This document shows, in pieces, positions 1 through 64,000 of a stretch of DNA of 64,000 bases. Numbering within the stretch: the first letter of the stretch is position 1; every line of letters begins with the position of its first letter. The stretch lies in contig OY540814.1 in assembly GCA_961205875.1 (NCBI GenBank), forward strand, positions 3,224,001 to 3,288,000. The letters run 5' to 3'. This DNA comes from Sialis fuliginosa (taxonomy: Eukaryota; Arthropoda; Insecta; Megaloptera; Sialidae). A program made the translations under genes and the position numbers. The notes below the pieces were generated by a model. That model saw only the letters and a program-made list of their open reading frames with translations, made no database searches and was not told where the DNA came from.

Positions 1-430
1 TTCTATTTATTTTATTTGAGCAAAAACAAAAAAAAGTACGAAATGTTAACAAATTTCTAGAATAATTCTCCAAGTTTCATTAGACCAAAATAAATATTTT
101 TTGTATCTTGTACTTTTTTTCTAAAGTTTATGGTTTCTGAGTAAAAAATTCTTGAAAGTTCAAATTCTCGAATTATTTTGTTAGATATCTTGGAAATATT
201 CGTGTTTTTTGACGTAGAATAAGATTACTAAATAAAAATTAGAGGTTCCTATTTAAAAAAATGATGTTGACCTTCAAATAGCCTTGAAGGCCACGTTAAA
301 ATAGCAAATAAATATTACTATTCGATTACCCCCTCACAACCAAACATTTTTTGGTTGAAACATTTATTTCAAATATGCGATGGTTCTGAGATAATCAACT
401 GTAACACTTTAAATGCCATATAAATGAAAT
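1..430 (+). repeat. Degenerate interspersed repeat, family O
   Basis: Bases about 200-430 recur almost unchanged at 60335-60545, including the stretch 'atgatgttgaccttcaaat' and 'caaccaaacattttttggtt'. The first 190 bases resemble 18400-18500 ('agtaaaaaattctcgaaagt'). No open frame or terminal repeat was recognised, so the class is unknown. Boundaries are approximate. Confidence 0.7.
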
Positions 431-469
431 GTACTGTATAATAAAGTATAATGATCATGAAAAAATTCG

Positions 470-810
470 AACTCGAGATTTTAACGGAATTACACGTTTT
501 GAGGGTCCCTGAATCACGACCATTATCTCAATGACGTCTGTGTCTGTGAACGTTCTTCAGTCAAAACGGCAAGACTTGGAATTTTAAACTTAATGTTCTT
601 GTATACTGTAGATGTGCACCTCCTATTTTTGAAAATCATCACTAAATCGGAAACGGATGTTTACTGATGTCAATTTTTTAATTTTTCGAATTATTTTTAA
701 AACGATGGACAGTAGAAAAAAATTGTAGAAAATACTCTTACCTATAACTTATGTTCTGTTCATTTTTCGATTTTCTTTAATTTTTGAATTTTTCGAACTG
801 TTTTAAACGG
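470..810 (-). repeat. Degenerate interspersed repeat, family D (reverse copy)
   Basis: Its reverse complement resembles 2455-2810 and 29450-29880: a block with 'aaacatccgt', a 'cggttgaaagatcg'-like run, 'aaaaataggagg', then the family's closing part. The copies are strongly diverged. No coding remnant is visible. From 811 to 1418 the DNA is very AT-rich and I see nothing identifiable in it. Confidence 0.5.
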
Positions 811-1418
811 TATTAGAAAAAAAATATTTTTTATCTATTATACTTATATATTTTTTGTATCTTTTATGAATTGACCAAAAAATAATAATTGAATTTTTTA
901 TTTAAAAATAGTTTTAATGATATGAATAATCTAGGTATCTATGAAAATACAAGTATTTATTATTACAACTGTCAATTAAATAGACGTATAGAAATAATAA
1001 CATCTGAAACGTGTTAAACTGTTGAATTATCAAATATAATATATAATAAATAAATATAATATTATTAATTAATTAATATAAATGTAATATATAATAAATA
1101 GTATAATTAAAGCGTTTGAAATATATTTTAATAGAATTAAAATATGTAGATCTGAAACATTAACAAAAACAACATTTAATGTAATGTAGTTTATATTCAA
1201 TTTCTTAACAGAAAGTGTTAACTTATGTAATTTCTTCTATATCATGATGTATAAAAAAAAGTCTTGAGCCGATCAGGGTTGTTTATTATATATATAGATA
1301 ATTTTGATGCTGAAATAGTTTTTTTTTTTATTTATTATAAATACATATTATTTAGAATAAAACACAGATCGAATAATTTTATTGCTAAAAAAATCACATT
1401 TTCTAAAATATTCACTCA

Positions 1419-1665
1419 CTAGCTGTTACTCGCGCGACTTCGTTCGCGTGGTAATACATATATCTGTTTAGTTTCGCATTTACACGCTAGATGTCTACGC
1501 TAAAAAAGGTATAATCTATCGCGGGTACAAAGTAGCCTATTCTTTCCTCAGGATGCAAGCTATCTCTCTGCCAAATTTCATGAAGATCGGTTCAGCGGTT
1601 TAAATGTGAAAAGGTAACAAACAGACACACTTTTATATTCATAATATGTATTAGTATTGATATCG
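1419..1665 (+). mobile_element. Short retroposon (family N), near full length
   Basis: It starts with the head 'actagctgttactcgcgcga', continues through 'gggtacaaagtagcctat' and 'aggatgcaagctatctct' to the conserved block 'gaagatcggttcagcggttt', and ends in 'aacaaacagacacac' followed by an AT-rich tail with 'ttagtat'. The same modules recur at 22185-22350, 28250-28515, 33131-33660, 51271-51925 and 57473-57720. Tail modules like this are typical of SINE/RTE-type insect retroposons. No internal A/B box was confidently found, so SINE versus truncated LINE is open. Confidence 0.7.
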
Positions 1666-2454
1666 ATGCACTGAATTATGTTCATGTTAATGCACCTCAC
1701 AGATTCCACATTGACGTTCGATGCGCGTGTAGAAAAACAGATTTATCGAACATTGACTGAGAAAGCAGACCATGGCCTTGACGCCAAAAATAACAATTAT
1801 CATTGAATATCACGGCGCATGCGCATCGCGTATCTGATTCAATATGCAAAACATATGCGAATTAATAATTATATGCTAACCATCTTCACGGACGTTCAAT
1901 TTAGCAATCATTCATTCGGATTCTATCAACACTTTGACATTTTAAATTTACGATACTGTTGTAATAAACAAACTTGAATAATGCTAAAGCGACGGTTTAA
2001 AATTATAATTGTATGACTAGTTACTTTATTATGATAAAGTTGTCGACAGGTTAATAATTATATTAAAAATCAAATAATTTATAGTATCATGCAGATATTT
2101 TATGTAAAAAAACATTAAATTCATTTCAATATTTTACCATTCTTGGAAGTGAAATGTTTCTTTATATTTCAATTTTCAATCAATATATTTCAAAATATTT
2201 TATTGTTAGACGTACAACGTAGAGACGTGATCATAGTGACCTAAATTAATAAAATACTGAAACCGTAAATTATAGAATTATGTATTCCATGGCTTGGTAC
2301 TATGTTTTTATATTCCTAAATAACAATTGTATGCTGTGGCATCATTGAAACAAAACACAACTTTATAAAGATTTTTTTAGTCTTTTGATGTTAAATATTA
2401 GATTTTCATAAAATATTAATAGCCACGATGCTGCACAGAAAAATTATCTAACTA
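1666..2454. other. No gene recognised; one GCGCATGCGC palindrome
   Basis: This stretch is AT-rich without a supported gene. A locally GC-rich patch holds 'ggcgcatgcgca' at about 1814-1825, which fits the NRF-1/ewg-type binding consensus. A similar patch lies at about 42799-42812. Nothing else was identified. Confidence 0.35.
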
Positions 2455-2810
2455 CCCCGTCTCATTCATACCGACATTCATTTTTACATACATATATGTT
2501 AGAGATAATATTTTATACAACTTTTTTTTAAATTCACACCGTTTCAAAATAAATTAGAAAAATTCAAAAACTGAAAATAAAATTTTCCGTTTCCAGTTTT
2601 TCCCTTGAATAAAATTTTACCATTTTATGTATTGTCGTTTTTGAGTTAAATTGTCTAGGGATCGGTCGACATAACGAAAATAGTCTATGAATTCAGAAAA
2701 GATTAAAATTGATATTCCCATCAAAATCTCCAATTCGAAAAAAAGACTTAGTAATACTTACTTATACTATACATATGGCCGTATAAGAAAGTAATAAAAA
2801 AATCTTAAAT
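2455..2810 (+). repeat. Degenerate interspersed repeat, family D
   Basis: It matches 29450-29880 in the same orientation: a 'caccgtttcaaaataa' block, a 'tcgacataacgaaaatag' block, 'cccatcaaaatctcc', and a closing 'gtataagaaagtaa'. A partial reverse-oriented match lies near 15530-15650. The class is unknown. From 2811 to 3209 nothing further is recognised. Confidence 0.55.
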
Positions 2811-3209
2811 AACAGATCTATGACTTCCAAAGGCTAAACCGGAAAAACTTATATAAATAAAAGTTCACTGAAACAATATTGAAAAACTTACAAAATAAAA
2901 AAAAACTAACTTCCGAAACCACGTTTAGTATTGCAATATAATAAATCATTCTTGACAATTGATAATTCTATGAATACCAAACTATAGTAATATTAAAAAC
3001 TATAAACGGACAAAGCTATAATTTAACTTCTTGACATAATGCTAAAATAACAATAGGTGTAAATCTTATTGTTAAAAAAGCTTTAGATTAGAATCAGTTG
3101 ATCACTATATTATTTTATTTAATCCATATATTATATCATCTGACCGAAAAGTAATACATCTTCCGTCTTTTTTGCACTATTTAAACCCGGTTCCAATAAA
3201 AAATATATA

Positions 3210-3666
3210 AGGTACTTGTCTTGGATATGACCTCAGTAATGGACATTTAAAAAAATTAAATTAAATGTACTGAATTACTACCATTTATGAATATTAATCT
3301 ATATACATTTAACTGCCTTACAGCGTGATTTGATGACAATCTGTCAATAGGTGTCAAAATGGTGGACATTTAATCTAATTATTAGTATAATTTATTTTTT
3401 AATTATTATATTATCATAGCAAGTGTCCATCACTGCGTGCTCATTACTAGTTTTACTTTATCCATTACTTAGAAAAAACAAACAAAATAAAAAGGTATAA
3501 TTTAAAAAACAAACTTTATTTGCGAACTTTGGTAATTAAATTGATTAAATAAAGAGTTACTTGTTTTATTAGTAACATGAGTTCATGAGAATTACAAAAA
3601 GAAGCCCGTCAATCACAAAAACAGTAAACCTTACTCTTATAGCGGCCATAACTGGTGCCAGTACCT
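3210..3666 (+). mobile_element. MITE family A, copy 1 (internally deleted)
   Basis: It is flanked by TA on both sides (3208-3209 and 3667-3668). The left terminus is damaged ('aggtacttgtcttgg'). The right terminus 'actggtgccagtacct' is intact. The interior shows the family's blocks 'tttgatgacaatc', 'gtgtcaaaatggtgg' and 'tgagttcatgagaattac'. Full copies are about 550 bp, so this copy has lost about 90 bp. A TA duplication with short TIRs and no coding capacity fits a Tc1/mariner-type nonautonomous element. Confidence 0.85.
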
Positions 3667-3731
3667 TACCTATCTCTTTTCAGAATATAACAACTACTGT
3701 CTCTTTCTTCCCCCTCTATTTTTATTAAAAT

Positions 3732-3862
3732 CAGTGTCTGCCAAACTTTTTTACCTTACGACACACTAGGTAGGGAGGATTTATTTCGCGGCACACCAAT
3801 TAAAAATACCAACAAATTTTAAGAAACAAATAAAATCGCGGCACACAGTTTGGCAGTCACTG
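3732..3862. mobile_element. hAT-type MITE, 131 bp
   Basis: The terminal inverted repeats are CAGTGTCTGCCAAAC on the left and CAGTGACTGCCAAAC (reverse complement of the right end), 14 of 15 bases matching. The flanking 8-bp duplications are attaaaat and atttaaat, 7 of 8 matching. Inside, 'gcggcacac' occurs twice. CAG-starting TIRs and an 8-bp duplication are hallmarks of hAT. No ORF is present. From 3871 to 4806 only AT-rich DNA with unsupported short frames is seen. Confidence 0.85.
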
Positions 3863-4806
3863 ATTTAAATCAACAACATTGTTAATTTAGATCGAAATTT
3901 GAGTTAAATAAAAATTGTTAAATAAGTGATAACCGGGGCACGCCACTGCATTCTATATTTATACAAAATGTGCAATAAACTGTTATCAATTCTGAATGCA
4001 GTTATTATTGAGAAAGATCATGAAAATGGCGCGCAGAAAAACAAACGCAAGTGCATCTGTACAATGATAACACTTTTTTTTTATTAATAATCTAAACAAG
4101 TATGCGTGCGATAGAGATGACAGATAGTAATTAATATTTGATTGTATCGTTTTGTCTACCTTTGGCACTCGTCAAGTGACAATGTTACTTATTGTCGCGA
4201 AATGAGTTGTTACATTTATAGGTGCTGATAGGCAACATATGGATGGTGTTGTTTGTGCGAAACTAGGTCGTTAGTTTGCAATATGATTGTTTGTTGAAGT
4301 AGCCAATATAGTAGAGGGAAATTAGCATTTTGAAGTGATGCATTCGGGAAGTTGGATTTTTTTTGGATGTTCTCTTTATATGTTCGAAGATTAGTTGAAA
4401 ATCAAAAATTTGGGAAAATCGGCCATGTGCGTCCCGAGAAAATTGTATAATTGTGCATTTTTGATACATTTCGAGTGTTTTCGAAATATCACCAGTTCTA
4501 TAGGTCGTAGGAAAATAAAAAAAAATAATAAAATACTTATAAGTTAATAAACTATAGAACTGCATTACTTTTCAAACGCATTCTAACCTCAAAAATAAAA
4601 AAAAATGTAGAAAAACTTTTTTTATCACTAATAATGTACGTAATTAACGTAAAAATGAAAGGATTTTTACGAAAAAAATAGGAAATAGGTATTTTTATGT
4701 TACAAATACGTGATAAAATTTTCAAAAATAAACTTTGATTTTTACACCCACAATCAGCCATGTTTAAAAAAATGAAAAAGCTCGCCATTTAATGAGAAAA
4801 CGTCGT

Positions 4807-4906
4807 AGGGTAAAAAAAATTTTTTAATTGTAGACTTTTTTATGTACTTTCTTGTGAACATATGCCAAAATCTGTTAAATAAGTTAAATCATTGCCGAGC
4901 CGGATC
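4807..4906 (-). repeat. Retroposon (family F) segment left of the foldback element
   Basis: These 100 bases end in AGCCGGATC, the 9-bp target duplicated by the foldback insertion. The DNA right of the insertion (10717-11106) is a retroposon end on the minus strand, and this stretch reads as its continuation once the insertion is removed. The join is inference. The duplicated site is directly visible. Confidence 0.5.
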
Positions 4907-5038
4907 ATGACACTGAAGCTAGCGGCCGGAGCTAGCGGCCAGACATCAATAGTCACTATCTAGAATTAAACGGTTAAAACAATTGTAATAATCATTACAC
5001 CCGCTTTATTTGGGTATCAAATTGTAGATATTTACAGT

Positions 5039-8000
5039 TATGATAACATACAAACGAAATAAAAATTCCAAAAAAATACTACCGCCTGTAATACCAATTT
5101 AATTGTCAAATATGTTAGATTTGATGTATAAATTTATAAAAAAGTCTTAAAATTCTCTGACCTGATATCTGACATGGCTTAAATAATTGTAAATCATGTG
5201 AAAAATAATTTTATCAAGACAAAAAAATTCTAAAAAAATGCCTCTGGATTTCACAATAAGAAATGTTCTCGCCGCGCGTCGCGCACCATTAAAAATCGCT
5301 CAGTAAATTGTAAAAATGTTTGTCCCCACTTTATACTGGTATTAAACTGTAGGTATTTACAATTGTAATAACATACAAAAGAAATAAAAATTCCAAAAAA
5401 ATGCCACCGCCCGTAATACCCATTAATTGTCAAATATGTCAGATTTGATCTTTAAATCGATTTAAAAAGTCTTAAAATTCTCTGACCTGATATCTGACAT
5501 GGCATGAAAAATTGTAAATCATGTGGAAAATAATTTAATCAAGACAAAAAAATTCTAAAAAAATGCCTCTGGATTCCACACTTAAAACATGGTTTCGCCG
5601 CCCGTCACACGCCATTAAAAACCGCTCAGTAAATTGCAAAAATGTTTGTCCCCACTTTATATGGGTATCAAACTGTAGGTATTTACAATTGTAATAACAT
5701 ACAAAAGAAATAAAAATTCCAAAAAAATGCCACCGCCTGTAATATCAATTAATTGTCAAATATGTTAGATTTGATGTTTAAATCGATTTAAAAAGTCTTA
5801 AAATTCTCTGACCTGATATCTGACATGGCTTAAATAATTGTAAATCATATGGAAAATAATTTTATCAAGACAAAAAAATTCTAAAAAAATGCCTCTGGTT
5901 TCCACACTTAGAAAATGGTCTTGCCGCCCGTCACGCGCCACTAAAAATCGCTCAGTAAATTGTAAAAATGTTTGTCCCCACTTTATATGTGTATCAAACT
6001 GTAGGTATTTACAATTGTAATAACATACAAAAGAAATAAAAATTCCAAAAAAATGCCACCGCCTGTAATATCAATTAATTGTCAAATATGTCAGATTTGA
6101 TTTTTAAATCGATTTAAAAAGTCTTAAAATTCTCTGACCTGATATCTGACATGGCTTAAATAATTGTAAATCATGTGGAAAATAATTTTATCAAGACAAA
6201 AAAATTCTAAAAAAATGCCTCTGGTTTCCACACTTAGAAAATGGTCTCGCCGCCCGTCACGCGCCATTAAAAACCGCTCAGTAAATTGTAAAAATGTTTG
6301 TCCCCACTTTATATGGGTATCAAACTGTAGGTATTTACAATTGTAATAACATACAAAAGAAATAAAAATTCCAAAAAAATGCCACCGCCCGTAATACCAA
6401 TTAATTGTCAAATATGTCAGATTTGATCTTTAAATCGATTTAAAAAGTCTTAAAATTCTCTGACCTGATATCTGACATGGCTTAAATAATTGTAAATCAT
6501 ATGGAAAATAATTTTATCAAGACAAAAAAATTCTAAAAAAATGCCTCTGGTTTCCACACTTAGAAAATGGTCTTGCCGCCCGTCACGCGCCATTAAATAC
6601 CGCTCAGTAAATTGTAAAAATGTTTGTCCCCACTTTATTTGGGTATCAAACTGTAGGTATTTACAATTGTTATAACATACAAAAGAAATAAAAATTCCAA
6701 AAAAATGCCACCGCCCGTAATACCAATTAATTGTCAAATATGTCAGATTTGATCTTTAAATCGATTTAAAAAGTCTTAAAATTCTCTGACCTGATATCTG
6801 ACATGGCTTAAATAATTGTAAATCATGTGGAAAATAATTTTATCAAGACAAAAAAATTCTAAAAAAATGCCTCTGGTTTCCACACTTAGAAAATGGTCTT
6901 GCCGCCCGTCACGCGCCATTAAAAACCGCTCAGTAAATTGTAAAAATGTTTGTCCCCACTTTATTTGGGTATCAAACTGTAGGTATTTACAATTGTTATA
7001 ACATACAAAAGAAATAAAAATTCCAAAAAAATGCCACCGCCCGTAATACCAATTAATTGTCAAATATGTTAGATTTGATGTTAAAATCGATTTAAAAAGT
7101 CTTAAAATTCTTTGACCTGATATCTGACATGGTTTAAATAATTGTAAATCATATGGAAAATAATTTTATCAAGACAAAAAAATTCTAAAAAAATGCCTCT
7201 GGATTCCACACTTAGAAAATGGTCTCGCCGCTCGTCGCGCGCCACTAAAAATCACTCAGTAAATTGTAAAAATGTTTGTCCCCACTTTATATGGGTATCA
7301 AACTGTAGATATTTACAATTGTAATAACATACAAAAGAAATAAAAATTCCAAAAAAATGCCACCGCCCGTAATACCAATTAATTGTCAAATATGTCAGAT
7401 TTGATCTTTAAATCGATTTAAAAAGTCTTAAAATTCTCTGACCTGATATCTGACATGGCTTAGATAATTGTAAATCATGTGAAAAATAATTTTATCAAGA
7501 CAAAAAAATTCTTAAAAAATGCCTCTGGATTTCACAATAAGAAATGTTCTCGCCGCGCGTCGCGCACCATTAAAAATCGCTCAGTAAATTGTAAAAATGT
7601 TTGTCCCCACTTTATACTGGTATTAAACTGTAGGTATTTACAATTGTTATAACATACAAAAGAAATAAAAATTCCAAAAAAATGCCACCGCCCGTAATAC
7701 CAATTAATTGTCAAATATGTTAGATTTGATGTTTAAATCGATTTAAAAAGTCTTAAAATTCTCTGACCTGATATCTGACATGGCTTAAATAATTGTAAAT
7801 CATGTGGAAAATAATTTTATCAAGACAAAAAAATTCTAAAAAAATGCCTCTGGTTTCCACACTTAGAAAATGGTCTCGCCGCCCGTCACGCGCCATTAAA
7901 AACCGCTCAGTAAATTGTAAAAATGTTTGTCCCCACTTTATATGGGTATCAAACTGTAGGTATTTACAATTGTAATAACATACAAAAGAAATAAAAATTC

Positions 8001-9478
8001 CAAAAAAATGCCACCGCCTGTTATATCAATTAATTGTCAAATATGTCAGATTTGATTTTTAAATCGATTTAAAAAGTCTTAAAATTCTCTGACCTGATAT
8101 CTGACATGGCTTAAATAATTGTAAATCATATGGAAAATAATTTTATCAAGACAAAAAAATTCTAAAAAAATGCCTCTGGTTTCCACACTTAGAAAATGGT
8201 CTTGCCGCCCGTCACGCGCCATTAAAAACCGCTCAGTAAATTGTAAAAATGTTTGTCCCCACTTTATTTGGGTATCAAACTGTAGGTATTTACAATTGTT
8301 ATAACATACAAAAGAAATAAAAATTCCAAAAAAATGCCACCGCCCGTAATACCAATTAATTGTCAAATATGTTAGATTTGATGTTAAAATCGATTTAAAA
8401 AGTCTTAAAATTCTTTGACCTGATATCTGACATGGTTTAAATAATTGTAAATCATATGGAAAATAATTTTATCAAGACAAAAAAATTCTAAAAAAATGCC
8501 TCTGGATTCCACACTTAGAAAATGGTCTCGCCGCTCGTCGCGCGCCACTAAAAATCGCTCAGTAAATTGTAAAAATGTTTGTCCCCACTTTATATGGGTA
8601 TCAAACTGTAGGTATTTACAATTGTAATAACATACAAAAGAAATAAAAATTCCAAAAAAATGCCACCGCCCGTAATACCAATTAATTGTCAAATATGTCA
8701 GATTTGATCTTTAAATCGATTTCAAAAGTCTTAAAATTCTCTGACCTGATATCTGACATGGCTTAAATAATTGTAAATCATGTGGAAAATAATTTTATCA
8801 AGACAAAAAAATTCTAAAAAAATGCCTCTGGTTTCCACACTTAGAAAATGGTCTCGCCGCTCGTCGCGCGCCATTAAAAACCGCTCAGTAAATTGTAAAA
8901 ATGTTTGTCCCCACTTTATTTGGGTATCAAACTGTAGGTATTTACAATTGTTATAACAAACAAAAGAAATAAAAATTCCAAAAATATGCCACCGCCCGTA
9001 ATACCAATTAATTGTCAAATATGTTAGATTTGATGTTAAAATCGATTTAAAAAGTCTTAAAATTCTTTGACCTGATATCTGACATGGTTTAAATAATTGT
9101 AAATCATATGGAAAATAATTTTATCAAGACAAAAAAATTCTAAAAAAATGCCTCTGGATTCCACACTTAGAAAATGGTCTCGCCGCTCGTCGCGCGCCAC
9201 TAAAAATCGCTCAGTAAATTGTAAAAATGTTTGTCCCCACTTTATATGGGTATCAAACTGTAGGTATTTACAATTGTAATAACATACAAAAGAAATAAAA
9301 ATTCCAAAAAAATGCCACCGCCCGTAATACTAATTAATTGTCAAATATGTTAGATTTGATCTTAAAATCGATTTAAAAAGTCTTAAAATTCTCTGACCTG
9401 ATATCTGACATGGCTTAAATAATTGTAAATCATGTGGAAAATAATTTTATCAAGAAAAAATATTCTATAAAAATGCCT
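5039..9478 (-). repeat. Left-arm tandem array, ~326-bp units (14 copies)
   Basis: The marker 'cctgatatctgacat' recurs at 5161, 5486, 5812, 6138, 6464, 6790, 7116, 7442, 7767, 8093, 8419, 8745, 9071 and 9397. Spacings are 326 except two of 325 (5161 to 5486 and 7442 to 7767). Each unit carries a GC-rich patch ('gccgcccgtcacgcgcca' or variants), 'gtttgtccccactttat' and 'aaaatgccaccgcccgtaat'. Units are highly alike, pointing to recent amplification or homogenisation. A reverse-strand frame of 60-95 codons recurs in many units only because the DNA recurs. Confidence 0.95.
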
Positions 9479-10640
9479 GGATTTTTTAAATCGATTTAAA
9501 GATCAAATTTTATTTTATATTTTATATTTGACAACTAATTGGTATTACAGGCGGTGGCATTTTTTTTTAATTTTTATTTCTTTTGTATGTTATTACAATT
9601 GTAAATACCTATAGTTTGATACCAGTATAAAGTGGGGACAAACATTTTTACAATTTACTGAGCGATTTTTAATGGCGCGCGTCGCGCGGCGAGACCATTT
9701 TCTAAGTGTGGAATCCAGAGGCATTTTTTTAGAATTTTTTTGTCTTGATTAAATTATTTTCAACATGATTTACAATTTTTCATGCTATGTCAGATATCAG
9801 GTCAGAGAATTTTAAGACTTTTTAAATCGATTTAAAGATCAAATCTGACATATTTGACAATTAATGGGTATTACAGGCGGTGGCATTTTTTTGGAATTTT
9901 TATTTCTTTTGTATGTTATAACAATTGTAAATACCTACAGTTTGATACCCATATAAAGTAAGGACAAACATTTTTACAATTTACTGAGCGATTTTTAGTG
10001 GCGCGCGACGAGCGGCGAGACCATTTTCTAAGTGTGGAATCCAGAGGCATTTTTTTAGAATTTTTTTGTCTTGATAAAATTATTTTCCACATGATTTACA
10101 ATTATTTAAACCATTTCAGATATCAGGTCAAAGAATTTTAAGACTTTTTAAATCGATTTAAACATCAAATCTAACATATTTGACAATTAATTGGTATTAC
10201 GGGCGGTGGCATTTTTTTGGAATTTTTATTTCTTTTGTATGTTATTACAATTGTAAATACCTACAGTTTAATACCAGTATAAAGTGGGGACAAACATTTT
10301 TACAATTTACTGAGCGATTTTTAATGGTGCGCGACGCGCGGCGAGAACATTTCTTATTGTGAAATCCAGAGGCATTTTTTTAGAATTTTTTTGTCTTGAT
10401 AAAATTATTTTTCACATGATTTACAATTATTTAAGCCATGTCAGATATCAGGTCAGAGAATTTTACGACTTTTTTAATCAATTTATACATCAAATCTAAC
10501 ATATTTGACAATTAAATTGGTATTACAGGCGGTAGTATTTTTTTGGAATTTTTATTTCGTTTGTATGTTATCATAACTGTAAATATCTACAATTTGATAC
10601 CCAAATAAAGCGGGTGTAATGATTTTTACAATTGTTTTAA
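9479..10640 (+). repeat. Right-arm tandem array, inverted, 3 units
   Basis: These are the same 326-bp units in opposite orientation, with the marker's complement at 9791, 10117 and 10442 (spacings 326 and 325). The innermost unit is degenerate ('ttttattttatattttatat'). The outermost is the 325-bp variant also found outermost in the left arm. The arm abuts the left arm directly, so the whole element can fold into a hairpin over about 1.2 kb. Confidence 0.93.
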
Positions 10641-10716
10641 CCGTTTAATTCTAGATAGTGACTATTGATGTCTGGCCGCTAGCTCCGGCCGCTAGCTTCA
10701 GTGTCATAGCCGGATC

Positions 10717-11106
10717 CCCTGGACCTAGAAACGTGAAATTTCAGGAGTGTCTTCCTTTTATGACGTAAGCACCCACTAAGAAAGGCTTTTTTCGAAATTC
10801 AACCCCAACGGGGGTAAAAGGGGTGTAAAAGTTTGTATGGTAAAAAAATGTTTTTTTTATTTCATCTCCTGTCACGTATGGCGGGTTGCAATTAGTTTTA
10901 TTCGATCCGGCAGGCAAAATATTACGGTGGCGGAGGTATAAGGGGGTAAAACCGAGGAACCGAGATATTTACGATTTCGGATAATGAAGCAAAAAAAAAA
11001 TTATTTAATATTTCATCCCCTGTCATATATGGAGGGTTGTAATTAGTTTCATACGATCCGGTGGGAGTTTAGAAATCCACGGGAGCGAAGCCGCAGGTAT
11101 CAGCTA
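10717..11106 (-). mobile_element. Retroposon end (family F) interrupted by the foldback element
   Basis: Read on the minus strand it begins 'actagctgatacctgcggct' and runs through 'ttttacccccgttggggttg' to 'ccaggggatccggct', where the foldback element is inserted. The 'gggggtaaaaggggtg' motif recurs at about 55825-55845 and, inverted, near 54500-54530. Heads of this type mark insect SINE or LINE-end repeats. No coding frame was recognised. Confidence 0.6.
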
Positions 11107-11168
11107 GTTTTTAATAAAATAGACCGTAATTATGTACTAAACCTGGATTATGTACATTTACCTTATTC
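11107..11168. repeat. Partial right end of long-TIR MITE family L
   Basis: It reads 'taataaaatagaccgtaatt', then 'atgtac' repeated, ending 'gtacatttacctta', matching the right terminus of the complete copy at 33262-33482. The left half is missing. From 11169 to 12149 the DNA is extremely AT-rich and I see nothing identifiable. Confidence 0.7.
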
Positions 11169-12149
11169 TACTTTAAAACTACGATTCTGTATATTCAATA
11201 TATGGCATAGATAATCATTTGACATAATAATGCAAACCCGATTATTTTCTATTGATTTTTTTTATACAGCATTGACCCATTAATTAATGTTGCTGAAAGA
11301 CAACAAGAAACTGCATAAAAATATACCTAATTAAAAAAAATAGAACACAATGGCCAATATTAATACGGCAGCTACTGTTCATAAGCAAATGTATTTTTTA
11401 TTTCCACAAAACAATGCTTTTGTGCGTTATCTATAATTATCAAGTGCAATGTTAGTATTGCTAATGAAACATTGAAATCTGATGCATAACATATTGAACA
11501 TTTACAAATAGAACAGTCGAATTGAATAAAATAATGACGTTAATATATTGGTTCTTTCGAAAAAAAAACTATTGTTACTAATATTAAAAATAATTATATA
11601 TTATTTTTAATTAATAAATTCATTTAAATGTTATTTATTTTCGTTTGAATTGGAGATAATTATCCGTGCTAACAAAAATAAAAATAATTTATTTTTATAA
11701 AAATGTATTAAAGAAAATCAATTATATGTATAAAAAAGTAATTTTATTTTAATGAATTACGAATTAAATACAATTAATGATTTCGTCATGAATATAATAA
11801 AATGTTTTGTTTATCTTAAAAACAATCTATCGTTTTAATTTTAATATTCAATAAAATATTTATTTTTTTCAAAAACTCACATTAGGTATACGTATACCGA
11901 TATAATATTAATAAAATATAATAAAAAAAACAGATTAATTTTCTTGAAAAAGTGTTTTCTATTATCTGTTTCATGTGGTTACTTTTTTGGTTTCTGTTTT
12001 CCCATTATTTTCTCTTTAAAGTATTGTATGACATATTTAGGTATGTGATTTAAACGTTCTAAAAATAAGCAAAACAAGCCAGAAAAGATATGTTTTACAT
12101 TATTATAAATTTATTACCACTGCTCTAATGTCTAGACCGATTTGATACC

Positions 12150-12545
12150 TCGTAGAAAGCGTTTAATTTGATACCGAGAATTTCTAGCACCCTTTTAGTT
12201 GTGAACTATCTCCGTATTGTTTTTTCAATTAAAAAAAAAGTTTTAATTTCGAAAAATTGATATTTTAATTTATATGTTATTTTGATTTTAATATGTTATT
12301 TGTTAATAATTAAAAGTAAAAAATTAGATATAATTTGGCGATCGCAGCTATGGCCTCCCCGACTTTAGTTGTTGCACTCGCACACGTTCTTTGACTGTAA
12401 ATCGCACTCTATGATTTTTTTCACGCGTCTTTACAAACATGCTGTCATGTATTTCTAGTTTTACATTACTTTGTGTATGTGTTTTATATTTTTTATAATA
12501 TTTAAAAGGGTTGAAGTTTCGAATAATCAATGTTTAAAACGTCTC
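12150..12545 (-). pseudogene. Remnant of a repeated ORF tail (family M), minus copy
   Basis: I do not recognise this protein. A reverse-strand frame from about 12530 to 12348 ends at TAG. Its last ~45 residues include TQSNVKLEIH, HRVRF and a GRP terminus. The plus-strand frame 35161-35427 ends similarly, with TQSNEKLEIH, NRVRL and an ARP terminus. Beyond the stop the two copies still share 'gatagttcacaact' and 'gtgctag'. This looks like the 3' end of a transposable-element gene plus its trailer, kept in two diverged copies. The copies are otherwise embedded in AT-rich DNA and no catalytic motif is visible. From 12546 to 13401 nothing further is recognised. Confidence 0.45.
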
Positions 12546-13404
12546 TGTATAGAATTTTTGAGTTTCAAATAATAGAGCACTTCCAGCGAGTTATCTCATT
12601 TGTCGAGTACTTATTAAAAACTCTATTTTTAATATCCAATTACTCAAAAACCATACGTCCAATATTATTTTTTTAAATCAGTAAAATAAATGAACTATCC
12701 ATAAATAACATATTAAAATTTTAGACTTTTATCTACACATTGCTCTAATAATCGAATAAACTTAAGAATGTAATTATCACCATGTTTTAAAAAAAATAGA
12801 AGATACATCCACAGGTATACAGATTATTTTTAATTATATTGTGAAATCACGACTTCACAGAGAGCGAATCGAGTGAGTTGAAATGGAACAGCATTTGGCC
12901 CAAAGATAAACCACTCCTGCCAGGAAAAAACTAGGTTCAACGGCTGTGCCAATACAAGTTATGGCTGTGTGCACATGGGTAATCATTATTTTTATTATCG
13001 TAATATATTTAGCCAACTAACTCACAAATACAATATGCAATATGTTCTGTTAAGGATCTGCCTAGATGTTGTCAAGGTAGATAAATTGTATATTGATAAA
13101 TATAATATCTTATAAGTTATAAGTTGCAACCGAAGATGTCTTCAATATTAGATAAATATTATTCAAAATTCTTCATCTACTTTTGTCCTCTGTAGACAAG
13201 TCATTTGTGTATTTTTTTTAATTAGGTAAGTAATATAAGTTTTCTTTTTGTTGGCTTTAATAAGGTATTTGATTAAATAAATAGATTTGCTGTTTCTCTT
13301 TTTTTTTAAATAATGTTTCAAAAACGTTTTATTATAAATGATAAATTTCCCGCCAGAACGCTCATTCAAAGTCACGTGGTATGCGTGATGTCAGACATCA
13401 ATAA

Positions 13405-13736
13405 TGTCCGGTATTATAAAGGAGCTAGCAAAATTTGCTAGCTAGCAAGCACTTTTAAATGGGGTATTAATTTTGTACTAGTATCTATGGATTAACTTTG
13501 GAATTTAGAGCAGTGACACTTCAACTAATTGTAACACAGTTGGCATCTTTCACCGTACAAAATAATTTTCATAATATCACCACTGTTTTAATACCGTTGG
13601 TATTTACCTACAACGCGTGCACGAAACTTGTCAAAGTCTTCAACAAACTCCAAAAGAACTGTCATATAAGTTTGATATCTCATTTGAAAATGCTTGCTAG
13701 CTAGCAAATTTTCTAGCTCCTTTATAATACCGGACA
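13405..13736. mobile_element. MITE family B, copy 1 (332 bp, TAA duplication)
   Basis: The termini are TGTCCGGTATTATAAAGGAG and its complement. TAA flanks both sides (13402-13404, 13737-13739). Subterminal 'gctagctagcaag' blocks form an extended inverted repeat. A 3-bp TWA-type duplication is the pattern of PIF/Harbinger elements, so a nonautonomous Harbinger is the leading guess. The 68-codon frame inside (13498-13704) crosses the inverted repeat and is not a gene. Confidence 0.85.
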
Positions 13737-13739
13737 TAA

Positions 13740-14500
13740 ACAAACTAAAACGAACCAATAGCGATTTAGTATTTTGACGTGTAACATGTTTTCTGACGTC
13801 AGATGTGCCTCACGCGTTTGTTATCACGTGACTTATTTCACGTAAAAAACACTTTTTTATAAGTTAAACTACAATTCAACAAAAAGTTATTAAAAAAATT
13901 AAGACTTTGATTTATATATACAAAATCTGATTTAAATACATGTAAAATTTCAAATGATGTTTTTATACATATGTAGAATTTTTATTAATGTGTATCTTTT
14001 TATTAAAAAATAGGACAAGGCTGTTTTTGTTTGATTAGCTGATTTTTATCTAATCATTATTAACCATATAAAAAAATTAGAAAGTTCAAGTTTTTTTTAG
14101 AGAATTTCATACCTAGTTAGAATAATATTAAATTCATTTATAGCTTAATTAAAGCCTTCTATAATAACCAAATTCAAAAAATATTTTGATAAAAACATTA
14201 TACACACACTGTCATACCCCAAAGTTACGTCATCTTCAATTCAAACACTGCTATTTATTAATATTGGAAGCTGATCAGACATATGATTCATGCATCTAAA
14301 GAGACGTAACTCCAAAGCAAATGCCGTAACTATGATTTAGTGAAAAAAATTCAATATTTGTTAGTTATTCCATTTCCAATCTTCCAAATCCCAAATGCGG
14401 GAGATCGTGACACAAATATCTACTAAACAGGTTGGTTAGAATTAATAAATTGTCCAAGGTAAATAAATAGCTATTGGTGCACATGCTTGGAACTCAATCA
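13740..14500. other. No gene recognised
   Basis: AT-rich sequence without a repeated module shared elsewhere in the window, apart from short A/T tracts. Nothing could be supported. Confidence 0.4.
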
Positions 14501-14504
14501 AAAC

Positions 14505-14740
14505 ATGCGCGCGGGGGCCCGAATTGAAGGTCGGGCCCCCGGGACCACACTGGGGTGATTGCGCTTCGAATAAACATATTGAATCATGCGCTTTTTTTAC
14601 TACGCGATGACGCGCGGACAGTGGTTATTAAAGCAGTGGCGTACGGGGGTTTATCAATATTTATAATTATCGGTAATTTTCTTCTGTTCCAAAATAAAAA
14701 TAAAAATTTCTATCTTGCGTATCAGACTACGATGTATATA
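14505..14740. repeat. GC-rich hairpin and hAT-like terminus remnant
   Basis: A perfect 10-bp GC-rich stem, GGGGGCCCGA (14513-14522) with TCGGGCCCCC (14531-14540), encloses an 8-base loop. At about 14634 'cagtggcgtacggggg' resembles a hAT terminus (compare CAGTGGCGTATTTAC at 60924), but no partner end or duplication was found. These are probably fragments of one or two decayed DNA elements. The 67-codon frame here has no support. Confidence 0.4.
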
Positions 14741-15290
14741 AGGTACTATCACCAGTAATGGCCGCTACAAGAGCAAGGTTTACAGTTTTTATGATTAACG
14801 GGCTTCTTTTTTGTAATTCTCATGAACTCATGTTACTGATAAAACAGTAACTCTTTATTTAATCAATTTAATTATTACCAAAGTCGGCAAATATAATTAT
14901 TATTTTTTGTTTGTGTTTTTCATCCAATAATGGATAAAGTAAAACCAGTAATGAGCATGCAGTGATGGACACTTGCTAATGATTACAAAATGATAAGTTC
15001 TACGACACAAAAGATATAAAAGAAAGAATCGTCTTTGAAACAATGTAAAGCAGTTACTATGATAATATAATAATTAATAAATAAATTATACGAATAATTA
15101 GTTTAAATGTTTTGACACGTATTGGCCAATTATCATCAAATCACGCTGTAAGACAGTTAATTAAATGAATATAGATTAATATTCAGAAATGGTAGTCATC
15201 AAATATCAACAAACATTTCTAATTCAGTACATTTAATTAAAAAATTGCCATTATCTACTGGGGTCATATCCAAGACTGGTGCCAGTACCT
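14741..15290 (-). mobile_element. MITE family A, copy 2
   Basis: Reverse orientation, flanked by TA at 14739-14740 and 15291-15292. The left end is 'aggtactatcaccagt' (two changes) and the right end 'actggtgccagtacct' is intact. It carries the family's internal blocks, including 'gagcatgcagtgatggacac' and 'catcaaatcacgctgtaaga'. Confidence 0.9.
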
Positions 15291-15292
15291 TA

Positions 15293-16140
15293 TAATAATA
15301 AACGTAAAAAATCATGAACAAAAAAAACTGGCTTGTGATGTTTTTTTTTCGTGGTTTGTAATAAAAAAAATTGGTCAATTTTCGATAAAAATCGACTCAT
15401 TTTCAAATGCTTTTTATTACCCAACTCCCTGACATATAACCACAACGTATGGCCCTTTAAATAAAAGCTCTAAGTACCCACTTTAACATAACGTATAAAT
15501 TAATTATATTGTGTTTTAATATGAAATAATACATAGTATAAGAAAGTTAGTAAAACATTTTTTCGAATTAGAGATTTTAATGGATATATCCATTTTATCT
15601 ATTGTGACTATTTTCGCCATGATGTTTGTATGTCTGTTGGTCTATCGATGTAACTCAAAAACTACATAATAAGGGTATCAATAAATAGATACAAATGTTT
15701 ATAATAAAAGTTATTTCTATAATTTATGGTCTATTAATTTGTTCAGCTACTCAGAAAGATTTGTTTTTTGTACACTTATTACGTATAAGAAAATTCCGTA
15801 GTAACTTTTTAATAATTAAAAAAAAAATGTATGAACACAGTTTTCGCCGCCACTGGTATTCAGCAAATGAGAGCGGCAAATTGCAATACACTGAGTGGGT
15901 GGGGCGGTTTGAAATAAATAAAAAATCTCAGATACCGGCGATGGCAATGAAACACTGATGTATTACTTTAGAGAGGAAGCGAGAAATACTTTCATGTTAT
16001 TTTAACAAATATTCACTGCCAATATTATTTTACTCTAGAATATCATTTAATAAATATCTTTTGTTTAATCTGCCTACAACGTATGTTGTTGTTTTAGACT
16101 CTGATGACGATAGTATTGCTATTGAAACACGTGCAAGTCT
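15293..16140. other. No gene recognised; family D fragment
   Basis: Near 15530-15650 a stretch ('tataagaaagttag', then 'gactattttcgccatgatg') resembles the reverse complement of family D. The 87-codon frame at 15695-15958 has AT-driven composition and no recognisable domain. Nothing else is supported. Confidence 0.35.
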
Positions 16141-16143
16141 AAA

Positions 16144-16232
16144 TTTTTAAATCCGGAATTATAAAAGAGCTAAATTTGTTAGCTTACAAGCACTTTCAAA
16201 CGGGGTATCAAACCTACATGACAGTTCCCTCC
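16144..16232 (+). repeat. MITE family B, solo left-end fragment
   Basis: The run 'ccggaattataaaagagcta', a 'gcttacaagcactttcaaa' block and 'cggggtatcaaac' parallel the left end of the complete family B copies, then similarity stops. From 16233 to 16930 I see only AT-rich DNA. Confidence 0.6.
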
Positions 16233-16930
16233 TTGAATAGTCCTCGGCTCCGGTTTTAAATTTTGAAATAAAAAATACTCCTCTAAATCTTCGTGGGTGG
16301 ATTCATTTTGGCATAACCTACAACTTTTTTATCTTCGAAAATTCTGAGAATTTAACGATAGTTATAGGAAATTTACGAATAACCCTTTCTTTTTTACTTG
16401 AATTCGGTCTCGTTCAAATTATCATCATTTCTGAAGGGGGGAAAAAACCAGCAGATAGCCCAACCTTTATATAAGAAGAAGTAATGAACAATAAAACTTC
16501 AAACTATTTTAATTAACAGAAAATACCTCTAATTAACACATAACATTGAAAAATGCCATTAGCTCTTCTACATTCTATCCAATTACCATATTAATTTGAA
16601 AATTATTAAAATCCAAAAACCCAATTTCTGATACAGCACATTTATTTGCTTGTTTCTACCTATGGGATTAATTAATATTCATATATATATCTCGATTACA
16701 AATTCGTAAAACAAAGATGATATTCCTCGGTGAGAATATTTGTATTAATGTAAAAATAAATACTTGTATGACATTACAATTATATAGAGATTTACATTAC
16801 GTAATACGGGTTCTAAATACAAGGGCAAAGTCGAGTAATTTTCATTAAAAAATGTCTTTTTTGTGGAATAATGTAAGTAATGAATGTCATACAACATACA
16901 AGTATTATATTTTTTGTTGTTGTATACATT

Positions 16931-16970
16931 ACTAGCTGTGCCCGCAGCTTTGCTCGAATGGACTACGGAA
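16931..16970 (+). repeat. Retroposon head fragment
   Basis: 'actagctgtgcccgcagctt' followed by 'tgctcga' is the head module seen at 22376 and 58860 (family E) and similar to 1419 (family N). No body follows, so this is a truncated relic. Confidence 0.5.
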
Positions 16971-17019
16971 TTATTATTAAGGATTTTTGAAAAATACAGT
17001 TGAAATTACTACATTATAC

Positions 17020-17400
17020 AGAATGTTCGCAGGAACCGAGTGATCATTCCTTACTTGGTTATTATTAGAGCTTGAAGTTCGGGGCAAAAAAAGTATTACC
17101 TCGGGTTGCATAAAGTAAATTTAACCACAGTTAGTTAATCAGCTGTTTTTAAACCATGATTAATGTTAATTCTAAACTTAATCTCAATTTGTAAATGAAC
17201 AATTCACTAAATATGATTATTTACCTTATAAAATAATAATAAACAGTAATTGTTTTTTAAAATTAATGGTTTTAAAACAACTGATTAACTAATTGTGACT
17301 AATTTTGCTTTATGCAACCCAAGGTTAGTGTTTTTTTCCGAAATGAATACATAGACTATTGATAAAGAAAAATATTATTATTATAATGAATTATAATTTT
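17020..17400 (+). repeat. Family C repeat split by a MITE
   Basis: The part 'gtgatcattccttacttggt' through 'gggcaaaaaaagtatta' resumes after the nested MITE with 'ttttttccgaaatgaat'. The uninterrupted order is seen at 19265-19375 and, reversed, at 17665-17770. The class is unknown. Confidence 0.55.
17103..17320. mobile_element. MITE with ~55-bp TIRs, nested in family C
   Basis: The left end is GGGTTGCATAAAG and the right end CTTTATGCAACCC. The inverted similarity continues inward through 'cagttagttaatcagctg' and its mirror at 17270-17300. It interrupts a family C repeat. No clear target duplication was found, so the superfamily is undecided. Confidence 0.75.
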
Positions 17401-17604
17401 TTATTAATAAAACTCAAAAACGTTAAAAATCTGCGAAATAAGGCATACATATCTAAAATTATTGTTTTATAAAATTTACATAGCACACTATTTTACGATA
17501 TTTTCCATTAATTTTATACTTTTTTTCTATCCATTTTACCACCATGCATGTATATTGCACTTTTATAAATAGTACATTCCCAGCTATAAAACCCAATAAT
17601 AATA

Positions 17605-18680
17605 TACAGGGTGTTCCATTTTAAAAAACAGTTATGTTTCAATATATCTCTGAAATCGGACATTTAATTGTTTTTTTTTAGAACCGCCATCTCGGAAAAA
17701 TACTGATACTATGCCCATTTAATCTAGCTCCAATAATACTAGTAACAAAGTTAGTAATGATAATATTAAGTTTTTTTTCCATGAAACAAATTTAAAAGTT
17801 TATACATAACATACAGAATGAGGTTGATTCGCGCGTGCATAGATAACAATTAGTTGTTCCAAAACAACGGTAATCTTTTGTATACAAAATGTGTATACAT
17901 GTAATAAATAAAAAGATTCTCTGGTCTACATTTTTTCAACCTACATGTTTTCTAACCTAACCTTGCTACTAAAAACTACCTTAACAACAACTAGACCAAT
18001 TTCTTGTTGTAATAAATTGTCTTAACTTGTCAATTGCTATAATTTACACATATCATTAACTGTTTTGGAATTTGTTCAGCTCATACATATAGAGGGTGTT
18101 CCATTTTAGCTTTCACACTGTAATATTTTGAAAGGGAAAACTCAAGAAAAATGTATCAAATAAAATGTTTGGTCTTGAGAGGGGGGGGGGGGGGTATTAG
18201 TTTTTTATTTGGTGGACGCTTAATAAAATTATAAAAACAACAATTTTTGAGAATAAGTACAAAGAACAAAACATGTTTATTTTAATTATGAATTTAAATA
18301 TATTTTTTTACTTTCGATATTTAATTTATTTAAATTCAAAAACTAAATACTGAAAATTAAAAAAAAAGAATAATTCTCTTAATTTTATTCCATAAAAAAC
18401 CACATTTTTTGTGTACTATTTTCCTAAAGTTGTTTGTTTCCTAGTAAAAAATTCTCGAAAGTTCAAAAATCTAATTAATTTGTTAAATATCATGAAAAAT
18501 TGAAGTCATACACATATTAAAGAAAAAAGTTATTAAATCAAAAATATTAGTTTCCATTTGAAAGAAAATAAAATGACCTTGAAAATTTCCACCACTTTAT
18601 TTTAAAAAACATGTTTAAACGCTTATTTTCAGAAACATTCAGGTGGTTAGTTTTCAAATGAACAAACACACTATTTAATG
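17605..18680. repeat. Pair of 'gggtgttccatttt' repeats with family C and O parts
   Basis: 'gggtgttccattttaa' occurs at about 17612 and 'gggtgttccattttag' at about 18095, in the same direction. Between them lies a reversed family C block (17665-17770). From 18400 to 18500 the DNA resembles 70-190 (family O). A run of 14 G sits at 18181-18194. These are decayed repeats of unknown class with no coding remnant. From 18681 to 19254 nothing is recognised. Confidence 0.45.
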
Positions 18681-19254
18681 TATGAAAAAAACATGCTAGC
18701 CACAAAAATAATTTATGATATCAAATATTTCAGACAGAGATTGAAGTAAAACTTTTGATAAACACAATATATGAAGTAATATTCCTGGAATTTCAGGTCA
18801 TGAAACTCTGCAAAGATGATAAAATATTACATTACATCCCCTGTCCTCATAAGAACTAATAAAAAATACATCACAGTATTAAGATGTTTCACACGAGCTA
18901 TTCTTTGACCATACGAAAATAAGTCTACAAATGATTTTACTGTAAAACATAAATTTAATACATAAATGCTTTTAAAAAAGGAAATAAAGGACGTTTTTGA
19001 AAAACAATTAATTCTATTTTATACAAATATGTATTATTAATTTATTAATATTGCCATCGGGTTACTTTGAACAAATATATCAGAATCCGTTATCAATATT
19101 ATTAAACATATAAATATTAAATACAGCCATTTCTCATTAAATTGAGACTTTAATCGGTATCAATATTAATCTAGAATTCTTGGAATCCAACGCAAATTAA
19201 TTATTTTACAGATTATATTAGCATATGAACTTAATTAAAATAATCTACGTATAT

Positions 19255-19500
19255 ATAATATATACAGGTTGTTCGCCAGAATCGTGTAATCATTGTTAAC
19301 TTTGTTATTATTGCAGCTAGAAGATCGGTTAAATGGACAAAGTATCAGTATTTTTCCGGGATGAATAATAGCGGTGTCAAAAAACCAATTGAATATCGAA
19401 TTTGAAATACAACTTTTTTTTAATGGAATACTCTGTATATTATTATTGAATTTTATAGCTGAGAATGAGAATATAAGTATGATGGTAAAATTGGTAGAAA
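19255..19500 (+). repeat. Family C repeat, copy
   Basis: It opens 'tatacaggttgttcgccaga' and carries 'agtatcagtatttttccggg', matching the interrupted copy at 17020-17400. The reverse-strand frame of 89 codons here is within repeat DNA and is not supported as a gene. Confidence 0.5.
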
Positions 19501-19639
19501 ACAAGTTATAACAAGTACAAAATTAATAGAAAATAACCTATGTGAAGTTAGCACCGCAAGTTTCGAAAAATAAAATAGAGTTCCGGATAGCACTCAAAGA
19601 GTTCTGGAATTCTTTTATATTTTGAAAAAGAGTTCTGTC

Positions 19640-19960
19640 AATTTAACCCCCCAAACACGTTTTTTCAAAATAGAGTGCACCGCAAAAAAGTGAATTTGTA
19701 GGTAACATTATGACACACCAAAATAATGATAAAAAATACCACATATTATAGGTACTTTTGGAGAAAAATGTCATTTTCATAAAAAAAATTTCAAACAAAT
19801 AAATATATTTTTTGACTTTGAAGAGCAATAACTCTGAACTGGAACACGACTAGCAATAACGCCAATACTGAAAAATACGTTAGTTAATTACCTATGAAAC
19901 TGACTCATTGTGGTTGCTCTAGTTACGTTACTTTGGAAGTTATGAGATAATCTTTGTTTG
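19640..19960 (-). repeat. Repeat shared in inverted orientation with 34322-34565
   Basis: Blocks 'gacacaccaaaataatgata', 'gtacttttggagaaaaatgt', 'gagcaataactctgaactgg' and 'actgaaaaatacgttagtta' all have their complements in order at 34322-34565. The length match is about 250 bp with modest divergence. From 19961 to 20322 nothing further is recognised. Confidence 0.75.
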
Positions 19961-20325
19961 TAAGTACTAACTCTTATTAGAGTGACTCTAGCTCGTGCAA
20001 CGCAGACATCTTGTGTTTATCAAATCCCTGTACGTGTACAGTAAATTCTCACATGACGCTCACTCCCCTCGCTTGCTTCGTCCGTCAAGGGTGGTGCTGA
20101 GACTATTATCATCATTGTATCGAAAAAACTGGTATAGATACACTCTTACACGTGTGTTGCATCTCCGATGAATACAAATAAGCATGCATTATTGGTGTTT
20201 AGAATGCACACGAGTACTGAATTACATCACTTTGTTTATAAATGTAGCATTCTGTGAAATTGGTTAGATTATCATTATGATGGAGGGGTATTTCCAAAGT
20301 TTGTTGTCTTTAAGAAAAATTCTAA

Positions 20326-20636
20326 TGTCCGGTATTATAAAGGAGCTAGCAAGTTTGCTAGCTAGCAAGCACTTTCAAATGAGGTATTAATCCTGTGATA
20401 GTTTCTGTGGATTAGCTATGATACAGCAGTGATTCTTCAACGTATTGTAACACAGTTGGCGACTCTGACCGTACAAAATAATTTTCATAATATCGCCACT
20501 GTTTTAATAATGTTGGTGTTTACATATCACGCGTGCGCGAAAATTGTGAAACATTTCATGAAACTAAAGGAGAACTGTAAGATAGGTTAGAAACCTCATT
20601 TGAAAGTTCTTGCTAGCTCCTTTATAATACTGGACA
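20326..20636. mobile_element. MITE family B, copy 2 (311 bp)
   Basis: The left terminus TGTCCGGTATTATAAAGGAG is identical to copy 1. The right terminus is its complement with one change, and TAA lies on both sides (20323-20325, 20637-20639). The interior matches copy 1 closely, including 'cataatatcgccactgtttt'. Confidence 0.88.
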
Positions 20637-20697
20637 TAACAAAACTTCCCCCCTCCCCCACAGGTTCGAAGTAATAAATAAATAGAATTATGTGTTC

Positions 20698-21254
20698 CAG
20701 CGCCGACTTTAGGGGGGTGGGACAAACCAGGGCAATCGCCCGAGGCACCAGGCTAGGTGGGGCGGCGCACAATGGGGCATAAGTGACTTTTTGGTTCAAA
20801 TCAGTGTAAAGGCTGTACTTTTTGAGTAAACTTTTTTTAATCTTTAAATGCAAAAAATATAGCTAAATAAAATGTTAATTTAAAAAAAATCCAATCGATT
20901 ATTTGATATCTGCTAACTAACAAATCCCTATTCAGCAACCCAGAAAACCTTTAATAAAGTATTAGCTAAGATATTAACAAATCAACTTATTATTTAATTT
21001 ATCAATTTTAATTTGTTAATAATAGGGGAAGATTTCGACGGTCTTAGGGCATTCAATAGTCTCAAAGTTAATGATATAAGCTATATTTAAAAAAAAAGTT
21101 AGGGTCTGTAGGATCGCGCCAAGCTGAGATATCACCTATTCTTGTAAATTTATCAATTTTAATTGACATTTTCGGTGATTTTTTAACATTTTTTAGGAGA
21201 AGGGCAGAAAAATAAATCTCGCCCAGGGCGCCAGATTTGCTAAGACCGGTTCTG
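20698..21254. mobile_element. hAT-type MITE, 557 bp (family I)
   Basis: The ends are CAGCGCCGACTTTAG and, from the right, CAGAACCGGTCTTAG. Both start with CAG and share about 10 of 15 bases. The flanking 8-bp duplications are atgtgttc and atgtattc, 7 of 8 matching. Both subterminal regions are GC-rich in an AT-rich setting. A related left-end fragment lies inverted at about 52595-52655. The reverse frame 20596-20853 spans an MITE B/hAT junction and is rejected as a gene. Confidence 0.8.
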
Positions 21255-21262
21255 ATGTATTC

Positions 21263-21912
21263 TATAATCTATTTGTAAAAAAAGTTAATTTATAAATGTA
21301 AATATTTGTCTACAATCTACAAACTTTATCCCCCTCTCTTGAAAAATTTACGTTATAAATCGCCCCTAGCTCAAACTTTAAATCTACCTTCATTTTATGT
21401 GGTCATAAAATTTTCGTTGATAACTCAATAAATATTCATTTATTATTAACAAAAAGAAAGAACATAAGATCCTCTACAAAAATGGTCATTATCATGTTGT
21501 CATTTTAAGCAATCATTTTGGTGTACTATATTTAATACTGAAAATGTATATTTATTATTAGTACATATTTTCAAAGTTTATTTATGTCTGGAAGATGGCC
21601 ATGGCATTAAATATTTCCCAATGTCGATGATAACATACTACAATCGAACAAGAAGGAAATCCACGATAAATACTAATGATAAGCAACCGTAAATATAACA
21701 GTAATATCAAAAATAAACAAATATATTGTTGATTATATTAAAATAAATATACATGTAACATGCATGTATAAAAATAAAGATTATATTTTAGACAACAGTT
21801 AACATCTATTCTATAATAAGTAATCGAATAAATTGAAAAACTAGTAAGGTACGAGACACAAATACGCGAGTTTTTAAAAAATAAAGAGCTTGGTGAAAAT
21901 AATATATTTTAT
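21263..21912. other. No gene recognised
   Basis: AT-rich unique-looking sequence. No repeat shared with other parts of the window and no supported frame was found. Confidence 0.4.
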
Positions 21913-22180
21913 CGGGTGTCCACTGTTTTTGAAAATAAAATTCCCTGACTTTTCCCTGACCACAGATTCAAAATTCCCTGACCATTTGGGAGCAAGAAGT
22001 GATCGAGGGGCCCCTAAAATGTGCAAAAAATTTGAAGATTTTTTTTTCCTTTTTGCTCGTCAACTTAAATTTATACACTTTTTTCTTCTTCACTGACTTC
22101 CCAGAATTTATAATAAATTCCCTGACTTTCCAAAAAAAAGTTTAATAAATTCCCTGACTTTCCAGAAAGTGGACACCCTG
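21913..22180. mobile_element. MITE with 'gggtgtccact' TIRs and internal reiterations
   Basis: The left end is CGGGTGTCCACTGTTT and the right end, read inward, CAGGGTGTCCACTTTCTGG. The motif 'attccctgactttcc' or a close variant is repeated at least four times, clustered near both ends. No convincing target duplication was found. The CAGGGTG start suggests hAT. The 68-codon frame within it is built of these reiterations. Confidence 0.7.
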
Positions 22181-22184
22181 TTTA

Positions 22185-22350
22185 TACTGTTACCAGCGAC
22201 TTTGTCCACGTGGAATTCATTTTTTTTTTAATCTAATTAATTTTCGGGATACAAAGTCCTACCTCAGAATGCAAACTATCTTCCTGCCAAATTTCATCAA
22301 GATCGGTTCAGTGATTTAGCCGTGAAAAGGTAACAAACAGATATACAGAC
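22185..22350 (+). repeat. Family N retroposon fragment
   Basis: A weak head ('gttaccagcgactttgtcca') is followed by the tail modules 'gaatgcaaactatcttcctg', 'ccaaatttcatcaagatcgg' and 'gtgaaaaggtaacaaacaga'. Confidence 0.7.
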
Positions 22351-22372
22351 TTACAGATATTTTCGTAATTAT

Positions 22373-22745
22373 AACTAGCTGTACCCGCAGCTTCGCTCGC
22401 CTAATTATAAAAGTTATATATATATGGTATCGTGGAATTTATTTTAGATCTTTTTATTCTATACTTACAATTATTTAATACATTATATTGTTCAATATTT
22501 AACGGTTTAGGCAGCGTATTGCAAAAGAGCACGCTCTTTCCGACTTGATTTACTATTATCGTCACTGCTTATTCCTTATGTTACCTAACGTAACAAAATA
22601 TATACTAAAAAACCTGGGTATAGAACATATTTATGAATTTTAAAAAAACACGTAAATCGGAAAAGTTGTTCTCGAGTGATAAGTTAACTAACGGACAGAC
22701 AGACAGACAGCGAGAGAGAGACGTTGCGTTATATAATATGTAAGG
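22373..22745 (+). mobile_element. Retroposon family E, copy 1
   Basis: The head is 'ctagctgtacccgcagcttc'. The body has 'ttattttagatctttttatt' and 'ccttatgttacctaacgtaa', ending with a GACA/GAGA-rich stretch and 'aatatgtaagga'. The same order over about 350 bp recurs at 58859-59206. The structure is that of a short insect retroposon. No coding frame is visible. Confidence 0.75.
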
Positions 22746-22924
22746 ATATTATTAGTACCTATGGATGTAGTAATTTAAGCATAACGCAATTAAATTAAAA
22801 TAGTAATTTTCTTAGGTTTATCAATGTCATTCCAATTATATAACACCGTGGATTTAAACGCAGTGCACACGCACGGGGTTCCGCGGAAGTCGAAGGGGAA
22901 AAGGGACAAAAGATAAGGGAACTG

Positions 22925-23010
22925 CAGATAGCGTTCATACATACAAACACACATATATGTATATATATACACACATACACATATATACACACACACACAC
23001 ACACACATAC
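22925..23010. repeat. AC/AT microsatellite
   Basis: A run of alternating 'cacata', 'tatata' and (AC)n, with a clean (AC) tract at about 22988-23006. The two overlapping reverse-strand frames rich in Cys, Val and Tyr are translations of this microsatellite. Confidence 0.9.
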
Positions 23011-23310
23011 TAGCTGCATGGCAATGCCCGAATCAGCTGTTGACAGAGAGAGATGGAGCTATGGGCCAAATGGAAGAAGGGAATGGTTGAATGTCATGGC
23101 CACGCAGGATGGGAACATATTACCACATGTTTGACTTGAAACTGTTTTTTCTTCGTTATAAAAATGATCTATGTGTTGTGGGATTCATTCTTATCGTTTG
23201 CTTTTTTATAACCATTGAAGATATTTTTGTAACTGCGGCAACAAAGTTGCGCATACGAATTTTATGTTCGACGGATTTACATTTATATGTCCCTCGGGAA
23301 TAAAGGTTTG
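23011..23310 (+). pseudogene. Possible LINE-derived or small membrane ORF remnant
   Basis: Not recognised with confidence. Bases 23037-23115 are less AT-rich and, read in one frame, give DRERW, then RREWLNVMATQD, loosely like the end of some LINE reverse transcriptases. Another frame, 23091-23303, encodes 70 residues with one hydrophobic stretch (residues ~29-42, VVGFILIVCFFITI). It stops just before an 'aataaa' at about 23299. Which frame, if any, was real is unclear. A decayed retroelement end is my preferred reading. Confidence 0.3.
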
Positions 23311-24031
23311 CGTTATATTTAGTGCTACTTATTGAAATAATGTTAATTTTATTTGTTAAAAAGCAGTATTGCAGTGCTGCGATTTAAAATTTTCGATTTT
23401 TTTACATATTTTGAAAGTAAAATATATTGAGAGCATACTGTGAAAATTGTAGACCGAAATTCAAAGTAATTACCAAGTTATAGCACATAGAAGAGAGTGT
23501 TAGTGTAATGTCTGTTACTGAATTTTTAAAATGCATTTTTCTCGAAACAATTTTTTTCGGTTGGTGGGAAGCAGAAACGAAATTCTAATCAACCGATCTA
23601 GGTATAATTTTAACACTTTGTTCTACACACTTAAAGTTATCGTATTATCTAAAATTATTTATTTTTATTAATAATTTCTAATTTTTTTTTCATTATCAAC
23701 GAAAAAAAAACACGATTTTTGCAAACTGTTAATTAATTAATTAATTAATTAGTATTTTATTATAAATCCTACTAAAATCAGTACAGGTACTTATGAACAA
23801 GTAGATAATTAATTATTATTATTTGCTATTTTTGTACCAAGTTTTTAGATTTATGATACATTTAATTAACGATGTAAAGTATAAAGATGATAAATGGACT
23901 TCTTTTGAAGTATTTCCAACATTGTAACATTTTATAGTTGCATGCAATTTAGTTTATATGCGAACTACTATCGCCAATTTACTATTCAGTTTCACACGGG
24001 ATATTTGTATTAAATTCTCTATATACCTAAA
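23311..24031. other. No gene recognised; short (TTAA)n tract
   Basis: AT-rich sequence with a run of about six 'ttaa' units at 23727-23750. Nothing else was identified. Confidence 0.4.
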
Positions 24032-24033
24032 TA

Positions 24034-25110
24034 AGATACTGGCGCCAGTCTTGCATATGACTCCAGTAATGGCTATATTTTTATTAAATGTATTGAATTA
24101 GAAATATTTGTTGGTATTTGATTACTACTATTTCTGAATATTTTCTATATATATAGGGGAAAGTATGGTATATTGGACCACTCGTTCAATTGGACTACCT
24201 TATATCTCGAAAAGTAGTTTTCTGATTTCTTAAATGCAACACCGTGCGATAGGCGCCAAACTTCATTGCATATCGGCTATATTGTTTTTCTTGACAAGTT
24301 GAATGTTAGTATTTTGTTTCCGCAAATGTAAATAAATGATTTTTGATGTAATTTTGAGTTATTCGTGCTAAGGGTGTAGTTAGTACAAAGGTAAGCATAC
24401 AGCGTTTTTAATTTATAGTTTGCAGCAGCAATTTATCAACAATTAACTGTCATGGATTGATTGGCGGCCTTGATAGGTTATATTTTTGTTAAGATTTTTT
24501 TTTCTCACTTTTCACACTGTTGGTTAAAATGGACCGCACGTAGTTGCCATAGCTAGAATTATGAAACTTATACCTATAATCCTGACATATGTGATGATTG
24601 TCTTTCTTGAATAATTTAAATGATATAATGTAACGAGACTGATTTCTTATAGTTTTTTATTTTAATACTTATGATAAATAATTGTTTGATAAGTCTGTAA
24701 TTCATAAATATATTTTATGTTTTGTTTACAGGTGTATTTTAGTTAATATTCTATGAAAGTCCAAATTAGCAACCCCGTGGCCCAATTTACAGTACCGGTT
24801 GGCTAAATTGAAACAAAGTTCCGATCTCACATTTTGTTGATTTTTGTCGAGTTTATAATAATACTTGATTGATTAATACTTAGTAAAAATAAAATCTATA
24901 AACTGCTGTTTCATTTCATAAAAAAATAATTTGTCTAAACCTAAAACTAGTATACTAAATATCTTAATTTAAAAAAATGGTCCAACTTAACCGACTTTCC
25001 CCTACATTTAACTGTCTTACAGCGTGATATGATGACAATCGGTCAATAGGTGTCAAAATAGTGAACATTTAAACTAATTATTAGTATAATTTATTTATTA
25101 CTTACTATAC
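24034..25110 (+). mobile_element. MITE family A, copy 3, split by an 847-bp element, right end lost
   Basis: The left end 'agatactggcgccagt' lies after TA. Family blocks continue to 24155, then resume at 25003 with 'tacatttaactgtcttacag' up to about 25110. The right half of the family is missing. Excising the insert restores the normal order of the family. Confidence 0.85.
24156..25002. mobile_element. TA-flanked DNA element, 847 bp, nested in MITE A
   Basis: The insert runs from GGGGAAAGTATGG to the complement of GGGGAAAGTCGG. The inner TIR part includes 'ttggacca' on both sides, about 25 bp with several mismatches. TA is duplicated (24154-24155 and 25003-25004), which the undisturbed family A sequence shows only once. 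Interior motifs such as 'ggttggctaaatt' and 'ttaaaatggacc' echo the termini. No transposase frame. It is best read as a nonautonomous Tc1/mariner-type element. Confidence 0.85.
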
Positions 25111-25752
25111 ATTATTATTATTTACGTATCATAAAACTAAAACATAAAAAAATTATTTTGAAAATCAGACCGTGTGTAACGACTCCTAGTTTATCGCACA
25201 TAACTATTATTCATACAATGTATACTAAGTTTTATATAGATGGTTTATTACTAAACGGGCATTGGCGATTTCGCTGCCAAGGTCTGTTATTCGGGAACCC
25301 ATCTGTCCTTTTGGCTGCCTACCAAACCGATACGTTGTAAACGTGTATGCATTTTTATCAATTAGACATTCATTCTCATAGGACACATGATTCAGTCTTA
25401 CGAGGGCGGCGGACTGCGTGTGTTGTAAATAACTAGGTCGATTCTGATTCAGCCAGGTAACACTAGAGATACTCACAGTAAGAAGTCTGACATCCCGAAT
25501 CGATTTCTGATTGATTGTAGTAGCCAAATCTCACTCGCATTAATGAATTTTTATTTGGCTAGATAACACCAATATGTGCCCAATTTTAACATTATTATAT
25601 AAAGCCAAAACTTATGCAACTTTCATCTGACATGGATTACCGAGAGTAAGAAGAGGTACCCTGGGGTGAACGGGACAGGTGACATTTACGAGACCCAGCA
25701 GAAGTTGGGTCTCCAATGTGCCAAATTATATCTCCATTGATATCTATACTTA
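25111..25752. other. No gene recognised; family K fragment
   Basis: Between about 25460 and 25550 the text 'cgaatcgatttctgattgat' and neighbours recur at 28060-28185. The two overlapping frames here (25158-25340 plus, 25225-25527 minus) have no recognisable domain and lie in a mildly GC-richer patch. I cannot support either as a gene. Confidence 0.35.
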
Positions 25753-25957
25753 TAAGGTACTAGCACCAGTCTTGGATATGACTCCAGTAATGGATAATTT
25801 TTAATTTAATATACTGAATTAGAAATATTTGTTGATATTTGATTACTACCATTTCTAAATTTCAATCTATAAACATTTAACTGTCTTACAGCGTGATTTG
25901 ATGACAATCGACCAATAGGTATCAAAATGGTGGACATTTAAACTAATTATTCGTATA

Positions 25958-26076
25958 CAAGTCTTGAGGCTTGCACTTTTAGAAGAGCTCTGAAGATGTT
26001 CACTGTAATGTGTGACGAAACGTTGGCCGATAACACGACCAAATCAACGCGGTTTACACCCAGAAGCCAAGATCCA
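25958..26076 (+). mobile_element. Penelope-type insert, 119 bp, 14-bp target duplication
   Basis: It is flanked by a perfect duplication TAATTATTCGTATA (25944-25957 and 26077-26090), which the family A consensus has once. It holds a hammerhead-type core (see the separate entry) followed by 'cgaccaaatcaacgcggttt' and 'acccagaagccaagatcc'. The long variable duplication and hammerhead core fit a heavily 5'-truncated Penelope-like element. 'acccagaagccaaga' also occurs at about 39649. Confidence 0.75.
25986..26027 (+). ncRNA. Hammerhead ribozyme-like core
   Basis: Core CTGAAGA (25990-25996; position 7 is free in the family) and GAAA (26017-26020) flank a stem II of about 6 pairs with one bulge. 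The helix III strand is the palindrome ACGT (26020-26023), followed by T as the nucleotide 5' of the predicted cut. Three pairs of stem I can form (gct with ggc). Loopless palindromic helix III is known from Penelope-borne hammerheads, which act as dimers. Activity is not shown by sequence alone. Confidence 0.6.
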
Positions 26077-26426
26077 TAATTATTCGTATAATTTATTAAT
26101 TACTTATTACATTATCATAGTAACTGCTTTACATTGTTTCAAAATTGACGATTCTTTCTTTTATATCTTTTGTATCCATCACTGCGTGCTTATTACTGGT
26201 TGTACTTTATCCATTATAGGAGAAAAAACATAAACAAAATAAAAGGCTGTTATTTAAAAAATAAACTATAATTGTGGACTTTGGTAATTAAATTGATTAA
26301 ATAAAGAGATAGTTGTTTTATTAGTAACATGAGTTCATGAGAATTACAAAAAAGAAGCCCATCAATCACAAAAACAGTAAACCTTGCTCTTATAGCGGCC
26401 ATAACTGGTGCCAGTACCTTATAGAT

Positions 26427-27035
26427 CTAATCAAATTTTAAATTTTGAAGAAAACAAAAATTAGAACTAATTTTATCCACGTAAATCTACAATTTTACTC
26501 GGCCATTTTTATTTCTGAAATTTAAAATAAATCTAAGTGGATCTTTAGCTATAACAACACAGAAACATTTCGAAGTTTATAAACCACAATATCACTCACT
26601 TTTGTCGTCATATTCTTTCCACAAGAGTGGACTCGTGCAGTTGATTTATTCCAACCCTTTTTATATAGATACAGTGTTCAGATTACACCCTTGCCTATTT
26701 CACCAAATCAAGTTATGATTACTAAGCAGGGTAAATACGTCATCTACATAATACCTAGGCATTGAAGAGAAACTGCACAACCAGATGGTTGCAAATTATT
26801 TTTTATACCCATTGTCAAATGCAAATAATACTTGCTAAAATTACTTTGTAGGTATCATTATTATAAAATTTGCAAAACAAGTTTTTCAAATTAATGTTTA
26901 AAATTGAATCCAAACAATACCACTATAAAACTATGCCACACAAAAAGTTCTCATAAGGGGTCTTATAGTTCTAGATTAATACAATCTTGGTCAGAACCTA
27001 ACCTAACTAATAGAATTGATAAAGTTTAACATAGC
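26427..27035. other. No gene recognised
   Basis: AT-rich sequence without shared modules or supported frames. Confidence 0.4.
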
Positions 27036-27058
27036 GGGGGGGGGGGGGGGGGGGGGGG
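27036..27058. repeat. Homopolymer of 23 G
   Basis: An uninterrupted G run in otherwise AT-rich DNA. It is quadruplex-capable and error-prone in sequencing, so its exact length may be unreliable. Confidence 0.9.
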
Positions 27059-27326
27059 TAATATTACATGTCACTTAAGCACATTTTTTTAACAAAAAAA
27101 TATCCACTTAAGAAATGTAAATAACGAAGGGTAATATTGTGACGTAATATTAGAGAATGGGGGTCGCATATTGTGACAAGGAGGGGGGAGCGGATCGAAA
27201 ATAATACAAAACAGAGTGACATTTAATAGATATAGTCATCATAGTCATCATATCCAAATTTTATTATTTTTATATAATTTTATTTTAATACATCACTAAT
27301 TGGACTATGTTTTGCACTAATGTATC

Positions 27327-27699
27327 TCCAATAATGGATAAAGTAAAACCAGTAATGAGCACGCAGTGGTGGACACTTGCTAATGATTACAAAATGATAA
27401 GTACTACGACAACACAAAAGATATAAAAGAAAGAATCATCAAATTTGAAACAATGTAAAGCAGTTGCTATGATAATATAATAATTAATAAATAAATTATA
27501 CTAATAATTAGTTTAAATGTCCACCATTTTGACACCTATCGGCCGATTGTCATCAAATCACGCTGTAAGACAGTTAAATGTATATAGATTAATATTCAGA
27601 AATGGTAGTAATCAAATATCAACAAATATTTCTAATTCAGTACATTAAATTAAAGAATAGCCATTACTGGGGTCATATTCAAGACTGGTACCAGGACCT
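27327..27699 (-). mobile_element. MITE family A, copy 5 (truncated)
   Basis: It begins inside the family at 'aataatggataaagtaaaac' and runs to a slightly altered terminus 'actggtaccaggacct'. The left third of the family is missing. The sequence from 27059 to 27326 is AT/G-mixed and unrecognised. Confidence 0.85.
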
Positions 27700-27996
27700 T
27701 ATATATGTATACATTGTTCACGTATATACACAAGTATGATGTTAAAGTTCACAATTAAAAGTCCCTGGTTTGTACAACGAAGCAAACGAAATTGGAAGAC
27801 ATAACAAAAACAATACAACCCGAAGACCAAATAAGGGTCATGCAGTATGAAGCAAACACACACATTATGTCTACAACATACTCGTACAAACCCACCATGC
27901 GTGGAAGCAACGGCGTATAAAATGCGTGCGTATGTATGCACGTGCGTATACACAGGGTGTGCGGATATAAACATAAAATTAATTAAAAAATTTAAG

Positions 27997-28183
27997 GCGA
28001 AATCAGTAAGTACGTTTTTTTTTAAATCTAACTAGAGATACTCGTAATAAGAGTTAAGACAACCTGAATCGATTTCTGATTGATTATAGCGAAATCAGTA
28101 AGTACGTTTAAAAAAAATCTAACTAGAAATAGTCATAGTTATGACAGCCTGAATCGATTCTGATTGATTGTAGTTGTCAAGTC
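27997..28183 (+). repeat. Tandem duplication of a ~92-bp unit (family K)
   Basis: 'gcgaaatcagtaagtacgtt' starts at 27997 and 28089. Both copies continue with 'aaatctaactaga' and 'cctgaatcgat...ctgattgat'. A related single unit is at about 25460-25550. From 27704 to 27996 nothing is recognised. Confidence 0.85.
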
Positions 28184-28249
28184 TCACTCATAACCGTTTT
28201 TTTCCGATTTTAACAATCCATATACTTCATATTATTAAAGTAGCAGCTA

Positions 28250-28515
28250 TTACCCGGGACTAATTTAGGTAGGAGCTATCAGAAAAGGAGAAAATCCGGT
28301 TGACATAAAAAAACCGTGAAGAAGAAGGTTAGGTAATACAAATTTCTGTTATGATAGCCGATGAAACAGGTCGCGCGTACAAATATCACACACCTAATAA
28401 ATTTTAAGGATACAAAGTAGCCTATGTCCTTTCTCAGGATGCAAGCTATTTCCCTGCCAAATTTCATCTAGATCGGTTCAACGGTTTAGCTGTCAAAATG
28501 TAACAAACATACATG
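28250..28515 (+). mobile_element. Retroposon family N copy
   Basis: It contains 'gagaaaatccggttgacata', 'gaagaaggttaggtaataca', 'acaggtcgcgcgtac', then the tail modules 'ggatacaaagtagcctatgt' and 'gatcggttcaacggtttagc'. The same upstream blocks occur at 33160-33260 and 57473-57540, giving a fuller view of the family than the copy at 1419. Confidence 0.75.
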
Positions 28516-29449
28516 GATAGGTATTCAATTTATATTTTATTTTTTATATTTGCTCAAAATAATGCATACATGAATTTTTGATAAATCGCATCACCGCCGG
28601 TTTGACCAAAAATGGCGACGCAGTCATAACTCTTACTATAAGTATGTATACACGGTCCAGTTTTGCAAAAAATGTAAGTCCGTAGAATTTTCTTTTATTT
28701 ATCTATCTTGAATATTATGTTTAATAATATATTAGGGAAGGGTCTGACCCCCTAACTCCCCCCGTGGGTGCGTCACTGAATAGCAGTTTTGTATTGTCAC
28801 GAAAAAATATAACACAGAATATTTTTTCCAATTCTTCAATTTTAACTGAAGCATAAAGCGAAACTTGAATAAATATTGTTGCTCCAAAAACGGTAAGTTG
28901 TTGTTCTTATAAAACAATAATATGTTATATAAATACGTGAATTTCAGTTGGAATATTAAAAATCATGAACCTTACAAACAATACCTATATATATTTCTAT
29001 TCATTTTTGAATCCATCCATACCGCATCGAATCACATTGTTTGGGTTCTTTACACCTTCATGCTTTTGAATGAAAGAAATACGCGAAAATATTTACCGGG
29101 ATACACTTATCAGTTTTCAATTTTTCAATCAATAAAAATATCAAAGTAAAATATTAAAAATTAAATTAAACTATAAAAAAATAAGTAACAATATTTGTAA
29201 TCAAACTGTATACGAGTATTATACAGATGTAATTTGCCAAGATATGTTTAACAATTTTCAATTTTTCAATCAATAAAAATATCTGTCATGGGAGCCACGG
29301 GACTTTCTTATATGTAATCCCCACAGTGAACAGTGTACGTGATTCTTATTTTATTAAAACATATTTCTGACAAACTAATGACAAACTAATAAAAGATAGA
29401 ATAAAATGAATGGGGCATAAACTATAGATTTCTTCTCTGCTATGAACCA
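28516..29449. other. No gene recognised; short direct repeat
   Basis: 'caatttttcaatcaataaaa' occurs at about 29117 and 29259. The rest is AT-rich. Frames on either strand (28732-28917, 28922-29149) have no recognisable domain. Confidence 0.35.
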
Positions 29450-29880
29450 TTTGAATTATAATTAATTTTTTTTTTTCAAAAATTTGTTTTTTCGAAAAAT
29501 GAATAGAACATAAATTACAGATAATAATATAACCTACGATTTTTAACCAGCCAATTTTTCTCTAATTCGCACTGTTTCAAAGTAATTCGAAAAGTTAAAA
29601 AATCGAGCTCAGTAAACATCCGTATCCGGTTGAAAGATCGTTTTCAAAAATAGGAGGTTTTCTTCCCAGACAAAACTTAATCTTAAATATAAAATTTCAC
29701 CCATCTACGATTTGTCGTATTTGAGACAGATACGCACACATCATGGCGAAAATAGGCAGAATGGATTCAGGAAAGGTCAAAATGAATAATTCCATCAAAA
29801 TCTGGATTTCGAAAAAAATCGGATTCACTATATATCATATATTCATTATATATCATATACATGGGTATAAGAAAGTAAAA
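29450..29880 (+). repeat. Degenerate interspersed repeat, family D
   Basis: The most complete copy here: 'gcactgtttcaaagtaattc', 'cagtaaacatccgtatccgg', 'aaaaataggaggtttt', 'cgaaaataggcagaatggat' and 'cccatcaaaatctgg'-like text in the order also seen at 2455-2810 and reversed at 470-810. The class is unknown. Confidence 0.6.
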
Positions 29881-30214
29881 ATAAAATTGAAGTAATAATA
29901 TTTGTAATCATCCTGTATATAGATGTAAGTGCATGTATAGATGTATGCGTGTACTAATGGAGGGGACCTTGAATTAGTTTGAATTAAATGCACGGCCAGA
30001 TGCATCCATTGAATCAGCCCAGCATCTTTCACAAATGCACTGCAATGCAACACAAATCTGACGATAGAACAAAACATTTTTGGAATAATAAGAAGTCTTT
30101 AAATCATATAAATATCTTAACTTGGCTGCAATTTTTTAAATTCTCTTTTACATATAGACCCTTAAAAATCCCACGCCTGCATAATATTGATCATTTTTAA
30201 TCTATCTATACATA

Positions 30215-30770
30215 AGTAACTGGCACCAGTCTTGGCAAAGACCCCAGTAATGGCAAATTTTTAATTAATGTACTGAATTACAAATATGTGTTGATATTGA
30301 ATTTCTGAATATTAATCTATATATTTATCTGTCTTTCAGCGTGATTTAATGACAATCGGCCAATAGGTGTCAAAATGGTAGACATTTAAACTAATTATTA
30401 GTATAATTTATTTATTAATTATTATATTATCATAGCAACTGCTTTACATTATTTCAAATTTAACGATTCTTTCTTTTCTATCTTTTTTGTCGTAGTACTT
30501 ATCATTTTGTAATCATTATCAAGTGTCCATCACTGCGTGCTTATTACTGGTTTTACTTTATCCATTACTGGAGAAAAAACATAAACAAAATAAAAGGCTG
30601 TAATTTAAAAAATAAACTATATTTGCGGATTTTGGTAATTAAATTGATTAAATAAAGAGTAAGTTGTTTTATTAGTAATATGAGTTCATGAGAATTACAA
30701 AAAAGAAGCCCGTCAATCACAAAAACAATGAACTTTGCTCTTATAGCGGCCATAACTGGTGCCAGTACTT
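30215..30770 (+). mobile_element. MITE family A, copy 6
   Basis: A near-complete copy of about 556 bp. The left end reads 'agtaactggcaccagtcttg' and the right end 'actggtgccagtactt'. Internal family blocks are intact. The reverse frame 30565-30753 occurs because this segment is conserved among MITE copies, not because it is a gene. Confidence 0.9.
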
Positions 30771-31007
30771 TAGTATATATGACAAAGTTCCCTACTGCGT
30801 CAGTCTGTCTGTCTGCAGGAACTACTGAATTAGGTGTATAAATTTGTGGATATTTTGCGTACGTTGCCTAAATAATTGGTGAAAACAATGTTTGATAGAT
30901 TTATTATAGATTAAATTTATAATCCCGGTTCAATGCGCTTATAGAATAGGAAAAATTAAAAAATGTACTGTCAACATTTAATACATTTTACTTAACTCTG
31001 ACTTTAA

Positions 31008-31527
31008 CCCATTAACGCCCGCCGTACACACTTGTGTACACCTCATTTTATAATTCGTGTTGCTTTCTATGGATATTAATTCACTATATTTACTTAAAAA
31101 TCAGATGCTAGTAGTGCAACAAATAAAATCTGTTAACGTTATTAGTTTCATAAGTGTTTAAACATGTTTTAATTGCTGCGAATTATTTGTATTTGAATAG
31201 TGGCATGTGATATACTAATATATTTTATCAAACTGACGCATGTGATTTCGAATTTTGTTTAAATCATATGGGATAGCTTAAATATACATATACTTAACTT
31301 GATTTTTAAATGAAATTTATCTTTAAAAAATGGTATCAGAAAAGCAGTCTCATACAAAATAGACTTCGTATTTGCCAAATTAACTCGCTCGAATGCACAC
31401 CGTTATTTTTTTCCAAATATAAAAAAAAGTTTTTGTTGTAATATTTAGTTAAATATATTGTATTTGTACTTAATTTCATTTAAAAAAATCTTCTGCATGT
31501 TTTGGTTTTCTTTTGGGCGTTAATGGG
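31008..31527. mobile_element. piggyBac-type MITE, 520 bp, TTAA flanked
   Basis: TTAA lies at 31004-31007 and 31528-31531. The TIRs are a perfect 13 bp, CCCATTAACGCCC and its complement. A second palindrome 'gtacacacttgtgtac' sits just inside the left end. TTAA duplication with a CCC-starting TIR is diagnostic for the piggyBac type. No transposase frame, so nonautonomous. Confidence 0.9.
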
Positions 31528-31531
31528 TTAA

Positions 31532-32939
31532 AAAATACAGTGCCTTTTGAGAGCGACATTAATGTACATATATATATAATACAAACACAGACATTTTTCG
31601 TTTTATTTACTTAACAAAAAGGCACTATTTAAATACTTAGCTACTTATTTGGTTTTCATTAATTTTAGTTCGTTATTTCAATATAAGTAGAACACTAACT
31701 AGAAATGATCAACAACATTTGGCCCAGCAATATTTTCCAAGGATGAATATTTAATTTCAAAAATAAATAGTTACCCAGTTTAAGAAAACATCTTTAATTA
31801 TTTAAAAGTTCTTGAAATATGTAACAAATTTCTGCTAAGTGTCTAACTAGAAAGTTTTGAATTTAACGAAAATAGAGAATCTAGAGAAAAGTAGTGACTA
31901 CGAAAACAACGTATTTTCGTTATAAGAAAAACAATAACACTGTCCAACCTTGTTGTAAAAACAGTGGAAGGGTAATAGGCCATTTTTAGACCACGTAATA
32001 TTATATTCGGCCCTCATTTAAATAAATAAATAGGGCCAAAATAAATTTTTTTTTAAATAACAAATGATCTAAAAATAATAAATATATAATAATAAAAATA
32101 ATAATATATTTTATTGTTTGTCTATTAAGTTATGATTTTTCTTCTTCTTTTCTTACCTTTTAGTTGATATCAAATTGAAAGTTGATGCATATTTTTTTTT
32201 ATTATTTCAATTTGGTTAAAAGTATGTTCATTTTCTTATAGAAAATGACATGAAAAGTTCAAATTTTTAAACCGCAGGTCTGTATCTCAAATCATTCTCA
32301 AGATACAGCTCCTCAAAGTTCTCAATTTAAAAAAAAGAAATTGAGAAAAATGGCCGTCACTTTTGAACGGGTGGTCGGATTTGAAATAAGCGCATCAAAA
32401 TCTATATAACGACATGTACATTAATTTAAAATTCGACAAAAGAATTTGATCCAAAATCGACATTTTTTTTTTAATTTTCAGCAAAAAATTTTTTTTTAGT
32501 ATTATACATGTGGCTATATGCTGACTATACATGCTGATTTTAAATCTGTGAAGTAAAATCAATTCCGATAACCGGTTCAAAAGTTACGACCATAGTTCTC
32601 CAAAATTTTGAAAAAATAAAAATTTTGAGAAGTCATATCCCGAGAACGGTCGAATTTGAATAATATTACAATTATAACTAAATTTAAAATTCAAAATTTT
32701 TTACTAAATCCTTTATCAAATTTCAATTTAAAAATCAACAACTTAAAAATAAAAATAAAATCATAACTTACTATTAAAAAAAACGTGTAATTACCCCCAG
32801 ATCAACTCTTCTCTATCAAAAACTAACTACCTCCCATCCCCCTTCCTAAGTAATATCATCCCCATGTCTACCAGTAACCTCATATACACAAATTATAATT
32901 TAAACGTGACTGATTTAAAGATAGGTATTCGTTAATTTT
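31532..32939. other. No gene recognised
   Basis: Highly AT-rich, with many A/T tracts and local near-repeats of 'aaaattttgagaa'. The reverse frame 32395-32580 lacks any recognisable domain. Nothing is supported. Confidence 0.4.
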
Positions 32940-33130
32940 AAACATATTATTATCGTCATGTATGTTACACGTGTGCCGCGTTAAATCTCACGGACACACA
33001 TACTCAGGACTCAGCTGGCTCAGCGCCCAGATTGTATCTGTCCCGTGTCCTCGGCTTCACAAGGATGTGCACAAATACCTATTTGATAAACAATTATTTA
33101 ATTTCGCAGGTATATTAAAATATTATCTAT
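32940..33130. other. Locally GC-richer segment of unknown origin
   Basis: Bases 32965-33085 stand out in composition. A plus frame of 67 codons (32962-33165) and a reverse frame giving VKPRTRDRYNLGAEPAES both cross it. Neither is recognised. It could be a decayed element tail or a remnant exon. Confidence 0.3.
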
Positions 33131-33660
33131 TTATACCATTACTAGCTGATACTGTCAGAAATTGAGAAAATCCATTTGACATGAAACCAATTAAGAAGAA
33201 GAAGGTTAGGTAATACAGATTTTTGTTATGATAATCGATAAAAACAGGTCGCGAGTACATAAGGTAAATGTACATAATTCCGGTCTATTTTATTAAAAAT
33301 TAATAAATAAGATAAATTTAAGAGATTTCATAGAAGATATAATTGAATTGATTCTATATGTTCGGTTATTTTTCGAAATCCGAAGTAACGACAATGAAAT
33401 CTCTTAAAGTTATCTTATTTATTAATTTTTAATAAAAATAGGCCGTAATTATGTACTAAGCCGGAATTATGTACATTTACCTTACCCATTTTTTATATAC
33501 TTATTTTTTTCAGGATACAAAGTAGCCTTTGTTTTTCCTCAGAATACAATCTCTCTACCAAATTTCATCAAGATCGGTTCACCGGTTAAGCCGTAAAATT
33601 GTAACAAACAGGCAGATAGAGAGACAGACACACTTTCGTATTATTAAATTTTTGAGTCGA
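33131..33660 (+). mobile_element. Retroposon family N copy, split by MITE L
   Basis: From 'actagctgatactg' through 'gaagaaggttaggtaataca' to 'acaggtcgcgagtaca', then the MITE, then 'tttcaggatacaaagtagcc', 'ccaaatttcatcaagatcgg' and 'agacagacacactttcgtat'. Excision of the MITE restores the order seen at 28250-28515. Confidence 0.8.
33262..33482. mobile_element. Long-TIR MITE (family L), 221 bp, nested
   Basis: The left end AGGTAAATGTACATAATTCC and the complementary right end are flanked by TA. Inverted similarity extends about 75 bp inward ('aaaaattaataaataagata' and mirror, 'agagatttcat' and mirror). The arms cover about two thirds of the element, so its transcript would form a hairpin. A right-end fragment lies at 11107-11168. 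Confidence 0.88.
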
Positions 33661-34149
33661 TTTCAAAAGTAGGTGCCACGCTTATTTAGTTTGGAGACCA
33701 CTGGTATAACGTTTTGATAATCAAGAAATTAAAAAAAATTAAACGTACTATATACCGTAAGTTCATAAAAATACTATAATTACAAAAATCAAATAAATAA
33801 ACAAGTTTGTTCCAATAAACGCCAAGTAAACAATTGCTAGTTTAAAATATAAATATTTTTTTTATGATTGGTACATAATAAATTTATTGACCACGATATT
33901 AAGTAAACAATACTGTAATATCAATCATAATCTATGAAAAACAATATCGATAACAATCAGTATATTAACTGTTCGAAAATTATGTTAAAATACTCAAAAA
34001 ATTGTATATTATACTATAAAATTTTATTGGGTTTATTTTGTATAAAATTTTGTACACGCAATTTTTTTTTTTAATTTACATAATAATTCAGCGATAATAA
34101 AAATTTTATCACAATCAAACTACAAAAAATAACATTTATCCGTGATAAC
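33661..34149. other. No gene recognised
   Basis: Very AT-rich. No repeated module or supported frame. Confidence 0.4.
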
Positions 34150-34565
34150 AATATACATACAGAGTGGTCCGGTTTGGGATACAGATATTTTAAGAGCTGA
34201 TTCCTTGGCTCATTCTGAGTGAAAAATTGTACGGGGGGGTGGGGTCTATCTTCAACATCCTCTGAGATACAGACTACAGGGTATTTAAAATCTTCCTTCA
34301 GAGTAATACTTACAAACAAAGATTATCTCAAACTTCCAAAGTAACCACAATGAGTCATTTTCATAGGTAATTAACTAACGTATTTTTCAGTATTAATGTT
34401 ATTGCTAGCCATGTTTCCAGTTCCGAGTTATTGCTCATCAAAGCCAAAAAAATGTTTATTTTTTGAAATTTTTTATGAAAATAACATTTTTCTCCAAAAG
34501 TACCTATAACATATAGTATTTTTTATCATTATTTTGGTGTGTTATAATGTTAACTATAAATTCAC
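34150..34565 (+). repeat. Repeat with 'cagagtggtccggtttggg' start, pair of 19640-19960
   Basis: It opens with a GC-richer 'gtggtccggtttgggatac' block and continues with sequences complementary to 19690-19945: 'gtaaccacaatgagtcattt', 'ctaacgtatttttcagtatt' and 'ttttggtgtgttataatg'. The reverse frame at 34071-34319 spans the start of the repeat and is not supported. From 34566 to 35160 nothing is recognised. Confidence 0.65.
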
Positions 34566-35160
34566 TACACCAAGTTTTTATCTGGGTCTTACAGTTTTTC
34601 TGTTATAAATTTATCTAAATAATCACCGAAGTGACTATTTTGCTACCTACCTTATTAAATGAAACAGTCATATTTTTTGTATAATTACATTATTAGTTTT
34701 AAAATTATGTAAATTACCATTAACAATAAAATTATGTAAAACCGGACCACAAATATATATTTCTAGTCTATGGCTTACCATTGCTTACAAATAACACAGA
34801 TAAGATGCTAGAGAATATCATCTGGCCATGATTTTATACAAATTCGTATTTAAAGTTGTTTCCAACGCTCAAACTCTCAAAGCTTTCAGATTCAAACAGA
34901 TTAGCAAATACAATATAGATTACATTTCCCAAATATCGTGTACAAACTAGCACATTGCAGACATGCAGGGAATGAGTGGCGTAGAACGAAAAAAAAACAG
35001 TAGTTCTCAAAATTTATCGACATCATATAAAAATTATAATCATTTTTAACTTCTATACGTCTGGTGTCTTAAATACACTATTTAATGTTTAGAACTACAA
35101 TGTCCCTAGCTCTAACATTTTAAGTACTACTGTTATAGTCTTACTCACAATCAGTATTAT

Positions 35161-35525
35161 ATGAATCCAAAGCAACTAATTCCATTTTTACTTCCATGTT
35201 CTGAAAGAAATGGCAGTATTGTAATACCGTTGAAAAATTGTGTCGAAACTTCAACCCTTTTAAATAATATAAAAATTATAAAACACATAGGTACATTCAC
35301 GTGTAGTTTCAGAACCAGTTTTACTCAAAGTAATGAAAAACTAGAAATACATACATACATCCGTAAAAGTAATAGAGTGAGACTTAAATGCAAACAACGT
35401 GTGCAACTAGAATCAGCGAGGCCATAAAATATATTAATCTGTACATAAATTAAAAACTAAATTTAAAAAAAAAAAATTTATTGAAAAAATTACCGATAGT
35501 TCACAACTTACGGGGTGCTAGGCCA
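35161..35525 (+). pseudogene. Remnant of a repeated ORF tail (family M), plus copy
   Basis: The frame from 35161 runs 88 codons to TAA at 35425-35427. Its last part (TQSNEKLEIH, RKSNRVRL, KQRVQLESARP) parallels the reverse-strand frame ending at 12348. After the stop both copies share 'gatagttcacaact' and 'gtgctag'. Protein similarity persists although the DNA has diverged, suggesting both derive from one mobile element's coding end. I do not recognise the protein family. Confidence 0.45.
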
Positions 35526-36158
35526 ATAACCTTAATATTTTTAATTGCTTATTTTTCATGTCATGAAGAGGTCCAGTTATATACATATGTGCCATAATAA
35601 AAATAATATATGTTTCTCAAATAACATACATTGTTAGTAGAAAATTGAAAACGGTCGTAATAGATGTTGAGTACCACTGAAGTATAGTGAAAGGAGAGAA
35701 GAGAAAGGCTTTCTCGATTGAATGAGCGCGCGGTTCTCTCTACAATGAAATCAATTTCGCAATCGGTGCGGACAAAAATAAAACAATTATAAGATATTTT
35801 GTACAACGTAACATGCAATTGATGAAATACCGTCTCTGCTTTAAACGAGAACAAGTTTTATTTCTATAGAAACTGGAAAGAGTGCAATGTTAAATTGAAT
35901 GCAAGAATTATCGAAAGGCACATCTGACAAGAACTGCATTTTTCCATCAATTTTGCATTCAATTGTCTACTCTAGTTTATTTAAATTTTTATGCAGTTAG
36001 CAATTCAATTAAAAATATTAAACCTATCTATTTTAATCAGAGCTCGTGATAATTTTTTTCGCCATTTAATTATGTATAGATGATTTTCGACCCCCCCCCC
36101 CTTCACCATTAAATTGAGCGTTAGTATTGAATGTCCCCCGTCCCTCCGTTTTTTTTAA
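35526..36158. other. No gene recognised; C11 tract
   Basis: An 11-base C run sits at 36091-36101. The reverse frame 35561-35854 (97 codons) has no recognisable domain, signal peptide or partner exon and could be chance. Confidence 0.35.
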
Positions 36159-36627
36159 TGGCACTAGTCTTGGATCATACCCTAGTGTTGAACTCTTGTT
36201 TAATTAAATGTACTAAATTAGAAATATTTGTTAATATTTGATTACTGCCATTACTGAATCATAATCCATAGACACTAAACTGTAACAGCTTAAATTGATG
36301 ACAATCGACCAATGGGTGTCAAAAATGGTGGACATTGAAATCAGTGTAATTTATTGTATACATATAATAATAATAATACATTGTTTCTAATTTTACGACT
36401 CTTTATTTTATAACTTTTGTGTCGTAGTACTTCATCTACTAATCATTGGCAAGTGTCCATCACTGGGTGCTCATTACTGGTTTTAATTTATCCATTACTA
36501 TAATTTAAAAAAAAAAACGATATTTGTTTTATTAGTAACGCGAGTTCATGAGAATTATAAAAAAGAAGCCAATCCCAAAAAACAGTATACTTTGTTTTTC
36601 AAGCGGCCAAGACTGGTACCAGTACCT
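36159..36627 (+). mobile_element. MITE family A, copy 7 (diverged, internally deleted)
   Basis: The left end is worn ('ggcactagtcttggatcata'). The right end 'actggtaccagtacct' is good. Several internal family blocks are recognisable with more substitutions than in other copies, so this is an older insertion. Confidence 0.8.
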
Positions 36628-36689
36628 TATCTTTTATCACGTCATTCAACCAATTCTGCATAATTTTTGCGTGATTCCACATCGTTCCT

Positions 36690-36800
36690 ACTTTAAAGGT
36701 TAATTAACCCAAGGTATAGAGTCAGTCATCAACCACTATAAATGCCTGTATATTGGGCATTATCGTGAGTTTCCGTAACCGATTAGAAAATATCAGTGCC
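36690..36800 (+). promoter_or_regulatory. Candidate core promoter
   Basis: TTTAAAGG at 36692-36699 is followed 31-32 bases later by an arthropod-type initiator TCAGTC (36722-36727). Alternatively TATAAAT at 36737-36743 would set a start near 36768. The surrounding 36660-36960 is more complex in composition than the flanking AT-rich DNA. Both are inferred from motif and spacing only. Confidence 0.35.
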
Positions 36801-36924
36801 GTTTTTCATCCGGATAGTATCAACTACACTGACTGCTTGCAAACTCGGACTATGTCATTAATATTCCTGCCGATCCCACGCAATCGCTTGCGTGTTTCTA
36901 TATTTGGATATTAATTTAGAGACA

Positions 36925-36989
36925 ATGGCAGTCGTTCGGAATTCAATGGTGCCATTTTTTATTTTATTGGTTATTGTTGCGAACGCGAT
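36925..36989 (+). CDS. Candidate signal-peptide exon of a secreted protein
   Basis: Not a recognised gene. ATG at 36925 sits in a good start context (gacaATGG). The 22-codon frame begins MAVVRNS, has a hydrophobic core FFILLVIV (residues 11-18) and an ANA motif at 19-21 suited to signal peptidase. The frame would stop at TAA 36991-36993, but a GT at 36990-36991 (GTAACA, a weak donor) could splice it to further exons. Upstream, 'ttaatttag' at 36909-36917 could serve as an acceptor, or the exon could start at the candidate promoter near 36720. An upstream ATG at 36852 opens a 20-codon frame. Short first exons carrying just a signal peptide are common for insect secreted and cuticular proteins. 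No downstream exon was found, so chance remains possible. Confidence 0.35.
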
Positions 36990-37088
36990 GTAACAAATTA
37001 TATATTTTCAATTAATTTAGTTCTTCAGATACATACATATATCTAAATGAATTGCAAAAAAATAAAAATTTATATGGTCATGGAGGCA

Positions 37089-37633
37089 AATAAGGCCCAC
37101 CTTAATTAAAAATATTATATTTCGGGTAATAAGTTATTTATAATAAAAAGGCTATGTTAATGGTAAACTTTGGTTTATTATTAATCTAAAGAAGTATGAA
37201 AACCAACTTTTCTTAAATGATTTTTTCATTTTTAAGACATCTTAAAAAAAAGTAACTTTGGGTCTTATTAAACTATGATGGTATAATAAAATAAGGCCAC
37301 TTAACTAAATTAAACATTTTCAGATAATTATAATGTTATTTTGTATGGAAACTATGTTTAAATCAACATTTGGCGTAATGTTTGCTTAATTACAGCTAAT
37401 AAATAAACAATTAATAATTTTATTTTAACATTTATTTTTTATCCATAACGTGCCGATGCTGCATCCATAGCAGCTGTTAAACTCTCGCCAGATCACGTTA
37501 TTTTTTCGTTGTAGATGATTTTTTTATTGAACTATTAGTAAATAAAAATGACATACCAATCTAGAACAAAATATGTGATCATAAATTGTGATAAATAATA
37601 AAAAGTCCAATCTTAAATTTGGTGGGCCTTATT
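37089..37633. mobile_element. MITE-like element with AATAAGGCCCACC TIRs, 545 bp
   Basis: The left end AATAAGGCCCACC is mirrored by GGTGGGCCTTATT on the right, and 'taaggccac' also occurs internally at about 37292. The target duplication is unclear. There is no coding frame. Confidence 0.65.
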
Positions 37634-38375
37634 ATACGTATTGATATAAGATAATTCTCCATAGGATTTATAAAAGTATAATGTGCATTTTTTTAAATTG
37701 TAAATAAAAATATAAATTTCAACAATCCTGGTTACGCCACTGTGCTAACGAGAGGGTTAAGTATTTAATATATTGTTAGTTATTATTAAAAAAAAGGACA
37801 TAACTTGTATAATTATTATATTATTAGAATGTGCATCGATGTATCACTGTAAAAAACTGTTTTATATGTATAAAAAAAGTTACAATATATGAGGGATTAA
37901 AAAAACATGGATATTCCATTTGTGAACATACACATAATACGGCTTTCAACTGTTCTTTTTTACAACACGAAACCTTGTGTTAATAACCTAATAAATAAAA
38001 TATCAGTATCGAATGTTAATGTTTTTTTTAATGAAAACATTTTGATTCAGGTGATTTATAATGTGGTCCACCTACATCTACATAAATAAAAGAAAAAGAA
38101 AGTGATAATACAGTTTTAGATCACGCTGGATGTTGAAATCAATTATGTAAAACTTAAATTCTATTTTTTTAAGTTATAAATTTGGGGGCCCTGGTGCCCG
38201 GGACCTGGGTCAACTGAAACAAAACAGTTTAGATACGTTTCGTGCGTGAAACTGGGCATGTTGTACTGCTATATAGTTGTAATAATGAATATCTTTAAGG
38301 CTTTGAATAAAAATATATTTGTTTTGTAACTGACATAAAAAAATTAGGAGGATCTCAATTCGAAGTATATAAATT
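37634..38375. other. No gene recognised; GC-rich patch
   Basis: Mostly AT-rich. A short patch 'gggggccctggtgcccggga' at about 38184-38203 resembles subterminal parts of hAT-type MITEs but no pair of ends was found. The plus frame 37907-38089 is AT-driven. Confidence 0.35.
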
Positions 38376-38690
38376 TAAATTGTCAGATTAGTTATTACAA
38401 AAACAAATGCAATTTAATTCAAATTGTCAAATAAGTTATTCTAAAAATGTGTGTTATATTATTGACATTAGGATATTAGAAAACTAACATTCATAATACA
38501 AAAGTGAGTTTTATTTCTGACCAATTCCATTAAAATTTTTCATATAGGTACATAATAAAAAAATATTTATATAAACTATATGGAAACAATAAATAATCAG
38601 TGATCAAGTTTTTATAATCATACCATGTTGGGAAGTTGATTGTGTGAACCTAAAAGTCTCACCCCAACCCAAGGCTTGTTTATATAAAAG
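38376..38690 (+). repeat. Family G repeat, direct copy of 56040-56340
   Basis: Blocks 'gtgtgttatattattgacat', 'aggatattagaaaactaaca', 'actatatggaaacaataaat' and 'caccccaacccaaggctt' recur in the same order and spacing at 56040-56340 with few differences. The plus frame 38644-38832 begins inside this repeat and is not supported. From 38691 to 39021 nothing is recognised. Confidence 0.85.
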
Positions 38691-39023
38691 AAAAAAAGGA
38701 AAAAAGAAACTTTTAAGAACCACTGATTATGACGTAATTTCTAATCTAAATCAAATTTACTGTCAGACTATCTGCATGTGTGTATGTTTAAAAAACTGTA
38801 ATGGTAAAAGATATGCGGTAAAAACTAACTAAAGGATGTGCGCGTTATTTACTGAGATTTATTGAATATAATTGTGTTGAATTACTGACCAGAAAAAATG
38901 TACTCTTTATTGTTGGGAATTTCTTATAATATTCGAAGGTCAATCATAAAACGAACGTGAGTATTGAAATAACTTGAAAGTGAATGTCTCAAGCAGAAGT
39001 CGCCAAAATGGTAACATGATATA

Positions 39024-39199
39024 AGGTACTGGCACCAGTCTTGGATATGACCCCAAGTAAATAATTTTTTAATTAAATGCACTGAATTAGAAATATTTGT
39101 TGATATTTGATTACTACTATTTCTGAATATTAATCTATTATATATTTAACTGTCTTACAGCGTGATTTGATGACAATGTCAATAGGTGTCAAAATGGTT
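39024..39199 (+). mobile_element. MITE family A, copy 8 (left-end fragment)
   Basis: An intact left end AGGTACTGGCACCAGT after TA, then family sequence to 'gtgtcaaaatggtt', where it stops. Confidence 0.85.
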
Positions 39200-39865
39200 A
39201 TTTTTTCGATATTTTTCGAAAACGGTTGATCTTATGACAAATGAACAAAGTATATATTTGTGTATTTTGTATCATATAATCTTCCACATGTACCCAACTA
39301 AGGAAAAAAATTAATAACAAAAAGAATACTTGATAAAAATCGGCGGGCCCACTGGCCTCATACACTCCTGGTCTAAATTATTATTAATTGATACTGGAAA
39401 TCGATAACACTTATTAATCCCTGTATCAAATTTCAGAACTGTACCACAATGGGTTCTCTAGATATTAAATAAACACTCATTTTAGGTAGAAGACTGTAGC
39501 TCCCTCAGGAAGAATTTCCGGACATAGGTTCATATAAGGTTTTTTGCTTAAAATTACATCTTCGATCTACTGTTAAATTTTTTCACCCTGCATACTGTTA
39601 TATGTGTAGCGATACATTGGTTGAAGATTTCATCCTTTACCCAGAAGCCAAGACAGTTATAGACATAATATTTGATTTATACCAGAGTTACTGTGTTTAC
39701 ATCTCGTTTACTTAAACCTCACCTTATCAAAGAAGGTTTACAATTAAGCAGTAATGTTTACTTAAAGTCTGTAACTAGGGTGAGTTGACGTGTTAATGTT
39801 ATATCCGGTTCCCGTAGGTGAATAAAATATATTCAATATTAAGTTTTTAAAAATCTAACACACCA
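39200..39865. other. No gene recognised; Penelope-like tail fragment
   Basis: 'acccagaagccaagac' at about 39649 matches the end of the Penelope-type insert at 26059-26074. Nearby 'ggttgaagatttcatccttt' may be a decayed version of its core. The rest is unrecognised. Confidence 0.35.
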
Positions 39866-40135
39866 GAATCGTCAAATTTGAAACAATATAAAGCAGTTGC
39901 TATGGTAATTTAATAATTAATAAATAAATTATTTTATTATTATTAAATTAGTTTAAATATCCACCATTTTGACACCTATTGGCCCATTGTATCAAATCAC
40001 GCTGTAAGACAGTTAAATGTATATAGATTAATATTCAGAAATGGTAGTAATCAAATATCAACAAATATTTATTCAGTACATTTAATTAAAAAATAGCCAT
40101 TACTGGAGTCATATCCAAGACTGGAGCCAGTACCT
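39866..40135 (-). mobile_element. MITE family A, copy 9 (right-hand half, reversed)
   Basis: Family blocks from 'aatcgtcaaatttgaaacaa' to the terminus 'actggagccagtacct', with TA following. It lies inverted relative to the fragment at 39024-39199, so the two could be parts of two separate insertions or one rearranged copy. Confidence 0.85.
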
Positions 40136-40564
40136 TATATAGATTTGATATGAAAGTAATTTAAAAGGATAATGTGAAGAAGATAATATCCTTATTCAAA
40201 TATATTACCTTGTTGATCAAAACATTCACTAAATAAATATGTCAATAACCTTTTACTGAAATATATTTTAGCGAAAATATAAATTACAATTTGAATTAAG
40301 TTTTAAATTCTACCCGCATAACTCATATTGCAATTTCATCATGCGTATCATTGCAGTAATATGAGGCGTATCAAACTCTTTGATAACGTATTGCAACAAA
40401 TTATCTAAAATTATTATGAATTCATTACAAAATAAACACTTTGTATATATGTGTATACACACATGAGGTTAAATAACAAAATATTAAATATATTAAATAT
40501 TATAACAAAAAAATTCATTAGCTTCATTAAAGATTATAGTTTACAATTAGTACACGTCGTCTAT
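40136..40564. other. No gene recognised
   Basis: AT-rich sequence. 'tatatatgtgtatacacaca' at about 40443 is a small palindrome-like tract. Nothing else is seen. Confidence 0.4.
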
Positions 40565-40745
40565 ATATATATATATATAAAGATCAACGTGTCTGTCGGT
40601 CTGTCTCTCTATCCGTCAGTGCCCTTATCACCCCCTATAGGAGGAACACATTGATGCAAATTTCACTCAAATCGGTCCAGCAGTTTTTTGATTACCTCAA
40701 ACAAACACACTTTTATTTTTATTTTTAAAAAGTATATATAGATAA
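40565..40745 (+). repeat. Retroposon 3'-end-like repeat
   Basis: (TA)n, then a GTCT/CTCT-rich stretch, 'tgatgcaaatttcactcaaa', 'tcggtccagcagttttttga' and 'caaacaaacacacttttatt'. The layout is parallel to family N tails but the sequence differs, so this is a related retroposon lineage. Confidence 0.5.
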
Positions 40746-41857
40746 AATAATAATGCCTTTCTGCATTATATCGATCTGTTATAGTCTATTGAAACCAACA
40801 CAGAGAGTAGAACCTTTACAAAAAAATCAATAAAAATATTAATGAATAATCTCCCCTATAAATTTTTTTTCTATTATGTCTCATTAGTTATGGAGTAGTA
40901 AACAAATTAAATTGTAATTGCATTATCATTTATAATGCGACTGCAGTGAAAATGACATTAGTATCCGCCCTTTGACGGATTGTATATTTTATTAGGTTAC
41001 TTACAATTTAATAGATACCTAGATTATAAGTATATAGGTATATGGAATTATTATATTTAATAAAAACTATATACCTAATATCTGATATTATCAAAAAGAT
41101 AATAAAATTAATAATAACGTTTTTTTCTAAACGTTGATTATTTTTGTTTACAGATTAATTATTAATAAAAATGATGGGCCAAAAATAAAATGCATTGAAA
41201 CAGTTTTAAATGAATGTGTCATATGTAACAAAAATAAAGAGAGGAAAACTAAAAAAAAATACTGGATTTATCATTTTATTTTTAACTTCAAAGGATATAA
41301 ATATATTGCATATAAAAAACAGCAATAGAAACGACATAAAACGAAAAATATATACACGTAATTTCATAATGAGGAAAAATCATACACAGAAAAAAACATA
41401 CATGGACTACATATACAATCGTAAATAAAATTAGAAACTTTATTTACATAACATTACAATAAAATTCTGAAGAATTCTATTTATATTTAGATTCTGACAT
41501 AAATTCAATACGTTTAAATCTCTAAATCCCCAAGTTCAATTTCGTAGATAAAACAATAATAACATATTTATAATATTATAACCAATAGGTCACCTACGTG
41601 ATAATACTTTTTAGGTAATATATTTGAAGTATTGTACACATCATGAAACTAGAGCACAACCTCATTACTCCACAGCCAACGTATTACAACCAAGTCAGTG
41701 AAACTAGTATAGCAAGTTGATGGCTGACAATGTAGTATAAAAAATAACTGATAGTAAGTAAGCTATGACTACACACACACACATATACATACATGTACAT
41801 GCACCCATGCAACCTAGAAGATCGATTATATTATTGGACACAACATAGAGACACTTA
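40746..41857. other. No gene recognised
   Basis: AT-rich. The overlapping plus frames at 41134-41428 are Lys/Ile/Asn-rich translations of A/T runs. A short AC-rich tract sits at 41770-41790. If the minus-strand exon at 41859-42060 is real, this is the start of its first intron. Confidence 0.4.
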
Positions 41858-41858
41858 C

Positions 41859-42060
41859 ATCGTTCTTGTTGTTATCACTTCAGGTCTAGTGTGAACATAG
41901 AAACACGTGAATCCACCAACAATGCACACATGCAATATAAAAACAACTGCACCACAAAACACTGTTTCAACAATTAATTATTTGTTGTTGTGAAACACAC
42001 AACGCGCGATTGACAGACGGAACAAGTATGGCCGACACAAATCGCGGTCACAACTGAACT
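41859..42060 (-). other. Candidate noncoding first exon (minus strand)
   Basis: Reading leftward from a candidate initiator at 42062-42057, about 200 bases of mixed-composition, GTG-rich leader-like sequence end at a strong splice donor, GAT followed by GTAAGT (intron from 41858). No long frame is present. A small upstream-type frame of 18 codons runs from ATG at 41931 to TGA at 41875. This combination fits a 5'-UTR exon whose coding exons lie further left, possibly beyond the window. On the plus strand the same place ends with 'ttatcacttcag', which could act as an acceptor, so a plus-strand reading is not excluded. Confidence 0.45.
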
Positions 42061-42170
42061 GAGAGCACTAGCGCTGCCGACATACACTCCCCCCTCGCGG
42101 TCCCCCGGTACCCCTCCGGCCGGCTCGTGGAGCACTCGCGATCACGGTGTCGTATAAATCGGTACCGGTG
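42057..42170 (-). promoter_or_regulatory. Candidate TATA-less promoter with tandem initiators
   Basis: On the minus strand two overlapping initiators TCAGTT (42062-42057 and 42057-42052) lie downstream of a strikingly GC/CpG-rich block (42062-42150, with 'ccggccggaggggtaccggg' on the minus strand). No TATA box lies near -30. At +28 to +32 from the first initiator is GGCCA, 4 of 5 matches to the downstream promoter element. The short reverse frame through the GC-rich block (42068-42250) is not supported as coding. Confidence 0.42.
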
Positions 42171-43737
42171 TACAAAAAATGCATTGTAGCTTTTATGCAT
42201 TTTATTATTGATTTAATAGATTTATAGATCGTATTAATTTGGTGATGCAATTTTATTATTTAATCCAATCATATACATATCAAATCTTATTATATATATG
42301 ATCCCAATCTACCTTTCTTATTCATTCGACAGTTAAAACAGCTGTTTTTAAATATAAGAAATTATTTTCATTGTTGAAATTTTATGTTTTTGTTTTAAAT
42401 ATCACAGGAATGGTGGGTGGGATCCTGACCCCTCACAAATCTTTCTTTTATATCGATTATAAAATAGGAAACGCATTTATAATAAATATGTTATGCAATA
42501 TTTTGCATCAAAAATAATAAATATATAATAAATAATTTATTTTTATTTAAAAAGATAATATTCATAAGAGAAGGGGGGAAATAATTATTATTATTTTTAT
42601 ACACATATTTCCATAGTTGTATTTTTATAATTTATAAAAAAAAAATATTTATTCAAAATTAGTAATAAGAAGTAAATTAAGTATTTTTTTACCCTGTCCT
42701 TTCATTTTTTAAATTGTTTTGTTAATAATTCTTTTAAAAGTATAAAAAAAAAATACACTCAATATAAATATTTCTAATTGTTACAGCACCGTGATTATAG
42801 CGCATGCGCGCATCGCATGAATATCAATCGTACGCGATTATACGTTAATTAATAAAATCTCCACGATACGTACGGATTGTTTATACGATTGTACAGTGCC
42901 TCTAGCGCAAGTTATATCTTAAACAATTGGTGATGTTTCAATGTTGACGTTTAATTTTACTTTTTATTTCAAAATTATTGTTGTTTTTTTTTAGTTGGTA
43001 TTTCTTGATTTATCTGTATGCATTTCATCATAATTATTAATAAAATGATGTTTTGGTGTATGTATAAAATTTTGTACGCGTGTGTGACAAAATATTTAAA
43101 TAATGTGAAAACACTGAAAACTAGTTTAATAATTTTATTAAATATCGAACTAAGGACTTCCGGTTGCAACGAGATGAGACGAGTCGATACGGAAGTTAAG
43201 TGATTCTCGTCTCGATGTCAAATTTTTTAAGTGACAGTTTCAACTTGTGGAAATTGAACCCATCTTGCATTTTATTAGAAATCATCAATTTTATTTTAAA
43301 TATTCTTTTTTTCTAAATAGGCACTTTCCTGAACTAACCAATATAAATTTGGTGTTATCATTTCCTTTTCATTTTTTATGAATGTTTATATTAACAATTT
43401 TTAATTTTTCCATAATACAGGTCTGCCCTAACTCAATTATCCTATATTCCTATTTTCAATGTCTTTTTCATAAATTACAATTGAATTTGGTCTGTAAGCA
43501 AGAGAGATGATAGTTCCAAAAAGACGTTTCTCTGTTATTGACCTATCACTGAAAAACTTTTAAATGCAATATAAAACATGTATTATTCATTAATTTCATA
43601 ATTCACAAAAAAACAATTGATTTTTTTTAAACCCGAATAATACGCCGCTGACTTTACGGAGCACATTTTTTCGGAGCACACTGGTAACAATATTTGGTAG
43701 CGTGTTATGAGTCCTATATATGTCCTTGTCTATGAAA
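42171..43737. other. No gene recognised; GCGCATGCGC palindrome
   Basis: AT-rich apart from a patch at about 42785-42860 holding 'agcgcatgcgcgcatcgcat', similar to 1814-1830. Around 43145-43215 'gagatgagacgag' and 'tctcgtctcg' recall the gagacgag-rich stretch at 55390-55500. No gene was found. Confidence 0.35.
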
Positions 43738-43745
43738 TATACTAC

Positions 43746-43968
43746 CAGGACCGTAACTAGAGGCTCTGGGGCCCCGGGGCAGCAAGTATCCGAGGGTTAC
43801 ATATGCAAAATATAAATATAAAAATTGAAGACTTTTTTTTTCGTTGCTACCTCAGTCTTCAGTTTTTGCATGTTACTAATTTTAAAGACTTTTTTTTTTG
43901 TTCCTCAATCTTGCCGACACAATTTTACGCTGCTGCGGGGGCTCCCTATGCTGGTAGTTACGGCCCTG
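43746..43968. mobile_element. hAT-type MITE, 223 bp
   Basis: The left end CAGGACCGTAACTA and the right end read inward CAGGGCCGTAACTA match at 13 of 14 bases. Inverted similarity continues over about 40 bp to 'gggcagc' and 'gctgcgg'. The 8-bp flanks are tatactac and tatactat, 7 of 8 matching. Between the GC-rich ends the interior is AT-rich. Confidence 0.87.
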
Positions 43969-43976
43969 TATACTAT

Positions 43977-44235
43977 TAAACCATCCCCATAGTTTCTGCT
44001 GTATTATTTTAGGATAATGAACTTTGGATAACAGTATCGCCATTTGTAAGTGTTCCCGAGCTGTCAAAAATACTTCACTATAGGCCACGATGATTGATTC
44101 GAAAAGTGTTGTCGCGATCGCTGGTCCTGCCAAAATCTATTTTTCTCTTACTGAAAATAATCAGCTTTACCTGTGGGCGCTCCGCCACGACTGACTCCGT
44201 CGACAGCGTGGCTCCCACTTTCTAGAAAGCGCGCG
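43977..44235 (-). other. Compositionally distinct island with a short open frame
   Basis: Bases 44170-44230 are GC-rich and form an imperfect hairpin (gtgggagc with gcgcccac, then ccacg with cgtgg, on the minus strand). A reverse frame with no ATG runs from 44221 to a stop at 44078-44080: VGATLSTESVVAERPQ, then 31 more residues rich in Arg, Lys and Asp. A second reverse frame (44133-43882) overlaps it and enters the neighbouring MITE. No family is recognised. It could be a remnant exon, an element end or a structured RNA. Confidence 0.3.
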
Positions 44236-44445
44236 TGACTCTATTAACTATTTTATGTATATATACAGCTTTTTTGACATTGAAGGACACCAGACTAGTG
44301 CACAAGGATTCTTATAAAACTAATAAACTTACCAGTAATCATTTTTGTTTCTCTTATTTTTCTTCTATACCCGTTAAGACTGTTAAGGGCTCGACATAAG
44401 GAAATAAATAGGGTTCATTTTTGAGTTAGAAAAAATAATAAATAA
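44236..44445. other. No gene recognised
   Basis: A mixed-composition spacer between the GC-rich island and the tandem element, without recognised modules. Confidence 0.35.
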
Positions 44446-45755
44446 AATGGCCAAGTGCGTGTTGGGCACGCACATGATAGGTTTCTGTAGTCATTACGAT
44501 TTATAAACAATAATTATTTCAACGGACGCTCTGATAACGACATTTAAATGCAAATATATCGTGACTGAAGGGTTAAAATCAAAAGGTCATATAACATTTT
44601 TTGTTGCATTTTAGGAGACCTATCTAAATGGGTTAAGTAAAAAAAAATTTGAGAACAGTTTTCAGTCTATGGGAGGGGGTCCAAAATAATTTTGACAGTG
44701 TTCGTTATAATTTTCAGTGAAAGTACTAACTCAAAGCTACATTCTGAATTTTTTTCAGATTTTTTGAATGGATAGTTTAGAAATTAGGGTGGGGGGGGGA
44801 CGCTCTGATAACGACATTTAAATGCAAATATATCGTGACTGAAGGGTTAAAATCAAAAGATCATTTAACAAGTTTTGTTGCATTTTGGGAGACCTATCTA
44901 ATGACATCCCACTCAATGGGTTAAGTGAAAAAATAATGTGAGTTCATTTTTCAGTCTATGGGAGGGGGGTCCAAAATAATTTTGACAGTGTTCGTTATAA
45001 TTTTCAGTGGAAGTACTAATTAAAAGCTACATTCTAAATTTTTTTCAGATTTTTTGAAAAGATAGTTTAGAAATTAAGGCGTGGGGGGGGACGCTCTGAT
45101 AACGACATTTAAATGCAAATATATCGTGACTGAAAGGTTAAAATCAAAAGATCATTTAACATTTTTTGTTGCATTTTAGGATACCTATCCAATGACATCA
45201 CATTCAATGGGATATGTGAAAAAAAATTGTGAGTTCATTTTTCAGTCAATGGGAGTGGGGGCCAAAATAATTTTGACAGTGTTCGTTATAATTTTCAGTG
45301 GAAGAACTAATTAAAGGCTACATTCATGAATTATTTCAGATTTTTTAAATTGATAGTTTAGAAATTAGGGGGGGGGCGCTTTTATCACGACTTTGAACGC
45401 AATTATATCGTGACTGAAGGGTTAAAATCATAAGTTTATAAGTTAAAATCAAAATGTCATATTGCATTTTTTATTGCATTTTAGGAGACCTATCTAAAGA
45501 CTTAATTTAATTAATTTTCACTTAATGGATTACGTGAAAATTTTTTTTTGAAAATACTTTTCAGTCTATGGAGAGGGGGTCCAAAAAAAATTTTTTTTTC
45601 ATAAATATTATCATTTCTGTTTTTGGGTTATCAGTCTTCGTCTGTATACCAAATTTCATCTTAATCGGCTTAAAATTTTTGAGGACGGACGGACATGGCG
45701 AAACTATAAAGTTTCCTAGTTTTCTACGGAAACCTAAAAATAGGGATATTTTCTA
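44446..45755 (+). repeat. Repeat family R with ~275-290-bp tandem units
   Basis: It opens 'atggccaagtgcgtgttggg' and 'cacgcacatgataggtttct'. Units starting 'gacgctctgataacgacatt' are at 44525, 44799, 45090 and, diverged, 45376. Each has 'gcattttaggagacctatct' or a variant and 'cagtctatgggagggggtcc' or a variant. It closes with 'aatcggcttaaaatttttga', 'ggacggacatggcgaaact' and 'tctacggaaaccta'. The single-unit copy at 50085-50578 shows the same head and tail. The 'ggtttc' start and 'ggaaacc' end give the family weakly inverted ends. Confidence 0.85.
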
Positions 45756-46440
45756 CTAATTGAGATCTACATTTTGTGGGGTGTACATGCCTAGATATGA
45801 AAATAAAAATAAACAATTATATGATGCCCCTGCCTATTATTCCAAAATTTAAAATGATATTGTTGAGTTTAGTATTTGTCATTGGTAGTCCCACCAAAGC
45901 CTCGTCACCAAAAATTTTTCAGATTTTTTGAGCCAGTAGTTACTGAGTTAGAGAGGGGGGACAAAATACATTACTACTTGGAGCCCCCTACAAGTGCCAT
46001 TTTTGAGTTTGAGGAAAAAAATTTAAAAAAATGGCAATATTCTACCTACTAATTGAGATCTACATTTCGACACCCCACACGCCTTAGTATAAATTTTTTA
46101 TTTATTTATTTGCTTTAAAGGCCCCTGCAGGCGCCATTTTTCATTTAGAAAAAATTAAGAGAGAGGGTCAAATTCTACGGGTTTGGTTATACATTTTAAC
46201 GTGCCACTTGCCTTGGTATAACAAAATATTTTTTTACCTAGCTTTAGCTCCTTTAGCTCCCTCTGAAAAATTATTTTTTCAACATTTGTACATCTTTTAC
46301 TAGAGGGCATCATTTTACATATTCAGTAAAAATGTCAAGTTTCTAGCTTATATAGTTTACGAGATATTTTGCTTTGAGTGAAAAGGGCGAACAAACGACA
46401 AAGTGAGATTAATAGGGTTTCTTCGGAACCCTAAAAAAGG
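45756..46440 (+). repeat. Related decayed family R segment ending 'cttcggaaccct'
   Basis: It alternates 'ttgagatctacatttt' (twice), 'caggcgccatttttcattta' and G-rich 'agagaggggg' text, finishing with 'agggtttcttcggaacccta'. The closing motif is like the end of family R. No frame. Confidence 0.5.
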
Positions 46441-47514
46441 ACAAGTGCGAGTAGAACTCGCGCTCTGGGGGTTCCTTACCGTTATATGAAACTTAATTAT
46501 TTACAGTTGTTAGTTACGTACTCAATGGAATCGATTCCTAACGAGTATTTGTGTGTAGGTGTCTTTCGTATACGCTGTAAGAATGAAATCGCAAAATTAT
46601 GTTTGTCACGTAATAATTCCTTATAGAATTAGAAATTAATGATTTTCGTTTTTTTTTACTTGTGTTATGAGACCTTCCATCGTACCAAATTTCATGATTC
46701 TAGGCCAGCTGTAAATACCCTATAGAATTTAATTTATTATATTCTTAAATTAATATTTATGTATGTATAAGTTTTGAAAAAAAATTTGTTGCGAAATATC
46801 TTTTTTGGGTCTAGTAACAATACATTTAAAAAGCCGGATTTATGTTTAAGGAAGTGCTGCGATGGCCTTCGGATGTTGACCCCCCTGAGTATCTGAATAC
46901 TAAGTTTAATTGTACTAATATTAAATCTGTATCATGCAAAATAGGTACATCAACTTATGACGTAGAAATATGTATATTATTACTTTTAATGATATTGTAT
47001 TTAAGAGTTGAACTATGGGGGATTAAAACTTATTTATTATAAATGGGACTAAATAAGCTATCTATTGACGTTTAATTTATTGCTCTACGAGTATTAGACC
47101 CGGAGATATAAGCTTTTAAAGTGTGACCTATTTTCGTTGCATTCGTGCTCTGAGATTACTCCATAGTACCAAGTCGGAAGACCTATTTATACGTCAAAAA
47201 TGTATTTACAGAAATATTATTGATTATATTATTATTACCTAGTAATTTTCCAGGAATGGGGGGATATGGGGGATTTGCGTCATTTATAAATAATTCTGAT
47301 GTCAAATTACAAGAAGTAATCTTAAATGAGAACAGAAGTCAAATGAAGCGTAATATAGCCTGATTAGAATTACCGTTTGTTATTCCAGTTTCAATTCGGA
47401 AAAATTTAATTACAATTGATAATAATAATAATAATAAATATTTTATTGTTAATCGATCACTTATATGATATAAAATACGTCAGTACATTTATTAAAAGTT
47501 ACATAAAGTAAAGA
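46441..47514. other. No gene recognised; lepidopteran-type repeat start
   Basis: It begins 'gacaagtgcgagtagaactc' and 'gcgctctgggggttcc', a start seen in common insect (notably lepidopteran) repeats with 'ggaaccct' ends. The rest is AT-rich. The plus frame 46842-47042 has no recognisable domain. Confidence 0.4.
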
Positions 47515-48035
47515 CAACAGTTATGGCCGCTATAAGAGCAAATTTTCGATTTTTATGGATTAATTGTCTTGTTTTTTGTAATTCTCTTGAACTCATATTA
47601 CTAATAAAACAAGTAACTCTGTATTTAATCAATTTAATTAACAAAGTCCACAAATATAGTTTGTTTTTTTAAATTAAAGCCTTTTATTTTGTTCATGTTT
47701 TTTCTCCAGAAATGGCAAAGGTAAAACCAGTAATGAGCACGCAGTGATGGACACTTGCTAATGATTACAAAACGATAAGTACTACGACATAAAAGATCTA
47801 AAAAAAAGAATCGTCAAATTTGAAACAATATAAAGCAGTTGCTATGATAATATAATAATTAATAAATAAATTATACTAATAATTAGTTTAAATGTTCACC
47901 ATTTTGACACCTATGGCAGATTGTCATCAAATCACGCTGTAAGATAGATAAATGTATATAGATTAATAATAGTAAGTAATCAAATATCAACATATTTCTA
48001 ATTTAGTACATTTAATTAAAAATTTGTCAAACCTG
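47515..48035 (-). mobile_element. MITE family A, copy 10 (both termini lost)
   Basis: Internal family sequence from 'agttatggccgctataagag' to 'catttaattaaaaatttgtc' is well kept, but the terminal 'aggtactggcacc' parts are missing at both ends. From 48036 to 48700 nothing is recognised. Confidence 0.85.
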
Positions 48036-48714
48036 GTGTATTTTAACCATTTATATTAATAACACTCACACAGCAATGCTTTATAAGCAAAATTTTGTTT
48101 ATTACTTACTGTGATTACATCTAGGAGATCATTCATCATCTTATATTTATAATGTAAATTGGAGATCTTTCATAGAATGTTGTTCTATTTATTCGAAAAT
48201 TATAAACTGGTTTATTATTTTCTTTTTTATATTCTATATATTTTAATAAATCTGTTACATTCATTCAATAAAAAGTTAATAATTTATTTCTTCTGAACAC
48301 ATTTCATAGAGTACATCTATTGTGAATATTAAAAATAAGTATAATAATTTTTTCCGATTAATTTAATAAAACATGTCAAAAATTCAATTTTCATACATTC
48401 AAAATTCTAATGTTTCATATGTGAAAAGTTTCATCTCTTTTCATTCAATAACTCTTGTTATAAATCTTGACTAAAAACAGGTAGCGGAAGTTACGAGCAT
48501 ATAAATGTTCATATTTTGAGAACAGTTCAACCAAGAGAAAACTTTATATAATATAATATGAAACCGATTTTATCTCCAAAATCTGGAATATTAAGAAACT
48601 TTCCACTAAACAGAAAACGGGGAGTTTAATTCTTAACTTTATTTGAAATTAATCGAAAACGGAAGCTGACGTTATGAACTTGTACATAAAATATAAAATG
48701 TCAGGTACATTTAT

Positions 48715-49655
48715 TGCTTTATAACCACTTATGTTTTCAAAAATATATGATCTGAAACGCATTAAATCAAAATTTGGTTATTTCCAATCAGGGGTGTATT
48801 AAGATTTAGAAGACAAATAAAGTTACTTACAACTAAATTTTGTAACCACTTAGGAGTTATGTTTTTGGAAAATATATAATCTGAAACGCATTAAATCAAA
48901 ATTGGGTTATTTCCAATCAGGGGTGTATTAAGATTTAGAAGACAAATAAAGTTACTTACAACTAAATTTTGTAACCACTTAGGACTTATGTTTTTGGAAA
49001 ATATATAATCTGAAACGCATTAAATCAAAATTGGGTTATTTCCAATCAGGGGTGTATTAAGATTTAGAAGACAAATAAAGTTACTTACAACTAAATTTTG
49101 TAACCACTTAGGAGTTATGTTTTTGGAAAATATATAATCTGAAACGCATTAAATCAAAATTTGGTTATTTCAAATCAAGTGTGTATTAAGTTATGTTTTC
49201 GAAAATATATAATCTGAAACGCATTAAATCAAAATTTGGTTATTTCAAATCAAGTGTGTATTAAGTTATGTTTTCGAAAATATATAATCTGAAACGCATT
49301 AAATCAAAATTTGGTTATTTCAAATCAAGTGTGTATTAAGTTATGTTTTCGAAAATATATGATCTGAAACGCATTAAATCAAAATTTGGTTATTTCCAAT
49401 CAGGGGTGTATTAAGATTTAGAAGACAAATAAAGTTACTTACAACTAAATTTTGTAACCACTTAGGAGTTATGTTTTTGGAAAATATATAATCTGAAACG
49501 CATTAAATCAAAATTTGGTTATTTCAAATCAAGTGTGTATTAAGTTATGTTTTCGAAAATATATAATCTGAAATGCATTAAATCAAAATTGGGTTATTTC
49601 CAATCAGGGGTGTATTAAGATTTAGAAGACAAATAAAGTTACTTACAACTAAATT
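48715..49655 (+). repeat. Composite minisatellite, 129- and 75-bp units
   Basis: The marker 'ctgaaacgcattaaatc' (one copy with a T) occurs at 48752, 48881, 49010, 49139, 49214, 49289, 49364, 49493 and 49568. Spacings are 129, 129, 129, 75, 75, 75, 129, 75. The 75-bp unit is the 129-bp unit lacking about 54 bp ('agatttagaagacaaataaa' to 'ccacttaggag'). Units of a class are nearly identical, implying recent expansion. Confidence 0.95.
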
Positions 49656-50084
49656 GGCTAGTTTTGTTTTTTATAGACTCTCTAGCGTAGATAATTAATT
49701 AAAGCGTTTTGTCTAAATAAATATTATATAATTTACATAGATACAAAAAATATGTTTAATTACTACAATTTTTAACCAACATTAAAAAAAGGAGAGGTTC
49801 TCAATTCGACAATATATATATTTATCTTAGTTCGGGCATAACTTCGACAAATATGTACCGATTTGGACGATTTTTGTTTGTTTGATAGAGTATGCTCTCG
49901 AGATGGTGCCATATAAACTTAATTTACTTACTATAACAGTACCCTATTTATCCCCACTCAACCCCCCTACAAATTGGCCCTGCAGATTGGGTGGTGTATA
50001 GAGGCCTTTAACTTAATAATTAAATTAAACAGTTTTTGATGTCGCTTCCATGCCAATAAAAAACTTTTTAGGAAATAAAAAAAT
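49656..50084. repeat. Family J repeat segment
   Basis: Bases 49830-49925 ('agttcgggcataacttcgac', 'aaatatgtaccgatttgg', 'gtatgctctcgagatggtgc') correspond to 62160-62199 plus 63226-63290, where a hAT-type element interrupts the family. The class is unknown. The rest is AT-rich. Confidence 0.6.
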
Positions 50085-50578
50085 ATAAAACAGCCAAGTG
50101 CATTTTGGGCACGCACATGATAGGTTTCCGTAATCATTACGATTTTTAAACAAGAGTTATTTCAATTTTTTTTATAAACTATTCTAGCCACAGTGTTCGT
50201 TATAATTTTCATTGAAAGTACTTACTAAAAGCTATGTACATTCTGGATTTTTTAGGGGACTCTCTAATAACGACATTTAAATGCAAATATATCGTAACTG
50301 AAGGGTTAAAATCAAAAGGTAATATAAAATTTTTTGTTGCATTTTAGGAGACCTATCAATGGGGTAAGTGAAAAAAATATATGTGAGTTTACTTTTCAGT
50401 CTATGGAAAGGGGGTCCAAAAAAAATGTTTTTTTAAAAAATCTTATCATTTCTGTTTTTGTGTTGTCAGTATTTGTCCGTATACCAAATTTCAACTTAAT
50501 CGGCTTAAAATTTTTGAGGACGGACGGACATGGCGAAACTGTAAGGTTTCCTAGTTTTCTACGGAAACCTAAAAAACG
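50085..50578 (+). repeat. Repeat family R, single-unit copy
   Basis: Head 'agccaagtgcattttgggca' and 'cacgcacatgataggtttcc', one unit ('ctctaataacgacatttaaa'), and tail 'ggacggacggacatggcgaa', 'tctacggaaaccta'. Comparison with 44446-45755 shows the tandem units there are an expansion of this single unit. The plus frame 50334-50585 parallels 45568-45759 only because both lie in the repeat. Confidence 0.85.
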
Positions 50579-50921
50579 GCTTTAAAAACTTTTAAATTTA
50601 ATTATTATATTTTTTTTTGGGTTTTTTAAGTCGGTTTTATATTTTCTTGAAAAGTTTTTTGCCATGGTTAATTAAGCATAGTTCCACCTATGTGCGTCAG
50701 TTTGTTTTCCGGGTCCATTTTGTTATTTATGTACGTGGACACCTTGTTTTGTATAAATGATATACACGACGTCTAAACAGCTGAAGAAAAATAGGTCATA
50801 TCATTTGGCTACTAGTAAATATCATGAGATGTTTTGACTTATATACTGAGAGTATTTTTCTGTGCGCAAGATCATTAATTGTAGGCGTTAAGTGAAAAAC
50901 AACGTATTTATTATATGAACC
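50579..50921. other. No gene recognised
   Basis: AT-rich with a T/G-rich tract near 50610. No shared modules. Confidence 0.4.
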
Positions 50922-50929
50922 ATTTAAAA

Positions 50930-51191
50930 CAGAGGTTCCCAACCTTTATGTCTTATAAAGCACATTATAAAATACCGATCACCACCATTTATTTTTCAAA
51001 ACAAAATAGTTGGGTATATATTTTTTTTATATTTTTCTCACTTGTGATTGAATCAAGAAATATTAAGTTTGCTCAGTTTTATTTAGATTTAAAATTTAAA
51101 ACCTAAAAAAATGACGCATCTGAATAATAATAAATAATGACAATTGACGAACTTTTCATGGTGCCTGCAAGCATAAGGTTGAGAACCTCTG
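50930..51191. mobile_element. hAT-type MITE, 262 bp
   Basis: The left end is CAGAGGTTCCCAACCTTTAT. The right end read inward is CAGAGGTTCTCAACCTTATG. A perfect 8-bp duplication ATTTAAAA is at 50922-50929 and 51192-51199. The plus frame 50915-51106 spans its left part and is not a gene. Confidence 0.92.
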
Positions 51192-51270
51192 ATTTAAAAG
51201 TTAAAATAGTTTCCGTTTTGTTCATTTTCTTTAATGTGTCTTAATTGTAAGCATTAACAGAATTTTTTTT

Positions 51271-51295
51271 TACCTTAGCTGTTACCCACGACTTC
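51271..51295 (+). repeat. Retroposon family N head, left of Penelope insertion
   Basis: 'ccttagctgttacccacgac' is the family head. The matching body and tail resume at 51793. Confidence 0.65.
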
Positions 51296-51299
51296 ATAA

Positions 51300-51572
51300 T
51301 CAATTTTCGACAAAAGTTACATAGGACAAACTAGGAAATCAATAAACATTAGATTTAAAGAGCACATGGCTGACCTGAAATACAACCAGGTTGATAAATC
51401 CAGCGTAGCTCATCATATGACTACATTAAATCACACAACAGATATAAATAATTTTAAACTAATTAAAACATGCAGTAATCAATTAGACGCAGCAGAAAGC
51501 TTAGAAATCTTGATGGAAAGACTAAGATTTTTAATAGTGGTACCAGACCTATCCCAGCTTCAATCCTTCTAG
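51300..51572 (+). pseudogene. GIY-YIG endonuclease remnant of a Penelope-like element
   Basis: The frame is open from 51300 to a stop at 51570-51572. It gives DKSYIGQTRKSINIRFKEHM at its start, where YIG, the GQT-R spacing, and the R..EH helix match the GIY-YIG domain that follows the reverse transcriptase in Penelope-like retroelements. SSVAHHM, LNHTTDINNFKLI and LDAAESLEIL follow in the family's usual order. The expected ending (RPIPASILLD) is found in the neighbouring +2/+3 frame at about 51543-51573, so a frameshift has occurred. The domain start (GIY strand) is missing. It is an inactive fragment of a larger polyprotein. The enzyme nicks the target DNA for reverse transcription. Confidence 0.8.
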
Positions 51573-51667
51573 ACCTTGCAGTTGATTGGTCAGAATCATT
51601 GAAGCGAGATAAGCCCTTTTTTATAAATATAAGATTTGACCAAGACTGAATCAGTCTGGAACTGTTA

Positions 51668-51712
51668 GGCTTCTGATGAGAACTTCTTGTGAAGTCGAAA
51701 CACGTGTTGTGT
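51668..51712 (+). ncRNA. Hammerhead ribozyme-like core in Penelope 3' part
   Basis: CTGATGA (51673-51679), a strong stem II (ACTTC TTGT GAAGT) and GAAA (51697-51700) are all present. Helix III strand ACACGTGT (51700-51707) is a perfect palindrome with no loop, suiting dimeric folding. T at 51708 is the base 5' of the predicted cut. Stem I is damaged here compared with 59863, with one mismatch and one wobble. Confidence 0.7.
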
Positions 51713-51792
51713 GACATTGTTTTATTGTGGTTAATGTGTATATTTTTAGTTTAAGTGACTAAGAAACCACAGTTTCTCCGTTTTTCCAGTAG

Positions 51793-51925
51793 AAAGTAGG
51801 TAGCCTATGTTCTTCCTGAGTATGCAAGCTATCTCCCTGCCAATTTTCAACCAGATCGGTTAAGCGGTTGAGTCGTAAGAAGGTTACAGACACAGAGTTA
51901 CTTTGGATTAGTATGGATTATTTTC
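51793..51925 (+). repeat. Retroposon family N tail, right of Penelope insertion
   Basis: 'aaagtaggtagcctatgttc', 'gagtatgcaagctatctccc' and 'accagatcggttaagcggtt', then an acaga-type tail and 'ggattagtatggatt'. It continues the head at 51271-51295. Confidence 0.75.
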
Positions 51926-52526
51926 TATATTTTTTTAATAAACATAAACACATTGAATATTTTAATTTTAAATAAAGGATTCACACGAGTAAGCACATAT
52001 TTAATATATTAAATTAACAACGGGCAACTGGAATTTCGAAATAACATAATAAATACAGCATTCATAAACCCGTAAAACATAAAAACAAATGGGTTTAGAA
52101 ACGATTACACATTTGTGAAATCAATCACGTTCTAATGGAAAATCCAGATGAACAAAAAAAAGCCTATACTTTTCGACAATCCTTTCATCGTATTTTTTGT
52201 GCGAGGATGAAATATGAACCCGTCCTGCGAATGAAGAGTTTATTGACATGTTCATCTATATTATATTCGGTGGTCCAAAAATAACGCGCATTTTATAGAA
52301 ATATAATTTTAAACACATAAAATAATTGATGAAAATTTAACACTAGACATATATGAGCTGCTTTTACGTAATAACTATTTTAGGGGGAGGGGGATACAGC
52401 TATATTGTCTACATGGAGTTAAATGAGGCCCTTAAGCAATTGCTCTAACTCCAAAACTTGTACCTCTGTAAGATAATTTTATAATTTGTAATTTGTAAAT
52501 ATTCATTCTAACTTTTCTTTAAACAG
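51926..52526. other. No gene recognised
   Basis: AT-rich. A G-rich 'agggggagggggata' lies near 52382. No modules shared elsewhere. Confidence 0.4.
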
Positions 52527-52660
52527 ACCTGTCTTAATTCAATTAGAACAATTTTTACAAAAAATTTAATGTTTTTCTTCACTATCCTTCTTAGCCTGGC
52601 ACCCCGGGCGGTCGCCCAACCTCCCCACATCCCTAAAGTCGGCACTACTTATGGTCTTGT
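52527..52660 (-). repeat. hAT-type MITE fragment (family I)
   Basis: 'gcctggcaccccgggcggtc' and 'taaagtcggcact' are the complement of the left end of the MITE at 20698 ('gccgactttaggg', 'gcaatcgcccgaggcaccag'). The other side begins 'cagacctgtcttaa', weakly like that family's second end. No duplication was identified. Confidence 0.55.
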
Positions 52661-52799
52661 CTTATCGCGATGGTAGCGACGCGTTCAGTGGTAAAAATCG
52701 AAACTAACGCAATCTGGTCAATTATATATCATCTAACCTAATTTAATCAGTGTTTAGTAAACAAGTAAATCAGTGATTATATACTTTTAACAATTAAAG

Positions 52800-53075
52800 T
52801 ATTTAATTTCTTTTATTCGCAGCGTGCGCGATGACAGCGCCGACTAGCGGTTACAACTGGGGCGGGCTTTGACATAGCTGTCAAAACGAAAAGTTAAACA
52901 AATAATTTCAATAAAATATAGAAAAAAATATATTTTTTAGTTGATTCTATATAACAATAGTGTGGTTAATCATGTTAACCTTTCTATTTTTAGTTAAAAA
53001 TGAGCCCGCCACAAGTTCCCTTTTGGCCACCTCGTGCGCTGCGATCGATTTCGTTTCCTCCACCACCTATTTCGC
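52800..53075. repeat. GC-rich imperfect inverted-repeat segment
   Basis: 'tcgcagcg...ggcgggct' (52820-52868) is mirrored by 'agcccgcc...cgctgcga' (53003-53046). Between them is AT-rich sequence. On the plus strand a 28-codon frame with many Pro starts at ATG 52999. 'gcgccgactagcgg' near 52840 resembles a CTCF-type site. Either a decayed MITE or a regulatory island. I cannot decide. Confidence 0.35.
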
Positions 53076-53584
53076 ACTTACAATGAGCCAATAGAGAAAA
53101 TAAATATCTATAACTAATGAAAAATACCTCGAAAATGGCTGGTGCTAGGTTTTTTTTTTAAATCTATCAATAAAATGTACTGTTGCATATATGTTAGTTT
53201 TTTTTTCTTTTTTTATGAAATTAAAAGCCTAATTAGTATAACGTTTAGTCCTTGATAACTGATATAATTATTTTAATAAACATAAGAATATTATTCATGC
53301 ATTCATAATACAAAAATTGATACTATTTTCAATAAATAAGTGAATTAGCAATAATACTGATTTATGAGTTTGAGTGCTTATAGCAGTACAAGAAATCAAA
53401 AACTACAGCTGAAGAAAATTTCTAGTCTTTTAGTTTAATAACAAAAAAAACTTGTGATATGGAAATAGCGAATTATTTAATTAAACATTTTTTTCAAACT
53501 AACAACTGACAGCTGACCCAATAAGAATAGTTCATTTTTTTTACCACACCTGCACCGTGGCGTACGATCAACGACACATATCAA
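53076..53584. other. No gene recognised
   Basis: AT-rich sequence with poly-T tracts. No shared modules. Confidence 0.4.
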
Positions 53585-54640
53585 ATACAAATAAAATAAA
53601 ACTCATCTTTGTATTATGAATATTAGTTTTCTAATATCCTGTCAATAATATAACACACATTTTTAAAATAACTAATTTGACAATAGGCATGATCCCAGAA
53701 TCCCAGTAACAAAGTATCACTGAAATTATGATTTTAAATAATGAAATAGGTTAAAAAGATCCTAAAAAATGTATTTATTTTTAAATTAAAAGCGAGATTA
53801 ATATGATTTTTGTTAAAATAAAAACGCAAAATACAGCAATCCGCCATGTTTGATAAAACACCAGTCAGAGTGAGTGACGTCACGGCTAGGTAAATGTCAT
53901 TTTTGTTTCATTAATATCTGCACTGTTTATAAATTATGTTGTGGTTTTAAATTATCAATTTGCTCAGTTTTGTGTTATAAAAAGTAAAACCGAGAAACAT
54001 TAGCGATGGAACAAGGATTTATTATAGTTGACAAGGAGTGTTTACATAGGCGTAACGTCAAAAATGCGCCATGACACCTGCGAGCGTTTTGGTGTCAAAT
54101 TTAAAATTAGTTTTAAAAGGGTAAATTTTTGTGATTAAACCTTTATTTTCTGCAGAAATAAGCATTTTTTTGGAAATAAGAGACACGTAAGATCATCATA
54201 AAATAGTTTTTAAAAATTAGGCATCATGCCTATTAGAATTAAATTGCATTTGTTTTATAAAACGTACTGTTAGAGTATAACAATTAAAATTTAATTGCAT
54301 TTGTTTCGAAGGCAACATGAATTGTATACTTATTTATTAGTATTTAAAATTCAAATTTTGAGGGTGGTTTTCACCTTTCACCCCTTCAATGACTGTTTAG
54401 GCACGTTTAACAAAAAAAATACTGAAATACATGTTTCATTATTCGTATTGTAGAATATTTATGCTAAGTTTCAAGTAAATCCGAGCAAAAAATACTTTAC
54501 ACCCCTTTTTATTACCCCCGAATTTCGAAAAATCCTTTCTTTCAGATCATAATTACGTCAAGAATTTTTGATTTTGGTTTTCGGGTTGATTACAATAACT
54601 TTCAGTTGGGAAGTTAATAAATATTTAGTCAAGTGTCCAA
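53585..54640 (-). repeat. Left arm of a large inverted-repeat pair (family G), split by element Q
   Basis: Bases 53585-53686 and 54233-54640 are the complement of 55575-56175, read in order: 'atattagttttctaatatcc', 'ttttcacctttcaccccttc', 'tttaggcacgtttaacaaaa', 'agtttcaagtaaatcc' and 'actttcagttgggaagttaa'. The arm carries a 545-bp insertion (element Q). Confidence 0.8.
53687..54232. mobile_element. Element Q, ~545 bp, in the left arm
   Basis: The start 'aataggcatgatccc' and the end 'gcatcatgcctatt' form inverted termini of about 12 bp. It interrupts sequence continuous in the partner arm. A left-end fragment with the same 'cagtaacaaagtatcactga' follows at 62093-62150. The superfamily is undecided. 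Confidence 0.6.
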
Positions 54641-55559
54641 GTAGTATATTTCGATATCCCATCTGACAATCTGACCGTAATATATAGAATAATCGTACCT
54701 TCATACTTCATCTGATGAAGCTAAAGAATGTAAAACATTTCTACATTTGCATGCACACACATTTTCATTACAAAAGCTACAATTTAGTGCGCGGCTAGAC
54801 AGAGAACCATCGTGCCCGCGCCCGTCGGGTTCCTTTGGCCTTGGCCAGTGCATTCTGCAACAAAACTGCATCTAGATATGTGTACTTAGGCTTGTCTTAC
54901 ACAGTAAAATATAGCCTTTAAATAATCACGTATAACTTATTTACTAAATGTGTGTGACTTTGTACAATATGAATTATTCCACAACATAATTGCCAAAAAG
55001 TTTAAGCCTGCTTTATTTAATTTCTATACTGTAGTAGTTAATTAGTAATTTAAGATATTATTTACATTTATTTTTCATTTTTTCCATTTTATAATAAAAA
55101 ATAAGTAATTTATTTAATATAAAGGAACTAACAATATATGTTAGCTAACAAGCACTTTCAACGGGGTATTAATTGTATTAATTATGTGATATTATCTATG
55201 GATTTGTTTTAGAATTTAGAGCAGTCATACTTTAACTTATTATAACACAGTATGTACAAAATAATTTCATAATATCACCACTGTTTTAAAACCATTTGTG
55301 TTTATTTACCGCGCGTGCGAGGAACTTGTCAAACATTTCATGAAACTTCAAGAGAACTGTCATATGTTCAAAAAATTAAAGATGGTCTCTTTTAGAGACG
55401 AGAGTTAAATTCGTCTCGTTTCGAAGTTATTTCATCTCATATACGTGATCGAGATGAGACTAACTGAAAGCGAGAAAAATTTATATCTCGTGTCTTTTCT
55501 TAAAAATACTTATGTAATAAACTATAAACAATAAAACGAATCGTATATATTTTACTTTG
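54641..55559. repeat. Spacer between inverted arms; MITE B fragment
   Basis: It holds a GC-rich patch at 54787-54850 ('gtgcccgcgcccgtcgggtt') and a family B fragment at about 55118-55370 ('aagcactttcaacggggtat', 'cataatatcaccactgtttt'). A stretch at 55385-55500 has repeated 'gagacgag' and 'gagatgagac' motifs. No gene was found. Confidence 0.5.
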
Positions 55560-56345
55560 ATTATAAATTTAAGGATTATTATTAACTTCCCAACTGGAAG
55601 TTATTGTAATCGATCCGAAAATAAAAATAAAAAATTTCAACATATTTGTATGTTTCAAGGTCACTATAATATATTTACACTATTTTCAAAAAAATATGTG
55701 TGTGTGTGTGTGCGTGTGAGTGTATGTACGCAAATGAAAAAAGCTATTGACTTCGTTGGGGTGCCAATCGAAGCGTCTTGACGTAAATATGATCTGAAAA
55801 ATAGGATTTTTTGAAATTCAACCCCTATGGGGGTAAAAAGGGGTGCAATGTTTTTTTTGTTTGGATTTAGCATAAATATTCTACAATACAAATAATGAAA
55901 CATGTATTCCAATATTTTTTTTGTTATACGTGCCTAAACAGCCATAGAAGAGGTGAAAGGCGAAAACTATCCTCAAAATTTGAATTTTAAATACTATAAA
56001 TAAGTCTACAATTCATGTTGCCTTGGAAACAAATGCAATTAAATTTAAATTGTCGGACTAGTTTTATAAAGCAAATACAATTCAAATTAGTTATTCTAAA
56101 AATGTGTGTTATATTATTGACATTAGGATATTAGAAAACTAATATTCATAATACAAAGGTGAGTTTTATTTCTGACCAATTCAATTAAAATTTTTCATAA
56201 ACATATTAAAAAAATATTCACATAAACTATATGGAAACAATAAATAATCAGTATTCAAGTATTTATAATCATACCGTGTTGGGAAGTTGATTGTGTGGAC
56301 CTAAAGGATCTCACCCCAACCCAAGGCTTATTTTTTAATAATTTT
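55560..56345 (+). repeat. Right arm of the inverted pair plus family G body
   Basis: 55575-56175 pairs with the left arm. 56040-56340 is also a direct copy of 38376-38690. A (GT)n microsatellite interrupts at 55696-55715. The two opposed frames over the microsatellite (55557-55781 plus, 55664-55912 minus) are not genes. Bases 55800-55845 share 'gaaattcaacccc' and 'gggggtaaaaaggggtg' with family F at 10795. Confidence 0.8.
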
Positions 56346-56617
56346 TGCTAATCCTTAAAATCCTCGGCAAGACTCTTGTCCGATTTGAAACCAATCTTAT
56401 AGAATAATCAATAATAAATAAATGCCACTTATAATTTTGCTTGATATTTAAAAAAATTTGTTATAATTGTTAAAAATAAAATATATTACCCCCCTATTTT
56501 TTTAGAAATAATATCGAATTCCACTAATATTTGTGATATTGTCCAGTAAAAGAAGCATTTTGACACGAAATTTTAAGCAATTTTATGGTTGATTATTATA
56601 GATTTTGGGGCCTAGAA

Positions 56618-56784
56618 TTAAAAATGGGGTTGAAGGGTGAAAACCCCGTTTCCAAGCTTTTTTTCATATTATCTCAAAATCTAAATCGATCATGTTTTTT
56701 TTTATACTAATTACTCTTTCTAGAGGGCTTAAACCATACAAAAAACATGGAAACGGGGTTTTCACCCTTTAACCCCATTTTTAA
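56618..56784. repeat. Hairpin-forming inverted repeat, 37-bp arms
   Basis: The arms at 56618-56654 and 56748-56784 are complementary except for one position, with a 93-base loop. The arms carry 'gggtgaaaaccccgtttcca'. From 56346 to 56617 and 56785 to 57198 the DNA is AT-rich and unrecognised. Confidence 0.88.
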
Positions 56785-57198
56785 GGATGTTGCACCACTT
56801 TTCTGTCCCTAAAACACTTTCTTGCCCCTAAAAGTTCGTTTTTTTGCACTTCTCACTGCTTCCTTGACTGGACTAATAGTGAATTTTTTAATTAAAGTAA
56901 AATCAGTATATTATAAATATTATATCTTTTTATTTTCTATCTAATGAAATAATTTGGTATTTGAACGTTTTGTACCTATATATTTTTCCAGTGTAACTCT
57001 GGCCTTCCATACGCGTCTGAGTCTGTGTTACTAGGGACTGCAGCCGATCTGTAGTTTTGTTTTTATTTACAAGTGAAGGTTTGTGTACTACTTACGAAAC
57101 AGACATGACCGACTGCATCTATATCAGGGATGGCAAAAATGTCAGAATCGTCAAACTTTTATAATACAAAACTAATTATATTTAAACAATGATACAAA

Positions 57199-57472
57199 AT
57201 GATAATTATCAAATATATGAACATTCATAATCAAAACTATGAAAATGGTAATTATCTACAGTATGTGAAACGCAAGCGATCGGGGAAATCCCGTAATAGC
57301 TGGGTAACATTAAAACACAAAACTAACGACATTTTAACCATTGACAAAATGATAATTATTAAATATATGAACATTCATAATCAAAACTATGAAAAAAGGT
57401 AATTATCTACAGTATGTGAAACTCAGGCGATCGGGAAAATCCCGTAATAGCTGGGTAGCATTAAAATACAAA
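57199..57472 (+). repeat. Tandem duplication of a 150-bp unit
   Basis: 'atgataattatcaaatatat' at 57199 and 'atgataattattaaatatat' at 57349 start two copies with few differences, each containing 'gatcggg.aaatcccgtaat' and 'agctgggta'. Because 150 is a multiple of three, a plus frame (57199-57402) repeats MIIIKYMNIHNQNYE. This is a consequence of the duplication. No function is suggested. Confidence 0.88.
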
Positions 57473-57720
57473 GAAGAAGGTTAGATAATATAGATTTCTG
57501 TTATGATAGTCGATAAAACAGATCGCCCGGCAAATGTCACACACCCATTGCTTTTTATCTAATCAATTTTATTTAACAAAGTAGCCTATGAGCGCGTCCT
57601 CAGAATGCAAACTATCTTCCTGCCGAATTTCATCAAGATCGGTTCAACGGTTTAGCCATGAAAAAGTAACAGAGAGTCAGACACACTTTCGTATTTATGA
57701 TATAATATTAGTATGGATAA
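57473..57720 (+). mobile_element. Retroposon family N copy
   Basis: 'gaagaaggttagataatata', 'cgataaaacagatcgcccgg', 'cctcagaatgcaaactatct', 'catcaagatcggttcaacgg' and 'cagacacactttcgtattta', ending 'ttagtatggataaac'. The order is the same as at 28250 and 33131. From 57721 to 58090 nothing is recognised. Confidence 0.8.
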
Positions 57721-58094
57721 ACTATTTTATGACTTTATATATATACATTTTCTAAATATTATTTTAAATTCAGTTTTTGGTAACCACACATCTAATATTT
57801 TATTTTCGTACAGTCCGTTTATTTCCAAGATTTTATAATTCTGTTTATAAACTTTAAGAACTATACGTACCATTTGTATTACTGAATAATTTATATTTCA
57901 GCCGAATATATTGTTTGGGAAGAACATACATGAATATTTGATATATTTTATTCTAACTTTGTTGGAAAAATATGGCTCATGGCTTATACGTACGCTCCAG
58001 CAAGTCAGTGCGGTACATTGTTTTTTTTAATTCTTAAAAAATAAATACACAGGTAGAATATTTTTATCATGATAAACTATTAATAAAATAAATT

Positions 58095-58140
58095 TTGAAG
58101 ATGTGCATTGTAATGTGTAAGGAAACGTTGACCTGACCTA
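58095..58140 (+). ncRNA. Decayed hammerhead-like Penelope motif
   Basis: 'tttgaagatgtgcattgtaa' and 'tgtgtaaggaaacgttgacc' align with the core at 25990-26027 but with the first core C changed to T and the base before GAAA altered. Expected to be inactive. It marks another old Penelope-type insertion. Confidence 0.5.
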
Positions 58141-58238
58141 TATAATATTCAAACATTATCATCACAGCAAGAATAAAAGTTTTATTTTAATAAAACAATT
58201 TATATTGTATTACATTATACTATATTATAACTCATATA

Positions 58239-58794
58239 AGGTACTGGCACCAGTTATGGCCGCTATAAGAACAAGGTTTACTGTTTCTTTTTTTTAATTC
58301 TCATGAACTCATATTACTAATAAAACAAGTAACTCTTTATTTAATCAATTTAATTATCAAAGTCTGCAAATATACTTTCTTTTTTTAAATTATAGCCTTT
58401 TATTTTGTTTATGTTTTTTCTCCATTAATGGATAAAGTAAAACCAGTAATGAGCACGCAGTTATGGACACTTGCTAATAATTACAAAATAATAAGTACTA
58501 CGCCACAAAAGATATAAAAGAAAGAATCGTAAAGCAGTTGCTATGATAATATAATAAATAATAATTAATTAATAATATAATTAAAAAATAATACCTAATA
58601 AATAATTAGTTTAAATGTCCACGATTTTGACATTTATTGGCCGATTGTCATCAAAAATTAAGTTTAAGTTAAATGTGTATAGATTAATATTCAGAAATGG
58701 TAGTAATCAAATATCAACAAATATTTCTAATTCAGTACATTTAATTAAAAAATAGCCATTACTGGGGTCAAATCTAAGACTGGTGCCAGTACCT
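58239..58794 (-). mobile_element. MITE family A, copy 11 (complete)
   Basis: A 556-bp copy with perfect-looking 16-bp termini AGGTACTGGCACCAGT and ACTGGTGCCAGTACCT and TA on both sides (58237-58238, 58795-58796). A useful reference copy for the family. Confidence 0.93.
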
Positions 58795-58858
58795 TATCCA
58801 GTGTGGTCAAAATAAAATGTAGTTTTTGTAAAAAAAAATTTTTACCATTTATATATAT

Positions 58859-59206
58859 GTACTAGCTGTGCCCGTGGCTTCACTCGCTTAAATATAAAAA
58901 TTAGATATATGGTATCTTGAGTTTATTTTAGATCTTTTTATTCTAAACAATTCTTTACTACATTACATTTAACGGTTTATATATAGTGTATTGCAAAAGA
59001 GCGCGCTGGCAGCAAACTGTTTACTATTATCATCACTGCTTATTCCTTATGTTACCTACCGTAACAAAATATATACTAAAACCTGGACAAAGAACATATC
59101 TATGAATTAATAAAATACGTTAATCGGATAATTGGTTCTCGAGTCATAAGCGCAAAAAACGGACAGGCAGACAGATATACATTGCGTTTTAAATATGTAA
59201 GGATAA
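58859..59206 (+). mobile_element. Retroposon family E, copy 2
   Basis: Head 'actagctgtgcccgtggctt', then 'ttattttagatctttttatt', 'attccttatgttacctaccg' and 'gacaggcagacagatat', ending 'aaatatgtaaggat'. Matches 22373-22745 throughout. From 59207 to 59680 nothing is recognised. Confidence 0.78.
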
Positions 59207-59682
59207 AATTAATTTAAATTTCTTGTACGTCACTGCTGTCCAAGTCAGTTCAATTTTTATAAAAATAGATACGTGTTACGAATGCTTAATTTCCCCATAA
59301 AGTTTTATTTTACCTTCCGAATTTACTTCACAGAATATTAAATAATTTTATTAAAGTGAACAGTTATATTTAATACACTGAATGATTATAATAATAGGAT
59401 TTACACCTACTATACATCTATAAATAAATACTACATAAAGAACATGGGAGAAAAAATATGGTAAAACCTTAGATTACAAAATGAATACTTATAATCGAAA
59501 TTTAAACAAATCGATTGGAATTTTTTTAAATTAATCTTCTTATTACCTTAATATTTTATTTTGGCATGACAACTCTATTATCATTTTTTTTATGATAAAA
59601 AACATTTAAACCATTGCAGATATTAAAAATACATTTTAATGCATATATATTTTTATAAGAATATTTTATATAATATTTATTA

Positions 59683-59780
59683 ATGCTTGACGATGATTCT
59701 GTGAATCAAAAGCTGGCGATTACCTTTTCTTGAATAAATTTTGATGTTTAGACAAACAAGTTTGTTTTTATATATTAATT
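59683..59780 (+). repeat. Penelope-type end with decayed hammerhead core
   Basis: 'cttgacgatgattctgtgaa', 'tcaaaagctggcgattacct' and 'gacaaacaagtttgttttta' align with the arm of the palindrome at 62650-62788. The core CTGACGA has become TTGACGA and GAAA is AAAA, so ribozyme activity should be lost. Confidence 0.65.
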
Positions 59781-59823
59781 AAAAATAGAAGCTTCAAATA
59801 ATCGTTTTTATCTAATAATAAAT

Positions 59824-59981
59824 TTAAACTAAAATATACACCAGACTGGAACTGTTAGGCTCCTGATGAGGACTTCTTGTGAAGTCGAAACACGTGTAGA
59901 GTGACATTGTTTTATTGTGGTTAAGGTGTATATTTTAGTTTAAGTGACTAGAAACCACAGTTTTCTCCGTTTTTCCAGTAG
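59824..59981 (+). mobile_element. Penelope-type insertion, 158 bp, 12-bp target duplication
   Basis: It is flanked by a perfect CTAATAATAAAT (59812-59823 and 59982-59993). It starts with 'ttaaactaaaatatacacc', the exact complement of 'ggtgtatattttagtttaa' at 59923-59941, so the insertion begins with an inverted piece of its own 3' part. It then has the hammerhead core and the same tail as 51713-51792, ending 'ccgtttttccagtag'. Inverted terminal pieces and variable target duplications are typical of Penelope-like elements. Confidence 0.85.
59859..59902 (+). ncRNA. Hammerhead ribozyme core, best-preserved copy
   Basis: CTGATGA (59863-59869), stem II GACTTC TTGT GAAGTC with one extra base next to the core, GAAA (59887-59890), palindromic helix III ACACGTGT (59890-59897), then A (59898) in a GTA cleavage triplet. 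Stem I pairs ctc with gag plus a G-T wobble. All conserved core positions are present. Dimer formation through helix III is likely because no loop can close it. Confidence 0.75.
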
Positions 59982-59993
59982 CTAATAATAAAT

Positions 59994-60330
59994 GTTAATA
60001 TTTTATTTTAATCAGTTTGTCTAATGAATTTATTTATATTATTTAATAAACAATACATTAATCGTGACGATAATATTTATATCTTGCGAAAAAAAATTTT
60101 TTCAGTAAGTAGTACCTAAAGTGATCAAATCAGATCTGATAGATCTACATTTTGAGACAAAATCATATTTTTTCACTGATTTTTGATCTGTGGAGACCTG
60201 CAAAGATCTGTAACGATATACAAAGATCTCTGAAGATCATTGTAGATCGTGATAGATATTAAAAAATTGAAAATTCATTAATTTTCAACGTTTTAATCTC
60301 TATCACGAGTTTTTTTGAAGTTTTCAATGA
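59994..60330. other. No gene recognised; GATC-rich cluster
   Basis: Eight GATC tetramers, five of them within AGATCT-like words, fall in about 126 bases (60123-60248). The remainder is AT-rich. Confidence 0.6.
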
Positions 60331-60334
60331 AAAA

Positions 60335-60545
60335 TTCGTGTTTTTCCTCGTAGAATAAGATTACTAAATAAAAACTATAGGTTCCTATTTAAAAAAATGA
60401 TGTTGACCTTCAAATATCCTTGAAGGCCACGTTAAAATAGCAAATAAATATTCGATTACCCCCTTACAACCAAACATTTTTTGGTTGAAATATTTTTTTC
60501 AAATATGCGATAGTAATCTGTAATACTTCAAATGCCCCACCCTGT
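60335..60545 (+). repeat. Degenerate interspersed repeat, family O
   Basis: A close copy of 200-430 ('cgtagaataagattactaaa', 'ggttcctatttaaaaaaatg', 'aggccacgttaaaatagcaa'). The reverse frame 60499-60774 starts here and has no recognisable domain. 60546-60915 is unrecognised. Confidence 0.85.
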
Positions 60546-60923
60546 ATGTAACGCTGGGCACGATTTGGTTAAAATTAAACCTCGATCGGGTTGACTGACG
60601 AACATCCACGCACTGATAATCAAAATGCACGAAAAAAGAAGAAAATAATGGGACGAGAGTAATACCACACTGCAAAGTATGCTTTGGGTGTGCTAATATG
60701 CCTAGATAATATTGAGAAAATATCATCAAATATTTTATGTAGTGTAATGGAACAAAATCTCGAATATTTATCAATGAAATATGATCAATCGTTTGTCAAA
60801 GATATTTGACATATTTAAGTTTGATGGTGTAATAGCCGCTTTACAAATAATTTATCTGATTTAACCAAATCTGTGATACTGATTGTGAGATACCATACTG
60901 GAAAAGTTATAATACAGTATACC

Positions 60924-61303
60924 CAGTGGCGTATTTACGTTAAGTGCTGCCCTGGGTAAAAAATAATTGCCACCCCTTTACCAATAATTTATTTTTGACA
61001 GCCAGAATTCCTTTATAAACTGAAAAGTGTAATTTTTTACAAATTACGGAAAATATAATATAAATTAAAAACTGATAACTTTTTTTGATCACGTCGATTG
61101 AAATTTCTGATTTTATAAACTAAAAAGTTTGGAAGATAGGGAAATAAAAACTTGAAGACCTTTTTTTTTAATCGCGTGTTACACATTTTTTGTCTCCCTA
61201 TTTTTTTTTAAATATACTATATTAAACTAAAAAAATCTACCGCCCCTCTAAGCCTGCCGCCCTAGGCCATGGCCCCCATGGCCCCATGGTAAATACGCCA
61301 CTG
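60924..61303. mobile_element. hAT-type MITE, 380 bp, perfect duplication
   Basis: Both ends read CAGTGGCGTATTTAC inward, 15 of 15 matching. A perfect 8-bp duplication AGTATACC lies at 60916-60923 and 61304-61311. GC-rich subterminal parts ('gctgccctgggt', 'ggccatgggggccatggcct' on the complement) enclose an AT-rich middle. Confidence 0.95.
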
Positions 61304-61311
61304 AGTATACC

Positions 61312-61790
61312 TGTATCCTGTACTTCTAAAAAATATTGAGAACCGCTGATATAAACATACAGGAAAGCTTGGAACCTTATTTAATAATAGCATTATTTAA
61401 ATATAACACTTACAGACAAACTAAATAAAAATAATATTCATTGCAATATCCCCTTGAAATTGATTTGACCCGTCTGTTTATAATTTACATCAATAAACAC
61501 TTGTTATTTTCAACGTATATATGTTTCTCTTGTTTTTTTACTTTCATAATCGTCTGACATTTGAAGGGTACTACACTTGTTTACATACGCGGTTCTTTTG
61601 TTATTTGACACAAAAGGAGACCAATGAAATGATTGCAAATTAAGTTAAAGTAAGAAACAATTCAATATTGGGAATGTGATATTTTATTACATATCGTAAT
61701 ACAAAAATATTGCTTACGTGAAATATTTTCTATGCGTAATAATGAGATATCCAGAAGTAAATTTAGGCAGAATAATTTTGGGATTCAACT
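61312..61790. other. No gene recognised
   Basis: 'tattgagaaccgctgatata' near 61333 resembles a worn hAT end of the type at 51170-51191. Otherwise AT-rich and unrecognised. Confidence 0.35.
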
Positions 61791-61791
61791 A

Positions 61792-62092
61792 AGGTACTGG
61801 TACCAGTTAAGGTTTACTGTTTTTGTGGTTGACCGGTTTATTTTTTGTAATTCTCATCATTCATATTACTAATAAAACAAGTTCCTCTTTATTTAATCAA
61901 TTATTACCAAAGTCCGCAAATATAGTTTGTTTTTTAAATTATAGTCGTTTTTTTCTCCAGTAATAAAGAAAACCAGTAATGAGCACGCAGTGATGGACAC
62001 TTTAAGTACTACGACACGAAAGATGTAAAAGAGAGAATCATCAAATTTGCTATGATATAATAATTAATACATAAATTATACTAATAATGGTC
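61792..62092 (-). mobile_element. MITE family A, copy 12 (truncated)
   Basis: It starts AGGTACTGGTACCAGT after TA and follows the reverse-orientation order with several small deletions, stopping at 'aattatactaataatggtca', where an element Q left end ('caatagacatgatgccagta') follows at 62093-62150. Confidence 0.85.
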
Positions 62093-62558
62093 ACAATAGA
62101 CATGATGCCAGTAACAAAGTATCACTGAAATTATGATTTTAAATTTTTATGTTTTTATGTTTGTTCGGGCATAACTCCAACAAATATACACCAAATTTGT
62201 AGAGTTGGGCATTTTAGTTCATGACAGAGAGCTCTCCCTATAGTTCAGTGGTCTTTAATGAACTAGTTCGTTCTTCTAGTTCATAGAATTTTTTCCGGAC
62301 TAAACGATTTCAATTTATTGATTTAGATATATTGGATTATTGGATTTTTAATGTATAATTACATTATTTAATTAGTGATTTTTTATTACTATTTTTTCAT
62401 GAAACCATAGAAATTCAAACTGCTGCAATTTTGAATTCGTTATTAATTTATAGACAAGATCGATATTTTTAAATGTAATATAATAGTAGTGACGTTAAAT
62501 ATAAATAAAAACAAACTTATTTGTTTAAACGTCAAAATTTAATTAAGAAGAGGTAAAC

Positions 62559-62592
62559 GCAAGCTTTCGATTCACAGAATCATCGTCAGGCT
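62559..62592 (-). ncRNA. Hammerhead ribozyme-like core (minus-strand arm)
   Basis: Mirror of the plus-strand core: CTGACGA at 62589-62583, GAAA at 62568-62565, helix III palindrome AGCT. Identical to the other arm. Confidence 0.65.
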
Positions 62593-62698
62593 ATTAATAA
62601 AGATTTAAATTTGAGAACGATGTCGTTATCTCAATAATATTAAATCATGAATATTATTGAGATAACGACATCGTTCTCAAATTTAAATCTTTATTAAT

Positions 62699-62733
62699 AG
62701 CCTGACGATGATTCTGTGAATCGAAAGCTTGCG
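62699..62733 (+). ncRNA. Hammerhead ribozyme-like core (plus-strand arm)
   Basis: CTGACGA (62702-62708), stem II GATTC TGT GAATC with one bulged base, GAAA (62723-62726), palindromic helix III AGCT (62726-62729), T at 62730 before the predicted cut. Stem I starts with two G-C pairs (gc with gc) before a loop. Confidence 0.65.
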
Positions 62734-64000
62734 TTTACCTCTTCTTAATTAAATTTTGACGTTTAAACAAACAAGTTTGTTTTTATTTTTAAATGTATAT
62801 ATATTTCCATGTTTTGTTTGTTTTTTAAATCGAACCCTTGATATATATGAAAATTATGAAACATCTTCCATGATACTTTATTTATTGTATAATTATTTAA
62901 TCTGTGACATTCCTTTTTGTTGATTGTCATAAGATAATATAAAAATCACGCCCTTTTGACTGGCATATTGCATTCATGTGAACAAAAAAAATCAATATAA
63001 TATATCTTTAGTAAAATAAATTCGAAATTGGTAATAAAGTATTGAAAACGTTAATTATTAAACATAAAAATCATACGATCTCGTTTTTTGAACAGTGTAT
63101 TTAAAGTGTATCGGGAATTATTGAACTAAAAGAGCGGAGCGCATACGAACTAGTTCCTCTAGTTCTCGTGTGGAAGCGCTCTTTTGAACTAGTTCGTTCG
63201 TGAACTACACAAGTCTACAAATTTGACGATTTTTTTTATTGAAAGATTATACTCCCGAGGTAGTCTCATATAAATTTAATCAGAATCTTACCATGGACAC
63301 TCAAAAGGAAAAAAAAAACGACTTCAAGAAACCCCAAAAGCAAATATACCTATATACAAAGTGCAACAGTTTTTTTTTATATCGGCCATTTTAGTAAATT
63401 TTTGAAAAAAACCAGAATTATACATATTAATAGCAAAATTTCAAAAGTTAAAGAGCCTATATTTTTTAAACATGATTTTTATATTGCTTAAATGTCTATG
63501 CTACACTATCAGATCAAAATAAAATTTATGAATAACAAAACCAAAAATTGGCTGCAGTTTAACATTTAAAAACTTATAAAACTTTGATAAAATTATTTCT
63601 TAAAATTTTTTTTTTTATAAAATCTAGTACACTTACAGACGTTCAGATCGTTGTAAAAACTGCGCTATTTTATACCCTTTCGAAAAATCTACTATAATAC
63701 CTACATGAATTGGCTATTTTTGTTAAAAAAAACTTTTATCCCAGAATAAGTATGATATTTACATTTTTACAGTAAGTCGATCGTAGTACGCTATTTTAAA
63801 TAAGTCATTAAAAACGCGATACGATACTTTTAAAAAAAATTTATACACATTGGACAGTGTAACATCTACTCCTGTGCAACGAATGATCCTGTCCATTTAT
63901 ACGGCATAACAACCCGGAAATTTAAAATATTTTAACTAAAATAAATAAATATCACCAACGTTTAAACGAAACCAAAATCAATCAATCAATATAATACGTA

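Follow-up and report, generated by a model that had tools for sequence, protein, structure and literature searches.

In vitro, PAc, a Poseidon Penelope-like element (PLE) of the lizard Anolis carolinensis, has a tail bounded by two internal starts of reverse transcription (RT), the main one lying 111–118 nt inside an ORF whose first codons fall at stem II of the hammerhead; both target strands are cut and extended, and hammerhead mutants insert normally (PMC11167929). Minimal PLE hammerheads are reported to need a dimeric form for cleavage (work of Cervera and de la Pena 2014 and of Lunse et al. 2017, as cited in PMC7761336 and PMC6155905).

Here we analysed a window of 64,000 nt of Sialis fuliginosa DNA (GCA_961205875.1, OY540814.1:3,224,001–3,288,000, forward strand), in which a first-pass annotation had recognised Penelope-type insertions carrying hammerhead cores, a reading that our analysis supports. 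The five intact cores that it named are present, at 25990, 51673, 59863 and 62702 on the plus strand and at 62589 on the minus strand, and each is followed by a palindrome (ACACGTGT, AGCT or ACGT) and then by a non-G base, which we take to be hammerhead position 17. Two cores described as decayed, at 58095 and 59685, are also genuine: the fragment 58096–58133 (plus strand) shares 84% identity over 38 nt with the family of the 25990 core (F3; E 1e-6), and the decayed copy 59672–59775 (plus strand) shares 89% over 105 columns with that of the 62702 core (F2). Several subtypes do exist, as had been claimed, but the tally of at least three was too low and rises to at least four with an overlooked F4 motif at 16094–16145, contained in a fragment at 16092–16149 (plus strand; 90% over 58 nt to L140). 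Likewise, the cores at 62589 and 62702 are both real but not independent copies, since they belong to the two arms, 142 nt and 99% complementary, of a single insertion. The pattern CTGANGA-N{6,24}-GAAA occurs nine times in the window against a shuffle mean of 1.63. The window had further been singled out as a place to study such motifs, yet it is not unusual in kind, with pattern matches about once per 62 kb genome-wide. Patterns for the three stem III palindromes gave 6332 matches in 392 Mb, compared to 10 for reversed controls; they demand a G at the second base past the core, which favours motifs with an extra base at this point.

All of F1–F4 have this extra base, which lies on one side only, where CTGANGA adjoins stem II, and the first version of our strict hammerhead descriptor returned zero matches in the window because it disallowed such a base. 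The conserved core (CTGANGA ... GAA plus the non-G at position 17) and the stem III palindrome are present in all four families, which keep 3, 2, 3 and 3 of three inner stem I pairs. Stem covariation was seen over 16 variants, whose stem II sequences self-pair (57/64), a value reached by none of 20,000 permutations. A covariance-model check, proposed in the first-pass annotation, came out differently for the two models used. With Rfam, nothing was found in the window at gathering scores or at E ≤ 10; outside the window, two of three better copies tried had no match to the Rfam hammerhead, and RF00163 scored 17.7 bits on copy L111 (E 0.53), below the gathering score of 34. Our own model R1, for which we used seven variants of F1, the family of the 59863 core, matched across families, reaching 22 bits (E 2.4e-4) at the F4 motif 16094–16145 and detecting other F4 loci with a best E of 3.1e-9; on the F2 and F3 loci supplied it found nothing better than E 0.17. 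Judged by sequence, these are minimal type I hammerhead motifs, predicted to be self-cleaving, and as the Rfam gathering score is not reached we speak of hammerhead-like motifs of the minimal PLE type. Rfam miRNA matches, which lay on inverted repeats, were discarded by judgement, and a MAFFT alignment of three families was dropped because it misaligned the stems.

One F1 insertion in the window is flanked by target duplications of CTAATAATAAAT, at 59812–59823 and, as an exact second copy, at 59982–59993. Between them, a short inverted arm without a tail (59824–59842, minus strand; q102 to q84, 100% over 19 nt) meets a direct arm with a tail (59842–59981, plus strand; 98% to L008), which would span the sequence between the putative start of transcription and the distal start of the cDNA and whose ends recur in other copies. 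The hammerhead motif of this arm (59854–59908, plus strand), identified by R1 and stem covariation, has its predicted cleavage site after A59898; its 89.4 bits with R1 are not independent, as the copy belongs to the model's building set. A second F1 copy (51302–51792, plus strand), for which no target duplication was found by eye, is 5'-truncated and comprises the 3' end of the ORF, the unit and the tail, with a motif at 51664–51718 (plus strand) that has four broken pairs and scores 73.3 bits with R1 (E 3.7e-21). Also, a decayed F1-related fragment lies at 26939–27001 (minus strand; q-21 to q40, 81% over 63 columns, E 6e-10).

The first-pass annotation had linked one core to a GIY-YIG remnant. 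The copy at 51302–51792 is 92% identical, over 499 columns to L008 and L126, to elements with an RT and a weak GIY-YIG match; the remnant itself, a 90-aa open frame at 51300–51572 (plus strand) attributed to the C-terminal, GIY-YIG portion of the element's protein and with homologous frames elsewhere, has no match in Pfam at E ≤ 1, and its assignment comes from DNA similarity to elements outside the window. The RT assignment, for F1 only, comes from a frame in L126, an F1 homologue outside the window, that matches RVT_1 (PF00078, E 5.8e-12) and lacks a GIY-YIG match. Frames in L125 (F1) match GIY-YIG at E ~0.003 and 18.2–18.4 bits, under the Pfam cut-off of 22.6, with the motif read by eye. 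No full-length element with an ORF start was found among the loci read.

The F2 insertion is bounded by ATTTTTAAATGTA at 62465–62477 and its exact second copy at 62785–62797, the first letters of which overlap an arm. Its tailed arm (62477–62638, minus strand; 99% over 162 nt) carries the core 62565–62589, and its arm without a tail (62653–62791, plus strand; 99% over 139 nt) carries the core 62702–62726. The F3 insertion lies between AATTATTCGTATA at 25945–25957 and an exact copy at 26078–26090, and consists of a short inverted tail piece of ~14 nt (25959–25972, minus strand), recognised by eye against the tail in L091–L104, and a direct arm without a tail (25973–26078, plus strand; 95% over 106 nt), with the core at 25990.

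Sampled copies share an architecture that is already known for PLEs, with head-to-head arms, usually one of them tailed, between short target duplications. Usually one arm carries the tail and starts at a distal site, and the other starts at a proximal site ~29–36 nt upstream. Exactly one tail was present in 36 of 40 head-to-head pairs of F2–F4, and two tails in none of the 40. F1 is unusable for this count because our script takes an inverted arm only when its outer end is no more than 12 nt from q104; in the unfiltered list for the first 50 F1 loci, no adjacent inverted arm reaches the tail. Target duplications scoring at least 7 were found at 38 of 50 F1 loci, and exact ones of at least 9 nt at 34 of 52 F2–F4 loci, both being raw counts with no random control. 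Most of the F2–F4 loci are best matches, a selection that gives preference to long arms. Genome-wide, exactly tailed copies number 454 for F1 and 523 for F2, of which 70 and 10, respectively, were read for their ends.

At one site, the two arms carry the same allele in 31 of 32 cases. Allele sharing would be expected if one cDNA folded back to prime the second arm itself, both arms then stemming from one priming event, and self-priming on an antisense template was proposed for rotifer PLEs (PMC3846280). Against such snap-back synthesis, the outer ends usually differ in having or lacking the tail (the 36 of 40 F2–F4 pairs above) and the inner ends of paired arms are often unequal, and we regard it as quite improbable.

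The ends of tailed copies log where RT started and stopped, so the question of whether the template had been cleaved can be asked of natural insertions. Among 215 placed arm ends, 104 fall at a common 5' point, the putative transcription start, which is preceded by TATAAATA, at -31 (an F1 copy) or -32 (an F4 copy). Only four ends lie within 3 nt of the predicted cleavage site (F1 4/121; F2–F4 0/94), and 157 of the 215 arms run across it; the 41 F2 ends in this set still contain three or more small surplus BLAST pieces (L082, L089 and L157), which are fragments or arise from self-complementary sequence. Since the ends pile up at the start rather than at the cleavage site, the hammerhead usually does not trim the RNA that is inserted, and the sampled genome copies suggest that insertions mostly derive from uncut RNA. 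Three of 121 F1 ends fall in BLAST coordinates exactly on q58, the predicted nucleotide, against 0.67 expected per nucleotide from the background density. By eye, the one in L046 is over-extended, whereas those in L080 and L111 show 1–3 nt of microhomology, the former being readable as an internal deletion and the latter staying ambiguous. On the strength of these three ends, two of them with microhomology, a minority of cleaved templates is possible.

Arm ends that do not mark the cleavage site also weigh against retrozymes, independent non-autonomous elements whose tandem transcripts would be cut by the hammerhead, circularised as monomers and reverse transcribed. Such elements are known in animals (PMC7229834). 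In favour of them are the hammerheads borne here by non-coding repeats of 100–300 nt, and locus L131, a direct array of three F4 units repeating every 95 nt. L131 is nevertheless the sole direct tandem among 18 F4 loci read, its junctions have TTAGG repeats in place of the native continuation that a circle would preserve, and the arms of pairs stand head-to-head between two fixed outer ends, making a retrozyme origin very unlikely.

Taken as a whole, the data are best explained by PLE insertions with two internal RT starts and a usually uncut template, to which we assign a probability of about 0.75. In this model, several Penelope-like families would carry the hammerhead motif shortly downstream of the putative transcription start, its core beginning ~82 and ~117 nt upstream of the two RT start sites. 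The element protein would cut both target strands ~12–15 nt apart, and each target 3' end would prime RT at one of the two sites, on one RNA or on sister RNAs from one locus. Both cDNAs would extend towards the capped 5' end, often halting early, and then be joined. The copied RNA would usually be uncut at the hammerhead, whose main action would thus not be template trimming. Across the four families, the spacing from core to cDNA start is nearly fixed, at 81–88 nt and 113–119 nt, and since these distances barely vary we suggest that the hammerhead may form part of the RT-initiation complex. Cleavage, if any, might occur late or only in tandem (dimeric) transcripts, which is the least certain step.

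A stronger version, which we hold to be rather doubtful, makes the hammerhead an architectural part of the RT-initiation complex, with one of the two start sites used on each target strand, with the palindromic stem III pairing sister RNAs from a single locus so that each strand receives one template, and with any cleavage following cDNA synthesis and releasing the template. Many dispersed minimal hammerheads of animals would then be by-products of a twin-primed start and not separate elements. The pairing step is without support from dimer folding, in which energy gains for F1–F3 were equalled by 56, 131 and 91 of 200 shuffles and the predicted dimers were not double hammerheads.

Conversely, the hammerhead could be an inherited relic with no present function, its spacing reflecting only common descent of the leader. 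Insertions without sign of hammerhead use and the weak Rfam score would fit, as would divergence among F1 copies (1.8% in the core versus ~2–3% elsewhere), which gives no clear sign of selection on, or excess conservation of, the core. Stem II, on the other hand, varies yet stays paired, and the palindrome is kept in all four families, whereas drift alone would break both; the spacing moreover persists although five of six family pairs have no sequence similarity in this region. A pure relic therefore seems unlikely to us.

Set against described systems, the two-start PLE model has several parallels. Endonuclease-bearing Penelope families of Adineta vaga likewise have head-to-head arms and target duplications (8–10 nt), an optional 31-nt tail on one inverted repeat, an inverted arm shorter by 37 nt, and repeats with TATA and initiator-like sites and junction palindromes; they occur in few copies, in contrast to the hundreds of tailed, mostly short copies per family here, and the passages on them make no mention of hammerheads (PMC3846280). 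Minimal PLE hammerheads share with ours the type I core and the very short or palindromic stem III, and they likewise lie scattered by the thousand through animal genomes (PMC7761336, PMC6155905). Metazoan retrozymes are also small hammerhead repeats without coding capacity, but they are described as direct tandems and RNA circles instead of head-to-head pairs with fixed ends (PMC7229834). Core-to-start spacing, the pile-up of ends at the putative start and allele sharing between arms are possibly new. In PAc, the hammerhead adjoins the leader as in Sialis, and the 111–118 nt to its main start is close to our 113–119 nt to the distal start; PAc differs in having an ORF start, which the Sialis loci read lack, and in that its RT start sites did not differ between strands, whereas Sialis pairs mostly have one of each (PMC11167929). 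The fixed spacing and the one-tail-per-pair pattern yield testable statements on how a PLE complex is built, and the mostly uncut template indicated by 215 placed ends fits what is described in that one in vitro study (PMC11167929).

All five hammerhead cores reported by the first-pass annotation are present in the window and are members of repeat families: F1 (cores at 51673 and 59863), F2 (62589 on the minus strand, 62702 on the plus strand) and F3 (25990), the two cores described as decayed being relics of F2 (59672–59775) and F3 (58096–58133). At least three subtypes were originally distinguished, and a covariance model from seven F1 variants located a further family, F4, at 16094–16145. 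An additional F1-related fragment lies at 26939–27001 (minus strand). Searching the genome (392 Mb, 20 contigs) returned 1745, 1276, 1797 and 738 first-look candidates, not confirmed copies, for F1 to F4, and 40 candidates scored per family gave 60, 70, 61 and 51 matches.

The proposed Penelope identity was supported: the copy at 51302–51792 matches at 92% elements with upstream coding sequence, and frames of these sister copies match RVT_1 (E 5.8e-12). The proposed GIY-YIG remnant fared less well, with sister-copy frames matching GIY-YIG under the cut-off (E about 0.003) and the window's own ORF remnant giving zero Pfam matches. A 400-nt ORF piece had 59 first-look candidates versus 1745 for the F1 unit, so the majority of F1 copies are without it, and the ORF start was absent from every copy among the loci read. 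F2–F4 are putatively assigned to Penelope-like elements (PLEs), an assignment that rests on architecture and motif.

F1–F4 have in common CTGANGA, one unpaired base, stem II, GAA, a palindrome (ACACGTGT, AGCT, ACGT and ACACGTGT, in turn) and a non-G base. In a hand alignment that omits a single bulged base in stem II of F3, stem II is paired at 5/5 positions in every family, versus a mean of 2.67 with arms drawn from different families, and inner stem I at 3, 2, 3 and 3 of 3, versus 1.33. Genome-wide, the patterns with the three palindromes have 1681, 2871 and 1780 matches, and the reversed patterns 0, 3 and 7. Across 16 stem II variants (F1–F4 plus twelve hand-picked among the matches listed, 100 of 1681 and 100 of 2871), 57 of 64 positions were paired when one extra base was assumed, as against 26 of 64 when it was not; none of 20000 permutations equalled the former, nor the 41 of 48 left after removing the pattern-fixed position. 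Further stem II variants occur among the matches listed (e.g. C1:842986, C1:4208428, C1:6625607, C1:928497), some as head-to-head pairs, and CTGAGGATGAATCTGTGATTC is a stem II with compensation relative to F2. Rfam yielded no hammerhead match in the window, one of three better copies outside it scored 17.7 of 34 bits, and dimer folding gave no support for the motif.

Insertions typically comprise two head-to-head cDNA copies (arms). An exact 29-nt F1 tail (tails mark arms that begin at the distal of the two cDNA starts) had 454 matches, 0 reversed; of the 70 copies listed first, an inverted arm whose outer end falls at q94–113 of the F1 unit was present in 51, as found by a script searching only ≤12 nt from q104. 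Target duplications scoring ≥7 with ≤1 mismatch flank 38 of the first 50 (mode 12 nt; a raw, uncontrolled count). Of the 52 loci from F2–F4, 40 form head-to-head pairs, of which 36 carry exactly one tail, 0 two, 2 none and 2 an intermediate; for F3 and F4 only, whose queries contained ~14 nt and none of the tail, the one-tail count is 18/21. Exact duplications of at least 9 nt occur at 34/52 F2–F4 loci, and three window insertions have duplications of 12, 13 and 13 nt.

One F4 insertion elsewhere (~200–560 of G000:C13:6377300–6378000) holds three direct units with a 95-nt period, TTAGG repeats replacing the native continuation at unit junctions; these possibly arose by template jumping or later tandem duplication. 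The window also contains a dispersed repeat with complementary GGTACTGGCACCAG-like ends (25757–26425, 58240–58810 and from ~61790, read by eye), one copy of which hosts a nested F3 insertion at 25960; a 326-nt-period satellite array (5000–10633) in two blocks seemingly inverted relative to each other; tandem arrays at 44524–45434 (291 nt) and, nested, at 48729–49655 (75, 129 and 204 nt); a large interrupted inverted repeat at 53594–56171 (several arm pairs, 36–130 nt, 84–98%), probably a fold-back element; and a hairpin at 56618–56784 (45-nt arms, 93% complementary) that Rfam miRNA models match under gathering scores.

Of 121 placed F1 arm ends, 43 fall within q-4 to q8, compared with 8.8 at background density, and 4 are no more than 3 nt from q57|58, the predicted cleavage position, compared with 4.7 expected. 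As 79/121 lie at or upstream of q50, the cDNAs of these arms ran through the predicted cleavage site; at 11/70 loci no arm crosses it. Three of the four near-site ends lie exactly at q58 (0.67 expected per nucleotide), and by eye one was over-extended by BLAST (L046), one perhaps reflects an internal deletion (L080) and one has 2 nt of microhomology (L111), so a small share of the templates may have been cut. Ends lie near the putative start in 16/41 (F2, including at least three extra BLAST pieces), 19/25 (F3) and 26/28 (F4) cases, 29, 22 and 27 extend across the predicted cleavage site, and 0/94 fall within 3 nt of it, in loci that are mostly best matches and so biased to long arms. The point where the arms stop resembles a CAGT-type initiator, and TATAAATA lies at -31 (F1 copy L008) or -32 (F4 copy L142), for which reason we take this point as the putative transcription start.

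At q69, which has two alleles, arms are concordant in 31/32 pairs (Fisher 8e-6), and nine non-majority letters, six at q69, are common to both arms (permutation mean 1.8, maximum 8 in 500); both arms therefore derive mostly from one RNA or from one locus's RNAs. One-sided differences number 95, and at q4, adjoining the junction, arms are discordant in 2/7.

The commonest distances from core start to the two outer ends, using end motifs that we chose from the loci, are 81–82 and 117–118 (F1), 84 and 113 (F2), 88 and 119 (F3) and 81 and 116 (F4); from the putative transcription start to the core they are 20, 61, 20 and 15. The sequence between core and outer ends is dissimilar in 5/6 family pairs, F1 and F4 being alike (z 3.55).

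The simplest reading of these insertions would be the mechanism found in vitro for a lizard PLE (PMC11167929), whose protein cuts both target strands and begins copying within the RNA at two sites bounding the tail; insertion there proceeds normally when the hammerhead is mutated. The F1–F4 protein would likewise cut, and prime from, both target strands, with reverse transcription starting at either of two internal sites bounding the tail, pairs of arms mostly using one of each. The RNA copied is mostly uncut at the hammerhead, and the spacing between motif and start sites is nearly constant, which may point to a role for the motif. Ends, duplications, spacing and allele sharing are the observed part of this mechanism.

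PLEs are already known to carry minimal type I hammerheads, with copies dispersed by the thousand and cleavage possibly as dimers (PMC7761336, PMC6155905); F1–F4 are new members. Among the titles and abstract openings from an incomplete literature search, none describes placing insertion ends relative to the cleavage site, or the spacing, and we do not claim absence from print. Rotifer Penelope elements (PMC3846280) resemble F1–F4 in their head-to-head arms, tail on one arm and short target duplications. In the lizard study (PMC11167929) start-site use did not differ between strands; F1–F4 pairs mostly have one of each. The genomic copies add to the lizard picture pairs that mostly use one of each site, mostly uncut RNA and a nearly fixed motif spacing.
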